A stretch of DNA of 64,000 nucleotides from Sphingomonas vulcanisoli (GTDB lineage Bacteria > Pseudomonadota > Alphaproteobacteria > Sphingomonadales > Sphingomonadaceae): NCBI RefSeq assembly GCF_011761305.1, contig NZ_JAAOZC010000001.1:248001-312000 (forward strand), read 5' to 3'. The translations under genes and the position numbers were made by a program. Shown in pieces: positions 1 through 64,000 of the stretch. Every line of letters starts with the position of its first letter. Position 1 is the first letter of the stretch. The notes under the pieces are model-generated. The model was not told the origin of the DNA. It made no database searches and saw nothing but the letters and a program-made list of their open reading frames with translations.

Positions 1-2
1 TG

Positions 3-566
3 AACGGCGCGACCGGCATTACGGTCAACGGCGGCACCGCGGTTTCGCAAGGCGGGGAATTCTCCGGCACGTTCAAGGTTACGCCGCAGTTCATCGTCCA
101 GGGCACCTATTCCTATACGGATGCCCATCTGACGCAGGACGTGGCCGGCCTGGTGGTAAGCCAGGGCGTGCGGTATGCGGCTTATTCGGGCGATCGCCTG
201 CCCGGCTCGACCAAGAATTCGGGCACGTTGCAGGGCACCTATACCTATCCCCTGGGCAAGAGCCGCGATATCGAAGCGAACTGGACGGCGGTCTACACCG
301 GCAGCATCTATTCGCGCGTCGGCCTGCGTGGCTTTGGCGAGCGGATTCCCGGTTACGTCACGCATCGGGCGTCGGTCACCTATCACGCGCCGAGCTTCGA
401 TGTCGGTGTGTTCGCGGACAATATCTTCGACAAATATGCGATCACTTCGATCAGCAACGACGTCAGCTCATACAATCAGGTGCGGACGGGCGTGGTCGAA
501 CGCTACTACCAGACCGGCGTGCTCACACCGCGGCGCGTCGGTATCGACGTTCGCTTCCACTATTGA
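3..566 (+). CDS. TonB-dependent receptor, C-terminal part
   Basis: The frame is open from the window edge with no start inside, giving about 187 residues. They form alternating amphipathic strands rich in Tyr, Thr, Gly and Asn (for example FKVTPQFIVQGTYSYTDAHL and VGVFADNIFDKYA), and the last residue is aromatic (RFHY), as in outer-membrane beta barrels. The NIFDKYA-type segment is typical of the final strands of TonB-dependent receptors, which import large or scarce ligands with energy from TonB-ExbBD. The substrate cannot be read from this fragment. It lies upstream of a LysR gene and a nitrogen-uptake operon but is separated from them by a strong hairpin, so shared function is only possible. 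Confidence 0.85.
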   Translation, partial: NGATGITVNGGTAVSQGGEFSGTFKVTPQFIVQGTYSYTDAHLTQDVAGLVVSQGVRYAAYSGDRLPGSTKNSGTLQGTYTYPLGKSRDIEANWTAVYTGSIYSRVGLRGFGERIPGYVTHRASVTYHAPSFDVGVFADNIFDKYAITSISNDVSSYNQVRTGVVERYYQTGVLTPRRVGIDVRFHY

Positions 567-573
567 GCGTCAA

Positions 574-600
574 GGGAGGGGGCTCGCCAAGCCCCCTCCC
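574..600 (+). terminator. Perfect 11-bp stem hairpin after the receptor gene
   Basis: GGGAGGGGGCT is followed by a 5-base loop (cgcca) and the exact reverse complement AGCCCCCTCCC. It begins 8 bases after the receptor stop codon. No T-run follows, so it is either a factor-assisted terminator or an mRNA 3'-end stabiliser rather than a textbook intrinsic terminator. Confidence 0.6.
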
Positions 601-661
601 GCGCGTTGCGCCGTTTGACGATATGGTCCAGAGCCCTGCTGGAATCCGCAGGAGCTGAGGC

Positions 662-1600
662 TTGGTCGATCGCGCGGCCCTTCCCGACAAGACGTTTGCG
701 AGCCGTGTCGATTGGAACCTGTTGCGGACGTTCGTCGAGATCGTGCGCGCAGGCGGCGTCGGGGCCGCCGCCCGCAAGCTGAACAAGCAGCAGCCGAGTG
801 TCAGCGCGGCGCTTCGGCGGCTGGAAGAGCAGGTCGGCGTCCAGCTGCTGCATCGTTCGTCCACGGGCGTAGCGATGACGGCTGCGGGCAAGGCGCTGAT
901 GGCGTTGTGCGAGGAGATGCTGGAGGCGGCACGGATGGTGCCGCATCAGATCGCACAGGCGACCAAGCGGGTCGAAGGTGTGGTCCGCATCCAGCTGATT
1001 TCGGCGGTCGTATCGCCGGAATTCGACGAGGCCATCGCGAGCTTTCACCGCCGCAATCCCAACATTCAGATCGATCTGCGCGTTTCGCCCTGGCGTGCTG
1101 TGCTGGCGGCGCTGGAAAGTGGCGAGGCCGAGATCGGGGTCGGCTATGACGGCAGCGCGCGCAGCGGGCTGGTCTATGAGCCGCTGTTTGTCGAGCGCCA
1201 GCAGCTCTATTGCTGCCGAAGCCATCCGCGCTTCGGCCATCGCGTCAATCGCATGGGCGAACTCAAGGACGAGAATTTCGTCCTGACGGGCGAAGACGAA
1301 CTCGAGGTTATTACCCGTCTGCGCGGGCGTTACGGTCTCGGATCGAAGGTCAATGGCTTGACCGAGGACGTCAACGAAGCGCTGCGGCTGATCTCGCTCG
1401 GCGTCGGTATCGGCTTTCTGCCCGTACTGGCCGCTGCCCAGGCTGTCTCGACCGGCCGGCTGTGGCCGTTGCTGCACACCGATCTCGAGCCGTCCTATGA
1501 TATTTTCTTGCTCGCCCGCGCCGAGCACTCTCGAGACACCGCGACCCAGCTTTTCCTCGATGAGGTCACCCGCCGCGTCCGCAGCCAGCGGAAGGCATAG
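662..1600 (+). CDS. LysR-family transcriptional regulator
   Basis: The 312-residue protein has the LysR layout: an N-terminal winged helix-turn-helix (about residues 17-76, with RKLNKQQPSVSAALRRLEEQ as the recognition region) and a periplasmic-binding-protein-like effector domain (about 100-300). The start is TTG, supported by AGGAG at 650-654 about 7 bases upstream; no ATG lies nearby in frame. It precedes the ABC transporter/carboxylase operon in the same direction with a 142-bp gap containing an inverted repeat, so it is the obvious candidate regulator of that operon. The effector is unknown; a nitrogen compound from the pathway would be the simplest guess. Confidence 0.9.
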   Translation: MVDRAALPDKTFASRVDWNLLRTFVEIVRAGGVGAAARKLNKQQPSVSAALRRLEEQVGVQLLHRSSTGVAMTAAGKALMALCEEMLEAARMVPHQIAQATKRVEGVVRIQLISAVVSPEFDEAIASFHRRNPNIQIDLRVSPWRAVLAALESGEAEIGVGYDGSARSGLVYEPLFVERQQLYCCRSHPRFGHRVNRMGELKDENFVLTGEDELEVITRLRGRYGLGSKVNGLTEDVNEALRLISLGVGIGFLPVLAAAQAVSTGRLWPLLHTDLEPSYDIFLLARAEHSRDTATQLFLDEVTRRVRSQRKA

Positions 1601-1609
1601 TTTTTATCT

Positions 1610-1626
1610 ATGGCTTTCATTGCCAT
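1610..1626. promoter_or_regulatory. Inverted repeat between LysR gene and transporter operon
   Basis: ATGGC-N7-GCCAT lies 10 bases after the LysR gene stop and about 117 bases before the binding-protein start. A second imperfect hairpin (ATGATCGCC...GGCagGATCAT) sits at 1642-1666. Position and dyad symmetry fit a LysR-type operator, but the classical T-N11-A spacing is not met, so this is a candidate only. I saw no guanidine-I (ykkC) riboswitch core in the 142-bp gap. Confidence 0.35.
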
Positions 1627-1742
1627 TTTGTCACTTTATCGATGATCGCCTGATCGGCAGGATCATGGGCAAGGGAGTTCACCATGCTTTACAGCTTGCG
1701 GGCGGTCCAAATGGGGCATGAAGCAATCAATGAGACCGCCGC

Positions 1743-2828
1743 ATGAGGCGGGCATTCTGGCTTCGCGCGACGGCCATGGTAGCCCTCGTGGCGCTTGGCG
1801 GCTGCAGCAAGCCCAGCGGCGCTCCGGCCGCCGAAGCCGCGAAGAAGGATTTCACGATCGGCTGGTCGATCTACACCGGCTGGATGCCGTGGCCCTATGC
1901 GCAGCAGGCGGGCATCGTGAAGAAATGGGCCGACAAATACGGCATCAATATCCGCCTCGTTCAGGTCAATGACTATGTCGAATCCGTCAATCAATATGCC
2001 GCCGGGAAGCTCGATGGCGTGGTGGCAACCACGATGGACGCGCTCACCATTCCGGCGGCCGGCGGGCGCGATACCACCGTCCTACTGATCGGCGATTATT
2101 CCGACGGTAACGACGGCATCGTTTTGAAGAACGGCCATTCGATGGCCGATATCAAGGGCCGATCGGTCAATCTCGTCGAGCTTTCGGTTTCGCACTTCCT
2201 GCTTGCGCGTGGGCTGGAACTCAACGGCCTCAAGCTCTCTGATGTGAAGACGATCAATACCGGCGACGCCGATATCGTCGGCGCGTTCGCCTCGCCTAAC
2301 GTCACGGCGGTGGCGACCTGGAACCCGCAGCTTTCGACGATCAAGGCGACGCCCGGGGCGACCGAAGTGTTCGATAGCTCGAAGATCCCGAACGAGATCC
2401 TCGATACGATGAACGTCAGCACGGAGACGCTCAAAGCGAACCCGAACCTCGGCAAGGCCCTGGCCGGGATCTGGTATGAGACGATGGCGTTGATGAGCCG
2501 GAATGATGCCGCCGGCAAAGCGGCGCGTGCGGCGATGGCCAAGGCGGCGGGCACCACCGAAGAAAGCTTCGAGGCGCAGCTCAAGACCACGCACATGTAT
2601 GCGCAGGCGAAGGACGCGGCGGCTTATGCTGAAAATCCCGACCTGATCCAGGTGACGGACCGGGTGCGCCAATTCAGCTTCGCGCATGGCCTGTTTGGGC
2701 CGACCGCCAAATCGGTCGATGCGATCGGGATCACGTTTGCCGGGAATAAGACCTTGGGAGACGTCAAGAATGTGAAGCTCAGGTTCGACCCGAGCTTCAT
2801 GAAGATGGCGGCGGACGGCAAGCTCTAG
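1743..2828 (+). CDS. ABC transporter substrate-binding lipoprotein of urea-carboxylase operon
   Basis: A 361-residue NMT1/TauA-SsuA-type binding protein. The N-terminus is a lipoprotein signal with lipobox LGGC (Cys21), so it is anchored in the envelope facing the periplasm. After it comes the family hallmark region GWSIYTGWMPWPYAQQAGIV, followed by the substrate-domain segments VVATTMDALT and DGNDGIVLKNG. This type (NitT/TauT-like, urea-carboxylase-associated) is consistently encoded with a permease, an ATPase, DUF1989 proteins and the carboxylase, exactly as here. It should bind the small nitrogen compound (urea, guanidine or a relative). A 180-bp gap separates it from the permease gene. 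Confidence 0.85.
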   Translation: MRRAFWLRATAMVALVALGGCSKPSGAPAAEAAKKDFTIGWSIYTGWMPWPYAQQAGIVKKWADKYGINIRLVQVNDYVESVNQYAAGKLDGVVATTMDALTIPAAGGRDTTVLLIGDYSDGNDGIVLKNGHSMADIKGRSVNLVELSVSHFLLARGLELNGLKLSDVKTINTGDADIVGAFASPNVTAVATWNPQLSTIKATPGATEVFDSSKIPNEILDTMNVSTETLKANPNLGKALAGIWYETMALMSRNDAAGKAARAAMAKAAGTTEESFEAQLKTTHMYAQAKDAAAYAENPDLIQVTDRVRQFSFAHGLFGPTAKSVDAIGITFAGNKTLGDVKNVKLRFDPSFMKMAADGKL

Positions 2829-3008
2829 CCCGCCACGAACGACAGGCTGGAGGAACAGGGCCGGCGCGGCTGCGCGGGCGATGGATGAACTGTGCTCGCA
2901 AAAGCGGGCCTTAGGAACGTGAAGGATCACACTGCTGACGACCCTGTCCGCCTTTGAGATTGCCGGGATCCTGCGGGTCGCACGGCGCGCAGCGGCCGCG
3001 GTTGCGGG

Positions 3009-3836
3009 GTGGCGAAGGTGAGGCGACTGGTCGACATCCGGCCGCGGCGCGGCGCGCGGTTGCTGCTAGGCGGGCTGCCGATCCTGATCCTGCTCGTCGT
3101 CTATCTGTTCGCGTCAGAGATGCGGCATGCCGCCAATTCCGCCGACAAGGTGCTGCCGACCTTTTCGGCGATGGGGCAGGCGATTCAGGGCTTCACCACC
3201 GATCGCGATCCCATGACCGGCCGCACCACGATCGTCGCGGATACGCTCGCCAGCCTCTATCGCCTCGGCCTCGGGCTCGGGATCGCGACCGTGACGGCGC
3301 TGCTGCTTGGCCTCCTGTTGGGGGTAGTGCCGCTGGCCCGCGCGCTTTTGGGCCCGGTGATCATGGTGATCGCCGTGATCCCGCCGATCGCGGTGCTGCC
3401 GATCCTGTTCATCGTGCTGGGCCTAGACGAAGCCTCCAAGATCGCGCTGATCGCGATCGGTATCGGGCCGTTCATGACGCGGGATCTGGCCGGCTTCGTC
3501 GCCGCTTTGCCCCGGGAGCAGTTCGCCAAAGCGCAAACGCTGGGCGCGAACAGCTGGCAATTGGCGCTGCGCGTTGCGCTGCCGCAACTGATGCCGCGGT
3601 TGATCGAAGCCGTGCGTCTGTCGATCGGGCCGGCCTGGGTGTTCCTGATCGCGGCCGAGGCCGTCGCCTCCGATGTCGGGCTGGGCTACCGCATCTTCCT
3701 CGTCCGCCGCTATTTCGCGATGGATATCATCCTGCCTTACGTCGCCTGGATTTCGCTGCTGGCGATCGCCGCCGACGCGCTCCTGCTCCTGATCAGCCGC
3801 AAGGGCTTTGCCTGGGCGCATGGGGACGGGCGATGA
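3009..3836 (+). CDS. ABC transporter permease (NitT/TauT type)
   Basis: A 275-residue inner-membrane protein with about six hydrophobic segments. The first is at residues 19-36 (LLGGLPILILLVVYLFA). The permease EAA loop is visible at about residues 165-195 (AKAQTLGANSWQLALRVALP). The start is GTG, chosen because an upstream in-frame start is lacking. The stop overlaps the ATPase start (ATGA at 3833-3836), indicating translational coupling. It forms the membrane channel of the importer with the preceding binding protein and following ATPase. Confidence 0.88.
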   Translation: MAKVRRLVDIRPRRGARLLLGGLPILILLVVYLFASEMRHAANSADKVLPTFSAMGQAIQGFTTDRDPMTGRTTIVADTLASLYRLGLGLGIATVTALLLGLLLGVVPLARALLGPVIMVIAVIPPIAVLPILFIVLGLDEASKIALIAIGIGPFMTRDLAGFVAALPREQFAKAQTLGANSWQLALRVALPQLMPRLIEAVRLSIGPAWVFLIAAEAVASDVGLGYRIFLVRRYFAMDIILPYVAWISLLAIAADALLLLISRKGFAWAHGDGR

Positions 3837-4624
3837 GCGCGCTGCTGGAGCTGCAGGACATCTGGGTCGAATATGGCGACAAGATCGTCCTCGAACGGCT
3901 GTCGATTGCCATCGCCGAGCGCAGCTTCGTCGCCGTCGTCGGTGCTTCGGGATCGGGCAAGAGCACCTTCCTTCGCCTGATCCTGGGCCAGGAAGCGCCG
4001 ACCCGCGGGCAGGTGCTGCTCGGCGGCCAGCCGATGCGCGCCGAATGCGGGGCCGATCGCGGCGTCGTCTTTCAACGCTATTCGGTGTTCCCACACCTTA
4101 CTGCGCTCGGCAACGTCATGTTCGGGCTGGAATGTGCCGGGGCGCCCTTCACCGGGCGGCTGTTCGGAGCGAGCCGACGGGCTGCGAAAGAGACGGCGAT
4201 GGCGATGCTGGCGGCGGTCGGCCTCGAGCATAGCCTGCACGTCTATCCGGCGCAGATGTCGGGCGGGATGCAGCAGCGGCTGGCGATCGCGCAGGCGCTG
4301 GTCAAGCATCCGCGCATCTTGCTGCTCGATGAGCCGTTCGGCGCGCTCGATCCGGGCATCCGCCTCGATATGCACGAGCTGATTACCCGGCTGTGGCAGG
4401 AGCATGGGCTCACTATCGTCATGGTGACGCACGACATAAGCGAGGCGTTCAAGCTCGGCACGCGCGTGCTGGCCTTCGACAAGCGCCGCCACGATCCGCA
4501 AGCACCGCACCGCTTCGGCGCGACCGTCACCTACGATCTGCCGCTCGATCGCAAGACGTTTCCGCCGGCCGCGCTCGTCGAGGCGCTGGGCGATCCTGAC
4601 CCACAGCCGAGTCTTCTGCAATGA
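3833..4624 (+). CDS. ABC transporter ATP-binding protein (NitT/TauT type)
   Basis: A 263-residue ABC ATPase. Walker A is GASGSGKST, the signature motif is SGGMQQR, Walker B is ILLLDEP followed by FGALD, and the switch His is in MVTHD. The start ATG at 3833 overlaps the permease stop; the frame stays open further upstream, but that part is only a shadow of the permease gene. The stop overlaps the next start at 4621. The subunit powers import through the neighbouring permease. The signature and D-loop match the TauB/SsuB/NrtD branch, which fits the NitT/TauT-type binding protein. Confidence 0.93.
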   Translation: MSALLELQDIWVEYGDKIVLERLSIAIAERSFVAVVGASGSGKSTFLRLILGQEAPTRGQVLLGGQPMRAECGADRGVVFQRYSVFPHLTALGNVMFGLECAGAPFTGRLFGASRRAAKETAMAMLAAVGLEHSLHVYPAQMSGGMQQRLAIAQALVKHPRILLLDEPFGALDPGIRLDMHELITRLWQEHGLTIVMVTHDISEAFKLGTRVLAFDKRRHDPQAPHRFGATVTYDLPLDRKTFPPAALVEALGDPDPQPSLLQ

Positions 4625-5427
4625 ATATTACCGCCGATCCCAAGGGCGCCCGCGCCCACGCCCGCGCCCAATCGGGCACCCAGACCGAGGCGATGCCGAT
4701 GCTGCCCCCGACGGCGCCGGATGCCGATGGGGACATTCTCTGGGAGGAGACGGTCGCCCCTGCAGGTTATACGTCGCGGGGGATTATGCGCGGCACGCGG
4801 CTGCGGCTGATCGATCTGCGGGGCGATGCCTGCGCGTCGATGCTGCTGTTCAATGTCGACATGCCGACCGAACGGCTGAACGTCGCCGATACGCTGAAGG
4901 TGCAGTGGAACGGCTATCTCGGCGCCGGGCGCCTGCTGTTGTCGGACATGGGCCGGGTGATGATGAGCATCGTCGAGGACGGCGCGGGCACCCACGATGC
5001 CTTTTGTGGCGCTTCCAACGAGGCCTCCAACGCGCGCGCTTATGGGGACGGCGAGAATTACGGCGCGCACCCGAACGCCCGCGATCGGTTGATGTTGGGC
5101 GCCGCAAAGCACGGTTTGGGCCGCAAGGACGTCCATCCCTGCATCAACTGGTTCAAGGGCGTCCGCATCGGCGAGGATGGCGCGACGGCGCCGGAGATCG
5201 GGCCGTTCGCGGCGGGGCGCACGCTGCTGCTCCGTGCCGAGATGGATCTGATCGTAGTGCTCGCCAATTGCCCCCATGTCCTGGACACCCGCCCGGATTT
5301 CAGCGTCACGCCGCTGCGCGTGACGGCCTGGCGCGGCGATGCGGCGGCGGACGGCGACCCCATCCGCAACGCGACCCCGGAGGGCCTGCGCGCCTTCCTC
5401 AACACCGAAGACCTTTACCGGCGCTGA
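4621..5427 (+). CDS. DUF1989 protein, urea-amidolyase-associated UAAP1 / carboxyguanidine deiminase subunit
   Basis: A 268-residue DUF1989 protein of the UAAP1 subfamily, with about 30 extra N-terminal residues rich in Ala and Arg. The conserved core shows RLRLIDLRGDACASMLLFN, CGASNEASNARAYG, and the C-terminal ANCPHVLDT. Cys and His residues around CGASNE and YGAHPNARDR are candidate metal ligands. In studied bacteria the UAAP1/UAAP2 pair has been shown to form a heteromeric carboxyguanidine deiminase that turns carboxyguanidine into allophanate; that role is carried over here by homology and context. The gene overlaps the ATPase gene by 4 bp and is followed by its paralogue. Confidence 0.85.
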   Translation: MNITADPKGARAHARAQSGTQTEAMPMLPPTAPDADGDILWEETVAPAGYTSRGIMRGTRLRLIDLRGDACASMLLFNVDMPTERLNVADTLKVQWNGYLGAGRLLLSDMGRVMMSIVEDGAGTHDAFCGASNEASNARAYGDGENYGAHPNARDRLMLGAAKHGLGRKDVHPCINWFKGVRIGEDGATAPEIGPFAAGRTLLLRAEMDLIVVLANCPHVLDTRPDFSVTPLRVTAWRGDAAADGDPIRNATPEGLRAFLNTEDLYRR

Positions 5428-5428
5428 T

Positions 5429-6067
5429 ATGACCATGACCCACACCCCTCTTTCCGATCTGCCGGGCGGCATCCTCCACGACGAGGTGGTGCCCGCCCGC
5501 GCGCCCTGGACGCATCGCGTCAACACCGGCGAGACGCTCAGGATCATCGATCTTGAAGGCAATCAGGCGGTCGATTTCCTGATGTATTCCGCGGCCGACG
5601 ATGCCGAACGCTACAGCGCGCAGGATACGATCGCCGCCCAGCGCAACATCTTCCTGCGGGAGGGCACGGTGCTGCTGTCCAACGAAGGGCGGCCGATGAT
5701 GACGATCACCGGCACCAGCGTCGCCTATCACGATACGATCGGCGGGGCCTGCTCGTGCGAGAGCAATACGCTGCGTTACGGCCACCATACCAAGGCCCAG
5801 CACAGCTGCGTCGACAATTTCCTCGACGCCAACGTCCGCGCCGGGCGCGGCAAGCGCGACATGGTCTCCAACATCAATTTCTTCATGAACGTACCGGTCG
5901 AGCCCGATGGCACACTCGGCATCGTCGATGGCATTTCCGCGCCGGGCCTGACGGTCGACGTGCGGGCTGAGATGGACGTGATCGTCGTCGTCTCGAACTG
6001 CCCGCAAATCAACAACCCCTGCAACGGCTTCAATCCCACCCCGGTGCGCATGGTGGTGTCCGGCTGA
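5429..6067 (+). CDS. DUF1989 protein, urea-amidolyase-associated UAAP2 / carboxyguanidine deiminase subunit
   Basis: A 212-residue paralogue of the preceding gene. It shows IIDLEGNQAVDFLMYS, GGACSCESNTLRYGHH (candidate metal-binding Cys/His cluster) and VVVSNCPQINNPCNG. The start ATG at 5429 is one base after the UAAP1 stop; the frame is open upstream but that part only shadows UAAP1. The last base of its stop codon is the first base of the carboxylase start (6067). The expected partner is UAAP1, together acting on carboxylated guanidine between the carboxylase and the allophanate hydrolase. Confidence 0.87.
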   Translation: MTMTHTPLSDLPGGILHDEVVPARAPWTHRVNTGETLRIIDLEGNQAVDFLMYSAADDAERYSAQDTIAAQRNIFLREGTVLLSNEGRPMMTITGTSVAYHDTIGGACSCESNTLRYGHHTKAQHSCVDNFLDANVRAGRGKRDMVSNINFFMNVPVEPDGTLGIVDGISAPGLTVDVRAEMDVIVVVSNCPQINNPCNGFNPTPVRMVVSG

Positions 6068-9000
6068 TGTTCACCAAGGTTCTTATCGCCAACCGCGGCG
6101 CGATCGCCTGCCGCATCATCCGCACACTGAAGGCGATGGGCGTGCAGTCCGTCGCGGTGTTCAGCGATGCCGATGCCGGTTCCGCGCATGTCGCGCAGGC
6201 CGATGAGGCGGTTCGCATCGGGCCTGCGCCGGCGGCGGAAAGCTATCTGAATGTCGAGGCGATTCTTGCCGCGGCGGAGGCGACCGGCGCGGAGGCGATC
6301 CATCCCGGCTATGGCTTCCTGTCCGAGAATACCGCCTTCGCCGAGGCGTGCGCCGCGCGCGGCATCACCTTCATCGGGCCGACGCCGGACAATATCCGTG
6401 CCTTCGGTCTCAAGCACACCGCGCGCGATCTGGCGGCGGCGCAGGGCGTCCCGCTTGCCCCCGGCACCGATCTGCTGACCGATGCCGCGGCAGCGATCGA
6501 GGCGGCGGCGCGGATCGGCTATCCGGTGATCCTCAAGGCGACCGCCGGCGGCGGCGGCATCGGCATGAAGGTCTGCGCAGACGAGTCCGATATCCGCGAG
6601 GGATTTGCAACCGTCGCCCGGCTCGGCGCGGGCAATTTCGGCGATGGCGGTGTTTTCCTCGAACGCTACGTCGCCCGTGCCCGCCATATCGAAGTGCAGG
6701 TGTTTGGCGACGGTGCTGGCCGCGTCGTGGCCCTTGGCGAGCGCGATTGCTCGCTGCAGCGGCGCAACCAGAAGGTGGTCGAGGAGACGCCCGCGCCCCT
6801 GCTGCCTGCCGCCACCCACCAGGCGCTGATCGACGCCGCCGTAAGACTGACCGCCGCTGCCAATTATCGCTCCGCCGGTACGGTTGAATTTCTTTACGAC
6901 GCAGAGCGCGACGATTTCTTCTTCCTCGAGGTCAACACCCGCCTCCAAGTCGAGCATGGCGTGACCGAGCAGGTGACGGGCATCGATCTGGTTGAATGGA
7001 TGGTGCGCGGCGCGGCGGGCGATTTCACCTTCCTCGACGGCTTCGAGGCGAAGCCGCAAGGTGCGTCGATCCAGGTAAGGCTCTATGCCGAGGATCCCGC
7101 GCAGGATTATCGGCCCAGCTCCGGCCGCCTCGTCGGCGTCTCCTTTCCCGAAGGGCCGCGGGTAGATAGCTGGATCGAAGCGGGGACCGAGGTTTCGGCC
7201 TGGTACGATCCGATGCTCGCCAAGCTGATCGTCACCGCGCCGACGCGCGATGCGGCGGTGGCGGCGATGCAGAAAGCGCTGGACGAGACGGTCATCGCCG
7301 GGATCGAGACCAATCTCGATTGGCTGCGCACGGTCGTCCGTTCGGAGGCGTTCACCAGCGGGCAGGTCTCGACTCGTGCGCTGGCGGAGATCGTCTACAC
7401 CCCGCGCACGATCCGCGTGCTGGCGGGCGGCGCCTCGACCACGGTGCAGGATCATCCCGGCCGGCTCGGCCTGTGGGACGTCGGCGTGCCGCCGTCGGGG
7501 CCGATGGACGCTCTGGCCTTCCGCCTCGGCAACCGCCTGCTCGGCAATGCAGAGACGGCGGCGGGCCTGGAGATCACCGCCGCCGGGCCGACCTTGCTGT
7601 TCAATGCGCCGGCGCGCATCTGCCTGACCGGCGCGGATTTCGGCGCCACCCTGGATGGCGTGGCCGTCGCCTGCTATGCGCCAATCGATATCGCGGCGGG
7701 GCAGACGCTCAAGATCGGGCGGCTGACCGGCGCCGGCATGCGTGGTTATATCCTGATCGCAGGCGGGCTGGATGTCCCGCTCTACCTCGGCAGCCGCAGC
7801 GCCTTCACGCTCGGCGAGTTCGGCGGCCATGCCGGCCGCGCGGTGATGACCGGCGACACCCTGCACCTCGCCCGTGCCGCCGGGCTGCAGGACGCCGGCG
7901 CGCTTCTTCCCGCCGATCGTCCCGCGATCGTGCGCGAATGGACGCTCGATGTGCTCTATGGCCCGCATGGCGCGCCGGATTTCTTCACGGCGGACGATAT
8001 CGCGATGCTGCGGTCCACGCAGTGGAAGGTCCACTACAACTCCAACCGCACCGGCGTCCGCCTGATCGGGCCGAAGCCGCAGTGGGCGCGCAAGGACGGC
8101 GGCGAGGCGGGGCTGCATCCCTCCAACATCCACGACAATGCCTATGCGATCGGCGCGGTGGATTTCACCGGCGATATGCCGATCATCCTCGGGCCGGACG
8201 GCCCCTCGCTCGGCGGTTTCGTCTGTCCGTTCGTGGTGGCGCAGGCGGACCTGTGGAAGGTCGGCCAGCTCGCGCCCGGCGATAGCGTGCGCTTCCAGCC
8301 CATCGACAATGCCGCCGCCGTCGCCGCCGAGCAGGCGCAGGATCGGCTGATCGCAACCCTATCGGGCGCTTCGCAGGCAGTGACGCGAGACCGCGGCGAA
8401 GACCTCGGCTCGCCGATCCTGCGGTCGATCGCCGCCCAAGGCCTGCGCCCGGCGGTGCTCTACCGCCAGCAGGGCGACCGCAACCTGCTCGTCGAATATG
8501 GCCCGATCGTCCTCGATCTCGAGCTGCGGCTGCGCATCCATGCGCTGATGCTGGAGATCGAAAGGATGGGCCTTCCCGGCATCATCGACGTGACCCCCGG
8601 CATCCGATCGCTGCAGGTCCACTACGACAGTCGGCAGCTCAGCCAGCAGGCGCTGCTGGACGCGCTCGTCGATGCGGAAGAGCGGCTCGGCGGCCTCGAC
8701 GATTTCGAGATTTCCTCGCGCGTCGTCCACCTGCCGCTGTCCTGGAAAGACCCGGCGATCTACGAGACGATCGATAAATATATGGCCTCGGTACGCGATG
8801 ACGCGCCCTGGTGCCCCGACAACATCGAGTTCATCCGCCGCGCGAACGGCCTCGACAGCATCGAGGACGTCGAACGGATCGTGTTCGATGCCGATTATCT
8901 GGTGATGGGGCTGGGTGACGTCTATCTCGGCGCCCCGGTGGCGACGCCGATCGATCCGCGCCACCGGCTGGTCACCACCAAATACAATCCCGCACGCACC

Positions 9001-9678
9001 TGGACGCCGCCCAATGTCGTCGGCATCGGCGGCGCCTATATGTGCATCTACGGCATGGAGGGGCCGGGCGGCTATCAGCTGTTCGGCCGCACCATCCAGG
9101 TGTGGAATGCCTGGCGCCAGACCGATGCCTTCCGCGACGGCAAGCCGTGGCTGCTGCGCTTCTTCGATCGCATCCGCTTCTTCCCGGTGAGCCACGAGGA
9201 GCTGACCGAGTGGCGCCGCGACTTCCCGCTCGGGCGGCGCTCGATCCGGATCGAGGAGGAGGTGTTCCGCCTCTCCGAATACCGCGCCTTCCTCGCCGCC
9301 AATGCGGATTCGATCGCCGATTTCCAGACGCGGCGTGAGGCGGCGTTCGCCGCGGAGCGGGCGGAGTGGGAGCGCAACGGCGAGTTCGATCGCGTTGCCG
9401 CGCTGACCCAGCAGGATGAGGGCGACGGGCCTGCCGCCGCCATCGATCTGCCCGATGGCTGCGAATTGGTCGAAGCCCCGTTCGGCGGGAGCATCTGGAA
9501 ATTGCTCGTCAGCGAAGGCGCGCAGGTGGAGGCCGGCGAGACCATCGCGGTGATCGAAGCGATGAAGATGGAATCGCCTGTTGCCAGCCCGGTCAGCGGC
9601 ACCGTGCGGCGCGTCTATGTGAAGGAGCGCCAGTCGATGAGCGCCGGCGGCGCCTTGCTGGCGGTGGAGGCTGCATGA
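6067..9678 (+). CDS. uca: Biotin-dependent urea/guanidine carboxylase
   Basis: A 1203-residue single-chain carboxylase. Residues 1-450 are a biotin carboxylase domain ([32 protein letters not shown] ATP loop, [14 protein letters not shown]). About 460-760 is an allophanate-hydrolase-subunit-2/KipA-like domain ([20 protein letters not shown]), and about 790-1050 a subunit-1/KipI-like domain; together these make the carboxyl-transferase part. The C-terminus is a biotinyl domain with EAMKME, biotin Lys1167. It carboxylates urea to allophanate in classical annotation; operons with the DUF1989 pair usually favour guanidine. Length matches bacterial urea carboxylase. It overlaps allophanate hydrolase by 4 bp. 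Confidence 0.95.
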   Translation: [1203 protein letters not shown]

Positions 9679-11450
9679 CCGACATGCTGTTCGATGCCGC
9701 CACGCTCGCCGCAGCGGTGGCGGGGCGCAAGATGAGCGCGGTCGCCGTCGCGCGCGAATCCCTCGATCGCATCCAGGCGTATGCGGCCGTTCAGCCCGCG
9801 GTGTGGATCGCGCGCGTCGCGGAAGAAAAGGTACTGTCGATGGCGGCGCGGGCCGATGCGCGGGTCGCCGCCGGAGAGCGCCTCCCGCTCGCCGGCGTGC
9901 CCTTCGCGATCAAGGACAATATCGATCTCGCAGGGATCGAGACCACGGCGGCGTGCCCCACCTTTGCGTACACGCCGTCGCGATCGGCGGAGGTGGTCGA
10001 TCGGCTGATCGCGGCGGGCGCGATCCCGATCGGCAAGACCAATCTCGATCAATTCGCGACCGGGCTCAACGGCACGCGCAGCCCCTATGGCGCACCCGCC
10101 TGCGTGTTCAACCGCGCTTATGTCAGCGGCGGATCGAGCTCGGGATCCTCGGTTGCCGTAGCGGCGGGCCTAGTCGCTTTCGCGCTCGGCACCGATACGG
10201 CGGGGTCTGGTCGCGTGCCTGCCGCCTTCAACGGTCTGGTCGGCATGAAGCCCACCAAGGGGCGGTGGAGCACCACGGGTCTGGTGCCGGCATGCCGTTC
10301 GCTCGATTGCATCACCGTCCTCGCGCAAAGCATCGCCGATGCGCGGCTGATCGATCGCGTCGTCGCCGGTTTTGATCCCACGGATGCTTATTCCCGCCCC
10401 CGCGAGGAGCGCCCGCTCGCGGCGCGCAGCATCGGCGTGCCCCTGCCGCATCAGCGCCTCTTCCTCGGCGATGCTGCGGCGGAGCGGCTTTACGAACGCG
10501 CTCTGGAGACGCTCGCCGCTACGGGCGCGGACCTGGTCGAGGTCGATATCGAGCCGCTGCGCGAAGCCGCCGCGCTGCTTTACAACGGCCCCTGGGTCGC
10601 GGAGCGCACCGCCGCTACCGAGGCGCTGCTGGACGATCAACCCGAAGCCATCGATCCGGCCGTGCGCGAAATTCTGGAAGGCGGTCGATCGGTCAGCGGC
10701 GTGGATGTCTTCCGCGGGCAGTATCGGCTTGCCGAATTGCAGCGCATCGCCGATGCGATGTGGCAGAGCCTCGATCTGCTGGCGCTGCCGACGGCGCCGA
10801 CCATTTACCGGATCGCCGAGATGCGTGCCGCGCCGATCGCGCTCAACAGCAATCTCGGCCTCTACACCAACTTCGTGAATCTGCTCGATATGGCAGCGCT
10901 GGCTCTGCCCGCCGGATGGCGGGACAATGGTACGGGCTTCGGCATCACCTTGATCGGGCCGGCCTGGACCGATGTCGCCTTGCTCGCCGCGGGCGAGGCT
11001 TATCTGGCGGCCGCACACATCCCGCCACAACCGGCCTTGGATATGGAGGGACGTATGGAAACCGTGAAACTCGCCGTCGTCGGTGCTCACCTCGAAGGAA
11101 TGCCGCTGCACTGGCAGCTCAGCTCCCGCAAAGCGCGCCTGATCGAGGCGACCACCACCGCGCCGACCTATAAGCTCTTCGCCATGGCCAACAGCACGCC
11201 ACCGAAACCGGCGCTGATCCACGTCGGGGCGGAAGGTGCGGCGATCGCGGTCGAGGTCTATGAGCTGGATGTCGCGGCATTCGGCAGCTTCGTCGTCGAG
11301 GTGCCGGCGCCGCTCGCCATCGGCTCCGTGACGTTGTCGGATGGCACGGTCGTCAAAGGCTTCGTCGCCGAACCACGCGCGATCGAGGGCGCGCGGGACA
11401 TCACCGTATTGGGCGGCTGGCGCGCCTATATCGAAACGCTAGCCGCATGA
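9675..11450 (+). CDS. atzF: Allophanate hydrolase
   Basis: A 591-residue amidase-signature enzyme that splits allophanate into ammonia and CO2. The catalytic triad is visible: Lys80 (PFAIKDNIDL), cis-Ser154 (SGGSSSGSS) and nucleophile Ser178 (GTDTAGSGRVPA). The C-terminal 120 residues (from KLAVVGAHLEGMPLHWQLS) are the separate AtzF C-terminal domain that handles the carboxylated intermediate. The start overlaps the carboxylase stop (ATGA). Together with the carboxylase and DUF1989 proteins it completes release of nitrogen as ammonium. Confidence 0.95.
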   Translation: MTDMLFDAATLAAAVAGRKMSAVAVARESLDRIQAYAAVQPAVWIARVAEEKVLSMAARADARVAAGERLPLAGVPFAIKDNIDLAGIETTAACPTFAYTPSRSAEVVDRLIAAGAIPIGKTNLDQFATGLNGTRSPYGAPACVFNRAYVSGGSSSGSSVAVAAGLVAFALGTDTAGSGRVPAAFNGLVGMKPTKGRWSTTGLVPACRSLDCITVLAQSIADARLIDRVVAGFDPTDAYSRPREERPLAARSIGVPLPHQRLFLGDAAAERLYERALETLAATGADLVEVDIEPLREAAALLYNGPWVAERTAATEALLDDQPEAIDPAVREILEGGRSVSGVDVFRGQYRLAELQRIADAMWQSLDLLALPTAPTIYRIAEMRAAPIALNSNLGLYTNFVNLLDMAALALPAGWRDNGTGFGITLIGPAWTDVALLAAGEAYLAAAHIPPQPALDMEGRMETVKLAVVGAHLEGMPLHWQLSSRKARLIEATTTAPTYKLFAMANSTPPKPALIHVGAEGAAIAVEVYELDVAAFGSFVVEVPAPLAIGSVTLSDGTVVKGFVAEPRAIEGARDITVLGGWRAYIETLAA

Positions 11451-11460
11451 TCGCGACATC

Positions 11461-12999
11461 GTGCCCGCGCTCACGCCTGCCGTATCGCGGCCCCGGTCCG
11501 TGCGCCCGGTAACGCCGCATCCGGACCGTTTCGAAGCGGCTGCGCCCCGCGATGGCGCGGACGCGGCTGCCGACAATCGCGAGATCGCGCAGCTGAAGGC
11601 GGAGATCACCGAGCTTCAGCATGCCAAGGAAGCGGCCGAGGCCGCCAACGAGGCGAAGACGCGCTATCTCGTCTCGGTCAGCCACGAGATCCGATCGCCG
11701 CTGAACACGATCTACGGCTATGCCCAATTGCTCGAACGCGATGATACATTCCCGGGCGTGGAGGCGGGTGCCGTCATCCGCCGTTCGGCCGAGCATCTCA
11801 CCAATCTTGTCGAAGGATTGTTGGAGATTTCGCGGATCGAGGGCGGCGTCATCCGCGTCCGATCCGATGACGTCGAGATCCGCCGGCTGCTCGGGCACAT
11901 CGTCGAGATGTTCCATATGCAGGCCGCGTCCAAAGGGCTCGATCTGCGGCTGATCATCAAGGATCATCTCCCCGATTGCGTTCGAACCGACGAAAAGAAG
12001 CTTCGCCAGATCCTGATAAACCTCGTTTCCAATGCTGTGAAATATACGCCTGAAGGTAAAGTCACCATCACGGTCCGCTACCGCAGCCAGGTCGCCGACA
12101 TCGATGTGAGCGATACCGGCATCGGCATTGCCGCCATAGACCTCGATCGGGTTTTCGAACCGTTCGAACGCGGCGGTTCGCAAGAGGCGCGGCTTCAGCC
12201 GGGGATCGGCCTGGGCCTATCGATAACGCGGGTTCTTGCGCAGGTGCTGGGCGGCGACATTGCGGTCACCAGCACGCCGAACGTGGGAAGCAGTTTCCGG
12301 CTGCGTGTGATGCTTCCGGCCGCGACCCGAGCGGTCAACGACGCCGCGAGCGGTGATCGCATCATCGGCTATCTCGGCCAGCGGCGCACCGCGCTGGTCA
12401 TCGATGATGATGCTTCGCAGACCGTCATCCTGCACTCTCTCCTACGCCCTCTAGGCTTCACCGTTCACACGGCGGCGAACGGGTTGGATGGGCTTGCGCT
12501 GGCCGCGCGTCATCGGCCTGATATCGTCCTGCTCGATATCCAGATGCCGGGTATGAATGGCTGGGAGGTTGCGGAGCGGCTGCGCGCCGCCCACGGTACA
12601 GCGATCAGGATCGTGATGGCGTCTGCCAACGCGCACGAATTCCGTAGCGGCGGCGACGGTGACAGCAGCCATGATGCCTTCATCACCAAGCCGATCGACC
12701 TCGACGCGCTGGTGGCGCTCATCGGCGGCCAGTTGGACTTACAGTGGGAACGGGCGGAGCCAGTTGTCGCCCAGATGCAGGCCCAACCTTTGCTGCCCCT
12801 GCCAAGTGCAGCGGAGCCCTTCCTGCAAAGACTCAACCACCTGGCCAAAGTCGGCCACATCCGGGGTATTGCGGATGCGCTGGATGAATTTGGAACGACT
12901 ATACCGGCCGCTGCGCCGATAATCGCTGTCTTGAAAGGTCACCTGAACGATCTCGATCTCCGCTCGTTTGCAAAGACGCTTGACGATGCAAAAATCTGA
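11461..12999 (+). CDS. Soluble hybrid sensor histidine kinase/response regulator
   Basis: A 512-residue protein with no membrane segment or recognised input domain. Residues about 38-65 form a short coiled coil, then a HisKA dimerisation domain with phospho-acceptor His75 (VSVSHEIRSPLN). The HATPase domain follows (about 175-295, with DTGIGIA and GIGLGLSITR) and a receiver domain (about 315-430, Asp359 in LLDIQMPG). The start is GTG, 10 bases after the allophanate hydrolase stop, so it is probably transcribed with the operon. It overlaps the next gene, a LuxR-type regulator, by 14 bp, making a two-component pair. The stimulus is probably cytosolic. Confidence 0.88.
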   Translation: MPALTPAVSRPRSVRPVTPHPDRFEAAAPRDGADAAADNREIAQLKAEITELQHAKEAAEAANEAKTRYLVSVSHEIRSPLNTIYGYAQLLERDDTFPGVEAGAVIRRSAEHLTNLVEGLLEISRIEGGVIRVRSDDVEIRRLLGHIVEMFHMQAASKGLDLRLIIKDHLPDCVRTDEKKLRQILINLVSNAVKYTPEGKVTITVRYRSQVADIDVSDTGIGIAAIDLDRVFEPFERGGSQEARLQPGIGLGLSITRVLAQVLGGDIAVTSTPNVGSSFRLRVMLPAATRAVNDAASGDRIIGYLGQRRTALVIDDDASQTVILHSLLRPLGFTVHTAANGLDGLALAARHRPDIVLLDIQMPGMNGWEVAERLRAAHGTAIRIVMASANAHEFRSGGDGDSSHDAFITKPIDLDALVALIGGQLDLQWERAEPVVAQMQAQPLLPLPSAAEPFLQRLNHLAKVGHIRGIADALDEFGTTIPAAAPIIAVLKGHLNDLDLRSFAKTLDDAKI

Positions 13000-13915
13000 T
13001 CATGGTGCCGCGCCGCGGCCGACCATTCTGGTTGTCGAAGATACCGCCGAATCTTTGCGATTTCTGACAACCATGCTCGAAAGCGCGGGAATGACCGTGC
13101 TGATCGCGGTCGACGGGCTCGCGGCCTTATCCCTGCTCCAACATGTGACGCCCGATCTTGTACTGATGGACGCGGTGATGCCCAATCTCGATGGGTTTGA
13201 AACCACCCGGCGGATCAAGAGCGACCCAGCGTTCCAGCACCTGCCGATCATCTTCATGACCGGGCTCAGCGAAACGGAAGATGTTGTCCGGGGCCTCAGT
13301 GCGGGCGCGATCGATTATGTGACGAAGCCCATCGTGCTCGATGAACTGCTGGCGCGCATCCGCGTGCATCTGGCCAGCGCGCGCGTTGCGCATGGCAGCC
13401 AGCTTGCGCTTGATACCAGTGGCCGGCCGGCGCTCGCGGTGAACGGCTCGGGGGATCTCGATTGGCTGACGCCGCTCGCCACGGACATGCTGGAGCGGCT
13501 TTTTCCCGGCTGGTCGGCGGCCTCCGGAACCCTCCCCAAGCCGTTGCACGCGGCCATTCGGGAACTGCAGGCTGGTGTACCGACACCCGGCACCAGCGCG
13601 ACCGTGGAAAAGGGCGAAAGCTGTCTGGAGGCCGGCTTCCTGCGCTGCACCACCACCGGCCAATGGCTGTTCCGTCTCTCCGAACGCGGCGAGCGCGAGG
13701 AGCGGCGCCTGCTGGCGGCGCGCCATGGCCTCACCTCACGCGAGGCCGAAGTGCTGCTGTGGATCAGCCGGGGCAAGCAGAACCGCGATGTCAGCGAGAT
13801 CCTGCACATCAGCCCGCGCACCGTGAACAAGCATCTCGAGCAGATTTTCGAGAAAATGGGCGTCGAAAATCGCGCGTCGGCCGCGGCGATCGCCGTCACC
13901 ACCATGTCCCAATAG
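12986..13915 (+). CDS. Response regulator with LuxR-type DNA-binding domain
   Basis: A 309-residue protein. Residues 13-125 are a receiver domain (ILVVEDT acid pocket, phospho-acceptor Asp62 in LMDAVMPN, Lys in VTKPIV). The C-terminal 60 residues are a LuxR helix-turn-helix (LTSREAEVLLWISRGKQNRD and SPRTVNKHLEQIFEKMG). About 110 residues between them are unassigned. I chose the ATG at 12986 over a TTG at 12968; both lie inside the kinase gene. It is the expected output of the preceding hybrid kinase and a second candidate regulator of the nitrogen operon alongside the LysR protein. Confidence 0.9.
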   Translation: MQKSDHGAAPRPTILVVEDTAESLRFLTTMLESAGMTVLIAVDGLAALSLLQHVTPDLVLMDAVMPNLDGFETTRRIKSDPAFQHLPIIFMTGLSETEDVVRGLSAGAIDYVTKPIVLDELLARIRVHLASARVAHGSQLALDTSGRPALAVNGSGDLDWLTPLATDMLERLFPGWSAASGTLPKPLHAAIRELQAGVPTPGTSATVEKGESCLEAGFLRCTTTGQWLFRLSERGEREERRLLAARHGLTSREAEVLLWISRGKQNRDVSEILHISPRTVNKHLEQIFEKMGVENRASAAAIAVTTMSQ

Positions 13916-13927
13916 CCAGCGGATTCG

Positions 13928-15496
13928 ATGGGGCAGGAGCGATCGGCGGCGATCCGCGCCGCTCTGCAGCGCGGGGAGGTTGAGCACGTCTATCGGAGCG
14001 CTGTGCAATGGCGCGCGGAGGCGCCGCACGCAGCCGAGGCGCATTTTCTGGTCGGTATCAGCGCGGCGATGCTCGGGCGGGTGGGCGAAGGCATCGCGTC
14101 GATCGAAGCTGCGATAGAGCGGGAAGGGCAGGGGGAATATCGCGCGCAACTCGCGCGGCTTTACACCCTAGTCCGGCGCGATGCCGATGCCGCAAAATCG
14201 CTGCGGGCGGCCGAAGCATCGCCGCCGTCCGATGCGCTGGGCCGCGATACGATGGGATGTGTTTATGCGCGGTTGGGAGATCATGCCGCTTCGCTGCCGC
14301 ACTTCGCGGAGGCGATCCGGCTTGAACCTGCGAACAGCGCCTTCCGATACAATTACGCCGCCGCGCTGAGCTTTGTCGGCCGGCGGGAGGATGCGGAGCG
14401 GGAAATCGAGGCACTTATCGCCTTATCGCCCGGCGACGCCCGCGCGCACTATTTGCTCGCCGGCCTCCGCAAGCAAACCGCGGACAACAACCATGTCGAT
14501 CGGCTTACCGCCGCGCGCCAGGCGGAGGCATCGCCACCCAATCGGTTGCTGCTGGGCTATGCCTTAGCCAAGGAAAAGGACGATCTCGGCGATCCGAAGG
14601 GCGCGTTTGCGGTGTTGGCCGAGGCGAACGCCGAACATCGCAGGACATTGCCTTACCGCTTTGAACAGGATGCGGCCGTCTTCGATGCGATTGAGACATA
14701 TTGGACGGAGATTGCCGAAGAAGCGCCCGAGCGCGCTTCCTCAGCCGCGCCGATATTCGTCATAGGAATGCCGCGCACCGGCACGACCTTGGTCGATCGT
14801 ATCCTGTCCTCGCATCCGGCTGTCGAAAGTGCCGGGGAGCTGCAGGCCTTTCCGCTCGCCACCAAATTCGCCAGCGGAACGCGGACCCGTACCGTGCTCG
14901 ATCCCGAGACTGTGAAAGCCGTGGCTACCGCCGATTTGGTGGCGATCGGCCACGATTACCTTAAGCGCGCGGGACCGCATATCGCGGGCGCCAAGCCGCG
15001 CTTCGTCGACAAATTTCCCGGCAATTTCCATTATGTCGGGCTGATTGCTCGTGCATTGCCCCATGCCCGGATCGTCTGTCTCCGGCGCAATCCGCTGGAC
15101 ACCGTGCTGGCCAACTTCCGCAATCTGTTTGCAGTCAGCTCGCGCTATTACGATTATAGCTACGATCTGCTCGACATTGCCGCTTACTATCAGCGTTTTG
15201 ACCAGCTGATGGCCCGGTGGGCCGCGCTTTTCCCCGGTCGTGTGCTCGAATTGCGCTATGAACAGCTGGTAGGCAGCCAGCGGGAGGAGACCGAACGGCT
15301 GCTCGCCCATTGCGGGCTGGAATGGGCCGATGCCTGCCTGGACTTCCACGCCAATGCCGCGCCCGTATCAACGCCAAGCGCGGCGCAGGTGCGGCGCCCT
15401 TTATATCGCGATGCCGTCGATCGCTGGCGCATCCACGCCGACGCACTGGAGCCCGCCCGTCGCTTTCTCGAACAGCACGGGATCGCGGTTGAATAG
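13928..15496 (+). CDS. TPR-sulfotransferase fusion protein
   Basis: A 522-residue protein. The first 230 residues are tetratricopeptide-like helical repeats rich in Ala (for example HFAEAIRLEPANSAFRYNYA). From about residue 275 a sulfotransferase domain begins with the PAPS phosphate-binding loop IFVIGMPRTGTTLVDRIL, followed by the 3'-phosphate motif region CLRRNPLDTVLANFRNLF. Such proteins move a sulfate group from PAPS to a protein or small molecule; the acceptor is unknown. It starts 12 bases after the response regulator but shows no functional link to the nitrogen operon. Confidence 0.87.
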   Translation: MGQERSAAIRAALQRGEVEHVYRSAVQWRAEAPHAAEAHFLVGISAAMLGRVGEGIASIEAAIEREGQGEYRAQLARLYTLVRRDADAAKSLRAAEASPPSDALGRDTMGCVYARLGDHAASLPHFAEAIRLEPANSAFRYNYAAALSFVGRREDAEREIEALIALSPGDARAHYLLAGLRKQTADNNHVDRLTAARQAEASPPNRLLLGYALAKEKDDLGDPKGAFAVLAEANAEHRRTLPYRFEQDAAVFDAIETYWTEIAEEAPERASSAAPIFVIGMPRTGTTLVDRILSSHPAVESAGELQAFPLATKFASGTRTRTVLDPETVKAVATADLVAIGHDYLKRAGPHIAGAKPRFVDKFPGNFHYVGLIARALPHARIVCLRRNPLDTVLANFRNLFAVSSRYYDYSYDLLDIAAYYQRFDQLMARWAALFPGRVLELRYEQLVGSQREETERLLAHCGLEWADACLDFHANAAPVSTPSAAQVRRPLYRDAVDRWRIHADALEPARRFLEQHGIAVE

Positions 15497-15559
15497 GCCG
15501 CCGATGGCTACGTCAAAGAGCGTATGGGGTGACAGGCCGGGCTGCGGGATGGTGCGAGG

Positions 15560-15946
15560 ATGCAGTTCGCCCGCTTCTCTGCCCTCGGTATCGCCGTTGC
15601 TATGACCTTTCAGGCAGCCGCTATCGCGGACGCGCCGTCGTCGATCCATGCAGAAACCCATCTTAGCCGTTGCGGCGAGGGGGCGTGTCTCGTGGTAAGG
15701 GGGCATCGGTCGGATGCGACCGCGCCCGTGAGGCTGGCGGGCCATGAAGTCGCAGTTCAGGGCGCACATAGCTGGCGGGTCGCCGTGCCGTTGGAGACGG
15801 TCCAGGTCTGGTCTGCCCCCTTCGCACGCACGATCTCGGTACAGATCGGCGGCGCAGAGGGTGGAGAAGGGAAGGCCCGCCTGCCGATCGGGCTGCTCGG
15901 CCATATTGCCGATCTCGCCTTCCTGGACGTCAGCGCGTCGCATTAA
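15560..15946 (+). CDS. Small exported protein of unknown function
   Basis: A 128-residue protein with an N-terminal signal peptide (RFSALGIAVAMTFQAAAIADA, cleavage probably after residue 23). Two Cys residues close together (SRCGEGACLV) could form a disulfide in the periplasm. I recognise no domain. It lies between the TPR-sulfotransferase and a beta-propeller protein gene, all on the same strand with gaps of about 64 bp. Confidence 0.6.
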   Translation: MQFARFSALGIAVAMTFQAAAIADAPSSIHAETHLSRCGEGACLVVRGHRSDATAPVRLAGHEVAVQGAHSWRVAVPLETVQVWSAPFARTISVQIGGAEGGEGKARLPIGLLGHIADLAFLDVSASH

Positions 15947-16010
15947 ACGCGCGCGATCATCGGCTCAGCGACTATCATTCCGCTCCCAAGGGGGGCGAGG
16001 GAGGATCATC

Positions 16011-17003
16011 ATGTTTGGCGGGAAATTGCGGGCAGCTCTAGCGGTAAGCGCGGCGTTCATCCTCACGGCTACCGCAGCCTCCGCAGAGCCGGTCGTCCGG
16101 CAGATGTCGGACCTCAAGATTACCGCGACGATTCCGGTCGGCAAGCGTGCCGATTGGGTCGCCATTTCCCCGACCAGCGTCTGGATCGGCAGCAAAGAAC
16201 CCAATGCGGTCAGCGAAATCGATCCGGCCACAAATCGTGTTGCGGCGACCGTGGTACTGCCCGGGGTGCCGTGCGCGGGATTGGCGATCAATGGTGACAG
16301 CCTTTGGGTGCCGCTCTGCGGCCCGGTCCCGTTGCTGGCGGAGGTCGATCTGAAAAAGCGATCGCTCGCGCGGTTGCTGATTGTCGGTCCGCCCGCCGGG
16401 GAAGGCGGTATTGCCGTCGGTGCCGGCAGCCTTTGGTTGGTTAAGGATAAGCTTGGTTCGCTGGTGCGGATCGATCCGGTCAGCGGTGCGATCCGCGCGA
16501 CGATTGCTATCCCTCCGGGCTCCTACAACCCGGTTTTCGCCAAGGGACGCATTTTCGTGACGCGCTTCGACGGCGCCGAAGTAACGATCGTCGATACCGC
16601 GACCAGCAAGATCGTAGGTCAGGTTCCGACTGGGGCGCATCCCCGCTTCCTGACGGCGGGGGCCGGCGCGGTTTGGGCCTTGAGCCAGCAGGATGGCACA
16701 CTCAGCCGCATCGATGCTGCGGGGGAAAAGCCCGCGGTTACGTTGCCGCTGCAAATCCCGGGCGCCGGGGGCGACGTGGCTTATGGCGCTGGCCGGGTTT
16801 GGACGACGCTGATGAAGACGCCGCTGACGGCGGTCGATGCCGGGACCTCGAAGATCCTGTGCCAATGGAAAGGACCCGGCGGTGACTCCCTCGGCGTCGG
16901 CCATGGTGCGGTCTGGCTCACCAACCTGGACGACGGAACGGTATCCCGCATCAATCTGAGCGATCTGCCCGCGGAGTGCGGCGGGGCTGATCCCAAGCCC
17001 TGA
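16011..17003 (+). CDS. Exported YncE/YVTN-type beta-propeller protein
   Basis: A 330-residue protein with a signal peptide (LRAALAVSAAFILTATAASA). It then shows repeated blades of about 40 residues, each with a pattern like SVWIGSKEPNAVSEIDPATN, SLWLVKDKLGSLVRIDPVSG, and AVWALSQQDGTLSRIDAAG. This is the YncE/YVTN-type surface-layer propeller, normally a periplasmic or secreted binding scaffold without enzymatic residues. The ATG at 16011 is chosen because the signal peptide begins there, although the frame stays open upstream. The ligand is unknown. Confidence 0.8.
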   Translation: MFGGKLRAALAVSAAFILTATAASAEPVVRQMSDLKITATIPVGKRADWVAISPTSVWIGSKEPNAVSEIDPATNRVAATVVLPGVPCAGLAINGDSLWVPLCGPVPLLAEVDLKKRSLARLLIVGPPAGEGGIAVGAGSLWLVKDKLGSLVRIDPVSGAIRATIAIPPGSYNPVFAKGRIFVTRFDGAEVTIVDTATSKIVGQVPTGAHPRFLTAGAGAVWALSQQDGTLSRIDAAGEKPAVTLPLQIPGAGGDVAYGAGRVWTTLMKTPLTAVDAGTSKILCQWKGPGGDSLGVGHGAVWLTNLDDGTVSRINLSDLPAECGGADPKP

Positions 17004-17052
17004 CAGAAAGATCAGATTTGGGTGATGGCGATGGTTGCCCTGGGCAGCGTGC

Positions 17053-17718
17053 TCAAACCGTACCCTGATACGGGCGGTGCAAATCACTGGCGGTAACAAC
17101 CGGCGCACCCGCCAAAGTCCTCATGAAAAGCCTTTTCACCAATACGTCTTCGAGGATCCGCCCGACGACATAAAGAATGGCGAAGAGCGACGCGAAGACG
17201 TAAGCGGCCGTCGGCGATGGCTTCCGGTTCCGCCCGGCGGCAGGCTTGTCCTTCCCATCCTTGGGCTTGTCAGGTTCAGGCGCGCCCAGGAACTTGTCGA
17301 TCGGGTTCAGCGGCATGGCCATATCCTTGGCCAGCGTCTTCTTCGCCTTGGCTGCGGTGGCTTCGGCGGCTGGTTTGTCGGGCTTGTACAGGGCGATAGT
17401 GAGCTGGGCGAAGCCGATGAACAGCAGCGGCGCCAGAAAGCAGAACAGCAACGCCCGGCTGACCAGATGATACCGCATCACCGACCCGGCAATGCGATTT
17501 TCGACCCACAGGATACCGCTATCGAACACGGACATCTTATCCTGGGCCGCCTGGTCCTTCTTGGTGAAGGTCAGCGTATCGTTGCTCGTTTCGTGACGGG
17601 TGCCGCGCTCACGGAACAGCGGATCGATCTTGCGGAAGACGTCATTGCTCGATTGTCCGGGGGCGAGTGGCACGCTCCCCCGAACGTGCCAGATCCAGTC
17701 AATGAAACGCAGGTTCAA
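17053..17718 (-). CDS. Two-TM membrane protein of unknown function
   Basis: About 221 residues with hydrophobic segments near residues 88-112 (ALLFCFLAPLLFIGFAQLTI) and 175-195 (YVFASLFAILYVVGRILEDV). Between them is a Lys/Ala/Pro-rich, probably disordered or periplasmic linker. I prefer the TTG at 17718 (LNLRFIDWIWHVRG) because AAAGG precedes it by 6 bases; an upstream TTG at 17820 would overlap the hydroxylase gene by 32 bp and has an Arg-rich, shadow-like sequence. It follows the hydroxylase gene on the same strand and may be its accessory protein. I recognise no family. Confidence 0.65.
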   Translation of the reverse strand: MNLRFIDWIWHVRGSVPLAPGQSSNDVFRKIDPLFRERGTRHETSNDTLTFTKKDQAAQDKMSVFDSGILWVENRIAGSVMRYHLVSRALLFCFLAPLLFIGFAQLTIALYKPDKPAAEATAAKAKKTLAKDMAMPLNPIDKFLGAPEPDKPKDGKDKPAAGRNRKPSPTAAYVFASLFAILYVVGRILEDVLVKRLFMRTLAGAPVVTASDLHRPYQGTV

Positions 17719-17788
17719 AATATTGCCTTTCGAGGGACGTCGGGGTGCCCCCGAGCGCCATTGCCGGAGCCGATCGGCGACGTTCGCG

Positions 17789-18769
17789 CTATTCTGCCGG
17801 AACCGCCGTTTGCCGGCCAAACCGCTCGCGGAGCGTTTTCCAGCCCTCGGTGAAGGGATAGGTCATCTGCTCGCGGATCGACATGCGGCGCCCGTTTTCC
17901 AGCCCCAGCAGCTCGGCCTCGCCATCAATGCAGGTGCCGAACATGCGATCGATGAAGATGTATGAATTGGAATAGTTGCTCCGCGTCGCCTCATAATCCT
18001 GCGAGTGATGCAGGCTGTGATGCTCGGTGGTGTTGAACAGGAAGCGCCACCATCTTGGCGAATTGAACCGGACATTGATGTGCTGGTAGATGCTGATCGT
18101 CATGCCGAGCGCACCGGCCAGCAGCGCGGCGCGCGGCAGGAAATCGAAGAAACCGCCGATGCCGAGCCCGATCAGGAACAGCTCTACCGGATTGCCGACA
18201 GCACCTTTGTTGATGTTCAGCTGGGTGATGTAATGATGAACAGAGTGGGGCAGCCACAGCGGATACCAATTGTGCATCCCGCGATGCATCCAATACTGGC
18301 CGAAATCAAAAATGAACGAGATCAGAAATGCCTGCAGCAGCAGCGGAAGGCCCAAAAACCACTTGAACTTATCCATATCGAAATGGTGCTGGATGGCTTT
18401 GATCGCGACATCGCTGCCGACATGATCGTCCACGATCCGGAGAATGGTATAGCCCAGCCCGACATAGAAGAGATCGGTGACCAGTTCCTTCCAGGTCAGC
18501 CGCCAGCTCGCGTAGCGCGGGTTCACCCATTCGAGCCCCAACAGCAGCACCTTGAAACCGATGCCGATGCCGATGGCTGTTGATGCCTTGGCGATGGAAT
18601 TGGGCGCATAATAATAGAAAGCGAGCAGCCCGAAGAGCGCCGCCGGCTGAAACCAGGTGAAGATGAACTGCTTGACGGGGCCGCCCTGGACCTTGGGAAT
18701 ATTTTCCCAGCCCACCGTGACCGGCCCCTGCGTGCCGATCACTCTGTTGCCTACGCGAATTCCGTCCAT
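17789..18769 (-). CDS. Sterol desaturase/fatty acid hydroxylase family membrane protein
   Basis: A 326-residue integral membrane protein with the di-iron histidine boxes of the family: HRGMH (about residue 180), HSVHH (about 192) and HHSLHH (about 265). At least four hydrophobic segments flank them. Members use O2 at a di-iron site to hydroxylate or desaturate lipids, carotenoids or sterol-like molecules. The start ATG at 18769 gives a hydrophilic N-terminus before the first membrane helix. It is divergent from the paoA gene, with 277 bp between. The specific lipid substrate cannot be told from sequence. Confidence 0.88.
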   Translation of the reverse strand: MDGIRVGNRVIGTQGPVTVGWENIPKVQGGPVKQFIFTWFQPAALFGLLAFYYYAPNSIAKASTAIGIGIGFKVLLLGLEWVNPRYASWRLTWKELVTDLFYVGLGYTILRIVDDHVGSDVAIKAIQHHFDMDKFKWFLGLPLLLQAFLISFIFDFGQYWMHRGMHNWYPLWLPHSVHHYITQLNINKGAVGNPVELFLIGLGIGGFFDFLPRAALLAGALGMTISIYQHINVRFNSPRWWRFLFNTTEHHSLHHSQDYEATRSNYSNSYIFIDRMFGTCIDGEAELLGLENGRRMSIREQMTYPFTEGWKTLRERFGRQTAVPAE

Positions 18770-18876
18770 TTTGCCACCGCGATACCGAGTTATGGCGTTA
18801 AAATGCCCTAAATTTCACATCGGCGTGATACGTCATCCGCCGTATAGGCCCACCTCCGAGGCAAGAGCCTATTCCG

Positions 18877-18893
18877 GACATACCGCTTATGTC
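18877..18893. promoter_or_regulatory. Dyad in divergent hydroxylase/paoA promoter region
   Basis: GACATA-N5-TATGTC lies in the 277-bp region between the hydroxylase gene (minus strand) and the paoA gene (plus strand). Such a site could be an operator for a dimeric regulator serving one or both genes. No regulator gene is adjacent. This rests on symmetry alone. Confidence 0.3.
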
Positions 18894-19046
18894 TCGGTTT
18901 GACTAGGTGATCGCACCTTTGGGAACGGCGGTGCATGATTGATGATTACCGCTCATGGCGTAATGCCGCCGCTGGCGCTGTACCTTGGCGCAGCCGGGGT
19001 TTAGACGGAGCTGATCCGGTAACGGATTCTCGCGCTGGAGACCAAG

Positions 19047-19682
19047 ATGTCCGTAAACGAGTCCGGCGATTTCAAGCTGACGCGCCGCGCCGTGCTAGCG
19101 GCGGGTGGAGCGTCGGCGGCGGTCACCGTCATGCCGGCCGAAGCGGAGCCGGTGCCTGCACCGAAGCCCGCGACGCTGCCGCTCTCGGTCACGGTGAACG
19201 GCAAGCGCCGTGACCTGACGCTCGACACCCGCACCACCTTGCTCGACACACTGCGCGAGCATCTCGGTCTGACCGGCACCAAGAAGGGCTGCGATCATGG
19301 CCAGTGCGGCGCCTGCACCGTCATCGTCAACGGCACGCGGATCAATTCCTGCCTGAGCCTGGCGGCGCAGCACCACGGCGACGAGGTGACCACAATCGAA
19401 GGTCTTGGCACGCCCGATAATCTGCATCCGATGCAGGCGGCCTTCATCAAGCATGACGGCTATCAGTGCGGTTATTGCACGCCTGGGCAGATCTGCTCGG
19501 CGGTGTCGGTGCTCCGGGAGATCAAGGCGGGCGTGCCAAGCCACGTACAGGCGGACATCACCGCGGCGCCCACTGCGACCAACATCGAGATGCGCGAGCG
19601 GATGAGCGGCAACATCTGCCGCTGCGGCGCTTACTCCAATATCGCCGAGGCGATGGCCGAAGTCGCGGAGGCCCGGGCATGA
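19047..19682 (+). CDS. paoA: Aldehyde oxidoreductase, 2Fe-2S subunit
   Basis: A 211-residue iron-sulfur subunit of the xanthine dehydrogenase family. The N-terminus ([12 protein letters not shown]) is a twin-arginine-like signal, as in E. coli PaoA, so the enzyme is probably exported folded to the periplasm. The plant-type 2Fe-2S motif is [12 protein letters not shown] with Cys further on, and the second cluster is in [11 protein letters not shown] and NICRCGAY. Length fits PaoA/YagT. It overlaps paoB by 4 bp. Electrons pass from the molybdenum site through these clusters to the FAD subunit. Confidence 0.92.
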
Positions 19683-20641
19683 AGAGCTTCACCTACGAGC
19701 GCGCCAAGACCCCCCGCGATGCCGCCGCGGCGGTCGCGCGCACGCCAGGCGCCAAATTTCTGGCCGGCGGCACCAACCTGCTCGATCTGATGAAGCTGGA
19801 GATCGAGACGCCGACGCATCTGGTCGACGTGCAGGATCTGAAGCTCGATCGGATCGAGCCGACCCGCGACGGCGGCCTGCGCATCGGCGCGTTCGTCACC
19901 AACACGCATCTCGCTGCCGACGAGCGCGTGCGGCGCGATTATGGCGTGCTCACCCGCGCGATCGTTGCGGGTGCGTCCGGGCAGTTGCGCAACAAGGCGA
20001 CGACGGCGGGTAATCTGCTTCAGCGCACGCGCTGCCCCTACTTTTATGATCCCAACATGCCCTGCAACAAGCGCAAGCCAGGATCGGGATGTGGCGCGTT
20101 CGGCGGCTTCAACCGCAATCATTCGGTGATCGGCGGCAGCTCCTTGTGCATTTGCGCATTCCCGAGCGACATGGCGGTGGCTATGCGGGTGCTGGACGCG
20201 ACCGTGGAGACGGTAAGAGCGGACGGCAGCGCCCGGAGCATTCCGATCGCCGATTTCCACCGCCTGCCCGGCTCCCAACTGCCGGTCGGCGAATTCGCGC
20301 TCGAGCCAGGTGAGCTGATCGTCGCGGTCACGCTGCCGAAGCCGATCGGTGGCAGGCATTTCTACCAGAAGGTCCGTGATCGCTCGTCTTATGCCTTTGC
20401 GCTGGTCTCGGTCGCGGCGGTGATCCAGCGCGATGGCACGGGCCGCGTGGCGTTTGGCGGCGTCGCACCCAAGCCCTGGCGGGTCGAGGCCGCGGAAGCC
20501 GCACTGCCGCAAGGCGCGGCGGCGGTGACGGCTGCGGCGTTCGCGGGGGCAGCACCAAGACCCGATAATGCATTCAAGCTTCCGCTCGCCACGCGCGCGC
20601 TCGCGTCGGTGATTGCGCAAGCCAAGGCTGAGGCGGCATGA
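19679..20641 (+). CDS. paoB: Aldehyde oxidoreductase, FAD-binding subunit
   Basis: A 320-residue FAD subunit. The FAD-binding stretch is [17 protein letters not shown], followed by [21 protein letters not shown] Cys-rich insertion ([19 protein letters not shown], then GSGCGAF and SLCICAF) matches the extra 4Fe-4S cluster region known in PaoB. The start ATG at 19679 overlaps the paoA stop; the frame is open upstream but that only shadows paoA. It overlaps paoC by 4 bp. It transfers electrons from the 2Fe-2S subunit to an external acceptor. Confidence 0.92.
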
Positions 20642-22860
20642 AGTTCGATACTCCAGCGGGCCAGAACCCCATCGATCAGCTCAAGGTCGTCGGCCGCCCC
20701 ACAAGCCGTGTCGATGGCCCGCGCAAGACTACCGGGACGGCGCCTTATGCCTATGAGCGCCATAACGTCGCCCCGAACCAGGCCTATGGCTATATCCTCG
20801 GCGCGGGCGTGGCCAAGGGCCGCATCGTCCGCATGGACATCAGCGAGGCCAAGGCGGCGCCGGGCGTCGTTGCGGTTGTGACGACACTTGATTTCCCCGC
20901 GCCGTTGCCGCTCGGCTTGGCCAACATCGCGCATCTGTTCGGCGGCGCGGAGGTCGCGCATTACCATCAGGCGATCGCGGTGGTCGTGGCAGAGACGTTC
21001 GAGCAGGCGCGTGCCGCCTCCACGCTGATCCACACCGAATATGCCCGCGCGCCGGGCAAGTTCGATCTTGCCAAGGAGGCGCCCGACGCCCCGCTCGCGG
21101 GCGGCAGCAGGGGCGGGGGATCGGGCACGCCACCGATCGACCGGATCGGTGACTTTGCAGGGGCGTTCGCCGTGGCGCCGGTCAAGATCGACCGCACCTA
21201 CACCACACCCGGCGAGAGCCACGCGATGATGGAGCCGTTCGCGACCATCGCGGCCTGGGAAGGCGACAAGCTGACGCTCTGGACCTCCAACCAGATGATC
21301 GCATGGAGCAAATCCTCGCTGGCCAAAATCCTGTCCGTAAGACCTGAGAATATCCGGCTCGATTCGCCGTTTATCGGTGGCGGTTTCGGCGGCAAATTGT
21401 TCGTCCGTGCTGATGCGGTTTGCGCCGCGCTTGCTGCCAAGACGGCGCGGCGGCCGGTGAAAATCGCGATGCAGCGCCCATTGATGATCAACAATGCGAC
21501 GCACCGCCCCGCGACCATCCAGCGCGTCCAGCTCGGAGCAAACCAGGACGGCCGGCTGACCGCGATCGCCCACGCATCGACCAGCGGCAATCTGCCCGAC
21601 GGCGAACCCGAAACCGCGGTGTCGCAGACCAAGCTGTTCTACGCGGCGCCGAACCGTGAGACCTATATGAAGCTCGCGCGCATGGATCTGCCCGAAGGCA
21701 ATGCGATGCGCGCGCCAGGCGAAGCGCCGGGGCTGATGGCGCTGGAAATGGCGATGGACGAACTCGCCGAAGCGCTGAACATGGATCCGGTGGAGCTGCG
21801 TGTCGTCAACGATACGCAATTCGATCCCGAGAAACCGAACCGCCCCTTTTCCGAGCGGCATTTTGTCGAATGTCTGCGCACCGGCGCCGAAAAATTCGGC
21901 TGGTCGCGGCGCAATCCCAAACCGGGCTTGGTGCGCGACGGCAAATGGCTGGTCGGCATGGGCATGGCCGGAGGCTTTCGGAACAACATCCTCACCAAAT
22001 CGGCTGCGCGCATCCGACTGGAAAAGGGCGGTCGGCTCACGGTCGAGACCGATATGACCGATATCGGCACGGGCACCTACACGATCCTGGCGCAGACCGC
22101 GGCCGAGATGATGGGTGTCGGCCTGGATGCGGTGACCGTGGTGCTGGGCGACAGCGATTTTCCTGCCTCGGCGGGTTCCGGCGGTCAGTGGGGCGCGAAT
22201 AACTCCACCGCCGGGCTTTATGCGGCCTGCCTCAAGCTGCGCGAGGCGATCGCGCAGCGGCTTGGGTTCAACCCTACCGATACGATCTTTTCCGATGGGA
22301 AGGTGACGGCGGGCGGTCACAGCGTTCCGCTCGCCGACGCGGCGCGCGGTGGAGCGCTGGTGGGTGAGGATGGTTTCGATCCCACCGACATGAGCAAGCG
22401 CTGGCAGCAATCCACCTTCGCGGCGCACTTCGTTGAGGTCGCGGTGGATAGTTATACCGGCGAGACGCGGATCCGCCGCATGCTGGCGGTGTGCGACGCG
22501 GGGCGCATCCTCAATCCCAAGGCGGCGCGCAGCCAGGTGATCGGCGCGATGACGATGGGCGCGGGCGCCGCGCTGATGGAGGAACTGGCCGTCGACACCC
22601 GCTTCGGCCTGTTCATAAACCACGATCTCGCGGGTTACGAAGTGCCCGTCCACGCCGACATCCCGCACCAAGATGTCATCTTCCTCGACCATCCCGACGA
22701 CAAATCCTCACCGATGAAGGCGAAGGGTGTCGGCGAGCTTGGGCTTTGCGGCGTGGGCGCGGCGATCGCCAACGCCATCTACAATGCCACGGGCGTGCGC
22801 GTGCGCGACTATCCGATCACGCTCGACAAGCATCTCGATAAGCTGCCTGCCATTGCCTGA
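20638..22860 (+). CDS. paoC: Aldehyde oxidoreductase, molybdenum cofactor-binding subunit
   Basis: A 740-residue catalytic subunit of the xanthine dehydrogenase/aldehyde oxidase family. Recognisable points are the first-domain start [20 protein letters not shown], the molybdopterin-binding GGGFGGKLF, and the C-terminal [10 protein letters not shown] that carries the catalytic Glu. Length fits PaoC/YagR. The enzyme oxidises aldehydes, in E. coli mainly aromatic ones, to carboxylic acids. PaoD-like maturation and cytosine-dinucleotide cofactor genes are not in the window, so they must lie elsewhere if the family's usual cofactor is used. Confidence 0.93.
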
Positions 22861-22875
22861 TATGCAGACGGCTTC

Positions 22876-24624
22876 TTAGCCCGGCAAGGCAAGCGGGCGG
22901 GCCTTCGATGCGCGGAGCCATTGCGAGACGTCCGCCGTCAGAAGTTCCGCCGTCCGTGCGACAAGGCGGCGGAGGCCGTCGAAGGACGCGGCCTCGTCGA
23001 TCGCGATCCGACGGACTTGGGCGAGGCGTTCGGCGAGTATTTCATTGCGTTCGACGACGCCCGCGAAATCACCCTGCATGCGGATGCCATAGATTGCGGC
23101 GCCGATCGCGGGCAGCGCCGCGCTGATTACGGTGACACCGAGCGGCAGGCGGTGCGCCAGGCCAGCCATCCGATCCGGCAGCAGCGCGCCCAATCCCTCG
23201 ATCAGCAGGACCGCGATGCACAGCAGCGCCGTGACCGCAAAGAGGACGGCGCCCAACCGGTGTAGCCGGTGCTCGAGACGATGCATGCGCGCCGCTTCGC
23301 GGCCGAGATAGGCCATTTGATCGTCCAGCAGATCGATGAAGCGCGCATAGGTCGCCGCGAGATAGGCGGTATCGACCCGCGCCGACGGAAGGCCAAGTCT
23401 GCGGGCGATCATGATCGTGCCCGCGCGCGCACTTTCCCCTGCCACGCCATGCAACAGCAAATCCCCCAGCCTGGCAGAAAGCGCCAGACAGCGGAGCTGC
23501 TCGGCAAGCTGCCGCCGGTCGAGCCAGAGCTGATGCCAGCCCGCGCGGGACGCAGTGTGCGTGATCGTCAGGATACTCGCGATCGCGGTGAATTCCCCCA
23601 GCACCAGCAGCGGCTTAAGATGGACCGGTATCAGCAGACCGAGCAGCGACAGGATCACCGCTAGCGCGGCCAGCGCGAAATTGCTCACGAAGGCACCGCG
23701 GAATTGCTGCGCAGCATGCGTGGCCGCACAATCCGCCTCATCGAAATAGGGTAGCAGCGTGTGATTGATCCGGGCATCGATTGATCCCGGGTCCGCTATA
23801 GATGCGGGGCGCGGCGGTGGCTTCGGCTTCCTGAAGTCTGCGGCGCGCGGGCGTCGCACGCCGGCGGCTGCCAGCAGCAGAGGATAAGCCAGCGCGTAGG
23901 CCCGCCGCCCCGCTTCCAACCATCCGCGCCTGCTGTGATCGGGGGGAGGTGCTTCGGCGAGCATGATTGTCGAGAAAAGCCGGGGCAGATCCTGAACGGT
24001 ACCGCGCGCGACCGTTTCCACCGATTCCGGCCCAAGCTCGTGCGCATTGAGGCCCCGCCACAACAATTGCGGAGGCCGGGGACTTTCAGGATCGAGCACC
24101 AACACGGGAATGCTCGTTGCGATCGCCTCCTCAATGATCTGGGCCGTGCCGCCGCGGCCGCGAACGGGTTCGCCATCCCAGATCGCCAGCAGCAGATCAC
24201 TTTGCGCGAGGACGATGCGGCCGGCGCGCTCATAGGCGCTGGACGACCCGCCGGACTCGTCGCGGGCGCCGGGAAGTTCGAATACGTCCGTGGAGACAGC
24301 GAGGAGTCGGTGCAGTTTCGCCGCCTCGGCCTGATCGAAATCGCGCTCATAGATTTCGCGCGCGAACGGCAGCACGGTATCGACCTGCCATCCGCGCGCC
24401 AAGGCCACATCGGCCATGATGGTGTCGGCGCCCTCCGCCAGACTTCCTACGAGACGAAAACATGCCCCGTGTGCCGCGCGTTCTATCGCAACCAGCACGC
24501 CGTCGACCTGCGCCGCGAGGACGCTTTGGTCGATCGTGCCGAGGCGCTCCGCCCTGTGCCCGGTAACGCCGACGGCGATCGGCGCCGGAACATTGGCCGG
24601 TACGTCGCTCACGCTGTTCGGCAT
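22876..24624 (-). CDS. SLOG-like nucleotide-sensing protein with C-terminal membrane segments
   Basis: About 582 residues. The N-terminus has the Rossmann-like pattern APIAVGVTGHRAERLG, then LVGSLAEGADTIMADVAL, LPFAREIYERDF and SDLLLAIWDGEPVRGRGGT. These are the hallmarks of SLOG/TIR-like domains that bind nucleotide signals or NAD derivatives. The C-terminal half has two pairs of membrane segments (about residues 305-360 and 450-510), resembling SLATT-type effector regions. The ATG at 24624 has GGAGGG upstream; a GTG at 24663 lacks one. It is divergent from a TIR gene 86 bp away. Family assignment is from motifs and context only, with no enzymatic residues proven. Confidence 0.65.
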   Translation of the reverse strand: MPNSVSDVPANVPAPIAVGVTGHRAERLGTIDQSVLAAQVDGVLVAIERAAHGACFRLVGSLAEGADTIMADVALARGWQVDTVLPFAREIYERDFDQAEAAKLHRLLAVSTDVFELPGARDESGGSSSAYERAGRIVLAQSDLLLAIWDGEPVRGRGGTAQIIEEAIATSIPVLVLDPESPRPPQLLWRGLNAHELGPESVETVARGTVQDLPRLFSTIMLAEAPPPDHSRRGWLEAGRRAYALAYPLLLAAAGVRRPRAADFRKPKPPPRPASIADPGSIDARINHTLLPYFDEADCAATHAAQQFRGAFVSNFALAALAVILSLLGLLIPVHLKPLLVLGEFTAIASILTITHTASRAGWHQLWLDRRQLAEQLRCLALSARLGDLLLHGVAGESARAGTIMIARRLGLPSARVDTAYLAATYARFIDLLDDQMAYLGREAARMHRLEHRLHRLGAVLFAVTALLCIAVLLIEGLGALLPDRMAGLAHRLPLGVTVISAALPAIGAAIYGIRMQGDFAGVVERNEILAERLAQVRRIAIDEAASFDGLRRLVARTAELLTADVSQWLRASKARPLALPG

Positions 24625-24710
24625 TCTGCGTCCATCCGGCCCTCCCTCGCGGTTCCTTAGCACTTGTCTGACGCCGTGCTATAGCAAGCGGCGGGCGGCA
24701 CCGGGTGGGC

Positions 24711-26609
24711 ATGGGCGATATCTTCATTTCCTATAAGGCGGAGGATCGCGCACGGGTCCGCCCGCTCGTCGATGTGCTGATCGCCGATGGCTTTTCGGTC
24801 TGGTGGGATGCGCAGATCGAGGGTGGCGCATCGTGGCGTCAATCCATTCAGGAGAGGCTCGATAGTGCAAAGTGCGTGATCGTCGTCTGGAGCGAACGGT
24901 CGGTCACGGCTGCCGGCCACTTCGTCCATGATGAGGCCAGCCGGGCCCAGCGGCGCGGACTCTATCTGCCGGTGCGGATCGATCCGGTAGAGCCCCCGAT
25001 CGGCTTCGGGGAAGCCCAGGCGATAGACCTTATTCGTTGGAAGGGTGGTCGCGCCGATCCGCGATACCAGCATATCGCCGACTGCGTTCGGACCATGATC
25101 GAGAACGGACCACGGGCCGCGGCGCTCCTTCCTCTGGGCTATGCGCGCCATCCATCGCGGCGCATACTGATCATGGGCGGTGGTGCGGCGACGTTTGCCG
25201 CTGCCGCGGCCGCGGGCGGCTGGGTCTGGTATCGGAGAGGAGCGGCACCTTCGTCCAACAGTATCGCTGTCCTGCCTTTTGAAAATCTCAGCGGGGATCC
25301 AGCTCAGACCTATTTTTCCGACGGCATCTCGGAAGAATTGCGCGATACTCTGACCTCTATTCCGAGCCTGCGGGTCGTCGCGCGTACCTCGTCGGACATG
25401 TTTCGCAATAGCCGGGACGCCGCGACGATCGCCGCCCGCCTGGGTGTGGCCTATGTTCTCGATGGCAGCGTCAGGCGGGGCGCCGATCTCATCCGCATCA
25501 GCGCACAAATGACCGAAGCCGCCACCGGCATTGAGCGATGGTCGCAATCCTATGACCGTGCACCCGGCGATGCTTTGTCGATTCAAAGTGACATCGCCAA
25601 CCGGGTTGCGGAAGCGTTGCAGATTGCGCTTGGAACGGCCGGTGCGGCGAAACTGGAGACTGGCGGCACGCGCAACCCCCAGGCGCATGACGCCTATCTC
25701 AAGGGCGTGCAGTTGCTCGATCAGGTCGGCGCAGAGGCGGACTACCGCGTTGCGATCGCGCAGTTCGACCAGGCGATCGCCGTCGATCCGAGCTATGCGC
25801 GGGCCTATGCCGCACGCGCGCAGGCCATAGCGCGAATGGCGAGCAGCTTCAGCAGCGCGGCAGCCGCCACCGCTCAATATGCTGATGCACAAGCTTCGGC
25901 GCGGCACGCGATCAGCCTGGCGCCTGACCTTGCCCAGGCACATCTCGCCGCCGGTTATGTGCAGGTCACGCAGCTCCATGTCGCGGCGGCGCAGCCCTAT
26001 TACGAACGCGCCTATGCGCTCGGCGCGGGAGATAGCGGCATCCTGTCGGTATATGCTGCCTTTATGTCCCGGATCGGTCGCGACGCGGCTGCCGTCGCGG
26101 CCGCCGAACGCGCAGTGTCGCTCGATCCGCTCAATCCGCTTGCCTTCGCTCTGAAGGCCGCGGCTTTGGGCGGGGCAGGGCGTTTTCCTGAATCGCTTGC
26201 CGCTTACCGCGCCGCCTTGAAGCTGAACCCGCAGGCCAGTTTTCTTCACGGCAATTCCGGAACGATCCTTTATCTGATCGGCAAAACCGACGAAGCGGCG
26301 CAGGAATTCGCGCAGGAGCCTGTCGGCTGGGCGCGCGCGACGGGGGAAGGGATCGTCGCCGCACGCAGAAAGGACGGCGCGGCGCTCACGCGCGCACTGG
26401 ATTTCCTCAAAACCGACGGCGGGGACGATTTTCAGATCGCAGAGGTGCTGGCGCAAAGCGGCGACCATCCCGGGGCGCTCGACGCGCTGGAACGCGCATG
26501 GGTGGCGCGCGACGGCGGTCTGGTTTCTCTCAGGGCCGATCCGTTGCTTGTGCCGCTGCGTTCGGACCCGCGCTATCAGCGCCTGCTCAGCAAGCTGGGC
26601 TTTGCTTGA
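24711..26609 (+). CDS. TIR-domain membrane protein with TolB/FlgO-like domain and TPR repeats
   Basis: About 632 residues. Residues 1-130 are a TIR domain (GDIFISYKAEDRARV, FSVWWDAQIEGGASW, VIVVWSERSV) with the conserved Glu75 in VHDEAS at the NADase catalytic position. A hydrophobic segment (about 146-168) follows, then a domain of about 120 residues like the FlgO/TolB-N module found in class III cyclase-TPR proteins (IAVLPFENLSGDPAQTYFSD, GVAYVLDGSVRRG). TPR repeats fill the remainder. The ATG at 24711 is preferred to a GTG at 24705. Its topology would put TIR in the cytosol and TPRs in the periplasm. It may signal envelope state or act in defence; neither is shown. Confidence 0.85.
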   Translation: MGDIFISYKAEDRARVRPLVDVLIADGFSVWWDAQIEGGASWRQSIQERLDSAKCVIVVWSERSVTAAGHFVHDEASRAQRRGLYLPVRIDPVEPPIGFGEAQAIDLIRWKGGRADPRYQHIADCVRTMIENGPRAAALLPLGYARHPSRRILIMGGGAATFAAAAAAGGWVWYRRGAAPSSNSIAVLPFENLSGDPAQTYFSDGISEELRDTLTSIPSLRVVARTSSDMFRNSRDAATIAARLGVAYVLDGSVRRGADLIRISAQMTEAATGIERWSQSYDRAPGDALSIQSDIANRVAEALQIALGTAGAAKLETGGTRNPQAHDAYLKGVQLLDQVGAEADYRVAIAQFDQAIAVDPSYARAYAARAQAIARMASSFSSAAAATAQYADAQASARHAISLAPDLAQAHLAAGYVQVTQLHVAAAQPYYERAYALGAGDSGILSVYAAFMSRIGRDAAAVAAAERAVSLDPLNPLAFALKAAALGGAGRFPESLAAYRAALKLNPQASFLHGNSGTILYLIGKTDEAAQEFAQEPVGWARATGEGIVAARRKDGAALTRALDFLKTDGGDDFQIAEVLAQSGDHPGALDALERAWVARDGGLVSLRADPLLVPLRSDPRYQRLLSKLGFA

Positions 26610-26681
26610 TTGCATTGGACAACGGCACGAAACTGTTGTTTCTTGCGGGTGCGTAACGACTTCATCGAAGGGCACGACATC

Positions 26682-26885
26682 ATGAAAATGCGCATCATCA
26701 TCGCCGCTGCTCTCGGAGCAACGCTCGCCTTAGGCGGCTGCAGCAAGACCGAGAACACCAACGTGTCGGTCAACGAGACCACGCTGACGGGTGACAATTT
26801 GTCCGATACAAACGACCTTGCGGGCAATGTCGATAATATGAGCGATGGCGGCGATTCCCAGAAGAACGATCCGACCCATCCCTAA
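26682..26885 (+). CDS. Small Asn/Asp-rich lipoprotein
   Basis: 67 residues. A lipoprotein signal (IIIAAALGATLALGGC, Cys near residue 17) is followed by a short, Asn-, Thr- and Asp-rich tail (NVSVNETTLTGDNLSDTNDL) without any fold I recognise. The start at the ATG of 26682 is chosen because the signal begins there; the frame is open upstream. It lies 72 bp after the TIR gene on the same strand, so it could be cotranscribed. Confidence 0.7.
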   Translation: MKMRIIIAAALGATLALGGCSKTENTNVSVNETTLTGDNLSDTNDLAGNVDNMSDGGDSQKNDPTHP

Positions 26886-26928
26886 AGGTTCGCGCCGGAT
26901 TATTGTCCTGGGGTGATGATTCCGCCCC

Positions 26929-27831
26929 TTATTGCTTCTTTACCGCGGCGCGGAGCGCGTCGATCTGCTTGAACGTCGCCTCGGCCAGGGCGTCGCTGGT
27001 GGTCACCGTATGCGCGCCGGGCTGAACGTCGGCGGCGCAGAGCGGATGGAAATTGACCGTTCCCTTGTTGGGAAGCGGCACCGCGACCAGCCAGTCGGGA
27101 TCGGCAACGGTTGTTCGCACCGTAACCTTGAAGGCGCCGGAAACCAGATCGATCCGGAGCGTCCGGCAGGCTGAGGTGAGGATCGCGCCGTGCACGCTGG
27201 TGCGCGCGCTGCGCGGCAGGAAACCACTGGCCGCGGGATCGTCGAGGAATTCCGCCGAATAAGTCCAATCGGGATTGTTCGGCACGGTGGGCGGCGCAGG
27301 CGGGGCCTTGACGTCTTTCAGATCGATCACGATCGGCAGATTGAGCGCCAGGGCATCGGTGCTGGTGCCCTGCGTCTCGCCAGCCGCGAGTTTGGCGGCG
27401 CCCACGGCGATCGCGCCGATCGTGTTGATCGCCTCCAGGCGATGATCCCTGACCTCTACGTCGAGGGACTTGAGCCGCAGCGAGTTGTCGAAATAGGACG
27501 GCGTTATGCTGGTTTCGACGAAATGACGCGAGATTGGCTCGATCGCGAAAATCGCGCCGCTGAACGGAATCGGGCTTCCCAGCGCACCGACGCGGACCGA
27601 GCCATTTTCATCGCGGCATCTCCCGCCGAGCTTGCATTGGATCGTCGTGGGAGCAAGATCGACCGGTGTCTTGTCGCTGGCGATGCCGATCGCGATGCTC
27701 GTGTCGGTCAGCTGATAGGGGATCCATTTGTCGCTGCGCGGCCGATCGCTGAGTAGATGATAGTTTACCTGAGGCGTGACGGCGCACCCGGCGAGCAGCA
27801 AGCTGAAGCTCAGGATCGCGCAGCGTTTCAT
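26929..27831 (-). CDS. Lipoprotein of unknown function, last gene of caspase/protease operon
   Basis: About 300 residues. The lipobox LLAGC (Cys15) follows a short Lys/Arg start, so it is an envelope lipoprotein. The mature part is beta-rich (PSYFDNSLRLKSLDVEVRDH, AFKVTVRTTVADPDWLVAVP) and has four further Cys residues, likely paired. I recognise no domain. The ATG at 27831 overlaps the stop of the protease gene upstream by 4 bp, so translation is coupled. It may anchor or be the substrate or inhibitor of the proteases encoded with it; that is inference. Confidence 0.72.
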   Translation of the reverse strand: MKRCAILSFSLLLAGCAVTPQVNYHLLSDRPRSDKWIPYQLTDTSIAIGIASDKTPVDLAPTTIQCKLGGRCRDENGSVRVGALGSPIPFSGAIFAIEPISRHFVETSITPSYFDNSLRLKSLDVEVRDHRLEAINTIGAIAVGAAKLAAGETQGTSTDALALNLPIVIDLKDVKAPPAPPTVPNNPDWTYSAEFLDDPAASGFLPRSARTSVHGAILTSACRTLRIDLVSGAFKVTVRTTVADPDWLVAVPLPNKGTVNFHPLCAADVQPGAHTVTTSDALAEATFKQIDALRAAVKKQ

Positions 27832-28784
27832 GACTTCGCCCGAAACTTGGCGATCTGCTCGTTGATCCATCCCTGGAAGGCGGGGACGTACGTGAAATAG
27901 GTGGGATGTCCGGGCAGACCGCAGCCCTTCGCCCAGCTCACCAGCCCGATCAGCTGAAACTCCTTGGGTTTGGGGCCATAATCGCGCTGGCGCACCAGCG
28001 GGCCGCCGCTATCGCCTTGGCACGTGGCGGTCTGGGTTCCGTTGACGACATCGCCCACCGCGCAAATATCGACCCCCATCCCCTTGGCATCGGTTAAACA
28101 GGCCAACGGCGCGACGATATGCAGTGTCTCAGCAATCTGCAGATCGGGAATGAAGACGAACTGGCTGGATTGAGCCTTGCCTTCCGGACGCGCCGCGATG
28201 CTGCCCCAGCCCGTCGCCGCAACCTGATCCCCAACCTTGAGCGGTTTGGGTGAATTTTCGGGGAGGATTTCGATCCGTTTCATCGGGCCCGGGTTGGCAG
28301 CCTGCCGCGCCTCTGGATCGGGAACGATCTGAAGAAGCGCGATATCGTTACGCCAATGGTCTTTCTGGCCTTTGTAATCGGGATGCCGCACATAATCCTT
28401 GATCAGAAACACTCGACCGACGCCGCCGCTGACACTGCGCCCTTGGAGAGTCTGGGTGCTGGTAAGGATGCGGAAGCCTTTCATGTCCTCCGGGCTTTCG
28501 TCCTCGATGCAGTGCGCTCCGGTCACGACGATGTCCGGCGCGATCAGCGCGCCACCGCATTGATGTTGTCTGGACCAGAGCGGATGCCCGGCGAGCTGCT
28601 CGGGAGTCCACTTGTCATAGACGTTGAACATCTCGACCTGCCACGGCACCGTCCCCGGCTCCGCAGTATGGCCGCCGACGATCCGGCCATTGCCGTCTTC
28701 CGCCTGTTGCGATGGCGCTGGCGGATCGGCGCGGGCCGCGCTTAGCGAGAGTGCGGCGCAGCAGAGGAGGCGTAGGTGGCGCAT
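27828..28784 (-). CDS. Exported chymotrypsin-fold serine protease (S1 family)
   Basis: 318 residues with a signal peptide (about 1-19). The S1 fold is complete: zymogen junction GR34-IVGG, catalytic His91 (VVTGAHC), Asp147 (RNDIALL) and Ser259 (CQGDSGGP), with six or more Cys for disulfides. The residue corresponding to chymotrypsin position 189 is Ala253, not Asp, so it should not have trypsin-like Arg/Lys preference. The start ATG at 28784 begins the signal peptide; an earlier start would put an extra 23 residues before it. It overlaps the caspase gene by 43 bp and the lipoprotein by 4 bp. Confidence 0.9.
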   Translation of the reverse strand: MRHLRLLCCAALSLSAARADPPAPSQQAEDGNGRIVGGHTAEPGTVPWQVEMFNVYDKWTPEQLAGHPLWSRQHQCGGALIAPDIVVTGAHCIEDESPEDMKGFRILTSTQTLQGRSVSGGVGRVFLIKDYVRHPDYKGQKDHWRNDIALLQIVPDPEARQAANPGPMKRIEILPENSPKPLKVGDQVAATGWGSIAARPEGKAQSSQFVFIPDLQIAETLHIVAPLACLTDAKGMGVDICAVGDVVNGTQTATCQGDSGGPLVRQRDYGPKPKEFQLIGLVSWAKGCGLPGHPTYFTYVPAFQGWINEQIAKFRAKS

Positions 28785-30760
28785 GGCGACGGCGGCTCCG
28801 GCAAGGGGCGGCTGGAATCGACAACACGCAACGTGACGAGGGTAGCGCCCCAATCGCCGACCTGGGGAGTATCGACGGCGCGGGTGCCATTTTCCGCCGC
28901 CTGCAGCAGCTTTGCAAGCGGATTGAGATCGCGCGAGAGCCCCTCCTGCGCGAGCATGCTCATGTCGATCGGCCGGGGTGTCGCAATCAGCAGGAGGTGC
29001 GCGCGGCCTGGGAGACCGGCGGTGCCGGCGAAGGATACGTCCTTCTTTGCGGGCAGCAGATCATTCGCGCCGCCGGGCTGGAACGGGGTGACTGAATAAC
29101 GGTCGGGTTCGAGATCGAAGAGGTAGACATATTGGTCCTGCGCGGTCTCGTTCGTGGCGGTGACGCGGAAGCGCTCGCCGGTGTGGAACTGCGGCTCGCC
29201 GTCGTCGGTCGGCAGGTCCGCACAAGCGATGTCGGCGCGATCATCGCAGTTGCGCGTAACGGCAAGGCTTACGCGCTTCGGCCCCTCATCATTGCGCAGC
29301 GCCAGCATCGATTGGAAGCGTGCAATAATCTGCGCCGCGGTCGCCATGCGATCGGCGAACAACGGATCGGCCGAGCTGCCCAGCGCCTCGAGAAAGCGCC
29401 CGTCGCTGTCGCACAGCGCCACCTGGCCGTTCGTGCTGGCGACGATCAGATCAGCATGGTCGCTCGCCGGCTTCATCAGGCCGCCGGAGCCCTCAAGCGC
29501 CTTCGTGGCGATGCGAGCCGCCCTGGGATCATCGAGGCGGAGGAGTACGCCCAGCCCATCGGCGCCGTACCGGTGCTGCAGTTCGCGCAGCGCCACCACG
29601 GCGGGCAGGCGTTTGGCGAGATCGCCGGTGACATCGAGCAAGGCGGTCTCGGCGTCGATCGAGGTAACGGCGCCTCGGCCAAGCGGTGTGCCTGCGGCTA
29701 CGGCGCTGGTGGTATCCGCATAAATCGCGAAGACCGAACCGACGCTGACACCCGACAACAGCCCGCCATCGATTCTGGTCTGCCGCGCGGAGATCCGCGT
29801 ACCGGCGTAGATGCGTGTCGTTCCCGGATCGCTGCCGAGGAATGTGGCGAGCAGCGCGCCTTCCGCTTGCGGGTGCTGCTTCGCATTGGCGCGATCATCG
29901 AGCGCGAGCTGCGTGGCGCGGGCGAGATCGCCGTAGGTCGCCGCCGGACGCCGCGCGATCTGCGCCGCGAGCGCCAGCGTAAAGGCACCGTGCCAAGTCT
30001 TGCCATAAAGATATTCGTGCGCAGTCTCGCTATCCTTGGCGGCGGCCAGGTGGACGCGATAGGCGCGTCCGTCGGCGACGACCACGTCATTGGCGTCCAT
30101 TTGCGCCAGTGCATTGCCGAGCGAGGCGCGCACCGCCGGATCGATCGCGGCAGGAGGGCCGGGCGGCACCGCGCGCGAATTCCCCTGCGCGAGTGCGCGC
30201 GTGGCGGTGCCGGAATGGCAGGAATCGAAGATCGTGACGACGCTCACGCCCTTCTTGGACGCCGCCGCGATGATCGCCCGCAATTCGGTGTCGAGGATAT
30301 CGGGGTCGCCGCCCAGCTTGCGCGAGTCGTAGGCCAGAATCGTGTCGGATCGTCCGCCGGCCTTGGTGCCGCTCTGATCCAGATAGGTCGATCCGTGCCC
30401 GGCATAATAGAAAAGCACGATATCGCCGCTACGCGCGCGGCAAATCTGGCCGGTAAGCGCGCCGAGGATCGCGGTGCGCGTCGCCTGCGCATCGACGAGC
30501 GTGATCGCCGTCCGGCTGGGGCCGGGGCAGCGCGGGTCCGCCGGTTCCACCCGGCCCTCGACATCGAGCCCGACGGCCTTGTGCAGCGTCGTCTTGATCA
30601 GCGCGACGTCGCTCACGGGGCCTTGCAGATCCTTGAACTCGGCGGTTTCGAGGCCGGAATATTGGTAGTGGTCGATGCCCACGAACAGCATCCGTACGGT
30701 CCGCGCTTTGGCGAAGGTCGGTGCCAGCACGAGCAGCAAGAGTGCCAATATCCGGCTCAT
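28742..30760 (-). CDS. Exported caspase-family (C14) protease with DUF4384-like C-terminus
   Basis: 672 residues with a signal peptide (SRILALLLLVLAPTFAKA). Residues about 22-270 are a caspase p20-type domain with catalytic His122 (YYAGHGS) and Cys181 (FDSCHSG). Around residues 540-640 is a DUF4384-like beta domain (HTGERFRVTATNETAQDQYV, YLFDLEPDRYSVTPF). Export signals are found in some bacterial caspase homologues, so the enzyme should act in the periplasm or at the surface. Metacaspase/orthocaspase relatives cut after Arg or Lys. It overlaps the WD40-caspase gene by 4 bp and the S1 protease gene by 43 bp, indicating one transcript. Confidence 0.88.
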   Translation of the reverse strand: MSRILALLLLVLAPTFAKARTVRMLFVGIDHYQYSGLETAEFKDLQGPVSDVALIKTTLHKAVGLDVEGRVEPADPRCPGPSRTAITLVDAQATRTAILGALTGQICRARSGDIVLFYYAGHGSTYLDQSGTKAGGRSDTILAYDSRKLGGDPDILDTELRAIIAAASKKGVSVVTIFDSCHSGTATRALAQGNSRAVPPGPPAAIDPAVRASLGNALAQMDANDVVVADGRAYRVHLAAAKDSETAHEYLYGKTWHGAFTLALAAQIARRPAATYGDLARATQLALDDRANAKQHPQAEGALLATFLGSDPGTTRIYAGTRISARQTRIDGGLLSGVSVGSVFAIYADTTSAVAAGTPLGRGAVTSIDAETALLDVTGDLAKRLPAVVALRELQHRYGADGLGVLLRLDDPRAARIATKALEGSGGLMKPASDHADLIVASTNGQVALCDSDGRFLEALGSSADPLFADRMATAAQIIARFQSMLALRNDEGPKRVSLAVTRNCDDRADIACADLPTDDGEPQFHTGERFRVTATNETAQDQYVYLFDLEPDRYSVTPFQPGGANDLLPAKKDVSFAGTAGLPGRAHLLLIATPRPIDMSMLAQEGLSRDLNPLAKLLQAAENGTRAVDTPQVGDWGATLVTLRVVDSSRPLPEPPSPCATYASSAAPHSR

Positions 30761-33700
30761 TTCGGCTTGGCCGCGGCGCGTACCGTGACAGGGCTGGTGC
30801 TATCGGTGAAGTCGAACAGCTGCGGCTTCTGGACGTTATGGCGCGGTGCGTTCTCACCATCAAAAATGATCGTGCGCGCCGCCAGCATCGCCGGCTTGTC
30901 AGGCTTGGGGCGCGAAAGTTCGGGCAACCGAAGCTCCGCGTAATGCAGCAGTTCGTCGAGCCTGATGCGACCGTCGCCATCCAGATCGGCGAGACCCTTG
31001 GCGAGGCCGTCTTCGACCAGCGCATAGGTGAGCAGGCCATGCCGCAGCGTCGCGCTCTCCATGGCAACGCCGTCGCCCTGGCTGGCGGCCAGGATGCGGA
31101 TGCCTTTGTCGAATGCGAGCTGACCGAGGCCGGGATCGCCGATCGGCGCGGGTTTGAAGTCGCCATTGTCGACGCTGGCCGCCGAATGGCAGGCATCGAC
31201 TACGAACGCCATTTCGCCGGCGTTCACCCCGCGCAGCCAATCGGTCAGTTCGGCGCTGGAGATGAGCGAGGCGGGATCGGGAGCACCGTCTTCGGCGCGG
31301 CGTCCGTCTGCCGGCACCAGGAAAAAGTTGCGATCGGCATCGGTATCGCCATGCCCCGAGAAGGTGAGGATGACAGCGTCGTCCGGCGTGGCCTTACCGA
31401 TCCCGCTCACGTCGATGCCCTTGGCCTTTAGCCGGGAGCGCCCCTTTTCATCGCCCGCAAGCAGGCCGATCACCGCCTGAATATCGGCTTTGGTTGCCTG
31501 GTCGTGGAGCGCGTCGGCAAGCAGGGTGACGGGGACGATCGTATAATCGCTGATCGTGCCGAGTGAAGCGGTCAGCGCCTTGGCATCGCCGGCCGCAAAC
31601 TGCAGCCGCCAGTCCTTTTCGCGGTAGGCATCGATTCCGATCGCGATGACGAAGGCGCGCCGGGGGTGAGGTTTCAAAGGTGGCAGCGCCACGCTCGTGC
31701 GCACGCGGTCGCCCGTCACGCGATCGTCGTTGAACGCATAAGCGGAGAATTCGACCTTTTGCGTTCCGGTCGGGACGGGCACCTCGGCCGTCTGCAGGAA
31801 ACTGCGCGCGCCGCCCGCCTTGACCAGCACGCTATGCGCCCGCCAGGCGACGAGATCGCGCGATTGTGACGGGGCCGGCCATTCGCCGACGAGATGCCCA
31901 TCGCGGAACAGGCGTAAATCGTAGGCGCCGGAATGGGTGCGGTGATTGGCCGCTGCGGGATCGGACTGTTCGGTGACGGTCATCCGGACACGCGCCGCGC
32001 CGTGGTCGGTCAGGGCGACCTCATCGATGCTCACGCGCGGCCGCAGGCGGTTGAGCGTCTCGAGGGGCGGTAGCGGCTTGAAGCTGGGACAATCGCCCGT
32101 CGGCAGCGCGCAATCGATCAGCCGCGTGGCAAGGCGCGGCTCGAAATAATCGCGCATGAAGGTTTGGGGCGCGAGCAGGGTGAAGGGCGCATCGGGCATG
32201 ACCCAACCGATCGCCGAAGTTTCGGCCGGCAGGTTGGTCTCGTAACGCCCGTCCGGCGCCGCGGCGATGAAGCGCCGATCCGCGAAAGTATAGAGCGTGA
32301 AGAGTTCGCGCTGGTTTTTCGATGACCAGAAACGGACAACACCGTTGCTGCCCGCCGCCCAAAGGATCGGCTTCTTTTCGACGAAGCCAACCGCGGCGAC
32401 CTCGATCGATGGCATGTCGAGGCTGGGCAATGCCGTACCGTCAAGCTTGTGGAGCGCGATCCCGGATTCCGATCGCGCGGCATCGGCGACCAGACCCTGC
32501 GGCGAAGCGGCGAGATGATCGACCGTATTCGGATGTGTCGACAGCGTGCGGAGCTGCTGGAAGGTCTCCATATCCCAGGCGATGACCAGGTTGCCCTGCG
32601 CGGCCAGCAGTTGCCGTCCATCCGCGCTGAAGGTGATGGCATAGCCGAGGCCTGCCTTGTCGCCGAGCGTCGCCTTCAGATCGCCGGTCGCCGTGTCCCA
32701 CAGCAGCAATTTCCGCCAACGCGCACCGCCGTCACCGTAACCGACGCCGAGCTGCGCGATGGTGCCGCCGTCGGGCGAGAGCGCGTAACCTTCCATCCCG
32801 CTGGCGGCAGCACCCTGCTCGCCGAAATGGCTGACCGCCTGCTTCTTGCCGGCGTCATAAAGCGTAAAGCTTTTGCCATATTTGCCTTCGCGCGCGAAAT
32901 AGCGGTTCTGGCCGATAGGGCGGATGTCGCCGACGGGCATCGTCTCGATAATCGTGCCGCTGCGCACATCGAGGATCGCGGCCTCGCCACGGGTCGTCAC
33001 CGCCAGCCGATCCTCGCCGATCCAACGGATACTGGCGCAACCGCAATCATTGTCGAAGTCTATCCCAGGCAGGAAACGGCCCTGTTCTGCATCCCAGACC
33101 TCGATGCGTGTGGCGCTCGGTGCGGAATGATCGGGGGATTCGCCTTTGCCGAACTGCTCTTCCAGCATCGCCACCAATTGCCCATCGGCGGACACGGCGG
33201 CGTCGAGAAGCTTGATCGGCACCGTGGGTGCAAGCGCCATGGCCGGCGTCTTGCCATCGGCTGCAGCGATCTCAATGCCACTGTCCGTGGTGCGCGCGAT
33301 ACGCCTTCCATCGGGGCTGGGGACTGCAAGCGCGCTAATCCCTGGGCCACCGCCTGGATTGGACAAGGGAAATTCGGTCCCGCGCTCCGGGAAAGATGTC
33401 TCCGCCAGGCCTAGCGCCGCGCCGGTGGCACTATCCCCGAGCCGGAGTGCCGATCGCTCCGCCTGAGGATGTTGGGGGTCGTAGGGCTTGATTTCATCGA
33501 AGGTGACGCGCGCGCCGTCCGGGCTCACCGAGAAGGATTGCCCCGCGACATCTGTCGGCAAGAGCGGCGGCAGGGAGAATATCCGCTCGGCCTGTCCCGG
33601 CTTGTAGACATGAACCACCCGCTTGTTGTCGAGCAGCCAGGCGGTGTCGTCCGTGGTCCAGCTGATCGCAACGATCCGTCTTATGTCCGGGATAGCTCCG

Positions 33701-34368
33701 GGCGCAGAATGCCCCTCACTATCGATGACGTGCAGCGGGCAAATATCGAAGGCATTGCAACCCAATATCGTCCAACGGCCATCCGGCGAGCGTGCCGCCA
33801 GCGAGGGATGATCCAGCGTCAGCAGCGGCGGTTCGGCGGCGTCATTTTCGATGGGCAGCCAGGAGAGCGGCACCGGCGGATAGGAATCGTCCTCCCTCCG
33901 CGACGCCGATCCCAGCAGCAGGAGCTTGCGGCTGTCCGTGGACCAGAACAGCGCCGAGGCGGGCACGTCGCGCAAAACTCGGCGCGTGGCGATGTCCCAA
34001 ATGACGGTTTCGTGCTGCATGCCGAAATCGAAGTCGATCGTGCTGGCGAAGCGCTTGCCGTCCGGCGAAACGATGATCCGCGCGATGTTGAACGACTGCT
34101 CACTGTCCAGGCTGTGCGGTACGCGCGATCGATCGAGAGGCATGATATCGCGGGAGAGCAGGTGCCCGGAGACTGCATCCCAGACCAGGATCGCCAGATC
34201 GGTGCCGCCCGTAAGAAGCAGCCTCCCGTCCGGGCTCCACGCTGCGGCTGTTACCGATCCGTCATGTCCTGTTTGCAGGACCAATTTCGGCTGAAGATCG
34301 GCCGCGAAGACACGTGCGTTGCACACGACAAGAAAAAGAAAGAGTGCCGCGGCCAAAGGGCGTATCAT
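30757..34368 (-). CDS. Exported WD40-repeat caspase with EF-hand-like loop
   Basis: 1203 residues beginning with a signal peptide (RPLAAALFLFLVVCNARVFA). About 25-720 is a WD40 beta-propeller region (HDGSVTAAAWSPDGRLLLTG and similar repeats). A linker with immunoglobulin-like strands follows, then a C-terminal caspase domain from about residue 905 (RRAFVIAIGIDAYRE), catalytic His in LTFSGHGD and Cys1060 in VVDACHSA. Residues 1128-1139 (DLDGDGRIRLDE) match a 12-residue EF-hand calcium loop. The ATG at 34368 starts the signal; a TTG at 34416 is less likely. It is the first gene of the operon running to 26929. Propellers commonly dock partners or sense ligands. Confidence 0.87.
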   Translation of the reverse strand: MIRPLAAALFLFLVVCNARVFAADLQPKLVLQTGHDGSVTAAAWSPDGRLLLTGGTDLAILVWDAVSGHLLSRDIMPLDRSRVPHSLDSEQSFNIARIIVSPDGKRFASTIDFDFGMQHETVIWDIATRRVLRDVPASALFWSTDSRKLLLLGSASRREDDSYPPVPLSWLPIENDAAEPPLLTLDHPSLAARSPDGRWTILGCNAFDICPLHVIDSEGHSAPGAIPDIRRIVAISWTTDDTAWLLDNKRVVHVYKPGQAERIFSLPPLLPTDVAGQSFSVSPDGARVTFDEIKPYDPQHPQAERSALRLGDSATGAALGLAETSFPERGTEFPLSNPGGGPGISALAVPSPDGRRIARTTDSGIEIAAADGKTPAMALAPTVPIKLLDAAVSADGQLVAMLEEQFGKGESPDHSAPSATRIEVWDAEQGRFLPGIDFDNDCGCASIRWIGEDRLAVTTRGEAAILDVRSGTIIETMPVGDIRPIGQNRYFAREGKYGKSFTLYDAGKKQAVSHFGEQGAAASGMEGYALSPDGGTIAQLGVGYGDGGARWRKLLLWDTATGDLKATLGDKAGLGYAITFSADGRQLLAAQGNLVIAWDMETFQQLRTLSTHPNTVDHLAASPQGLVADAARSESGIALHKLDGTALPSLDMPSIEVAAVGFVEKKPILWAAGSNGVVRFWSSKNQRELFTLYTFADRRFIAAAPDGRYETNLPAETSAIGWVMPDAPFTLLAPQTFMRDYFEPRLATRLIDCALPTGDCPSFKPLPPLETLNRLRPRVSIDEVALTDHGAARVRMTVTEQSDPAAANHRTHSGAYDLRLFRDGHLVGEWPAPSQSRDLVAWRAHSVLVKAGGARSFLQTAEVPVPTGTQKVEFSAYAFNDDRVTGDRVRTSVALPPLKPHPRRAFVIAIGIDAYREKDWRLQFAAGDAKALTASLGTISDYTIVPVTLLADALHDQATKADIQAVIGLLAGDEKGRSRLKAKGIDVSGIGKATPDDAVILTFSGHGDTDADRNFFLVPADGRRAEDGAPDPASLISSAELTDWLRGVNAGEMAFVVDACHSAASVDNGDFKPAPIGDPGLGQLAFDKGIRILAASQGDGVAMESATLRHGLLTYALVEDGLAKGLADLDGDGRIRLDELLHYAELRLPELSRPKPDKPAMLAARTIIFDGENAPRHNVQKPQLFDFTDSTSPVTVRAAAKPK

Positions 34369-34453
34369 TAGCGCAACATGCTGTCCTGCAAACCGCAGGG
34401 CAAGACGCCGTATCAATTGCCACCGAGGCTTCCGTTTAAGCCCGCGAATGCGG

Positions 34454-35377
34454 TCAATGTCTTGCGGAGCGCGGCCCGTGATAGTCGGCGAAATAGCCGA
34501 TCAAGCCATAGTCTTCAGTGGCCCGGCTGTAGCCGCCGGTCATCTGCGCATAGTAATGTGCCGGCGAAAATCGGAATTCCGCCTCGCGGGCAACGGGAAC
34601 GATTTTCAGGTTCGCATCCGGCATGATGATATGCGCAAAGCGGATCGCACCTCCCATTACCGTAATGTAAGGCCGACTGGCTTTATCGGAATATGCTGAA
34701 GCGTCGTTGCGGCCCATCGTCACGACAATCCCGTTATCGGCAACGTGAACCGCGGTGAGCTTGCCGTAGAGCTGCGGGGCAGGAAACATTCCGGACACGG
34801 GGATGATCAGGGAATCGCCGTCGATCCGCAGCACGTTTGGATCGTGGGATTTGATCAGGGCGGCCGTGCCGAGGCCAATCCTGTCGAGAAATCCTTTGGA
34901 AAAGACACCCGCCGCTTTCATGCGGATTATGCGCAGCCGCAAATCGCCCCGGGGCGTAACCTCCGGCACGGATACGGCAGTGAAACCAAGCGGCAATCCG
35001 ATCTTGTGGAGCTTGCCCTTGATCAGGATTGTGTTGCCGGCGAACGAAATGCGCGCATCCGTTATGCCCGCGCCGGACGCCGGCACGACGTGGCGGTTTA
35101 TCAGCGCTGCCATGGTCGCGGCTGGCACGACGACGCGGCACTTGGTGATTTGGATGCCATAGGAATTCACATCGTTGAGATCGATGATCTTTCCTGGCTT
35201 GGCCGCGACCAATGTGCCTTCGAGATCGTCGATCTGGGAACTTGCATCATCGAATTGAAATAGCCGGATGTGCCGCATCGAGATATGCGGAGCGGCCCGG
35301 TGTGGCGCGGCGGCCGGCACAGATGCCGCCAGCGAAAGCGCCACGATGGCTTCGCATCCGAGGCGCCCGAGACTCAC
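34454..35377 (-). CDS. Secreted protein of unknown function, last gene of type III PKS operon
   Basis: 307 residues with an N-terminal signal-like segment (EAIVALSLAASVPAAAP). The mature part is beta-rich with repeating hydrophobic strands (DARISFAGNTILIKGKLHKI, SLIIPVSGMFPAPQLYG). It resembles LmeA/DUF2993-type lipid-binding proteins in style, but I cannot confirm membership. Its start overlaps the stop of the FAD oxidoreductase gene by 4 bp, tying it to the PKS operon. It could carry or receive a lipid product outside the cytoplasm; inference only. Confidence 0.65.
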   Translation of the reverse strand: MSLGRLGCEAIVALSLAASVPAAAPHRAAPHISMRHIRLFQFDDASSQIDDLEGTLVAAKPGKIIDLNDVNSYGIQITKCRVVVPAATMAALINRHVVPASGAGITDARISFAGNTILIKGKLHKIGLPLGFTAVSVPEVTPRGDLRLRIIRMKAAGVFSKGFLDRIGLGTAALIKSHDPNVLRIDGDSLIIPVSGMFPAPQLYGKLTAVHVADNGIVVTMGRNDASAYSDKASRPYITVMGGAIRFAHIIMPDANLKIVPVAREAEFRFSPAHYYAQMTGGYSRATEDYGLIGYFADYHGPRSARH

Positions 35378-36459
35378 TGCGGCACGCGGGTCAACTTGGC
35401 GAGGTGACCCGCCATGGCAGGGTAGAGGCTGAGCATGGCCCAGACCGCGTTACGCGACCAATCCTGCTTCCCGGCGCGCTGAAGCAGCATAGCGAGCCGG
35501 ACCCGGTTGCCGAATTCTTTGCGGACGGCGGTGGCATGATCCCGTGACGTTCCGCCTGCGGAAACCATCGCCGCTCCCATGACCGCGCTGCGCAGCGCAA
35601 TCGCCATGCCCTCACCGCAAAAGGATGGGATGACCGTTCCTTGATCGCCAAGCCTGAAGAAGCCGTCGAGTGCATCTCCTGCGTGGAGAAAGCCGTAGGG
35701 TACGCCGGCGATCGCAAGGGGCTTCGGCGATAGCGGGACGGCGTCACCCAGCAGCGCCTCAAGGTGCGGTTCGAGCAGAAGGCGTGCGAGCAACTGCTCC
35801 CAAGTCCCGCCAACGCTCGCCAGCTGGCGCTTGCCGATCAGTAAGCAGAGATTGGCCTTGCGGTCTTCGACCAACTGGAGCCCCGCATAGCCGCCCTCGA
35901 AGAGGATAACGACGATCAGGCCCTCAAGCTCTGCGCCGGCGGACGGCGAAAGCTGCCAATACGTCTTGAAGCCCACATAGCCAATCTCGCAGCCGCCGGT
36001 ATCGCGCGCCGCGCCCCGAACCTCATGCTTTCCGCTGGCGAGCATCAGCACCGCCGGGCGCAGACTTCCGGCGGCCGTCTCAACACAGGTCGAGCGTATT
36101 TCCCGCGCCGCCGTACCGCGTTCGATGGTGGCGCCCGCCGCCGCCGCCCTATCGAGCAATGCCGCGTCCAACCGCTTGCGCGTGATCCCGCGCGCGATGA
36201 AAGGCAGCGGCGCTTCGATGGTGTGGCGCCCGTTGACGAGGCGCAGCGTGGTGATCGCGGACGCGCCGAGGTAATCCAGATCAACGCCCAGCCTCGCGAG
36301 GGTCTGTTGCGGGCCCTCGGAAAGAAATTCGCCACAGATCTTGTGCGCCGGTTGGCTGTCCCGCTCCAGCAAGCGGACATGACGCCCGGCCCGCGCCAGC
36401 AAGGTGGCGGCAGCTCCCCCGGCAAGACCGCCGCCGACAATGACGACATCATCCGTCAT
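35374..36459 (-). CDS. FAD-dependent oxidoreductase of type III PKS operon
   Basis: 361 residues. The N-terminal dinucleotide fold is VVIVGGGLAGGAAATLLARA, followed by HKICGEFLS, as in geranylgeranyl-reductase-like and aromatic-ring monooxygenase enzymes. The second FAD motif is near DGFFRLGDQGTVIPSFCGEG. It probably hydroxylates, reduces or oxidises the polyketide product. It is coupled to the methyltransferase upstream (ATGA, 36456-36459) and to the secreted protein downstream. The substrate is not determinable. Confidence 0.87.
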   Translation of the reverse strand: MTDDVVIVGGGLAGGAAATLLARAGRHVRLLERDSQPAHKICGEFLSEGPQQTLARLGVDLDYLGASAITTLRLVNGRHTIEAPLPFIARGITRKRLDAALLDRAAAAGATIERGTAAREIRSTCVETAAGSLRPAVLMLASGKHEVRGAARDTGGCEIGYVGFKTYWQLSPSAGAELEGLIVVILFEGGYAGLQLVEDRKANLCLLIGKRQLASVGGTWEQLLARLLLEPHLEALLGDAVPLSPKPLAIAGVPYGFLHAGDALDGFFRLGDQGTVIPSFCGEGMAIALRSAVMGAAMVSAGGTSRDHATAVRKEFGNRVRLAMLLQRAGKQDWSRNAVWAMLSLYPAMAGHLAKLTRVPQ

Positions 36460-37163
36460 TTCAGCCGCTCAAGGCACCAGCGAAAAGGAAGGCGCCAGCG
36501 CAGTCTCACCGCCTGGCTGGGAAGCCCGGCCGAGGCGATCAGGCGCGTCCAATCGGCCTGCGTGAAACTTCGAGCGACGGATAGAGCGCCGTCATGCCGC
36601 ACGATCGGGTGCCAGCGAGCCAAAGCCGCCAGCGCGCGAAAGCCATGATAAGCGATCGGGTGGCGGTGAAGATCGTTGATGAACCATCCGCGCAGGGCGC
36701 GACCGTCCATCCAGCGGAGGAACGCGACAATCTCGGCGTCGGTCATATGATGGGTAACCAGCGAGCTAATGATCAGATCGATCGGCTGCGCTGGGTCCAG
36801 GGAGAAGGCATCGCCGGTGATATAGTCGATCGGCATGTCCGCCGGTGTGCGGGCGCGTGCGGCGGGGGCACTTCGGGGGTTGATGTCGTAGCCCATTAGA
36901 TGCACCGATGGACGGTGTTTGAGGCTGCGTGCCAGCGCACGGAGCATGTCGCCGTCGCCGAAGCCGACGTCGAGGATCGTGATCGGGGTATCGATCGGCA
37001 CATTCCGCAACGCGCGTTGCACGAACCGGAGCGTAGGCGGTCGCGCGCGCGTCACGCCGTTCACCCGCGCCAGATCGGCAAGCACGGCCGCGAATGTCTC
37101 GGCTGAGAGATCATCGCCGTCCATCTGTTCGGGTTCCGTCGAGCGTGCGGCGAGCGAGGTCAT
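36456..37163 (-). CDS. SAM-dependent methyltransferase of type III PKS operon
   Basis: 235 residues of class I methyltransferase type. The SAM-binding motif I is ITILDVGFGDGDMLRAL, with the acidic MGYDINPRS next and LIISSLVTHHM as motif IV. The ATG at 37163 is chosen because it overlaps the PKS stop; a longer in-frame extension only shadows the PKS gene. It probably methylates a hydroxyl or ring carbon of the PKS product. The neighbours on both sides overlap by 4 bp. Confidence 0.87.
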   Translation of the reverse strand: MTSLAARSTEPEQMDGDDLSAETFAAVLADLARVNGVTRARPPTLRFVQRALRNVPIDTPITILDVGFGDGDMLRALARSLKHRPSVHLMGYDINPRSAPAARARTPADMPIDYITGDAFSLDPAQPIDLIISSLVTHHMTDAEIVAFLRWMDGRALRGWFINDLHRHPIAYHGFRALAALARWHPIVRHDGALSVARSFTQADWTRLIASAGLPSQAVRLRWRLPFRWCLERLK

Positions 37164-38260
37164 CGCTTGGCAAGCCGCGTGAAGCGAAAGCTCTCTGCAG
37201 CCAGCCCTGGCCCGAACGCAATTGCGAAACCCGCTCTCTCTACCACATCGGCCTTTTCGATCATGGCGGCCAAGACGAACATCAACGTCGCCGAAGACAT
37301 GTTGCCGAAGTTTCGCAATATCTCGCGCGACCAATCGAGCGCTTGCGGGGCGAGCCCGAAGCCCTGTTCGACCGCATCCAGGATCGATCTTCCCCCGGCA
37401 TGAACTGCCCACAAGCCATAGTCCGCCGGCTTGCGACCACGCAGCAGTCCTTCGACCGCGCCGTCGAAGATCTCGGCGGCCAGCGCACGGCCGATGTGGC
37501 CCGGCACCTCGCCGCCCAGATGCATATCGAAGCCCTGGTCGCCGATCTGCCACGTGATCGATCCCGCGGTGTCGGCGATCGTCGCGGCGCGGAAATCTTG
37601 AAGTGCGATGCCATGCGGCTCGGCGGTGACGATCGCGGCTGCACAGCCGTCTCCGAACAGCAGCATCGACAGCATGCGTTCGAGATCGGGCGTGCGCTGA
37701 AAGTGCAGCGAACAAAGCTCGATATTGACGACAAGCACACGGGCGAGGGGGGTTGAGCGGACGATATGGTGCGCGAGACGAAGCGCGTTGACGGCCGCGT
37801 AACAGCCCATGAACCCTACCAGCGTTCGCTCGACGCCGGGATTGAGGCCAATATCCGTGACGATGATCTGATCGAGCCCGGGCGCCACGAAGCCGGTGCA
37901 GGAGGCGACGACAAGGTGGGTTATGCCTTTGATCTCGGCCTCATCCATCCGCAACGCACCGATCGCCTCGGCGGCGAGCTGCGGCGCCCAGCGTGCGTAG
38001 CGCGCCATCCGCGCGGCGGTGCTAGGCCACTCGCCGAGCCCGTAGAAGCCCTCGCTGTCCGTAACCTGGCCATCGGGGAGCAGCACCGGCTCGAGAAAGG
38101 AAAAGCGGCGATCGATGCCGGCACGGGCGACCATGCGCAGGAAAACCTGGCGGCGCTTGTCATCGGTTATGGTGCCCGCAACGAAACGCACAAACGCCTC
38201 ATGCACCTCGTGCGGCGGAACGGCCGTAGCGATGCGGTTGATATGCGCGACCGCCGTCAT
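37160..38260 (-). CDS. Type III polyketide synthase (chalcone synthase-like)
   Basis: 366 residues with the complete chalcone-synthase catalytic triad: Cys153 (VGFMGCYAAV), His287 (WAVHAGGRSIL) and Asn320 (NFGNMSSA). The conserved CTGFVAPG loop is at 121-128. Type III PKSs load an acyl starter, extend it with malonyl-CoA and cyclise it to resorcinols, pyrones or phloroglucinols. The adjacent ketosynthase and ACP suggest the starter is an acyl-ACP made or handled in the operon. Length is typical. Overlaps of 4 bp on both sides indicate coupled translation. Confidence 0.94.
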   Translation of the reverse strand: MTAVAHINRIATAVPPHEVHEAFVRFVAGTITDDKRRQVFLRMVARAGIDRRFSFLEPVLLPDGQVTDSEGFYGLGEWPSTAARMARYARWAPQLAAEAIGALRMDEAEIKGITHLVVASCTGFVAPGLDQIIVTDIGLNPGVERTLVGFMGCYAAVNALRLAHHIVRSTPLARVLVVNIELCSLHFQRTPDLERMLSMLLFGDGCAAAIVTAEPHGIALQDFRAATIADTAGSITWQIGDQGFDMHLGGEVPGHIGRALAAEIFDGAVEGLLRGRKPADYGLWAVHAGGRSILDAVEQGFGLAPQALDWSREILRNFGNMSSATLMFVLAAMIEKADVVERAGFAIAFGPGLAAESFRFTRLAKR

Positions 38261-39477
38261 GCCCGGCGGCCGATCAACACGGCGTTGAGGCCGCCGAAGG
38301 CGAAGCTGTTCGAGACAAGATGATCATAAGCGATATCCGAGCGCGCGAGGGCCAGCGGAATATCGCAGGCGGGATCATCCCCGACATGGTTGAGGATAGC
38401 CGGCGCGCGCCCAGCCTGAAGCGCTTTCAGGCCGAGCAGAAACTCCAGCGCGCCCGATCCGCCGATCAGGTGACCGTGCGCGGATTTGGTGGCGATCACC
38501 AGACTTTCGGACAGCGCATCGCCATAGACCGCGCGAATCGCCGCAGCCTCGGTCGCGTCATTAAGGCGGGTGCCGGTGCCATGGCTGGAGATCAGCACCG
38601 GCACGTCGAGTGGGAGCCCGGCATCGGCGTGCGCCGCGCGAATGGCCGCCTCTATGCCAGTCTGATCGGGCATGGTGATATGCGCGGCATCGCTGGTCGC
38701 GCCGTACCCGATCAATTCGCCGTGGATTGTGGCTCCGCGCGCGACCGCATGATCCCACGCTTCGAGCACCAGGATCGCCGCACCCTCGCCGAGTACCATC
38801 CCCTGCCGGTCGATCGAGAAGGGCCGGCAGGTGTCGGTCGCCAAGGCGCCGAGGGATGACCATGCGACCCACGAGCCCAAGGTCAGGCACGCCTCGGTGC
38901 CGCCGGCGATCACCACATCGGCGCGGCCGGCACGGATCATGTGCATGGCTTCGCCGAGCGCGTGGGCGGAAGAGGCGCAGGCGCTGGCGATGGTTAGGGC
39001 AGGGCCGTGGATGCCGAACAGCATCGCCAATTGGCTCGCCGGCGCCGATATCATCGCGGTCGGGATCGTCTGCGGGTGCACCTTAGTCTGCCCACGCTCG
39101 TAAAGCCGCCGGTACGCGCCGTCGAAGGTCTCGTTTCCGCCGCTGCCGCAGCCGATCAGAATGGCGGTGCGCCGGTTCAGGACGGGATCGCCGATCAGCC
39201 CGGCATCTTCGATGGCCTCGGTCGCCGCCACGAGAGCGAATCGCGTCAGCGGATCGATCTGGCCAACGGCGCGGCGATCGAAATGCACCGCCAGCCCGGA
39301 TTGGTCCAGTTCTCTGATCGGCGCAGCTGGGCCCGAAAGACGAGGCTCGCCATCGCGCGGCAAGGCGAAAGCGGTGATCGCGCCGTGGCCTTCGATGGTG
39401 CGTGACCAGTTCGCCGCCAGGCCCTGGCCGAGGCCGCTCACGCACCCCATCCCGGTGACGGCGACCCGGATGGTCAA
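38257..39477 (-). CDS. Beta-ketoacyl-ACP synthase (FabF-like)
   Basis: 406 residues of the FabF/KAS II type. Catalytic residues are Cys167 (IASACASSAH), His299 (SSHGTGTRLND) and His336 (KSAHGHLIGGSGA). The N-terminus VAVTGMGCVSGLGQ is typical. Such dedicated ketosynthases condense an acyl group with malonyl-ACP; next to a lone ACP and a type III PKS it likely prepares or extends an acyl starter. It overlaps both the ACP gene (39474-39477) and the PKS gene by 4 bp. Confidence 0.93.
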   Translation of the reverse strand: MTIRVAVTGMGCVSGLGQGLAANWSRTIEGHGAITAFALPRDGEPRLSGPAAPIRELDQSGLAVHFDRRAVGQIDPLTRFALVAATEAIEDAGLIGDPVLNRRTAILIGCGSGGNETFDGAYRRLYERGQTKVHPQTIPTAMISAPASQLAMLFGIHGPALTIASACASSAHALGEAMHMIRAGRADVVIAGGTEACLTLGSWVAWSSLGALATDTCRPFSIDRQGMVLGEGAAILVLEAWDHAVARGATIHGELIGYGATSDAAHITMPDQTGIEAAIRAAHADAGLPLDVPVLISSHGTGTRLNDATEAAAIRAVYGDALSESLVIATKSAHGHLIGGSGALEFLLGLKALQAGRAPAILNHVGDDPACDIPLALARSDIAYDHLVSNSFAFGGLNAVLIGRRA

Positions 39478-39746
39478 GCGGCACCGACCTTTGCCATGAT
39501 CAGGTCAACGAACTGCCCCAGCGTCTCGCATACGGTCACATCCTCGACAGCGATTTCCACGCCATATTTGTCCTCAACGGCGAACAGCACGCTGACCACA
39601 TCCAGCGAAGCAATGTCGAGCGAAGCCAAGGTGGCGGAGGGATTCAATCTTTCCGGGTCAATTCGCGCTTCCTCCGCAATGATGGCGATGATTTCGGCGG
39701 TGGTGGGCGGGACAGTCATGGGGTCGACACGTGTTTTTGTTTCCAT
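39474..39746 (-). CDS. Acyl carrier protein of type III PKS operon
   Basis: 90 residues (81 if the internal ATG at 39719 is used; neither start has a strong ribosome site). A four-helix ACP with the phosphopantetheine Ser47 in LDIASLDVVSVLF; the usual Asp before the Ser is Ala here. It is highly acidic after the serine (AVEDKYGVEIAVEDV), as expected for an ACP partner surface. It is first in the operon and overlaps the ketosynthase by 4 bp. It should carry the acyl chain used by the ketosynthase and possibly by the type III PKS. Confidence 0.9.
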   Translation of the reverse strand: METKTRVDPMTVPPTTAEIIAIIAEEARIDPERLNPSATLASLDIASLDVVSVLFAVEDKYGVEIAVEDVTVCETLGQFVDLIMAKVGAA

Positions 39747-39790
39747 TTGCCTGCGGGATTAACGGATCAGAACGATCGATATCAGACCTT

Positions 39791-39806
39791 GGCACCATCT
39801 GGTGCC
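39791..39806. promoter_or_regulatory. 16-bp palindrome upstream of the type III PKS operon
   Basis: GGCACCA-tc-TGGTGCC is a perfect inverted repeat with 7-bp arms, 45 bases upstream of the first gene (ACP) of the minus-strand operon. The location suits an operator for a dimeric regulator. No regulator gene is adjacent. A sigma-54 -24/-12 reading was tested by eye and fails on spacing. Confidence 0.45.
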
Positions 39807-39910
39807 GAATGCGCGATTTTGAAATGGCTACGTCGCTTACCGACATAGACATAGCGCGGTGCACCGCTGCTGTGCATGCGGCGGGTCGCCATGCATCGGT
39901 GCGAACTCGG

Positions 39911-40867
39911 CTAAGCGCCACCGATCAGGATGCCGGCCGCCAGCACGAGCATGCCGCCCAGCATGACCTTGGCGGCCGCCGCGATTGGCGGCGTATCCAT
40001 GTAGCGATATTGGATCCAGGCAATCGCGCCGAGTTCGATGGCAACGACGATGCCGGCGACGATCAGGGCCAGCTGAAAGTTGGGGATGAGGAACGGCAGC
40101 GTGTGCCCGATGCCCCCCGCCGTGGTCATCGCCCCGCAGACGATCCCGCGTAGCAGGGGCGCACCACGCCCGGAGAGCTTGCCATCGTCCGCCAGCGCCT
40201 CAGCAAAGCCCATCGAGATGCCGGCGCCGATGGATGCCGCCATGCCGACGAGGAAGGCGTTGAACGGCTGGTGCGTCGCAAAAGCGGCGGCGAACACGGG
40301 CGCCAGGGTCGAAACGGACCCGTCCATCAGTCCGACAAGCCCGGGTTGCACGATCTGAAGCACGAAGCGGCGCTGCGCATGATCGTCTTCGGCGGCTCGC
40401 TTACCAGGCGGCAACCGCTTTCCTTCGACCTCATTCGCGGTGGCGATATGCTCCATCTCGACGGCGGCGAGATCGCCGAGCAACTTGCGCACGGCGGGAT
40501 CGGTCGTGCGGGCCGCCGCCTGACGATAGAAGCGGCTCGCATTATGCTCCATGGTGCTGGCCGCGGCGCGGATCGCGTCGACCCCCCGCCGGATCACCTG
40601 CTTCGGCGAAGGCGGGCAGGGTGCGCCGCGGACTTCCCGCCGGGTGATGTAGGGAAGATGCTTTCCGAACCGACCCTGATAGAGATCCAGAAGGGCGCGG
40701 CGGTGGGTGTCCTCTTCCGCCGCCATCTCATCGAAGACTTTTGCCGAGTCCGGGTAATCCGTCCGAAGATATTCGGCGAAGTCACCGTAGATGCGACTAT
40801 CCTCCTCCTCATTGCTGATCGCCAGTGCGAGCATTTCGCGCTCGGTCAGCTCGTCAAACGCCCGCAT
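39911..40867 (-). CDS. mbfA: Membrane-bound ferritin-like iron exporter (rubrerythrin-VIT1 fusion)
   Basis: 318 residues. The N-terminal ~150 are a rubrerythrin/ferritin-like four-helix domain with Glu/His ligands (SNEEEDSRIYGDF, MAAEEDTHRRALL, TMEHNASRFY, AVEMEHIATANE). The C-terminal ~150 are a VIT1/CCC1-type transporter with about five membrane segments (LVGLMDGSVSTLAPVFAAAF, IGAGISMGFAEAL). This fusion is MbfA, an inner-membrane iron exporter that protects against iron and peroxide stress in alphaproteobacteria, where it is normally controlled by Irr. I did not find a convincing ICE box in the upstream gap. GAGGAT precedes the start. Confidence 0.9.
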   Translation of the reverse strand: MRAFDELTEREMLALAISNEEEDSRIYGDFAEYLRTDYPDSAKVFDEMAAEEDTHRRALLDLYQGRFGKHLPYITRREVRGAPCPPSPKQVIRRGVDAIRAAASTMEHNASRFYRQAAARTTDPAVRKLLGDLAAVEMEHIATANEVEGKRLPPGKRAAEDDHAQRRFVLQIVQPGLVGLMDGSVSTLAPVFAAAFATHQPFNAFLVGMAASIGAGISMGFAEALADDGKLSGRGAPLLRGIVCGAMTTAGGIGHTLPFLIPNFQLALIVAGIVVAIELGAIAWIQYRYMDTPPIAAAAKVMLGGMLVLAAGILIGGA

Positions 40868-41174
40868 GGTATCCTCGGCTATTTGGGTTGCGCACTGGTC
40901 TTCGGGGCATGCCTGTCGGTGCGGGCGCTGCCTACTTTCTCACCGGCGTCAACTTGGTGGCTCTGCTCTGTGGTAATGGCGGTAATCGCGATACCCTCCT
41001 AGATCGTCGGCGGCGAGAGGGATTCCATTCTTTGCTGCTTCTGGGGTCGGTTTCTGAGTGCCGTGATCAGTTTTCAATGATGTACCGGCCCAAGTTAAGG
41101 TAGCGCATGTCCCACTAAGATAGGATCCTCGGCAATCAAAGTGATCACGGTCAATCGGCCGACGGGAGGCGATA
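40868..41174. other. Divergent intergenic region, mbfA / ethylene-sensor kinase
   Basis: 307 bases between two divergent starts. It must hold both promoters. I see GGGAGG at 41164-41169 as the ribosome site of the kinase gene and GAGGAT for mbfA, but no convincing gene, RNA or strong repeat. Confidence 0.5.
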
Positions 41175-42782
41175 GTGTTACAGGGGTTCCAGCAGTTCAT
41201 CTCGGGCGGATACGAGCCGCACGGCTACTGCCTTTTGTGGCAGCCGGGCCTGATCTGGACCCACGTGATTTCGGACGCTCTGATCGCGGCGGCCTATTTC
41301 TCGATTCCGCTTGCGCTGGTCCGCTTCGTCCGGAGGCGTCCGGACATCGCGTTCGGATGGATCATCTGGCTGTTCGCGCTGTTCATCCTCGCCTGTGGAA
41401 CGACCCACCTGATGGGGATCTGGAATCTCTGGCACGGCGATTACGGTGTGGAGGCGCTGGTTAAGGCGATTACCGCCGCCGCCTCCGTTCCGACGGCTTT
41501 CCTGCTATGGCGGCTGGTCCCGCAGGCGCTCGCCATCCCTTCGCCGCTTCAATTGCAGTACGCCAACGAAGAATTGCGGGCCACCGTCGCGGATCGTGAC
41601 CGTGCCCTCCAGCAGGTCCAGGCCGAGATCGCGCATCGCGAGCGGGCCGAGGCCGCCTTGCTGCAGGCGCAAAAGATGGATGCGATCGGGCAGCTGACCG
41701 GCGGCATCGCCCACGATTTCAACAATCTCCTTCAGGCTGTAGGAGGCAATCTGGATCTCATCCGGTCTCAGCCGGGCAATCCGGAGAAGATCGCTCGCTG
41801 GGCCGACAATGCCAGCAAGGGCGTTGTTCGCGGGACGAAGCTGACCGGGCAGCTGCTTGCCTTCTCACGCACGCAGCGACTGGAACTGCGGCCTCTCGAA
41901 CTGAACGCCTTGCTTCAGGGCATGCAGGAGCTGATCCGGTCGAGCGTTGGCTCGTCACTGCGCTATGATCTGCAACTCGAGCAGGATCTCTGCCATGTCC
42001 TCGGCGATCCGACGCAAATCGAACTCGCTGTTCTGAACCTGGCGATCAATGCGCGTGACGCGATGCCGCAGGGGGGCGCGTTGGCGATATCGACCCAACA
42101 GGTGGCCATCGACGTGGGCCACGCGGATCTGTCTCCTGGTTCCTATGTGGAACTCGCGGTCACTGACACCGGGGTTGGAATGCCCCCCGAGATTCTCGCG
42201 CGCGCGCTTGATCCGTTCTTCACAACCAAGGGCATTGGTTCCGGCACGGGGCTTGGATTGAGCATGGCCTTCGGCGTCGCCAAGCAGTCGGGTGGCACGC
42301 TTACGATCCGGTCGACCGTTGGCGAGGGGACCACGGTCGCGCTGCTTTTGCCGTGCGCCGAGGCGGAAGAGGCGAGGCCCGCGTCGCCGCCAACGCTGAC
42401 CGACATAGCGCCTGATGGCTTGCTCGGGCTGCGCATCGCGGTGGTCGACGACGATCCTGACGTACGTCAGTTCGTGGTGGACTGCCTATCGAGCCACGGA
42501 GCGACATGTGAGGCTTTCGAGGAAGGAGCGGCGTTCCTGACCCGGTTTACGGATGGATTGGTCGACCTAGTGTTTGTCGATTATGCGATGCCCGGCCTGA
42601 GCGGGGCTCAGGTCGCCCGCCGCACAAAGGAAATCGATTCCCAGGTACGGGTCTTCGTCATGACCGGCTACGCGGACAGCCGCGCGCTGGATGAGATACT
42701 GGGCGACGTCGAGGTGATGAGAAAACCGTTCTCGGCCGAAGTGTTGCTGGCAGCGGCTAAGTCTGGATTCATACAGCGATAG
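41175..42782 (+). CDS. Hybrid histidine kinase with ETR1-like ethylene-binding membrane domain
   Basis: 535 residues. Residues about 30-115 form three membrane helices matching the ethylene-binding domain of plant ETR1: Asp34, Tyr41, Pro45, Ile71, Cys74 and His78 (SDALIAAAYFSIP and FILACGTTHL) correspond to ETR1 Asp25, Tyr32, Pro36, Ile62, Cys65 and His69 at a constant offset of 9. Cys and His hold the copper that binds ethylene. A coiled coil (about 125-165), HisKA with His180 (GGIAHDFNNL), HATPase and a C-terminal receiver with Asp469 (VFVDYAMPG) follow. The start is GTG with GGGAGG upstream. No separate response regulator is adjacent. Confidence 0.92.
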   Translation: MLQGFQQFISGGYEPHGYCLLWQPGLIWTHVISDALIAAAYFSIPLALVRFVRRRPDIAFGWIIWLFALFILACGTTHLMGIWNLWHGDYGVEALVKAITAAASVPTAFLLWRLVPQALAIPSPLQLQYANEELRATVADRDRALQQVQAEIAHRERAEAALLQAQKMDAIGQLTGGIAHDFNNLLQAVGGNLDLIRSQPGNPEKIARWADNASKGVVRGTKLTGQLLAFSRTQRLELRPLELNALLQGMQELIRSSVGSSLRYDLQLEQDLCHVLGDPTQIELAVLNLAINARDAMPQGGALAISTQQVAIDVGHADLSPGSYVELAVTDTGVGMPPEILARALDPFFTTKGIGSGTGLGLSMAFGVAKQSGGTLTIRSTVGEGTTVALLLPCAEAEEARPASPPTLTDIAPDGLLGLRIAVVDDDPDVRQFVVDCLSSHGATCEAFEEGAAFLTRFTDGLVDLVFVDYAMPGLSGAQVARRTKEIDSQVRVFVMTGYADSRALDEILGDVEVMRKPFSAEVLLAAAKSGFIQR

Positions 42783-42807
42783 GCTGGGAGGCGCTATCCC
42801 CCAGCTA

Positions 42808-42996
42808 TCAGCGTCGCCGCGAAAGGAACAGGAAGACCAAGCCGATCACCGCGAGTAGCGCGCCGCGCACAGCCCAAGGACGCTGGTCAATCATGAAGCT
42901 GGACGCTGGCCACTTTATCAGACCCACGCCTTGACCAATCCATAAGAGTCCGGAGAGCAAGGCCGCTACACCCAGGATCTGCAGAGCAATCTTCAC
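42808..42996 (-). CDS. Small two-TM membrane protein
   Basis: 62 residues with two hydrophobic helices (QILGVAALLSGLLWIGQGV and LLAVIGLVFLFLSRRR) around a short loop (RPWAVRG). The start is GTG with a strong AGGGGGAAC ribosome site ahead. A small conserved-looking protein of unknown role, convergent with the ethylene-sensor kinase gene. Confidence 0.72.
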   Translation of the reverse strand: MKIALQILGVAALLSGLLWIGQGVGLIKWPASSFMIDQRPWAVRGALLAVIGLVFLFLSRRR

Positions 42997-43124
42997 GCTT
43001 GTTCCCCCTAAATTATCGTAAGTTAGCGCTCAAACAACTCACAGCAGAAGGATACTGATCAGATCCGCTCCGCGAATTGCTTGTAGCGATGTGATCCGGT
43101 CTTTCAACTTACTTACCGCAATAT

Positions 43125-43137
43125 GGGTCGACGACCC
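43125..43137. promoter_or_regulatory. Palindrome GGGTCGaCGACCC upstream of sthA
   Basis: A perfect 6-bp-arm inverted repeat with one central base lies 70 bases before the chosen sthA start; flanking ATA and TAT extend the symmetry. It may be an operator or an RNA hairpin in the leader. Assigned on symmetry only. Confidence 0.3.
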
Positions 43138-43206
43138 TATTTTGAATCGGGGGCTCTGTCACTCCACTTACCTTTCCGTAACCATATTCCGCCAGGGTCG
43201 CGCGCT

Positions 43207-44667
43207 ATGCTAATGACCCCCATCGGTGTGCCGGTGCCCGCGAAGCCTGCCATGCGACCGCATTACGATCTGGTCGTAATCGGCAGTGGGCCGTCAGGCC
43301 GACGCGGGGCCGTACAGGCGGCGAAGCTCGGGAAATCGGTATTGGTGGTGGAGAAGGGGCGGCGCGTCGGCGGCGTTTCGGTTCACACCGGCACGATTCC
43401 GTCCAAAACGATGCGCGAGACGGTGCTCAATCTCTCGGGCTGGCGCGAGCGGGGCTTCTATGGACGCAGCTATCGTGTGAAGCAGGATATCTCGGCCGCG
43501 GACCTGATGGGCCGGCTGCACAAGACGCTGAGCTACGAAGTGGAGGTGCTGGAGCACCAATTCCATCGCAACGGCGTCCAATGGGCGCATGGCATGGCGC
43601 GCTTCGTTGATCCCCATACGATCGAGATCGTTGCCGATGATGGCGATTGCCGACGGGTGAAGGCGGACCGCGTGTTGCTCGCCTGCGGCACCAAGCCGTT
43701 TCGTCCCGATTATGTGCCGTTCGATGGATCGATCGTGCTCGACGGCGACGAAATCCTCGATATCGAGCGGCTGCCGAGGAGCCTGACCGTGATCGGCGCG
43801 GGTGTGATCGGGGTGGAATATGCCACGATCTTTTCGGCGCTGGACGTCGCGGTCACGCTGATCGAGCCGCGCGAGACCTTCCTCGATTTCATCGACAAGG
43901 AGCTGATGGAAGAGTTTGTTCACGAGCTGCGCGATCGCAATGTCGGTTTGCAGCTCGGATCAGCGGTCAAGGAAATCGCCGTTGCGAACGGTCGCGCGCG
44001 GTGTCGGCTGGAGAATGGTCGCAGCGTGGTCAGCGACATGCTGTTGTTCGCGGCGGGCCGGGTCGGCGCCGTGCAGGGGCTGGACCTCGAGAATGCCGGG
44101 CTTACCGCCGATCATCGCGGCCGGCTCTCGGTCGATGGCCAAACGATGCAGACCACGCAGCCCCACATCTACGCCACCGGCGATCTGATCGGCTTTCCCA
44201 GCCTTGCCTCCACCTCGATGGAGCAGGGCCGTTTGGCGACATTGCATGCTTTCGGCCACCAGCCGCCGTCGCCGCCGGAATTCTTTCCGTACGGTATCTA
44301 TTCGGTGCCGGAGATATCGGTGGTGGGGATGAGCGAGGAGGAGGTGCAGCGCCGCGGTATCGCCTATGAAACCGGTATCGCCCGGTTTCGCGAAACCTCG
44401 CGCGGCCACATCATGGGGCTGGAGAACGGGATGATGAAGATGCTCTTCTCCATCAAGTCGCGCCGCCTGCTGGGCGTCCACATCATTGGCGAAGGTGCGA
44501 CCGAGCTCATCCATATCGGCCATGCGGTGCTCAACCTCAAAGGCACGATCGATTACTTCCTCCAGAACACGTTCAACTACCCGACGCTGGCGGAAGCCTA
44601 TAAGATCGCCGGCCTGGATGCCTGGAACAAGCTGCAAGCGGCGGTCCCGCTGAAAGTGTCGAACTGA
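43207..44667 (+). CDS. sthA: Soluble pyridine nucleotide transhydrogenase
   Basis: 486 residues of the flavoprotein disulfide reductase fold. The FAD fold is YDLVVIGSGPSGRRGAVQAA. The site of the redox Cys pair reads GGVSVHTGTIPSKTM: as in SthA, and unlike dihydrolipoamide dehydrogenase, the disulfide is lost. The NAD(P) fold is LTVIGAGVIGVEYATIF, and IYATGDLIGFPSLAS is the second FAD motif. It balances NADPH and NADH by direct hydride transfer. The ATG at 43207 has AGGG about 8 bases upstream; starts at 43123 (upstream) and 43252 remain possible. Confidence 0.9.
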   Translation: MLMTPIGVPVPAKPAMRPHYDLVVIGSGPSGRRGAVQAAKLGKSVLVVEKGRRVGGVSVHTGTIPSKTMRETVLNLSGWRERGFYGRSYRVKQDISAADLMGRLHKTLSYEVEVLEHQFHRNGVQWAHGMARFVDPHTIEIVADDGDCRRVKADRVLLACGTKPFRPDYVPFDGSIVLDGDEILDIERLPRSLTVIGAGVIGVEYATIFSALDVAVTLIEPRETFLDFIDKELMEEFVHELRDRNVGLQLGSAVKEIAVANGRARCRLENGRSVVSDMLLFAAGRVGAVQGLDLENAGLTADHRGRLSVDGQTMQTTQPHIYATGDLIGFPSLASTSMEQGRLATLHAFGHQPPSPPEFFPYGIYSVPEISVVGMSEEEVQRRGIAYETGIARFRETSRGHIMGLENGMMKMLFSIKSRRLLGVHIIGEGATELIHIGHAVLNLKGTIDYFLQNTFNYPTLAEAYKIAGLDAWNKLQAAVPLKVSN

Positions 44668-44723
44668 CCAAATCCGTCGTTTTGACCTGGCCAGAGGCGG
44701 CTTTGGCCCGCTAGGGGTGGCCT

Positions 44724-45245
44724 ATGGCAAACGGCTGGATCATCGATGAAGAGGCGCGGCTGCAGACGCTGCGCTCCTTCGGCATATTGGACAGCGCCGC
44801 CGAGGACGCATTCGACACTTTGGTCGAGAAAGCCTCCGCGCTTTGCGAGACGCCCGTTGCGCTGATCACGCTGCTCGATCGGGACCGCCAGTGGTTCAAG
44901 GCGGCGATCGGAACGGAGATTCGTGAGACACCTATAGAGCTGGCGATCTGCACGCATGCCCTGGCGCACGGCGGCACTTTGGTGATCACGGACCTCAGCG
45001 AAGACGAGAGGACCAGCAGCAATCCCCTCGTGGCCAGCGAGCCGCACGCACGCTTTTATGCCGGATCGCCGATTGTGGTGGAGGGTCAGGCGCTCGGCAC
45101 GCTCTGCGTGCTATCGTTCGCGCCGAGACCGAAAGGGCTTTCCGAGGTGCAGCGATCCGGCCTGGAAGGCTTGGCGACCGAGGCCGCGCGACTGATCGTC
45201 AAGGATCGGTTGGAAGGGAAAGCGGTGCCTGCGGACAGGCGTTGA
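44724..45245 (+). CDS. Stand-alone GAF-domain protein
   Basis: 173 residues forming one GAF domain (about 20-160: EDAFDTLVEKASALCETPVA, IELAICTHALAHGG, FYAGSPIVVEGQALGTLCVL). Related solo GAF domains bind small ligands or redox cofactors and act as sensors for separate kinases or cyclases. No output domain is fused. It starts 56 bases after sthA, and the next gene follows on the same strand. Confidence 0.82.
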   Translation: MANGWIIDEEARLQTLRSFGILDSAAEDAFDTLVEKASALCETPVALITLLDRDRQWFKAAIGTEIRETPIELAICTHALAHGGTLVITDLSEDERTSSNPLVASEPHARFYAGSPIVVEGQALGTLCVLSFAPRPKGLSEVQRSGLEGLATEAARLIVKDRLEGKAVPADRR

Positions 45246-45298
45246 AAGGCGCCCGGTCCTCGGCATGGTTGCGCGGACGAAGATCGGCTCTGGAGACG

Positions 45299-45742
45299 AT
45301 GATGGCGAACCTGTCCGCTAAGGCCCCTTGGCACCTTTGGCTCGTCGGTATTGTGGCGGTCCTGTTCAACGCAATAGGCGTGTTCGATTTTGTGATGAGC
45401 ATGGCACAAGGCGCCGCCTATCAGGCGCGGGCCGGCATGACCGCCGAGCAAATCGCGCATTATCAGGACTTGCCAGCGTGGATGATTATCACGTGGGCGG
45501 TAGGTGTGTTCGCGGCTTTCGCGGCATCGATCCTGTTGCTGCTGCGTCGGCGCGCGTCTTATCCCGTGTTCGTTCTGTCGCTAGCCGCGTTTCTGATCAG
45601 CCTGGACTACACATATCTGCTTACCCACGATGGCGCGATTATGGGACCGCAGATGGCGATTACCAGCGCTGTCATTACCGTGTTTCTGCTACTCTTCTGT
45701 TGGTATTCGCGCTGGATGATCGGGCGAGGCAAGTTGGTCTGA
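45299..45742 (+). CDS. Four-TM membrane protein of unknown function
   Basis: About 147 residues with four hydrophobic segments (HLWLVGIVAVLFNAIGVFDF, MIITWAVGVFAAFAASILLL, YPVFVLSLAAFLISLDYTYL, ITSAVITVFLLLFCWYSRW). The ATG at 45299 has GGAG at 45292-45295; a TTG at 45242 that would overlap the GAF gene looks like a shadow. I recognise no named family, but the architecture (a small sensor-like membrane protein) is common. Function unknown. Confidence 0.75.
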   Translation: MMANLSAKAPWHLWLVGIVAVLFNAIGVFDFVMSMAQGAAYQARAGMTAEQIAHYQDLPAWMIITWAVGVFAAFAASILLLLRRRASYPVFVLSLAAFLISLDYTYLLTHDGAIMGPQMAITSAVITVFLLLFCWYSRWMIGRGKLV

Positions 45743-45761
45743 CGGAACAAGGCACCTGCCG

Positions 45762-46598
45762 CTAGGCGCGCAATTGTCGTGCGATGCAGCCTTTTGCCTG
45801 CGCGGCCAGCCACAGGCGTCCCATACCTTCGTTCAGCGCGGGCGGATCGATGGGGCATAAACCGGATCCAGGGTAGAAGCTCATCTCGCCGAACAGCGGC
45901 TGTTCATCGGGCTGATAGAAATCCACCCTCACAAAGTCGAAGTCGGCGGCCAGGGTTTCGGCTGCGTCCAGCATCGCTTGCAGGGCGGTCGGACGTGCGA
46001 CCGTCGACTTGTCACTGCCCAAAGCATGCCAGTCTCGATCATACAGTACCCAGCGGTGGCGCCGTTCGCGATCCAGGTGAACTTGGACGTGCGTCGCTTG
46101 TCCGCCGAATACGAAAACCTTGTAGTCGAGCGGCAGCTCGCCATCCCTACCGATCATCGGCTCGATCAGCAGCCCGCGGGGGATGTGGGCGTAAGCCCAC
46201 TCATCAAGCCACCATCCGTAATGGCCGCGCATCCATTTGGCCGACGAAGATCGCGCCCTGCGCCAGTCGGCTGCACCGCTCCGGACGAAGACGTTCTGAT
46301 TGCAACCATGGCGCGATTTGACGACAATCGGCCCGTCCACAGGGGCTTGCAGCGGCAGCTCGATCCCTGACCAGAGCAGAGGTACGACCCACTCCCGTCC
46401 CAACTGGCTCGCCGCAAAAGCCTTTGCGGTCACCTTGTCGGCTAACAACGGCATTCTTGGATCCCGGTCGAACAATTTTCTTACCTGGATCAACTCGGTC
46501 AACAACGTCGGAACGGTAAGCTTTGGCACGCGCCCATGACGCCACAAATAGGTCAGGCCTATACGCACGCGCGCTGCAGTCTCGCTTTCAAACATCAT
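45762..46598 (-). CDS. TupA-like ATP-grasp protein
   Basis: 278 residues. The central part PIVVKSRHGCNQNVF and the later DYKVFVFGGQATHVQVHLDR, FVRVDFYQPDEQPLFGEMSF match the TupA-like ATP-grasp family, in which Lys, Glu, Asp and Glu residues of these blocks bind ATP-Mg. TupA ligates amino acids or uronate units in teichuronopeptide or surface polysaccharide synthesis; in Gram-negatives members usually sit in capsule or glycan loci. Here it stands alone, convergent with the membrane protein gene. Acceptor unknown. Confidence 0.78.
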   Translation of the reverse strand: MMFESETAARVRIGLTYLWRHGRVPKLTVPTLLTELIQVRKLFDRDPRMPLLADKVTAKAFAASQLGREWVVPLLWSGIELPLQAPVDGPIVVKSRHGCNQNVFVRSGAADWRRARSSSAKWMRGHYGWWLDEWAYAHIPRGLLIEPMIGRDGELPLDYKVFVFGGQATHVQVHLDRERRHRWVLYDRDWHALGSDKSTVARPTALQAMLDAAETLAADFDFVRVDFYQPDEQPLFGEMSFYPGSGLCPIDPPALNEGMGRLWLAAQAKGCIARQLRA

Positions 46599-46979
46599 CG
46601 GGCTTTTGCAATCGTCGACACTTAAGCAGCCCCAAGCCTGATTGTTCTACGACCGATCCCGCAATCGGCCATCAACTTGGCTCCCTGCGACGGTGGGTTG
46701 ATGAGATGGTATCAACCTGCCAGCACGCTGAAATGTTCAGGAGTAACGCAGAAGATGAAGCCCAGCCCGCCTGGGGCAATCAGCATTTGGGCGCCGCTCA
46801 TATCTCCGCGATGCTTCCAGCGGAACCGGTTGATCGCATCATGCCACTGCGTTCGACCGCCCGGCGGCCAAGCGCCGAACCTTGCGGTGACCTAAGGTGA
46901 TTGCCGCCGGTCATAACGAACGAGCTTGGAACCGGCAGGATCGGATACCAGTTTCGTACCTAGTAGGCCGGGGGATTGC
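46599..46979. other. Divergent intergenic region, no gene seen
   Basis: 381 bases between divergent starts of the ATP-grasp gene and the large hybrid kinase. Short open frames here lack ribosome sites and domain-like sequence. Both promoters should lie here. A TTG at 46926 is an alternative kinase start. Confidence 0.5.
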
Positions 46980-49900
46980 GTGACCAAACTCGCCGATGTC
47001 TTTCCAGGATCTGGCGAGATGGCCGCGCTCATGCGCAACAACGATTGGGAGCGGTCGTCACTCGGGCCCGTCGATCGGTGGCCGGAAGCCCTCAAGACGG
47101 CGGTACGCATCCTGCTGACCAGCCGGTTCGATATGTGGGTTGGCTGGGGTGACGATGTCGCATTTCTCTACAATGACGCCTACCGCCCGACGCTCGGCAG
47201 CAAACATCCGGCGTCACTCGCCAAACCGACCAGAGAGTTGTGGGCGGAAATCTGGCCCGACGTCGGCCCGCTGATCGAGCAGGTGTATCGTACAGGGGAG
47301 GCTACGTGGAGCGAAGCGATGCTCCTGTTGCTCGAGCGCAATGGCTATTCGGAAGAGACCTATCACACCTTTTCCTACAGCCCGATTTTCGATGATGACG
47401 GCAAGGTAGGTGGGCTCCTTTGTGCGGTCGTCGAGGAAACCAACCGGGTCATCGATCGGCGCCGATTGGAATCGCTGCGTATTCTGGGAGCAGAACTGAC
47501 GAGCGCAGAGTCCCCGCAAGAGGTTCTCGGTGCGGCCCAGAATGCGCTGATGAGCAATACCAAGGATATCCCGTTCAGCCTGACCTACATGTTCTACGAT
47601 GGCGATGCGCACCTTATCGATCGTTCGGGGTTCGCAGGCGCGCCGTCGGATCGTGTCGAGCGGCTGATCGCCAAGCAAAACAAGCGGTGGCCGCTTCACG
47701 ATGACGGCGCTCTCATCAATCTCGATCCCGGATGGCCGAGTGGTGCCTGGAGCCGATCGCCTCATCAAGCCACCGTCGTCTCGCTACGAGGGCAGGGCGG
47801 CGAGGACGCTCATGGCGCCATCGTGATCGGTCTTAATCCTCATCGTCCGGCGAACGCGGAATATTTCAGCTATTTGAAATTGCTTGGAGCGCAGATCGCA
47901 TCCGGCCTTGCCAGTTCCCAGGCGCGTGACGCAGCGCGTCGCCGCGCGGCGGCGTTGGCTGAAGTGGCGTCGCTCCGCGAGCAGGCCGAACAGACGCTGC
48001 GCCAGGTCAATGCCCAGCTCGCTGTCGAAGTCGAAACGCGAACGCTGGAGCGTGACCGTCTTCGAAATCTGTTTCAGCGCGCGCCGGGCTTCATGTGCGT
48101 GCTGCAGGGCCCGGACCATGTCTTCGAGTTCATGAATGAGGCCTATTACCAGCTGGTCGGTCATCGCGACCTGATCGGCTTGCCGGTGGCGGTCGCGCTC
48201 CCTGAAATTCTGGGACAAGGCTTCATCGAGTTGCTCGATGAAGTTTTTCACAGTGGACGGCCCTTCATTGGCCGAAAGATGGAAGCCAATCTTCAGCGCG
48301 CGCCCGGCAGTCCGCTCGAAAAACGGTATCTTAACCTTGTCTACCAGCCGATCGTCGAGGCCGACGGCAGCATTTCCGGCATATTCGCCGAGGGTCATGA
48401 CGTTACCGATCAAGTCGTCAGCGAAGCCGCTCTCCAAGAACTGAACGCTGAACTTGAGCGCAAGATCATCGAACGGACCCAGGCGCGCGGTCTCACCTGG
48501 CAACTGAGCCCGGATTTGTTGGGGGCACTTAACTCCGAAGGCTATTTCGAGACCTCGAATCCAGCCTGGCAAACGGTGCTCGGTTGGAGCGAGGCCGAGG
48601 TCGCCAGCCACTCCATCTTTGATTTCCTTCATCCAGATGACGTCGAACGTACGCGCGGAGGCTTCCTGCTAACCCAACAGGGGCAGGCCGCGATCCGCTT
48701 TCCAAACCGATTTCGATGTAAAGACGGGAATTATCGCTGGATCAGTTGGGTCGGCGTCCCTGAGGAAGGGATGGTCTATTGCTCGGGCCGTGACATCACC
48801 GAAGATGTTGCCGCGCAGGAAGAGCGCGATCGCCTCTGGACGCTGACCGAGGATTTGCTGGCTCGGGCGGACTATGCGGGCAACCTGATCGCGGTCAATC
48901 CGGCATGGACGCGCGTGCTGGGCTGGTCGGAGAAAAAACTTCTTACGGAGCCGTATGCAGCGATAATCCATCCCGATAACGTGCCGGACGTCACAGCTGC
49001 TCTGGCGGAAATGGGGAGGACTGGGCAGCCGACGCGCTTCGAGAACAAGATCCTTGCGGCTGACGGTCAATGGACACCGATCGGCTGGACCGTTTCTCCC
49101 GAACCGGGCGCTGATTTCTTCATTGCCATCGGCCGGGACCTTCGCAGCGATAAGGCACGGGAGCGTGAACTTATCGAGGCGCAGGAAGCGCTGCGCCAAT
49201 CTCAGAAGATGGAGGCCGTCGGCCAACTCACGGGCGGAATAGCGCACGACTTCAACAATCTGCTCGCCGGGATCAGCGGTAACCTGGAATTGCTGGAGCT
49301 TCGCCTGAGCCGCGGCGAAACGACCAGCCTCGATCGCTACGTTAGCAACGCCCAGGACGGAACACGACGTGCCGCATCGCTGACGCAGCGCCTGCTCGCT
49401 TTTTCACGCCGCCAGACGCTCGATCCCAAGGCCATCGATGTCAATGCTTTGATCAGCGGAATGGAGGATCTCATCCGCCGCACGGTTGGGCCGGCGATAG
49501 AGGTGGAAGTGGTCGGCGCCGGTGGGCTGTGGACGACCATGGTCGATCCATCGCAGCTTGAGAATGCCTTGTTGAATCTGGTGATCAATGCCCGCGATGC
49601 CATGTCGGGCATGGGCCGGATCACGATCGAGACGGCCAACAAATGGCTGGACGACCGCGCCGGCAAAGCCAGAGAACTCCCGCCGGGTCAGTATATCTCG
49701 CTCTGTGTCACCGATACCGGCACGGGGATGTCGTCCGACGTGATTGAGCAGGCGTTTGATCCCTTCTTCACCACCAAGCCGCTTGGCCAAGGAACTGGGC
49801 TCGGCCTTTCGATGATCCACGGCTTTGTCCGCCAGTCCGGTGGTCAGGTGCGGATCTATTCGGAATTGGGGCAGGGCACGACGATGTGCCTTTATCTTCC

Positions 49901-50339
49901 GCGTTTCGCCGGTGCCGCCGAGGCCGAAGCCGGCGCCGAAACCCACCAATCGCCCGAGGAGGGGCACGGCGAAACGATCGTCGTCATCGACGATGAGGAA
50001 TCAGTCCGCGCATTGGTGGTCGAGGTTCTGAATGACGCGGGATACACCGTCGTCGAAGCCAAAGACGGCCCTTCCGGGCTGGAGGCGTTGCGATCGGAGC
50101 GTAAGGTGGATCTCCTGATCACCGACGTCGGGCTACCCGGCGGGTTGAACGGGCGGCAGGTCGCGGACGCGGCAAGAGTATTCCGGGAAAACCTGCAAAT
50201 CCTGTTTATCACCGGTTATGCGGAGAATGCAGCGGTGGGCAATGGCTTCCTGGAGCATGGCATGGAAGTCATCACCAAGCCCTTCGGGGTTACAGCGCTT
50301 GCGGCCAAAGTTCGCGATATGCTCGATCGGCGGCTGTGA
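46980..50339 (+). CDS. Multi-PAS/GAF hybrid sensor histidine kinase
   Basis: About 1119 residues, with no membrane segment. In order: a PAS-like domain (about 20-155, WVGWGDDVAFLYNDAYRPTL), a GAF-like domain (about 160-315), a PAS domain (about 350-480), two more PAS domains (about 500-725, with TSNPAWQTVLGWSEAEVASH and AVNPAWTRVLGWSEKKLL), HisKA with His756 (GGIAHDFNNLL), HATPase (VTDTGTGMSSD, GTGLGLSMIHG) and a receiver with Asp1049 (LLITDVGLPG). The GTG at 46980 after GGGGG is preferred to a TTG at 46926. Ligands of the PAS/GAF domains are unknown; no response regulator gene adjoins. Confidence 0.9.
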   Translation: MTKLADVFPGSGEMAALMRNNDWERSSLGPVDRWPEALKTAVRILLTSRFDMWVGWGDDVAFLYNDAYRPTLGSKHPASLAKPTRELWAEIWPDVGPLIEQVYRTGEATWSEAMLLLLERNGYSEETYHTFSYSPIFDDDGKVGGLLCAVVEETNRVIDRRRLESLRILGAELTSAESPQEVLGAAQNALMSNTKDIPFSLTYMFYDGDAHLIDRSGFAGAPSDRVERLIAKQNKRWPLHDDGALINLDPGWPSGAWSRSPHQATVVSLRGQGGEDAHGAIVIGLNPHRPANAEYFSYLKLLGAQIASGLASSQARDAARRRAAALAEVASLREQAEQTLRQVNAQLAVEVETRTLERDRLRNLFQRAPGFMCVLQGPDHVFEFMNEAYYQLVGHRDLIGLPVAVALPEILGQGFIELLDEVFHSGRPFIGRKMEANLQRAPGSPLEKRYLNLVYQPIVEADGSISGIFAEGHDVTDQVVSEAALQELNAELERKIIERTQARGLTWQLSPDLLGALNSEGYFETSNPAWQTVLGWSEAEVASHSIFDFLHPDDVERTRGGFLLTQQGQAAIRFPNRFRCKDGNYRWISWVGVPEEGMVYCSGRDITEDVAAQEERDRLWTLTEDLLARADYAGNLIAVNPAWTRVLGWSEKKLLTEPYAAIIHPDNVPDVTAALAEMGRTGQPTRFENKILAADGQWTPIGWTVSPEPGADFFIAIGRDLRSDKARERELIEAQEALRQSQKMEAVGQLTGGIAHDFNNLLAGISGNLELLELRLSRGETTSLDRYVSNAQDGTRRAASLTQRLLAFSRRQTLDPKAIDVNALISGMEDLIRRTVGPAIEVEVVGAGGLWTTMVDPSQLENALLNLVINARDAMSGMGRITIETANKWLDDRAGKARELPPGQYISLCVTDTGTGMSSDVIEQAFDPFFTTKPLGQGTGLGLSMIHGFVRQSGGQVRIYSELGQGTTMCLYLPRFAGAAEAEAGAETHQSPEEGHGETIVVIDDEESVRALVVEVLNDAGYTVVEAKDGPSGLEALRSERKVDLLITDVGLPGGLNGRQVADAARVFRENLQILFITGYAENAAVGNGFLEHGMEVITKPFGVTALAAKVRDMLDRRL

Positions 50340-50972
50340 TCTGCCGGTCATCGCTCGGACCGTCTCGCGCTGAATCAGATGGGCGCACCCTCGATAATGT
50401 GAACGGTTAGACCGCCTGCCGTTCGCGCCTTTTGCCGCATGATGCGAAGATCGTCCACGCCCGGCTGTTGAGGCAAGCAGGCGCCGCCACCTGCGCGGCG
50501 CGGCTCTCGATCGGCTCGGGCTTTCGTTGCCGTCTAGCGGGCGTGCAGTGGAAGGCTGAAGGCCAGCATAGCCGTGCAGGCGCACGGACAAGGCGTCGAC
50601 CTCCTGGCGGAGCGGCGAGGCGACCATTTTCACGAGTGAGATCTGCGGACCGGGCTTGCGGCCCCGTGACCGCTCAGAGAGGACGCTGGTGTGGACCGGC
50701 CCGAATTGATCGATGGACCCAACCGCTACGTGTGCCCAGCACGCTCAGTTGCAAGCGGCGGCGACGCACAACAAGTCGCAGTTTGCGATAGCAGCTATCG
50801 CAGCCATCAATTCGACGGCGTCGCGCGCGGCGCATACGCCGGTCATAGCTGAAGGGCCGGTCCGCCCTAACGGGAAGTTCGGACCTCGACCTGATGCCTC
50901 ACGCCTGTCAGAAACCGCGAAGACCATAACGGGCGCAGTGTTCATCATCCTGTGCTGTCCGGAGGGGACGTC
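50340..50972. other. 633-bp region with no convincing gene
   Basis: The stretch between the kinase stop and the flavin monooxygenase start holds several short frames on both strands, but none has a ribosome site or domain-like sequence. It contains a perfect 19-bp palindrome at 50784-50802 and ends with the ribosome site GGAGGGG (50961-50967). It may be a decayed gene plus a promoter/leader. Confidence 0.55.
50784..50802. promoter_or_regulatory. Perfect 19-bp palindrome upstream of monooxygenase/SDR pair
   Basis: TGCGATAGC-a-GCTATCGCA, two exact 9-bp arms around one base, lies 170 bases before the monooxygenase start. Arm length and the single central base suit a TetR-type operator or a stable hairpin. 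No regulator gene is adjacent. Confidence 0.45.
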
Positions 50973-52097
50973 ATGATCGTGCAGAAAGTCCTGGTTGTGG
51001 GCGCGGGCCTTGCCGGCCTGTCGGCGGCGATCGCGCTCGCGCAGCGCGGGGTACAGGTCACGATTGCGACGCTTGATCCGCGGGCCGAGGGCACATCGAT
51101 CACGATCACCAATCGTGCAGTCGACGCGGTCGAGGCGCTCGGCGTGCTCGACGCCTGCTTGGCCGAGGGCCTGACGCCGGCGGACGGGAAGTCGATCTTC
51201 TCGGCCGTGTGGGACGGCGCGGGCAACCCTGTGCCGGTGCCGACGTCACCGATCCCGCCGACGCGGCTGCCGGCCTACATTGCCATCTATCGCCCCGATC
51301 TCAGCCGCATTCTCACTGACGCCGCAGAGGCGGCCGGCGTCACGATCCGCGCGGGCGTCTCGTTCACTGCGCTGGAGGACAAGGGATCGCATGTCGACGT
51401 CGCGTTCACCGATGGCGCGCGCGACCGGTTCGATCTGGTCGTCGGCGCGGACGGCGCGCATTCCGCGGTACGCCGTGTCATCCATCCCGGCATTGCGCCG
51501 ATCTATACCGGCTGGATGAGCTTTCGCCTGGTGCTGGAAGACGGCCCGGACGGCCCGGCGGGTTTTTACACCCTGCCCGCCGGCAGCGGCATGCTGGCGA
51601 CCGTACGATTGCCAGGCAACCGGCTCTATCTCGCGGCGGGCAAGCAAATGGAGAATCGCCGGATCGACCAGGCCGAGGCGGTGGCGCTGCTCGATACGGT
51701 GCTGGCGCCGTATAGCGCACCGCTGATCCGCGCGATCAGCAACCGTCTGCAAGACCAGCCGAAGGTCTTCGCGCGCCCGTTCGATTATGTGCTGGTGCCT
51801 TCGCCCTGGCATCGCGGGCGCGTGACGGTCATCGGCGATGCCGCGCACGCGACGACGCCCAACCTTGCCTCGGGTGGCAGCATCGCGCTCGAGGACGGCG
51901 TCGTGCTGGCGGAGGAGCTGGAAAAGGCCGACAGCGTCGCGGGGGCGCTCGATGCCTTCATGGCGCGGCGCTATGCGCGCTGCGCGATGGTCGTCGAAAC
52001 CAGCCTCGCCATGATGCGCCGGGCGGATGACGGAGACCCTGCCGGGAACGCCGCCTTGCGCGCCCAGGCGATGGCCGAACTCGTAAAGCCCTATTGA
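50973..52097 (+). CDS. FAD-dependent monooxygenase (PHBH family)
   Basis: 374 residues. The N-terminal FAD motif is KVLVVGAGLAGLSAAIALAQ, and RVTVIGDAAHATTPNLASGG is the GD motif of aromatic hydroxylases. A PHBH/salicylate-hydroxylase-like fold is implied. The ATG at 50973 has GGAGGGG 5 bases upstream; the frame extends 21 bases earlier without benefit. It should hydroxylate an organic substrate using NAD(P)H and O2. The next gene, an SDR, follows after 15 bases, so the two probably form one operon. Confidence 0.9.
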   Translation: MIVQKVLVVGAGLAGLSAAIALAQRGVQVTIATLDPRAEGTSITITNRAVDAVEALGVLDACLAEGLTPADGKSIFSAVWDGAGNPVPVPTSPIPPTRLPAYIAIYRPDLSRILTDAAEAAGVTIRAGVSFTALEDKGSHVDVAFTDGARDRFDLVVGADGAHSAVRRVIHPGIAPIYTGWMSFRLVLEDGPDGPAGFYTLPAGSGMLATVRLPGNRLYLAAGKQMENRRIDQAEAVALLDTVLAPYSAPLIRAISNRLQDQPKVFARPFDYVLVPSPWHRGRVTVIGDAAHATTPNLASGGSIALEDGVVLAEELEKADSVAGALDAFMARRYARCAMVVETSLAMMRRADDGDPAGNAALRAQAMAELVKPY

Positions 52098-52112
52098 GCC
52101 GAAGGATATGCA

Positions 52113-52883
52113 ATGACCCGTCCCATCGCCCTGATCACCGGCGCCTCCGCGGGCATTGGCGCGGCATTCGCGCGGCAGATCGCTGCGCGCGGCTACGATC
52201 TGGTCCTCGTCGCCCGGCGCGAAGACCGGCTGCGCGCGCTGGCTGGCGAATTGGCCACCGATAGCGAAATTCTGGCCGCCGACCTGGAATCGGATGCCGG
52301 CATCGCGCTTGTCGAAGCCCGAATCGCAGACGGCCCGGCGCTGACGCTCGTCATCAACAATGCCGGATTCGCGGCGCGCGGCGCGGTCGCGACGCTCGAT
52401 CCGGACCGCCTGACCGCGATGCTGCGGCTCAATGTCATCGCACTCAGTCGCCTGTCGCACGCCGCGATGCAGCGCATGGTGGCGGACGGCGCGGGGGCGA
52501 TCATCAATGTCGCATCGGGGACGGCCTTCCATCAAATCCCCGGCAATGCCGGGTATGGCGCATCGAAAAGCTATGTGACCGCCTTCACCCGCCACATGCA
52601 GGGAGAGGCCCGCGGGACGGGAGTCGCCGTGCAATTGCTCGTGCCGGGTGTGATCGACACCGAGTTTCACAGCATCGCTGCGACCTCGATCGACCGTTAT
52701 CCGCCGGGAATGGTCATGCAGGTGGACGACCTGGTCGCCGCCTCTCTGACCGCACTGGATCGCGGCGAGGCCGTCTGCATTCCCTCGCTCGCCGATGTCG
52801 GACTATGGGATGGATTTACCGAGGCCGAAGCCGCGCTCGCGCCCAACGTGTCGCGGCAAAAGCCGGCCGAGCGCTATCGCTAG
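52113..52883 (+). CDS. Short-chain dehydrogenase/reductase
   Basis: 256 residues of classical SDR type: TGASAGIGAAF (cofactor binding), NNAGFAARG, catalytic Ser in INVASGTAF and YGASK with catalytic Tyr and Lys. The residues after the second strand (VARREDR) suggest NADP(H). It follows the flavin monooxygenase by 15 bp and may oxidise or reduce its product or an unrelated alcohol or ketone. Confidence 0.9.
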   Translation: MTRPIALITGASAGIGAAFARQIAARGYDLVLVARREDRLRALAGELATDSEILAADLESDAGIALVEARIADGPALTLVINNAGFAARGAVATLDPDRLTAMLRLNVIALSRLSHAAMQRMVADGAGAIINVASGTAFHQIPGNAGYGASKSYVTAFTRHMQGEARGTGVAVQLLVPGVIDTEFHSIAATSIDRYPPGMVMQVDDLVAASLTALDRGEAVCIPSLADVGLWDGFTEAEAALAPNVSRQKPAERYR

Positions 52884-52961
52884 GCCATGCGGCCGAGCCC
52901 GCGGTATGGACAATTCACCAGCGCCGTCCTGTCCGCATATAGTCGGACAGCTGCGGTCCGC

Positions 52962-53564
52962 TTAAGCGGGTTGCCAGGCCTTCAGCCGTACCATGATCTG
53001 CCCGAACAAGGGCGACGCGGTCTGGTCGGTGAGCCATCGCTGTATTCCGGGCAGATGCTGGTCGCCAAACCAGTCCGGATCCGTGGCCGCGAATTGGCGC
53101 ACGAACGGCATCAGCGCGGCGTCCGTGAACGCCCGCGTCGGGCCGCACAGATACGGTTGGTGACAAAGCCGCGTTTCTAAAGGCGTAAGCAGATCGAGTG
53201 CCGCAGCGCGATGGTGCGAGGCATTCGATCCGTATCGCTGCGGATATTTGTAACGATCGAGGTGGAATTTGAAGGGGCCGTCGTTGGCATCGATCAGCGC
53301 GCGGTCTTCGCCATCAAGCCATCGTTCCGGATCGTGGCGTACCAACGCCCAGCGCATGATATCGAGGCTCTCCTCGATCACCGCGCCGTCCGGAAGCACT
53401 AACACCGGGACGGTGCCTTTAGGTGAGGCCTCGATCATTTGAGGTGGTTTGGCCGAGAGCTTTATCTCTCTGATCTCGAAGGCTGCGCCGCTCACCAGAA
53501 GCGCCATGCGCGCCCGCATCGCATAGGGGCAGCGGCGAAAACTGTAGAGGACCACGCTGACCAT
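52962..53564 (-). CDS. Glutathione S-transferase family protein
   Basis: 200 residues. The N-terminal thioredoxin-like domain has RRCPYAMRARMALL, a Cys at the active position as in omega/GST-Grx2-like enzymes, then KGTVPVLVLPDGAVIEESLD with the cis-Pro and glutathione-binding Glu-Ser. The C-terminal helical domain follows (about 85-195). Such enzymes use glutathione as nucleophile or reductant. The ATG at 53564 begins the beta strand; an earlier start at 53645 would shadow the next gene. It follows the 2H phosphoesterase gene with a 4-bp gap on the same strand. Confidence 0.88.
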   Translation of the reverse strand: MVSVVLYSFRRCPYAMRARMALLVSGAAFEIREIKLSAKPPQMIEASPKGTVPVLVLPDGAVIEESLDIMRWALVRHDPERWLDGEDRALIDANDGPFKFHLDRYKYPQRYGSNASHHRAAALDLLTPLETRLCHQPYLCGPTRAFTDAALMPFVRQFAATDPDWFGDQHLPGIQRWLTDQTASPLFGQIMVRLKAWQPA

Positions 53565-53568
53565 AGGG

Positions 53569-54093
53569 TTACCTGAACATATGCTGCGAGATCGGCTCCC
53601 ATGGGCCGCCGCGGTATCGCCATACCGCAAGTCCCGTGAACCCAATCCCGCGCGGCTGAAAATCGCCTGCCAAGCTTGTTAAGAGCGTCTTCGCTTCGGT
53701 CGGCTGAACCTTATTCTGGATCGTGACGTGGGGCCGCCAGCCGGCTGCGTCTTGCGGGACAAGCAGGCCGGCAAATGCGTCGGCCAACTCGGCGCGCAAG
53801 GATTCAAGCTCCGGCGCCTCAATCCTTATCGCCACCCCGCGCCCAAGGTTGATCAGACCAGAGGCTGTAGCGGGCGGCCTTGCGCGTTGCGTCGCTTCCG
53901 AAAGCCGTCGTTTCAGCTCGCCCTCGATCGACGGCGGTAGGTGATGAAACAAGGTAAGGTGGGCGGGGAGCTGATTTCGATCTGGGGGGAAATGCGCTCG
54001 GCGAAGCCCATCCAGCCATGCAAAATCATCTCGGCCGAAGAGCGCCGACACGATGATTGGCGCGGCTGGGGCGCTGACGGGAAAGTCGGTCAT
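53569..54093 (-). CDS. 2'-5' RNA ligase family protein (2H phosphoesterase)
   Basis: 174 residues with both catalytic HxT motifs of the 2H superfamily: HLTLFHH (His45) and HVTIQNK (about His121). They act on 2',5'-phosphodiester or cyclic phosphate bonds, including tRNA splicing ends and nucleotide signals. It lies just upstream of the GST gene in the same direction, so it is probably cotranscribed. The substrate is not known from sequence. Confidence 0.87.
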   Translation of the reverse strand: MTDFPVSAPAAPIIVSALFGRDDFAWLDGLRRAHFPPDRNQLPAHLTLFHHLPPSIEGELKRRLSEATQRARPPATASGLINLGRGVAIRIEAPELESLRAELADAFAGLLVPQDAAGWRPHVTIQNKVQPTEAKTLLTSLAGDFQPRGIGFTGLAVWRYRGGPWEPISQHMFR

Positions 54094-54459
54094 GCCGCAG
54101 CCTACGGCGCAAACGCTGGCCGAACCAGCTTAGCCGGGCGCACGGTCGGCGCGACATTCCTCAACGGCTTGCCCTTCCAGACGTAATTGTCGGCAAGCAA
54201 AGACGGTGTTGCCGCTGCAGGCTATGGAGGACCAGCCCTCCTTTTACCCGAAGAGGGAAGTGCCCGCCGTCACACCCCCCCAAGTAGGTGACGGTGGGCG
54301 CCACCTGCCCGCTGCGACCCGACGATCGCCGTGGTAATCAAGCGTCCTTCTATGCCGCCATCCGGCTTCGCGTTCGCCGAACCCAAAACCCTCAATTTAT
54401 CCGTCGGCTCAAATGAACCGATTCATTCTCGGGCAGAAGGTCGTTATCCTACTCTCCGA
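54094..54459. other. Divergent intergenic region, no gene seen
   Basis: 366 bases between the divergent 2H phosphoesterase and ydbH-like genes. It holds a short imperfect dyad (GGTGG-gcg-CCACC at 54293-54305) and no convincing open frame. Promoters for both directions are expected here. Confidence 0.45.
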
Positions 54460-57399
54460 ATGAAGCACGTTCGCGCACTATCAATAGCTGTGGCTGCGTT
54501 CGTTGGCGTGGCCGCTTTAGGGTCGTGGTGGTCTCGCGTACGGATTGCGACGGCGCTCGTCGATCAAAAGCTGGCGGCTGTGCATGTCACGGCTCACTAC
54601 AGGATAACGCGCCTCGGCCCATTTCTGGAGCGTCTGGAAGACGTTCGGATCGGGGATCCGGCTCGACCGGATCTGACCGCCAAGCAGATCGAGGTGGCTA
54701 TCGGCTATGGCCTTCATGGACCGATTGCTACCGGCGTGTCGGTCACCGGCGCGCAATTGCATGCGACGCTCGATTCAGCGGGCCTCCATCTCGGTGCCAT
54801 TGACCGGCTCCTACCCAAATCGACCGATGGCGCAACGACCCTTCCCAAGCTCGTGCTTTCGATTGCCGACAGCCGCCTGCTGCTTGATACACCCAACGGC
54901 GCGATAGCATTGCAGCTGGACGGCACCGGCAATCCCGGCAAGCGGTTCGCGGGAAGGGCGGTGGCAGAAGCCCCCGCGCTCCGCTTTGCATCCTGTTCAC
55001 TGGGCGCGGTTCATGCGACCGTGACAGTCGTGATCCGAGAGGGCCGACCGACTGTCTCTGGCCCGATCACGATCGGCGCGACCAAGTGCCCGTCGCTGTC
55101 GCTGGGCAGAGGCGTGGCGCAGGTTGCCGCCACCTCTAGTCCGACATTCGAGCAGGTTGACCTTCAATCGAAGCTCGAGGGCTTCGGCGGCGTCGCCGGG
55201 CCGGCGCGCTTCGCAAGCGTTCATGGTGCTGCTCAAGCAAGCGGGATGCTCGGCAATCTCGTTGTCCGGACCGAACTTGGCCTCGATCGGCTCGCCTTGC
55301 CAGCTTTGGCGAAGGAGATCGCCCACGCGGGCAAGATGCCGGCCGGTTTACCGATCACACCGACAGCCGTGCGGGCTTCGGCCGCCCTTGCGATGCTGCT
55401 GTCAAACTCCCAAGCGGATGCCGATCTCGATGTGGTGATCACCGGGCGGCAGGTGGCGTTACACGTCCGAAAAGCCGCGCTGGCGGATGCGACCGGCGCG
55501 CGATTCACCGCACTCGCGCGTGGCGGGATGCTGTGGAGCGCCGGAGGTTGGCGGCTTGACGGCGATGTGACCGCTGGGGGCGGCGACCTGCCGGATGCCG
55601 GGCTTGAACTCCGTCAGTCGGCGCCGGGCGCGTCGCTCAACGGCACCGCGCAATTGGCATCCTACAGCGCCGGCGCGGCGCGGATCGCGCTTCCGGCCGG
55701 GCGGTTTGAATGGCGCGAACAAGCGATACGCTTCGATGGGCGCGTGCTGGCTGATGGTCCGATCGGCGATGGCTTCGTGCGCGGTCTGGAGCTGCCGGTG
55801 CGTGGCCGCGTGTCGCGTACCGGCGACATGGTGGTTGGCGAGGGATGCCAGCCGATCGCCTTTCGATCGTTGCGCTTGGCGGGCGTCGCCTTCGCGCCGT
55901 TCAGGACGACGCTCTGCGGGCGACCGCTGGTAAAACGCTCCGCCGGGGCCCCGCTACGTCTGGATGCGACAACACAGCCTTTACAGCTCACCGGCCTAAC
56001 CACCGGCGGGGCGCCGGTCACCCTCGATATCGAGGGCACGCACCTGACTAAGAAAGGCTTCGAGGCTCAGGCATTGCGTGCGGCATTTGGTGACAGCCGG
56101 CTCCAGATCGCGCGCCTGAACGGACGCCTGGGCGGAACGATCGGCGGGACATATTCGAACGCGGGCGGCGCGATCGCCAACGTGCCGTTGCGCCTGTCTC
56201 AAGCTGATGGCCATTGGGCCTTTGCCAACGGAAACTTGACGTTAAGCGGCAGCCTGCAGGTTGCCGACGCTGCCGTCCGCCCGCGCTTTCTGCCGCTCGT
56301 CACCAACGATCTTCGTTTCCTGCTCCATGATGGGTCGATCGATGCCACAGCAACGCTGCACGATCCGAAATCCCGCGCCAAGGTCGGCGATATCGCGCTT
56401 GTTCACCGGCTTGCGGACGGCGTCGGCCATGCGACCATTGCCGTGCCCGGTCTGGCGTTCGCGCCCAAAGGCCTCCAGCCCGAGGCGCTGACCCCGCTAA
56501 CGCTCGGCGTCGTCGTCGATGTCGCCGGTTCGGTTTCGGGGAGCGGGCGGATCGATTGGTCGTCCGCAGGCACCAGCAGCGCGGGCGTGTTCGGAACCGA
56601 CCACCTCGATCTCGCCGCTGCCTTTGGTCCGGTGTCCGGCATCAAGGGCCAGATCCGGTTCACCGATCTGCTCGGGCTGGTCAGCGCCCCGCATCAAGAG
56701 ATGACGATCGCCGAGATCAATCCCGGGGTGGCAGTCGCAAACGGGGTCGTCCATTTTCAACTGATATCCGGCAACCGTGTGGCCATCGAGGATGCACGCT
56801 GGCCCTTCGCGATGGGAGCATTGCGCCTGGAGCCGACCACACTCGATTTCAGCGGAGAGGCGGCGCGGCGGCTGACCTTCAGGGTCGATGCGCTCGACGC
56901 TGCCGCCTTCATCCAGCAGCTGGATTTTCCCAATCTCGCCGCCACGGGACGGTTCGACGGCGCCCTTCCGATGATCTTCGATGACAGGGGCGGCCGCATC
57001 GAAGGCGGTTCGCTCGTCGCGCGCAAGGATGGCGGCACGCTGGCGTATGTCGGCGAGCTCTCCAGCGCTCAGCTGGGCACGATGGGCAAGCTCGCTTTCG
57101 ATGCGCTGAAGGCTATCCGCTATTCGTCGCTTCAAATTCGCTTCGATGGGCGGCTCGACGGCGAGATGATCAGCCAAGTCAATTTCACTGGCGTCCGGGA
57201 GGCGACGCCGGATCAGGCGCTGATCGCGCGGATGATCCGCAATCTGCCTTTTCGGTTCAATATTCGGATCCGCGCGCCTTTCCGCGGGCTGGTCGGCTCC
57301 GCACGGGCCTACATGGATCCGCGGCTGCTGCTCACGCAACCGCCGACAACGCCGGCTGAACCCGCCGTTCAGTCCGTCGTAAGCGAGCCGGTGCGATGA
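54460..57399 (+). CDS. ydbH: YdbH-family AsmA-like envelope lipid transport protein
   Basis: 979 residues. An N-terminal membrane anchor (LSIAVAAFVGVAALGSWW) precedes a long, beta-rich periplasmic region with repeated strands and amphipathic turns, ending in the YdbH/DUF748-like C-terminal part (LPMIFDDRGGRIEGGSLVAR, LVGSARAYMDPRLLL). YdbH is one of the AsmA-like bridge proteins (TamB, YhdP, YdbH) that move phospholipids to the outer membrane. Identification is strongly supported by the following ynbE and ydbL genes. The ATG at 54460 begins the anchor; the frame extends 129 bases upstream. Confidence 0.87.
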   Translation: MKHVRALSIAVAAFVGVAALGSWWSRVRIATALVDQKLAAVHVTAHYRITRLGPFLERLEDVRIGDPARPDLTAKQIEVAIGYGLHGPIATGVSVTGAQLHATLDSAGLHLGAIDRLLPKSTDGATTLPKLVLSIADSRLLLDTPNGAIALQLDGTGNPGKRFAGRAVAEAPALRFASCSLGAVHATVTVVIREGRPTVSGPITIGATKCPSLSLGRGVAQVAATSSPTFEQVDLQSKLEGFGGVAGPARFASVHGAAQASGMLGNLVVRTELGLDRLALPALAKEIAHAGKMPAGLPITPTAVRASAALAMLLSNSQADADLDVVITGRQVALHVRKAALADATGARFTALARGGMLWSAGGWRLDGDVTAGGGDLPDAGLELRQSAPGASLNGTAQLASYSAGAARIALPAGRFEWREQAIRFDGRVLADGPIGDGFVRGLELPVRGRVSRTGDMVVGEGCQPIAFRSLRLAGVAFAPFRTTLCGRPLVKRSAGAPLRLDATTQPLQLTGLTTGGAPVTLDIEGTHLTKKGFEAQALRAAFGDSRLQIARLNGRLGGTIGGTYSNAGGAIANVPLRLSQADGHWAFANGNLTLSGSLQVADAAVRPRFLPLVTNDLRFLLHDGSIDATATLHDPKSRAKVGDIALVHRLADGVGHATIAVPGLAFAPKGLQPEALTPLTLGVVVDVAGSVSGSGRIDWSSAGTSSAGVFGTDHLDLAAAFGPVSGIKGQIRFTDLLGLVSAPHQEMTIAEINPGVAVANGVVHFQLISGNRVAIEDARWPFAMGALRLEPTTLDFSGEAARRLTFRVDALDAAAFIQQLDFPNLAATGRFDGALPMIFDDRGGRIEGGSLVARKDGGTLAYVGELSSAQLGTMGKLAFDALKAIRYSSLQIRFDGRLDGEMISQVNFTGVREATPDQALIARMIRNLPFRFNIRIRAPFRGLVGSARAYMDPRLLLTQPPTTPAEPAVQSVVSEPVR

Positions 57400-57446
57400 T
57401 TATGTCATGCTTGACGCTGTTAGCTTTGGATGCGAGCCCATGGACC

Positions 57447-57626
57447 ATGATGCGGAGGCTATTACCCGGTCTTGGACTGGCATTGGCGGGGTGTGTGACC
57501 GTGAAGGCGCCGGACAAGCCGATCGAGATCAACCTCAATATCAACGTCAAGCAGGAGGTCGTCGTCAGCCTGAAGAAGGATGCCGAGGACTTCATTACCA
57601 ACAATCCGGACCTGTTTCCAAAATGA
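57447..57626 (+). CDS. ynbE: YnbE-like outer-membrane lipoprotein
   Basis: About 59 residues: lipoprotein signal with lipobox LALAGC, then DKPIEINLNINVKQEVVVSL, the conserved YnbE core (IEIN-x-NINVKxEV-type strand). YnbE pairs with the YdbH C-terminus, completing the bridge at the outer membrane. An ATG at 57396 overlapping the ydbH stop would add 17 residues before the signal; I favour 57447 because the signal peptide begins there. The ydbL start overlaps its stop by 4 bp. Confidence 0.83.
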   Translation: MMRRLLPGLGLALAGCVTVKAPDKPIEINLNINVKQEVVVSLKKDAEDFITNNPDLFPK

Positions 57627-58006
57627 TAAAGCGCAAACCCCTGCTGATTGCTGCCGCCTTTGTGGTGATGCTGGGCGCGGGCGTGCCTGTCGCCGCGCAG
57701 ATGAGCAGCGAGGTCGAGGCGGCCCTCGAAAGCGGCGCTGTCGGCGAGCAGGCCGACGGCTATATCGGATTCACGCGACCGCCCCCGGCAGCGCTCAAAG
57801 CCCAGGTCGACGCGATCAACATCAAGCGCCGAGAGGGCTATACCCACGTCGCCCAGGCGAAAAATGTGCCGATCGAGGCTTTTGCCGCCTCAGTCGGCTG
57901 CCACACGCTGACATCGCTCAAGCCCGGTCGTGCTTACCAAATTGGCGGCGCCTGGGCCGTGAAGGGCGCTAATCCGATCTCGTTGCCTGCCCAGTGTGGG
58001 AGCTAA
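57623..58006 (+). CDS. ydbL: YdbL-family exported protein (DUF1318)
   Basis: 127 residues with a signal peptide (LLIAAAFVVMLGAGVPVAAQ). The mature part (ADGYIGFTRPPPAALKAQVD, INIKRREGYTHVAQ) is the DUF1318/YdbL fold. YdbL is a periplasmic partner thought to regulate YdbH-YnbE assembly. The operon order ydbH-ynbE-ydbL is the same as in E. coli. The start overlaps the ynbE stop by 4 bp. Confidence 0.85.
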   Translation: MIKRKPLLIAAAFVVMLGAGVPVAAQMSSEVEAALESGAVGEQADGYIGFTRPPPAALKAQVDAINIKRREGYTHVAQAKNVPIEAFAASVGCHTLTSLKPGRAYQIGGAWAVKGANPISLPAQCGS

Positions 58007-58354
58007 GTCGCGCGACCATCAAGCGTTCGTTGGGTAAGCGGCCCGACCGCTGCCATCGCTAAGATCATCGATACTTCCCAGCCAACGACGGCGCGCTTCT
58101 CCCCTGTCCGAACACGCGATTGCGTTCGTCCGGTCGTTTGGGCGAGCAAGCTTACTTGCGATGTCGGGGCAATCGAGTATCGTCAGTGGTCTGTCGGTAT
58201 CGACATATCGTGCGACGGCGTCGTTCTTCGAAAAGGGACGAAATAAGGGACTTCGAGAGCATGCTTCTGGCTCGCATCATTGGCTCATAACCGGGATTGA
58301 TCGGCCACCGGCGCAAAGGTGCGCAAACATGATAATCGTCGACGGAGGGGCAGC
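58007..58354. other. 348-bp region with no convincing gene
   Basis: The gap between the ydbL stop and the dienelactone hydrolase start has a short in-frame run (58161-58376) without a good ribosome site or domain-like sequence, and no strong hairpin. GGAGGGG at 58344-58350 is the ribosome site of the next gene. Confidence 0.5.
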
Positions 58355-59143
58355 ATGCAGGCGGCTGAGGTTATAATTTCGACGCCGTCGGGCCCGATGC
58401 GATGCTTTATCGTCCATCCCGAACCGGACATCCCGTATCCTGTTGTGATCCTCTATATGGACTTCTGGGGATACCGCGACGAGCTGAAGACCCTCGCGCG
58501 CCGGCTCGCCAGCGTCGGTTATTATTGTGTGGTGCCCGATTTTTACCATCGCGAAGACGCGACCGTGCTGAACCAATTCTTCGATGCCAACGGTCGCACG
58601 GTGTCGGTCTTCAACCTCGACAGGGAGCAGCTTGCTATCGCGGCCGCGCCGCTGCGCAGACTTACCGATGCCATGGTGCTCGATGATACAAGCGCGGTCT
58701 TGACCTATGTCGATCAAGATCGTCGCGCCCTGGCGACCCATGTCGGCGCGATCGGCTTCTGCATGGGCGGGCGCCACGCGATCGAGGCGGCCCAGCGCTG
58801 GCCGGAACGCTTCGTCGGCACTGCCTCGCTCCACGGCAGTTATCTGATCTCGGACCGGCCTGAATCTCCGCACCTCGCACTCGGCCGACTGCGGGGCGAG
58901 CTGTACTGCGGATACGCCGAGAACGATCTGACCGCCGAAGGCGACATGATCCCGCGCTTCGAAGCGCTGCTGGCCGACAGCCCGGTACGCTACAGCCGCA
59001 GCCTTCATGCCGGCGCGCATCACGGCTACGCGCTACCGTCCCGCGACGTCTATGACCAGGATGCGACCGAACGCGACTGGGAACTCATCCTTGCGATGTT
59101 CTACCGGACCATGCCGCCCTATGGCGGCGTGGTGCCGCAGTGA
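58355..59143 (+). CDS. Dienelactone hydrolase family protein
   Basis: 262 residues of alpha/beta-hydrolase fold. The catalytic Cys of the family is in IGFCMGGRHA (a nucleophile-elbow GxCxG), with Asp probably in ENDLTAEGD and His in AGAHHGYA. Dienelactone hydrolases open lactones in chlorocatechol breakdown, but many family members act on other esters. The ATG at 58355 has GGAGGGG at 58344-58350. It overlaps an MFS transporter gene by 4 bp (GTGA), so substrate import and hydrolysis may go together. Confidence 0.88.
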   Translation: MQAAEVIISTPSGPMRCFIVHPEPDIPYPVVILYMDFWGYRDELKTLARRLASVGYYCVVPDFYHREDATVLNQFFDANGRTVSVFNLDREQLAIAAAPLRRLTDAMVLDDTSAVLTYVDQDRRALATHVGAIGFCMGGRHAIEAAQRWPERFVGTASLHGSYLISDRPESPHLALGRLRGELYCGYAENDLTAEGDMIPRFEALLADSPVRYSRSLHAGAHHGYALPSRDVYDQDATERDWELILAMFYRTMPPYGGVVPQ

Positions 59144-60387
59144 CCGCGCCGCGCGTCGGCGAGCGTGCGCTGCTGCTCCTGCTATTGCTGGTCGCCACCT
59201 TCAACCTCGTCGATCGCCAGATCATCAATATCCTTGCCGACCAGATCAGCCGCGAACTTCACCTGAGCAACACTCAACTAGGCATCCTGACCGGGCCAGC
59301 GTTCGCGATCTTCTACGCGCTGATGGGGGTGCCGATCGCGCGGTATGCCGATCGGCCCGGTACCGATCGCGTCCGCCTGATTGCCGTCGTGGTTGCGCTC
59401 TTCTCCGCGATGACCGCGGCGTCCGGGCTGGTGACCTCCTACGCCCAGCTCGCCATCGCGCGCGTGGGCGTCGGGCTCGGCGAAGCAGGGTCGGCGCCAG
59501 CTTCCTACGCGCTCATCGCCGACCGTATCCCGCGGGAGCGCCGCGCACGCGCCATCTCGCTGCAGGGCCTGGGCGTGCCGTGCGGCATCCTGTTGGGCCT
59601 CGTGATGGGTGGGATCGTCGGGCAGTCGCTCGGCTGGCGCGCAGCCTTTCTGATCTGCGCCGCACCCGGTCTGTTCATCGCAATGGCGGTAAAGCTTTTG
59701 CTGAAAGATGTTCGCACGGCCGAGCCGCACGGTCTCAAGGTGGCTCCGGCCGCGCATGGACGTCTGCGCGTGGTGATGCAGTCGCGCGCGCTCATCCTCC
59801 TCATCTGCGCGACAGCGACGAGTTCGATCGTAACAATGGGCCAGACGGTATGGGCGCCGGTCGTCTTCATCCGCGCATTTCACGTGCCGATCGCACAAGT
59901 CGGGCTGTGGCTGGGCATCGTCAGCGGGCTGAGCGGTATCGTGGGCATGTTGGCCGGGGGCGCGGTCGCGGATCGGCTGGGAGGCAACAACCCGAAATAT
60001 TACATGATCGTGCCGATGTTCGCGGTTCTCGTCGCGCCGCCATTCTACGCGCTTGCTTATTCAGCGCCGGACTGGCGGATCGCGCTTGCCCTGCTGATCA
60101 TACCTAGCACCCTTGCACTCTTCTTTTACGCCCCAGTCTTCGCCAGCGCGCCGCGGCTGGTGCCCCCTGCGTACCGGAGTTTCGCCGGTGCCCTGGTGCT
60201 GCTGTTCATCAACCTCGTCGGCGCGGGCCTGGGACCGCTGGCAGTCGGCATAGCGGCGGACGCGCTGACGCCGAAAGCGGGCGATCAGGCGCTGCGCTGG
60301 GTTCTGATGGTGTTTCCCCTGCTCAACGTCATTCCGGCCTTTTTCTACTGGCGCGCTAGCCGGCACATTGCCTCAGAGCTAAAATGA
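59140..60387 (+). CDS. MFS transporter (spinster-like)
   Basis: 415 residues with about 12 membrane segments. The N-terminus LLLLLVATFNLVDRQIINIL is typical of spinster/ANT-type major facilitator members, and GVPIARYADRPGTDRVRLIA holds the conserved cytoplasmic loop. A second conserved loop is at GEAGSAPASYALIADRIPRE. The start GTG at 59140 overlaps the hydrolase stop. The substrate is probably an organic acid, sugar or lipid-like molecule handled by the hydrolase; unproven. Confidence 0.9.
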   Translation: MTAPRVGERALLLLLLLVATFNLVDRQIINILADQISRELHLSNTQLGILTGPAFAIFYALMGVPIARYADRPGTDRVRLIAVVVALFSAMTAASGLVTSYAQLAIARVGVGLGEAGSAPASYALIADRIPRERRARAISLQGLGVPCGILLGLVMGGIVGQSLGWRAAFLICAAPGLFIAMAVKLLLKDVRTAEPHGLKVAPAAHGRLRVVMQSRALILLICATATSSIVTMGQTVWAPVVFIRAFHVPIAQVGLWLGIVSGLSGIVGMLAGGAVADRLGGNNPKYYMIVPMFAVLVAPPFYALAYSAPDWRIALALLIIPSTLALFFYAPVFASAPRLVPPAYRSFAGALVLLFINLVGAGLGPLAVGIAADALTPKAGDQALRWVLMVFPLLNVIPAFFYWRASRHIASELK

Positions 60388-60594
60388 CCAGCGCGCATGA
60401 TGCGTCGCGTGCTGCGCGTGCGCTTATCGAAGAGAGCGAATGAGGCCTGCAACCCTCCGCAACCCTTTGAGCTCGATCGCTAAGCGCAAGCAAGAATGCC
60501 TTCGGGAACGAGCCAAACGAGAGTACGTCGTCTGGCGGTTTCCTCATCATAGCGGACCAGGTTAGTGGCGATGCCTGTGAACGGCGTTCGGCGT

Positions 60595-62994
60595 TCAGTC
60601 CAGCATCAGCGTGACACCCTGCCGGCCAGCGATTTCGACCGTGGCGCTCTGGCCGCCCGAAACCGCCAGCCGCCGCCGCTCGCCCGGCGGCAGCAGGATT
60701 GCGATACAATTATCGCCGAACAGCCCCGGGCCCGTGCGCTTCACTGCGACGCGGATCACGTCGCCTTCGCAAACGCAGTCGCCCGTCCAAATATCGCGCG
60801 CAGGTCCGCGATCACCCTGATCCTCGCAAAAGCGCCACGAAAACGCGCCGTCACCGACGCTCGGGAACATCCAGAGGCCGCGGCGGAAAGGATCTGGCCG
60901 AAAGCCACCCGGCGCCAGATCGACCGGAATGCTCGATCCCGCCCGCGCCAGCAGCGGCGGAGGACGGTCGAGCTCGGCGGCGAGCGCCACCGTCTGGCCG
61001 CCACGGACATGCGCGCCGCTCCAGACGTCGATCCAGTCCGATCCCGCCGGCGGCCGTACCTCGCGTCGCGTCACGCCCGGATCGCACACCAGGGGCACGA
61101 GCAGATCGCGGCCGAGCAGATGATCGTCGCCATCCGCCCACGCTTCCGGATCGCCTGGGAAATCGAGCCAGAGCGGCCGCACGACGGGTTCGTAATCGTC
61201 ATGGTAGCGCCGCAGCAAATCGTAGAGATAAGGCGTCAGCGTCTGCCGCAACGCCATCAGATGGCGGATAGCGGGCAGCAGTTCGGGATACATCCATGGC
61301 TCGTTGACCGAACGATCGTCGTTCCAGCTGTGAATGCTGAATCGCGGCATGAAGATGCCCGCCTGCACCCAGCGCAAGAATAGCTCGGGTTCGGGCTTGC
61401 GCCCCGCGAAGCCGCCGATGTCATGCCCGCTGTTGGAAACGCCTGAGAGGGCCAGGCCGAGGCCCATCTTGGCGTTGTAGCGGATCGTCTTCCAATCGGT
61501 GCGATTGTCGCCGCTCCAGGTCTGGGCGTAGCGGTGAAGCCCCGTCATTCCGGATCGGGTGACGACATAAGGCCGCAGCTCGGGATCGTGCGCGATCTGC
61601 GCGGTGCGAGAGGCGCGGCTCATCAGCAGCGCCATCAGAGGGCGCGCCTCGGCGGCGGGGCGGGGATCGCCCCAGAATTCCAGGCGCGCGTTCTTATCCC
61701 ACACGCCATATTCGTTATTATCGTTCCAGGTGGCGCGGATGCCGTGATCGAGCAGCGCGCTTTTCACCTGGCCGCGCCACCAGGCGGCGGCTTCGGGGTT
61801 GGTGAAATCGATGAAGGCGCCGAGCTCGTCCCAAAATTGTCCTTCAACCGTGCGCCCATCCTCGTCAGCGATGAAAAGGCCCTGCGCATCCAGCGCGGCA
61901 TATTGCGGATGATCGCGGAGCAGGGCGGGCTTGATATTGGGGACGAGTTCTATGCCTGCATCGGCGTAGCTTTTGACGAACGCGGCCGGGTCGGGAAATT
62001 TGTCGCGGTTCCAGTGGAAGACGTAGCGTTTATCGCCGATCGACGTGTAGCCGGAGGAGAGGTGGAAGCTGGAGCAGCCGATGTCGTGTTCTTCCAGCTT
62101 GGTGATAAACTCCGCCATCTGTGCCTGCGCGTCGGGCGCGTCAGTGTACGTCATCGTCGATCCCGAATAGCCGATCGCATAGCGCGGCATCAGCGCGGGG
62201 CGACCGGTCATCCAGGTGAAGCGCCTGGTGACCGTCAGCGCATCGGGCCCGGCGATCATCGTCAGATCGAGATCGCCGCTCTCCGCGACCATATGGCGAT
62301 AGGGACCGTGATAATTGTCATGCTCGCGTCCGAAATCGAAGGCGACATCGGCCATCGTGTCGTAGAATTCGCCATGCGCGCGGCCCTCGGCGTCGACGGC
62401 AAGAATGTAGGGGATCGACTTGTAGAGCGGGTCAGACGTCTCGGCGTCATAGCCCATTGGATCAAGGTTGGTGAGGCGGAAGCTGTTGCCCGCCCGGTCC
62501 ATCGGCCCAGCGCGCTCGCCGAGCCCATAAAAGCGCTCGCCGGCGTGACGCGCTACATAATGATGCACCTTGCGGTCGAACCAGCCGAAGTCATAGGCTT
62601 GGGTCGGTCGATCCTCGGCCATGCGCACCCAGCCATCGCCGTGCCGCTGCAGCCAGCGGCAATGGAGGCCGTGCAGGCGGATTTCGAGCCGGATCTGCGC
62701 GGTTTCGATCGCCAGCGCGTCTATGGTCTGATCCACAGCGAAGTCGGGGCAGGCGAAGCCCTCGAGGCTCATACGATCGCGACCCGGCTCCGTGATATCC
62801 TCTGCGCCCGGCGCGATCGCCCAGCTCGGCGGCCCCTTTACCCGGCCATCGGGCAGCACCAGCAGGCGGACGACATCCTCCTCGAGCACGAAGACATGGG
62901 CGACCGCGCCGGTATCGGCGGTGAGCGTGATCTGGCCCGTGGTCCGCCGGGTGACGGCGAACAGCGGTGGGTTGGAAAGCGTGGCGCGGCGCAT
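60595..62994 (-). CDS. Glycoside hydrolase family 31 alpha-glycosidase
   Basis: 799 residues. An N-terminal beta-sandwich (about 1-240) precedes the catalytic barrel. The nucleophile motif is TWNDNNEYGVW with Asp425, and the acid/base is Asp496 in WSGDNRTDW. Further signatures are YAIGYSGSTM and KPALLRDHP. C-terminal beta domains complete the family layout. GH31 enzymes are mostly alpha-glucosidases or alpha-xylosidases. No signal peptide is seen, so the enzyme is probably cytoplasmic and works on imported oligosaccharides. It is followed by an MFS transporter in the same operon direction, just 1 base upstream of its reading end. Confidence 0.92.
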   Translation of the reverse strand: MRRATLSNPPLFAVTRRTTGQITLTADTGAVAHVFVLEEDVVRLLVLPDGRVKGPPSWAIAPGAEDITEPGRDRMSLEGFACPDFAVDQTIDALAIETAQIRLEIRLHGLHCRWLQRHGDGWVRMAEDRPTQAYDFGWFDRKVHHYVARHAGERFYGLGERAGPMDRAGNSFRLTNLDPMGYDAETSDPLYKSIPYILAVDAEGRAHGEFYDTMADVAFDFGREHDNYHGPYRHMVAESGDLDLTMIAGPDALTVTRRFTWMTGRPALMPRYAIGYSGSTMTYTDAPDAQAQMAEFITKLEEHDIGCSSFHLSSGYTSIGDKRYVFHWNRDKFPDPAAFVKSYADAGIELVPNIKPALLRDHPQYAALDAQGLFIADEDGRTVEGQFWDELGAFIDFTNPEAAAWWRGQVKSALLDHGIRATWNDNNEYGVWDKNARLEFWGDPRPAAEARPLMALLMSRASRTAQIAHDPELRPYVVTRSGMTGLHRYAQTWSGDNRTDWKTIRYNAKMGLGLALSGVSNSGHDIGGFAGRKPEPELFLRWVQAGIFMPRFSIHSWNDDRSVNEPWMYPELLPAIRHLMALRQTLTPYLYDLLRRYHDDYEPVVRPLWLDFPGDPEAWADGDDHLLGRDLLVPLVCDPGVTRREVRPPAGSDWIDVWSGAHVRGGQTVALAAELDRPPPLLARAGSSIPVDLAPGGFRPDPFRRGLWMFPSVGDGAFSWRFCEDQGDRGPARDIWTGDCVCEGDVIRVAVKRTGPGLFGDNCIAILLPPGERRRLAVSGGQSATVEIAGRQGVTLMLD

Positions 62995-62995
62995 G

Positions 62996-64000
62996 TCAGG
63001 CCCTTGCTGTGGCTGGCGTCAGCCGGCCGATCATGGCGATCAGCACCGCGGCGCCGATCAGGTCAAAAAACGAGAGGCAGGCGAACAGCGGTGTGTATCC
63101 GATCGTATCGGCAAGCTGCCCGATCGCGAGGCTGAACAGCAGCCCGCCGAGCCAGCCCGCCTGGCCGACGAAGCCGTTGGCGACGCCCACTTCCTCGGGC
63201 GCGAAAACGTCCGTCGAAAGCGTGTTGATAAGCACCGAAATCATCTGGTGGGCAAAGCCGCCGATGCAGAATAGTCCGATCGCAAGATAGGGGCTGACGG
63301 CGAGCCCGATGCAGCCTGGCGCGATCATCAGCAGCGCGCCCAGGCAGATGCCGGCCACACGCGACGGGATCAGCGGCACGCCCCTCTTGATGAGCGCAGG
63401 GGAAAGGTAGCCGCCAAGCACGCCCCCCAGATCCGCCGCCAGAAAGGGCAGCCAGGCGAACATCGCGATGTGCTTCAGGTCCATATGCCGTTCGGTGGCG
63501 AGATAGAGCGGGATCCAGAAGCTGAAGGTCTGCCAAGCGGGTTCGGCGAGGAAGCGCGGAATGGCGATCGTCCAGAAACGGCCGCTGCGCAGGATGTCGC
63601 GTGCGCGCGCCTTGTGCTGGGGTGCGGCGGGCCGATCGGCGGCGATATAGGCCTGCTCTTCGGGGGTGATCGCGCGATGCTTGAGGGGCGAGCGGTAGAA
63701 AATGTACCAGGCCGCCGCCCAGATCAGCCCGACGCCGCCCGTGACGACGAACGCCCAGCGCCAGCTCAGCGCCAGCGACACCCCGATCACGATCGGCGGT
63801 GCGATCAGCGCGCCGAGCGAGGTGCCCGCATTGAACCAGCCTGTCGCCACCGAACGCTCGCGCGCCGGAAACCATTCGGCGATTGCCTTCATGCCGCTCG
63901 GGATCGCCGCCGCCTCGCTCAGCCCCAGCAGTCCGCGAAAGAAGGCGAGCCCAGCCCATCCGCCTGCCAGCGCGTGCGCGACATTGGCCAGCGACCAGGC
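62996..64000 (-). CDS. MFS transporter of hexuronate/galactonate type, 5' part beyond the window
   Basis: The frame is open to the window edge, giving at least 334 residues of the C-terminal part; the true start lies outside. The beginning shows the conserved cytoplasmic loop (GLSEAAAIPSGMKAIAEWFP) typical of the ACS family of sugar-acid transporters (ExuT, GudP, DgoT), followed by about ten membrane segments. The gene ends one base upstream of the GH31 gene, and both run on the minus strand, so this transporter likely imports the glycoside or sugar acid that feeds the GH31 enzyme. Confidence 0.9.
   Translation of the reverse strand, partial: AWSLANVAHALAGGWAGLAFFRGLLGLSEAAAIPSGMKAIAEWFPARERSVATGWFNAGTSLGALIAPPIVIGVSLALSWRWAFVVTGGVGLIWAAAWYIFYRSPLKHRAITPEEQAYIAADRPAAPQHKARARDILRSGRFWTIAIPRFLAEPAWQTFSFWIPLYLATERHMDLKHIAMFAWLPFLAADLGGVLGGYLSPALIKRGVPLIPSRVAGICLGALLMIAPGCIGLAVSPYLAIGLFCIGGFAHQMISVLINTLSTDVFAPEEVGVANGFVGQAGWLGGLLFSLAIGQLADTIGYTPLFACLSFFDLIGAAVLIAMIGRLTPATARA

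What the first reader, a model, noticed from the sequence alone, without database searches (positions are those of the whole stretch)
26929..34368. Envelope protease module: two exported caspases, an S1 protease and a lipoprotein in one coupled operon
All four products have export signals and the genes overlap by 4, 43 and 4 bp, so they should be made together. Caspase homologues are better known as intracellular enzymes, yet here both catalytic dyads (His/Cys) and the S1 triad are intact and destined for the periplasm or surface. This looks like a periplasmic proteolytic cascade, and it neighbours the TIR/SLOG pair. This is the strongest candidate for an undescribed system in the window.
Basis: partly seen in the sequence, partly recalled or inferred. 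Interest (0 to 1): 0.72.

Follow-up and report, generated by a model that had tools for sequence, protein, structure and literature searches.

The report
Exported protease cascade with TIR receptor
This bacterium carries a gene set, shared with some of its relatives, in which exported caspase-type and trypsin-type proteases travel with a membrane protein bearing a TIR immune domain and with a nucleotide-sensor-like membrane protein, a layout that recalls the insect Toll pathway and has not been tested.

Summary
The four genes are real: WD40-caspase A, caspase B, trypsin-like C and lipoprotein D overlap by 4, 43 and 4 bp, have export signals and intact active sites. The quartet is not the conserved unit: A-B-C keeps order and strand in 13 of 13 distinct loci, D adjoins C in 3. 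C relatives have a TIR gene within 15 kb in 21 of 31 genomes and a SLOG-membrane gene in 19 of 31 (uniform expectation about 0.3). A small lipoprotein gene directly follows the TIR gene in 17 of 22 cases with an S1 gene in the locus, 1 of 10 without. The TIR protein has a predicted membrane helix and C-terminal TPRs; the SLOG fold is supported (YpsA, Z 17.7). B and C belong together: B's C-terminal half matches the N-terminal part of longer S1 proteins in loci without A/B, and one distant genome fuses S1, caspase and DUF4384. C has an Arg zymogen-activation site in 13 of 13. Best reading: an extracytoplasmic caspase-to-trypsin cascade signals through a transmembrane TIR protein to a cytoplasmic nucleotide switch on a SLOG membrane effector. 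Anatomy and co-conservation are shown; direction of signal, activities and purpose are inferred.

The parts
30757..34368 (-). A: exported WD40-caspase, 1203 aa (caspase domain about 31015-31647)
   Evidence: Pfam; relatives E<=1e-20 in 10 of 249 family genomes; His/Cys 20 of 20; signal peptide heuristic 18 of 20
28742..30760 (-). B: exported caspase, 672 aa (caspase about 29852-30688; C-terminal half is an accessory domain shared with long S1 proteins)
   Evidence: Pfam; His/Cys 13 of 13; hhalign 99.3%, E 1e-20
27828..28784 (-). C: exported trypsin-like S1 zymogen, 318 aa
   Evidence: Pfam; triad 13 of 13
28680..28685 (-). Codons Arg34-Ile35 of C: predicted zymogen activation site R|IVGG
   Evidence: Arg before Ile/Val in 13 of 13 C proteins
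26929..27831 (-). D: lipoprotein, 300 aa, accessory (3 of 13 loci)
   Evidence: lipobox 3 of 3; model useless
26682..26885 (+). Small lipoprotein, 67 aa, directly after the TIR gene
24705..26609 (+). TIR-TM-TPR protein, 634 aa (TIR about 24720-25040; helix about 25164-25220; TPRs in the C-terminal part)
   Evidence: Pfam; conserved Glu (DEA) 23 of 23; helix
22876..24663 (-). SLOG-membrane protein, 595 aa (SLOG about 24073-24585; hydrophobic helices in the C-terminal half)
   Evidence: fold; helices; weak SLATT_1

Best explanation
One envelope-spanning signalling system. Outside the inner membrane, WD40-caspase A and caspase B act as initiator proteases and cut zymogen C after its conserved Arg (R|IVGG). 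Active C then processes the small lipoprotein and/or the periplasmic TPR half of the transmembrane TIR protein. This switches on the cytoplasmic TIR domain, which makes an ADP-ribose-type signal from NAD+; the signal binds the SLOG domain of the SLOG-membrane protein and perturbs the inner membrane, giving growth arrest or death. Shown by sequence: gene anatomy, export and helix signals, active-site conservation, zymogen motif, SLOG fold, co-conservation of the parts. Inferred: location, order of cleavage, substrate of C, TIR activity, signal molecule, membrane output, trigger.
For: A-B-C order and strand 13 of 13, 4-bp overlap A/B 11 of 13 and B/C 9 of 13. Active sites kept. Arg activation site 13 of 13; orthocaspases cut after basic residues (PMC6426788, passages). 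B C-terminal half equals N-terminal region of 10 long S1 proteins, hhalign 99.3%, E 1e-20, two control sets 0.1%. S1-caspase-DUF4384 fusion in another family. TIR within 15 kb of C in 21 of 31 genomes, SLOG in 19, both 17, expected 0.32 and 0.26. Of 13 A-B-C loci, chosen without regard to TIR/SLOG, TIR lies in 10 and SLOG in 7, either in 11. Small lipoprotein 17 of 22 with S1 in the locus, 1 of 10 without, random 0.7%. Helix after TIR 23 of 29 in S1 loci. SLOG fold near YpsA Z 17.7, ThsA Z 8.4.
Against: No activity, location or phenotype was measured. 8 of 31 C genomes have neither TIR nor SLOG within 15 kb. L074 (A-B-C) has a TIR-less TolB-TPR protein, and L070 has a different TIR without the helix. 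TIR-SLOG pairs occur without S1 (17 of 25 SLOG-anchored loci have a TIR hit), and TIR proteins with the helix occur without S1 (10 of 27 TIRs in loci without S1), so the proteases are not needed for every such pair. SLATT match is below cut-off (23.1 vs 41 bits). C of the window has Ala, not Asp, at the trypsin specificity position (Asp in 11 of 13), so it may not autoactivate or cut after Arg/Lys. Uniform placement ignores clustering of accessory genes.
Confidence: 0.5

Rival explanations
1. The proteases are the output, not the input: signalling that starts at the TIR protein releases the caspase-trypsin cascade outside the membrane, which digests the cell's own envelope proteins, an executioner arm like that of type IV Thoeris but on the other side of the membrane.
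For: In type IV Thoeris a TIR product activates a caspase-like protease that degrades cell proteins (PMC12847820, passages). Caspases plus S1 would be apt executioners; same co-conservation as above.
Against: A cytoplasmic nucleotide signal cannot reach exported proteases without a further link, and SLOG, the usual reader of such signals, sits on a separate protein of the locus.
Confidence: 0.2
2. Exported quality-control or nutrient proteases in one operon, with TIR and SLOG genes nearby only because accessory genes cluster.
For: TIR-SLOG pairs occur alone; 8 of 31 C genomes lack both nearby; A occurs in only 10 of 249 genomes.
Against: 21 and 19 of 31 against about 0.3 expected; the small lipoprotein beside the TIR gene tracks the S1 gene, 17 of 22 against 1 of 10, Fisher p 6e-4.
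Confidence: 0.2
3. The proteases leave the cell and act on competitors or neighbours; TIR and SLOG serve self-recognition or self-protection.
For: Action on neighbouring cells was suggested for caspase homologues with N-terminal helices (PMC3501461, passages).
Against: Lipobox forms of A (L073, L074) and B (L073) suggest retention at the envelope. I did not search for secretion systems.
Confidence: 0.06

Closest known systems
Thoeris type I (TIR ThsB with SIR2-SLOG ThsA)
   Same: TIR gene paired with a SLOG protein; the SLOG model resembles ThsA (Z 8.4) and, more, YpsA (Z 17.7)
   Different: SLOG is fused to a membrane region, no SIR2 found; TIR protein has a membrane helix and TPRs; exported proteases are added
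Thoeris type IV (TIR product activates a caspase-like protease; Rousset 2025, not read; via PMC12847820 passages)
   Same: TIR and caspase-type proteases in one locus
   Different: here the caspases have export signals, so the nucleotide signal and the protease are predicted on opposite sides of the membrane; S1 zymogen, SLOG protein and lipoproteins are added
TIR/SLOG-SLATT conflict systems predicted by the Aravind group (PMC9503650, PMC7159879, passages)
   Same: TIR next to a SLATT-like membrane protein predicted to respond to ADPr derivatives; trypsin and caspase named there as effectors in other conflict systems
   Different: no exported caspase-S1 relay or helix-anchored TIR-TPR described in the passages read
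canu caspase-nuclease and nuclease-trypsin pairs (PMC12799240, passages)
   Same: a protease predicted to activate a partner proenzyme
   Different: partner is a protease, not an MBL nuclease; proteins exported
Bacterial metacaspases/orthocaspases with WD40 or signal peptide (PMC3501461, PMC6426788, passages)
   Same: His-Cys dyad, WD40 or DUF4384 partners, possible signal peptides already noted
   Different: no tie to S1, TIR and SLOG in the passages read
Insect Toll pathway (recalled; listing and abstract of PMC10629668 only)
   Same: layout: S1 zymogen cascade outside, small secreted protein, single-pass receptor with cytoplasmic TIR
   Different: no homology claimed beyond S1 and TIR domains; caspases outside; output by SLOG protein inferred

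Membership tests
Peptidase C14 (caspase homologues) | C14 domain with His-Cys dyad | tested here: met
   PF00656 over cut-off in A and B; dyad 20 of 20 and 13 of 13
Orthocaspase-type specificity | cleavage after Arg/Lys | not testable with these tools
   needs enzyme assay
Trypsin family S1 | PF00089 with His-Asp-Ser triad and N-terminal activation site | tested here: met
EACC1-associated caspase (NF047832) | score over the curated cut-off of 140 bits | tested here: not met
   A 40.3, B 29.3 bits
Thoeris type I | TIR gene | tested here: met
   PF13676 E 1e-20
Thoeris type I | SIR2 fused to SLOG | tested here: not met
   no SIR2 domain in the SLOG protein; helices instead
Thoeris type IV | caspase effector in the same compartment as the TIR signal | tested here: not met
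   export signals on A and B by heuristic; location itself not measured
SLOG superfamily | SLOG Rossmann-like fold | tested here: met
   YpsA Z 17.7, rmsd 2.5 over 159 residues; DprA 13.2; LOG 10.6; Foldseek E 2e-4
SLATT membrane effector | SLATT domain over cut-off | tested here: inconclusive
   SLATT_1 23.1 bits vs cut-off 41; DUF4231 16.7 vs 24.7; 3 helices above threshold in the window, 2-5 in the 15 proteins examined
canu | MBL nuclease in the operon | tested here: not met
   no nuclease domain in A-D, TIR, SLOG or small lipoprotein
TIR NADase | NAD+ cleavage | not testable with these tools
   only the conserved Glu (its role recalled) seen, 23 of 23

The most novel reading that the evidence does not exclude
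A bacterial pathway with the layout of insect Toll signalling: an extracytoplasmic initiator-protease to S1-zymogen cascade, a small secreted lipoprotein as its target, and a single-pass receptor with a cytoplasmic TIR domain, feeding a nucleotide-gated SLOG membrane effector. Caspases sit outside the cytoplasm as initiators, the reverse of their place in animal cells.
Probability: 0.22. Interest if true: 0.92.

Novelty: new variant of a known kind. Interest (0 to 1): 0.74.

Why it matters
The TIR-based bacterial immune systems in the passages I read sense and act inside the cell. A locus that links exported caspases and a trypsin-like zymogen to a membrane-anchored TIR protein would show how envelope events can reach TIR signalling, would give caspase homologues an extracytoplasmic role, and makes a prediction (C is cut at Arg34 by A or B) that purified proteins can test.

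Tried and rejected
Quartet as the unit: rejected. Fold of D: two-sequence alignment, mean pLDDT 29.8, not searched further. Upstream genes 34454-39477 (85 bp from A) as part of the system: no relatives of N1-N5 in the loci compared by BLAST at E<=1e-3. PADLOC: only generic caspase models for A and B, TIR-containing models for the TIR protein, none for the SLOG protein of the window. S1 versus PDB at E<=1e-20: no hit; not repeated at a looser cut-off. Wider search: A in 1 of 230 class-wide genomes (its own) at E<=1e-20; C in 5 of 230 at E<=1e-8, three of them outside the family, of which L166 and L167 show only S1 and L168 the fusion by my profiles. Mantel congruence of A, B, C (r 0.76-0.96) not used as proof, since shared ancestry alone gives it. 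I did not test whether the loci lie in defence islands or on mobile elements. Searches scanned the mirror ORF 24657-26675 (-) by mistake in place of the TIR gene; mended.

Limits of counts: the heuristic picks, within about 140 residues upstream of homology, the start codon with the best signal, which favours finding one; A of L075b and L008 gave none. In one search the lists were typed from the tables: 31 C rows (best per genome; second hits of G002 and G218 dropped), 48 TIR rows (printed rows that cover the TIR domain, to E 4e-48; weaker rows and rows without the TIR domain dropped), 57 SLOG rows from 56 of 61 genomes (G010, G140, G142, G200, G206 dropped as partial or weak). The 16 loci L122-L137 were fetched because C lay near TIR or SLOG, so their make-up is description, not a test. 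In 'S1' means an S1 profile hit anywhere in the same locus; L073 has a visible small lipoprotein beside its TIR gene that the strict pattern missed and that is not counted. In some searches TIR rows of S1 loci include one paralogue twice (L077 and L138 overlap).
Full report
Observation. The window belongs to a 3.27 Mb genome in 17 contigs; the eight named relatives found for A are Sphingomonadales or unplaced Alphaproteobacteria. Four genes lie head to tail on the - strand: A 34368..30757, B 30760..28742, C 28784..27828, D 27831..26929, overlapping by 4, 43 and 4 bp. A has WD40 repeats and a C-terminal caspase domain, B a caspase domain, C a trypsin domain, D no known domain. All four carry N-terminal export signals by heuristic, D with a lipobox. 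The description is right.

Conservation of the proteases. In 249 genomes of the family, A has relatives at E<=1e-20 in 10 genomes including its own and B at E<=1e-50 in 9; C lies next to B in those 9. The tenth A genome, G232, shows A without B or C on a contig that ends about 2.4 kb later (L078). With four further named loci (L003, L004, L008, L009) there are 13 distinct A-B-C loci. Order and strand agree in 13 of 13; A/B overlap by 4 bp in 11 and B/C in 9. A is present twice in tandem in L070, L075, L076, L077 and L004. The four genus mates lack A, C, D and SLOG matches; one has a weak B match and three have weak TIR-protein matches. The set is therefore patchy. In 230 class-wide genomes A was found only in the window's own.

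Catalysis and export. The caspase His and Cys are kept in 20 of 20 A and 13 of 13 B sequences; the S1 triad in 13 of 13 C sequences and 18 of 18 S1 proteins from other loci. Signal peptides by heuristic: 18 of 20 A, 13 of 13 B, 13 of 13 C. Lipobox forms occur in A of L073 and L074 and B of L073; C of L073 shows one by eye (LAGC). A swap of signal peptide for lipobox fits export.

B and C belong together. First, translational coupling. Second, in loci without A/B the S1 protein is mostly longer, and a profile of B's C-terminal half (13 sequences) against the N-terminal regions of 10 of those long S1 proteins gives hhalign probability 99.3, E 1e-20; two control sets of other S1 N-termini (2 and 3 sequences) gave 0.1. 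Third, in G443, of another family, one protein with a signal peptide by eye holds S1, caspase and DUF4384. A further, looser case: in L140 an exported (by eye) caspase with Sel1 repeats lies divergently beside an S1 gene.

C looks like a zymogen. Every C protein of the 13 loci has Arg directly before Ile/Val at the start of the S1 domain. Orthocaspases cut after basic residues (PMC6426788, passages), so activation of C by a caspase is the simplest reading; autoactivation is the alternative. Asp189 (recalled numbering) is present in 11 of 13; the window has Ala and L008 has Gly.

TIR and SLOG. C matches 31 of 249 genomes. A TIR-domain relative lies within 15 kb in 21, a SLOG relative in 19, both in 17, either in 23; uniform placement predicts 0.32 and 0.26. 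The 8 without either are G001, G038, G072, G077, G173, G231, G232, G240. Among the 13 A-B-C loci, which were chosen by A/B alone, profiles or BLAST show TIR in 10 and SLOG in 7, either in 11; of the other two, L003 ends just after C and L074 has a TolB-TPR protein without TIR (for L077 the SLOG gene is in the overlapping stretch L138). Of the 16 loci L122-L137, fetched for this nearness, 12 hold S1, TIR and SLOG, three S1 and TIR, one S1 and SLOG. TIR and SLOG also pair without S1: 17 of the 25 SLOG-anchored loci L146-L165 and L169-L173 have a TIR hit, often of a type without the membrane helix. So TIR-SLOG looks like the wider core and the proteases like an addition in one group.

A small lipoprotein. 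Directly after the TIR gene in the window is a 67-aa lipoprotein gene (26682-26885). Of 32 TIR genes scanned, a small same-strand lipoprotein starts within 350 nt in 17 of 22 with an S1 gene in the locus and 1 of 10 without; random positions give 0.7%; Fisher p 6e-4. By eye the proteins are rich in Ala, Glu and Asp.

Topology. The TIR protein has no signal peptide; a hydrophobic, charge-poor helix follows the TIR domain in 23 of 29 TIR rows of S1 loci. The six exceptions are one cut by the locus end (L076), one paralogue counted twice (L077, L138), two TIRs in L140 and the different TIR of L070. In loci without S1 it is 10 of 27. The C-terminal part has TPRs and a faint CadC match (17 bits). 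The SLOG model (mean pLDDT 61, about 70 over most of the domain) resembles YpsA (Z 17.7), DprA, LOG and, lower, TRPM channels and ThsA (Z 8.4). Its C-terminal half has hydrophobic helices and SLATT/DUF4231 similarity below cut-offs.

Mechanism. I propose that the caspases activate C, C acts on the small lipoprotein or the TPR half, and the TIR domain then makes an ADPR-type signal read by SLOG, which acts at the membrane. Precedents seen in passages: TIR products activate SIR2, TM-macro and caspase-like effectors in Thoeris (PMC12847820); SLATT is predicted to be an ADPr-responsive membrane effector and pairs with TIR (PMC9503650; PMC7159879); proteases activate partner proenzymes in defence (PMC12799240). 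The trigger is open: phage attack at the envelope and envelope stress both fit, and neither was tested.

Is it in print? Nine searches of the held library listed no paper whose title, abstract start or read passages describe exported caspases with S1 protease, TIR and SLOG. The library lacks most subscription papers; Burroughs 2015 and Rousset 2025 were not read. Possible signal peptides and WD40 partners of bacterial caspase homologues were already noted (PMC3501461, passages).

Noticed in passing
34454-39477, - strand: By eye from translations: ketoacyl-synthase-like, type III polyketide-synthase-like, methyltransferase-like and FAD-oxidoreductase-like genes plus a secreted protein, 85 bp upstream of A on the same strand; possibly a resorcinol-lipid-type cluster.
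   Followed up: no
19047-22860, + strand: By eye: genes for a molybdenum hydroxylase of xanthine-dehydrogenase type beside the SLOG gene.
   Followed up: no
L168:9823-12516: One protein with trypsin, caspase and DUF4384 domains, overlapping by 4 bp an upstream gene for a protein with a signal peptide by eye and no Pfam hit.
   Followed up: partly
L140:7147-9147 and 9244-10245: Caspase with Sel1 repeats and, divergently, an S1 protease gene; a second caspase-S1 association outside the A-B-C type.
   Followed up: partly
L126:13913-14380 (similar-looking ORFs in L125, L127, L129, L132): Small membrane protein with an ion-channel domain (PF07885, tested in L126 only) beside the SLOG gene.
   Followed up: no
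L070:3604-5340: TPR-S plus guanylate-cyclase protein near A-B-C-D, and a different TIR-TPR protein at 574-2487.
   Followed up: no
L177, L178, L179, L080: Helix-bearing TIR genes without S1 but with a different, larger caspase gene in the same 20 kb.
   Followed up: no
L072:15692-16878: By eye two transposase-like ORFs near the A end of the A-B-C locus.
   Followed up: no
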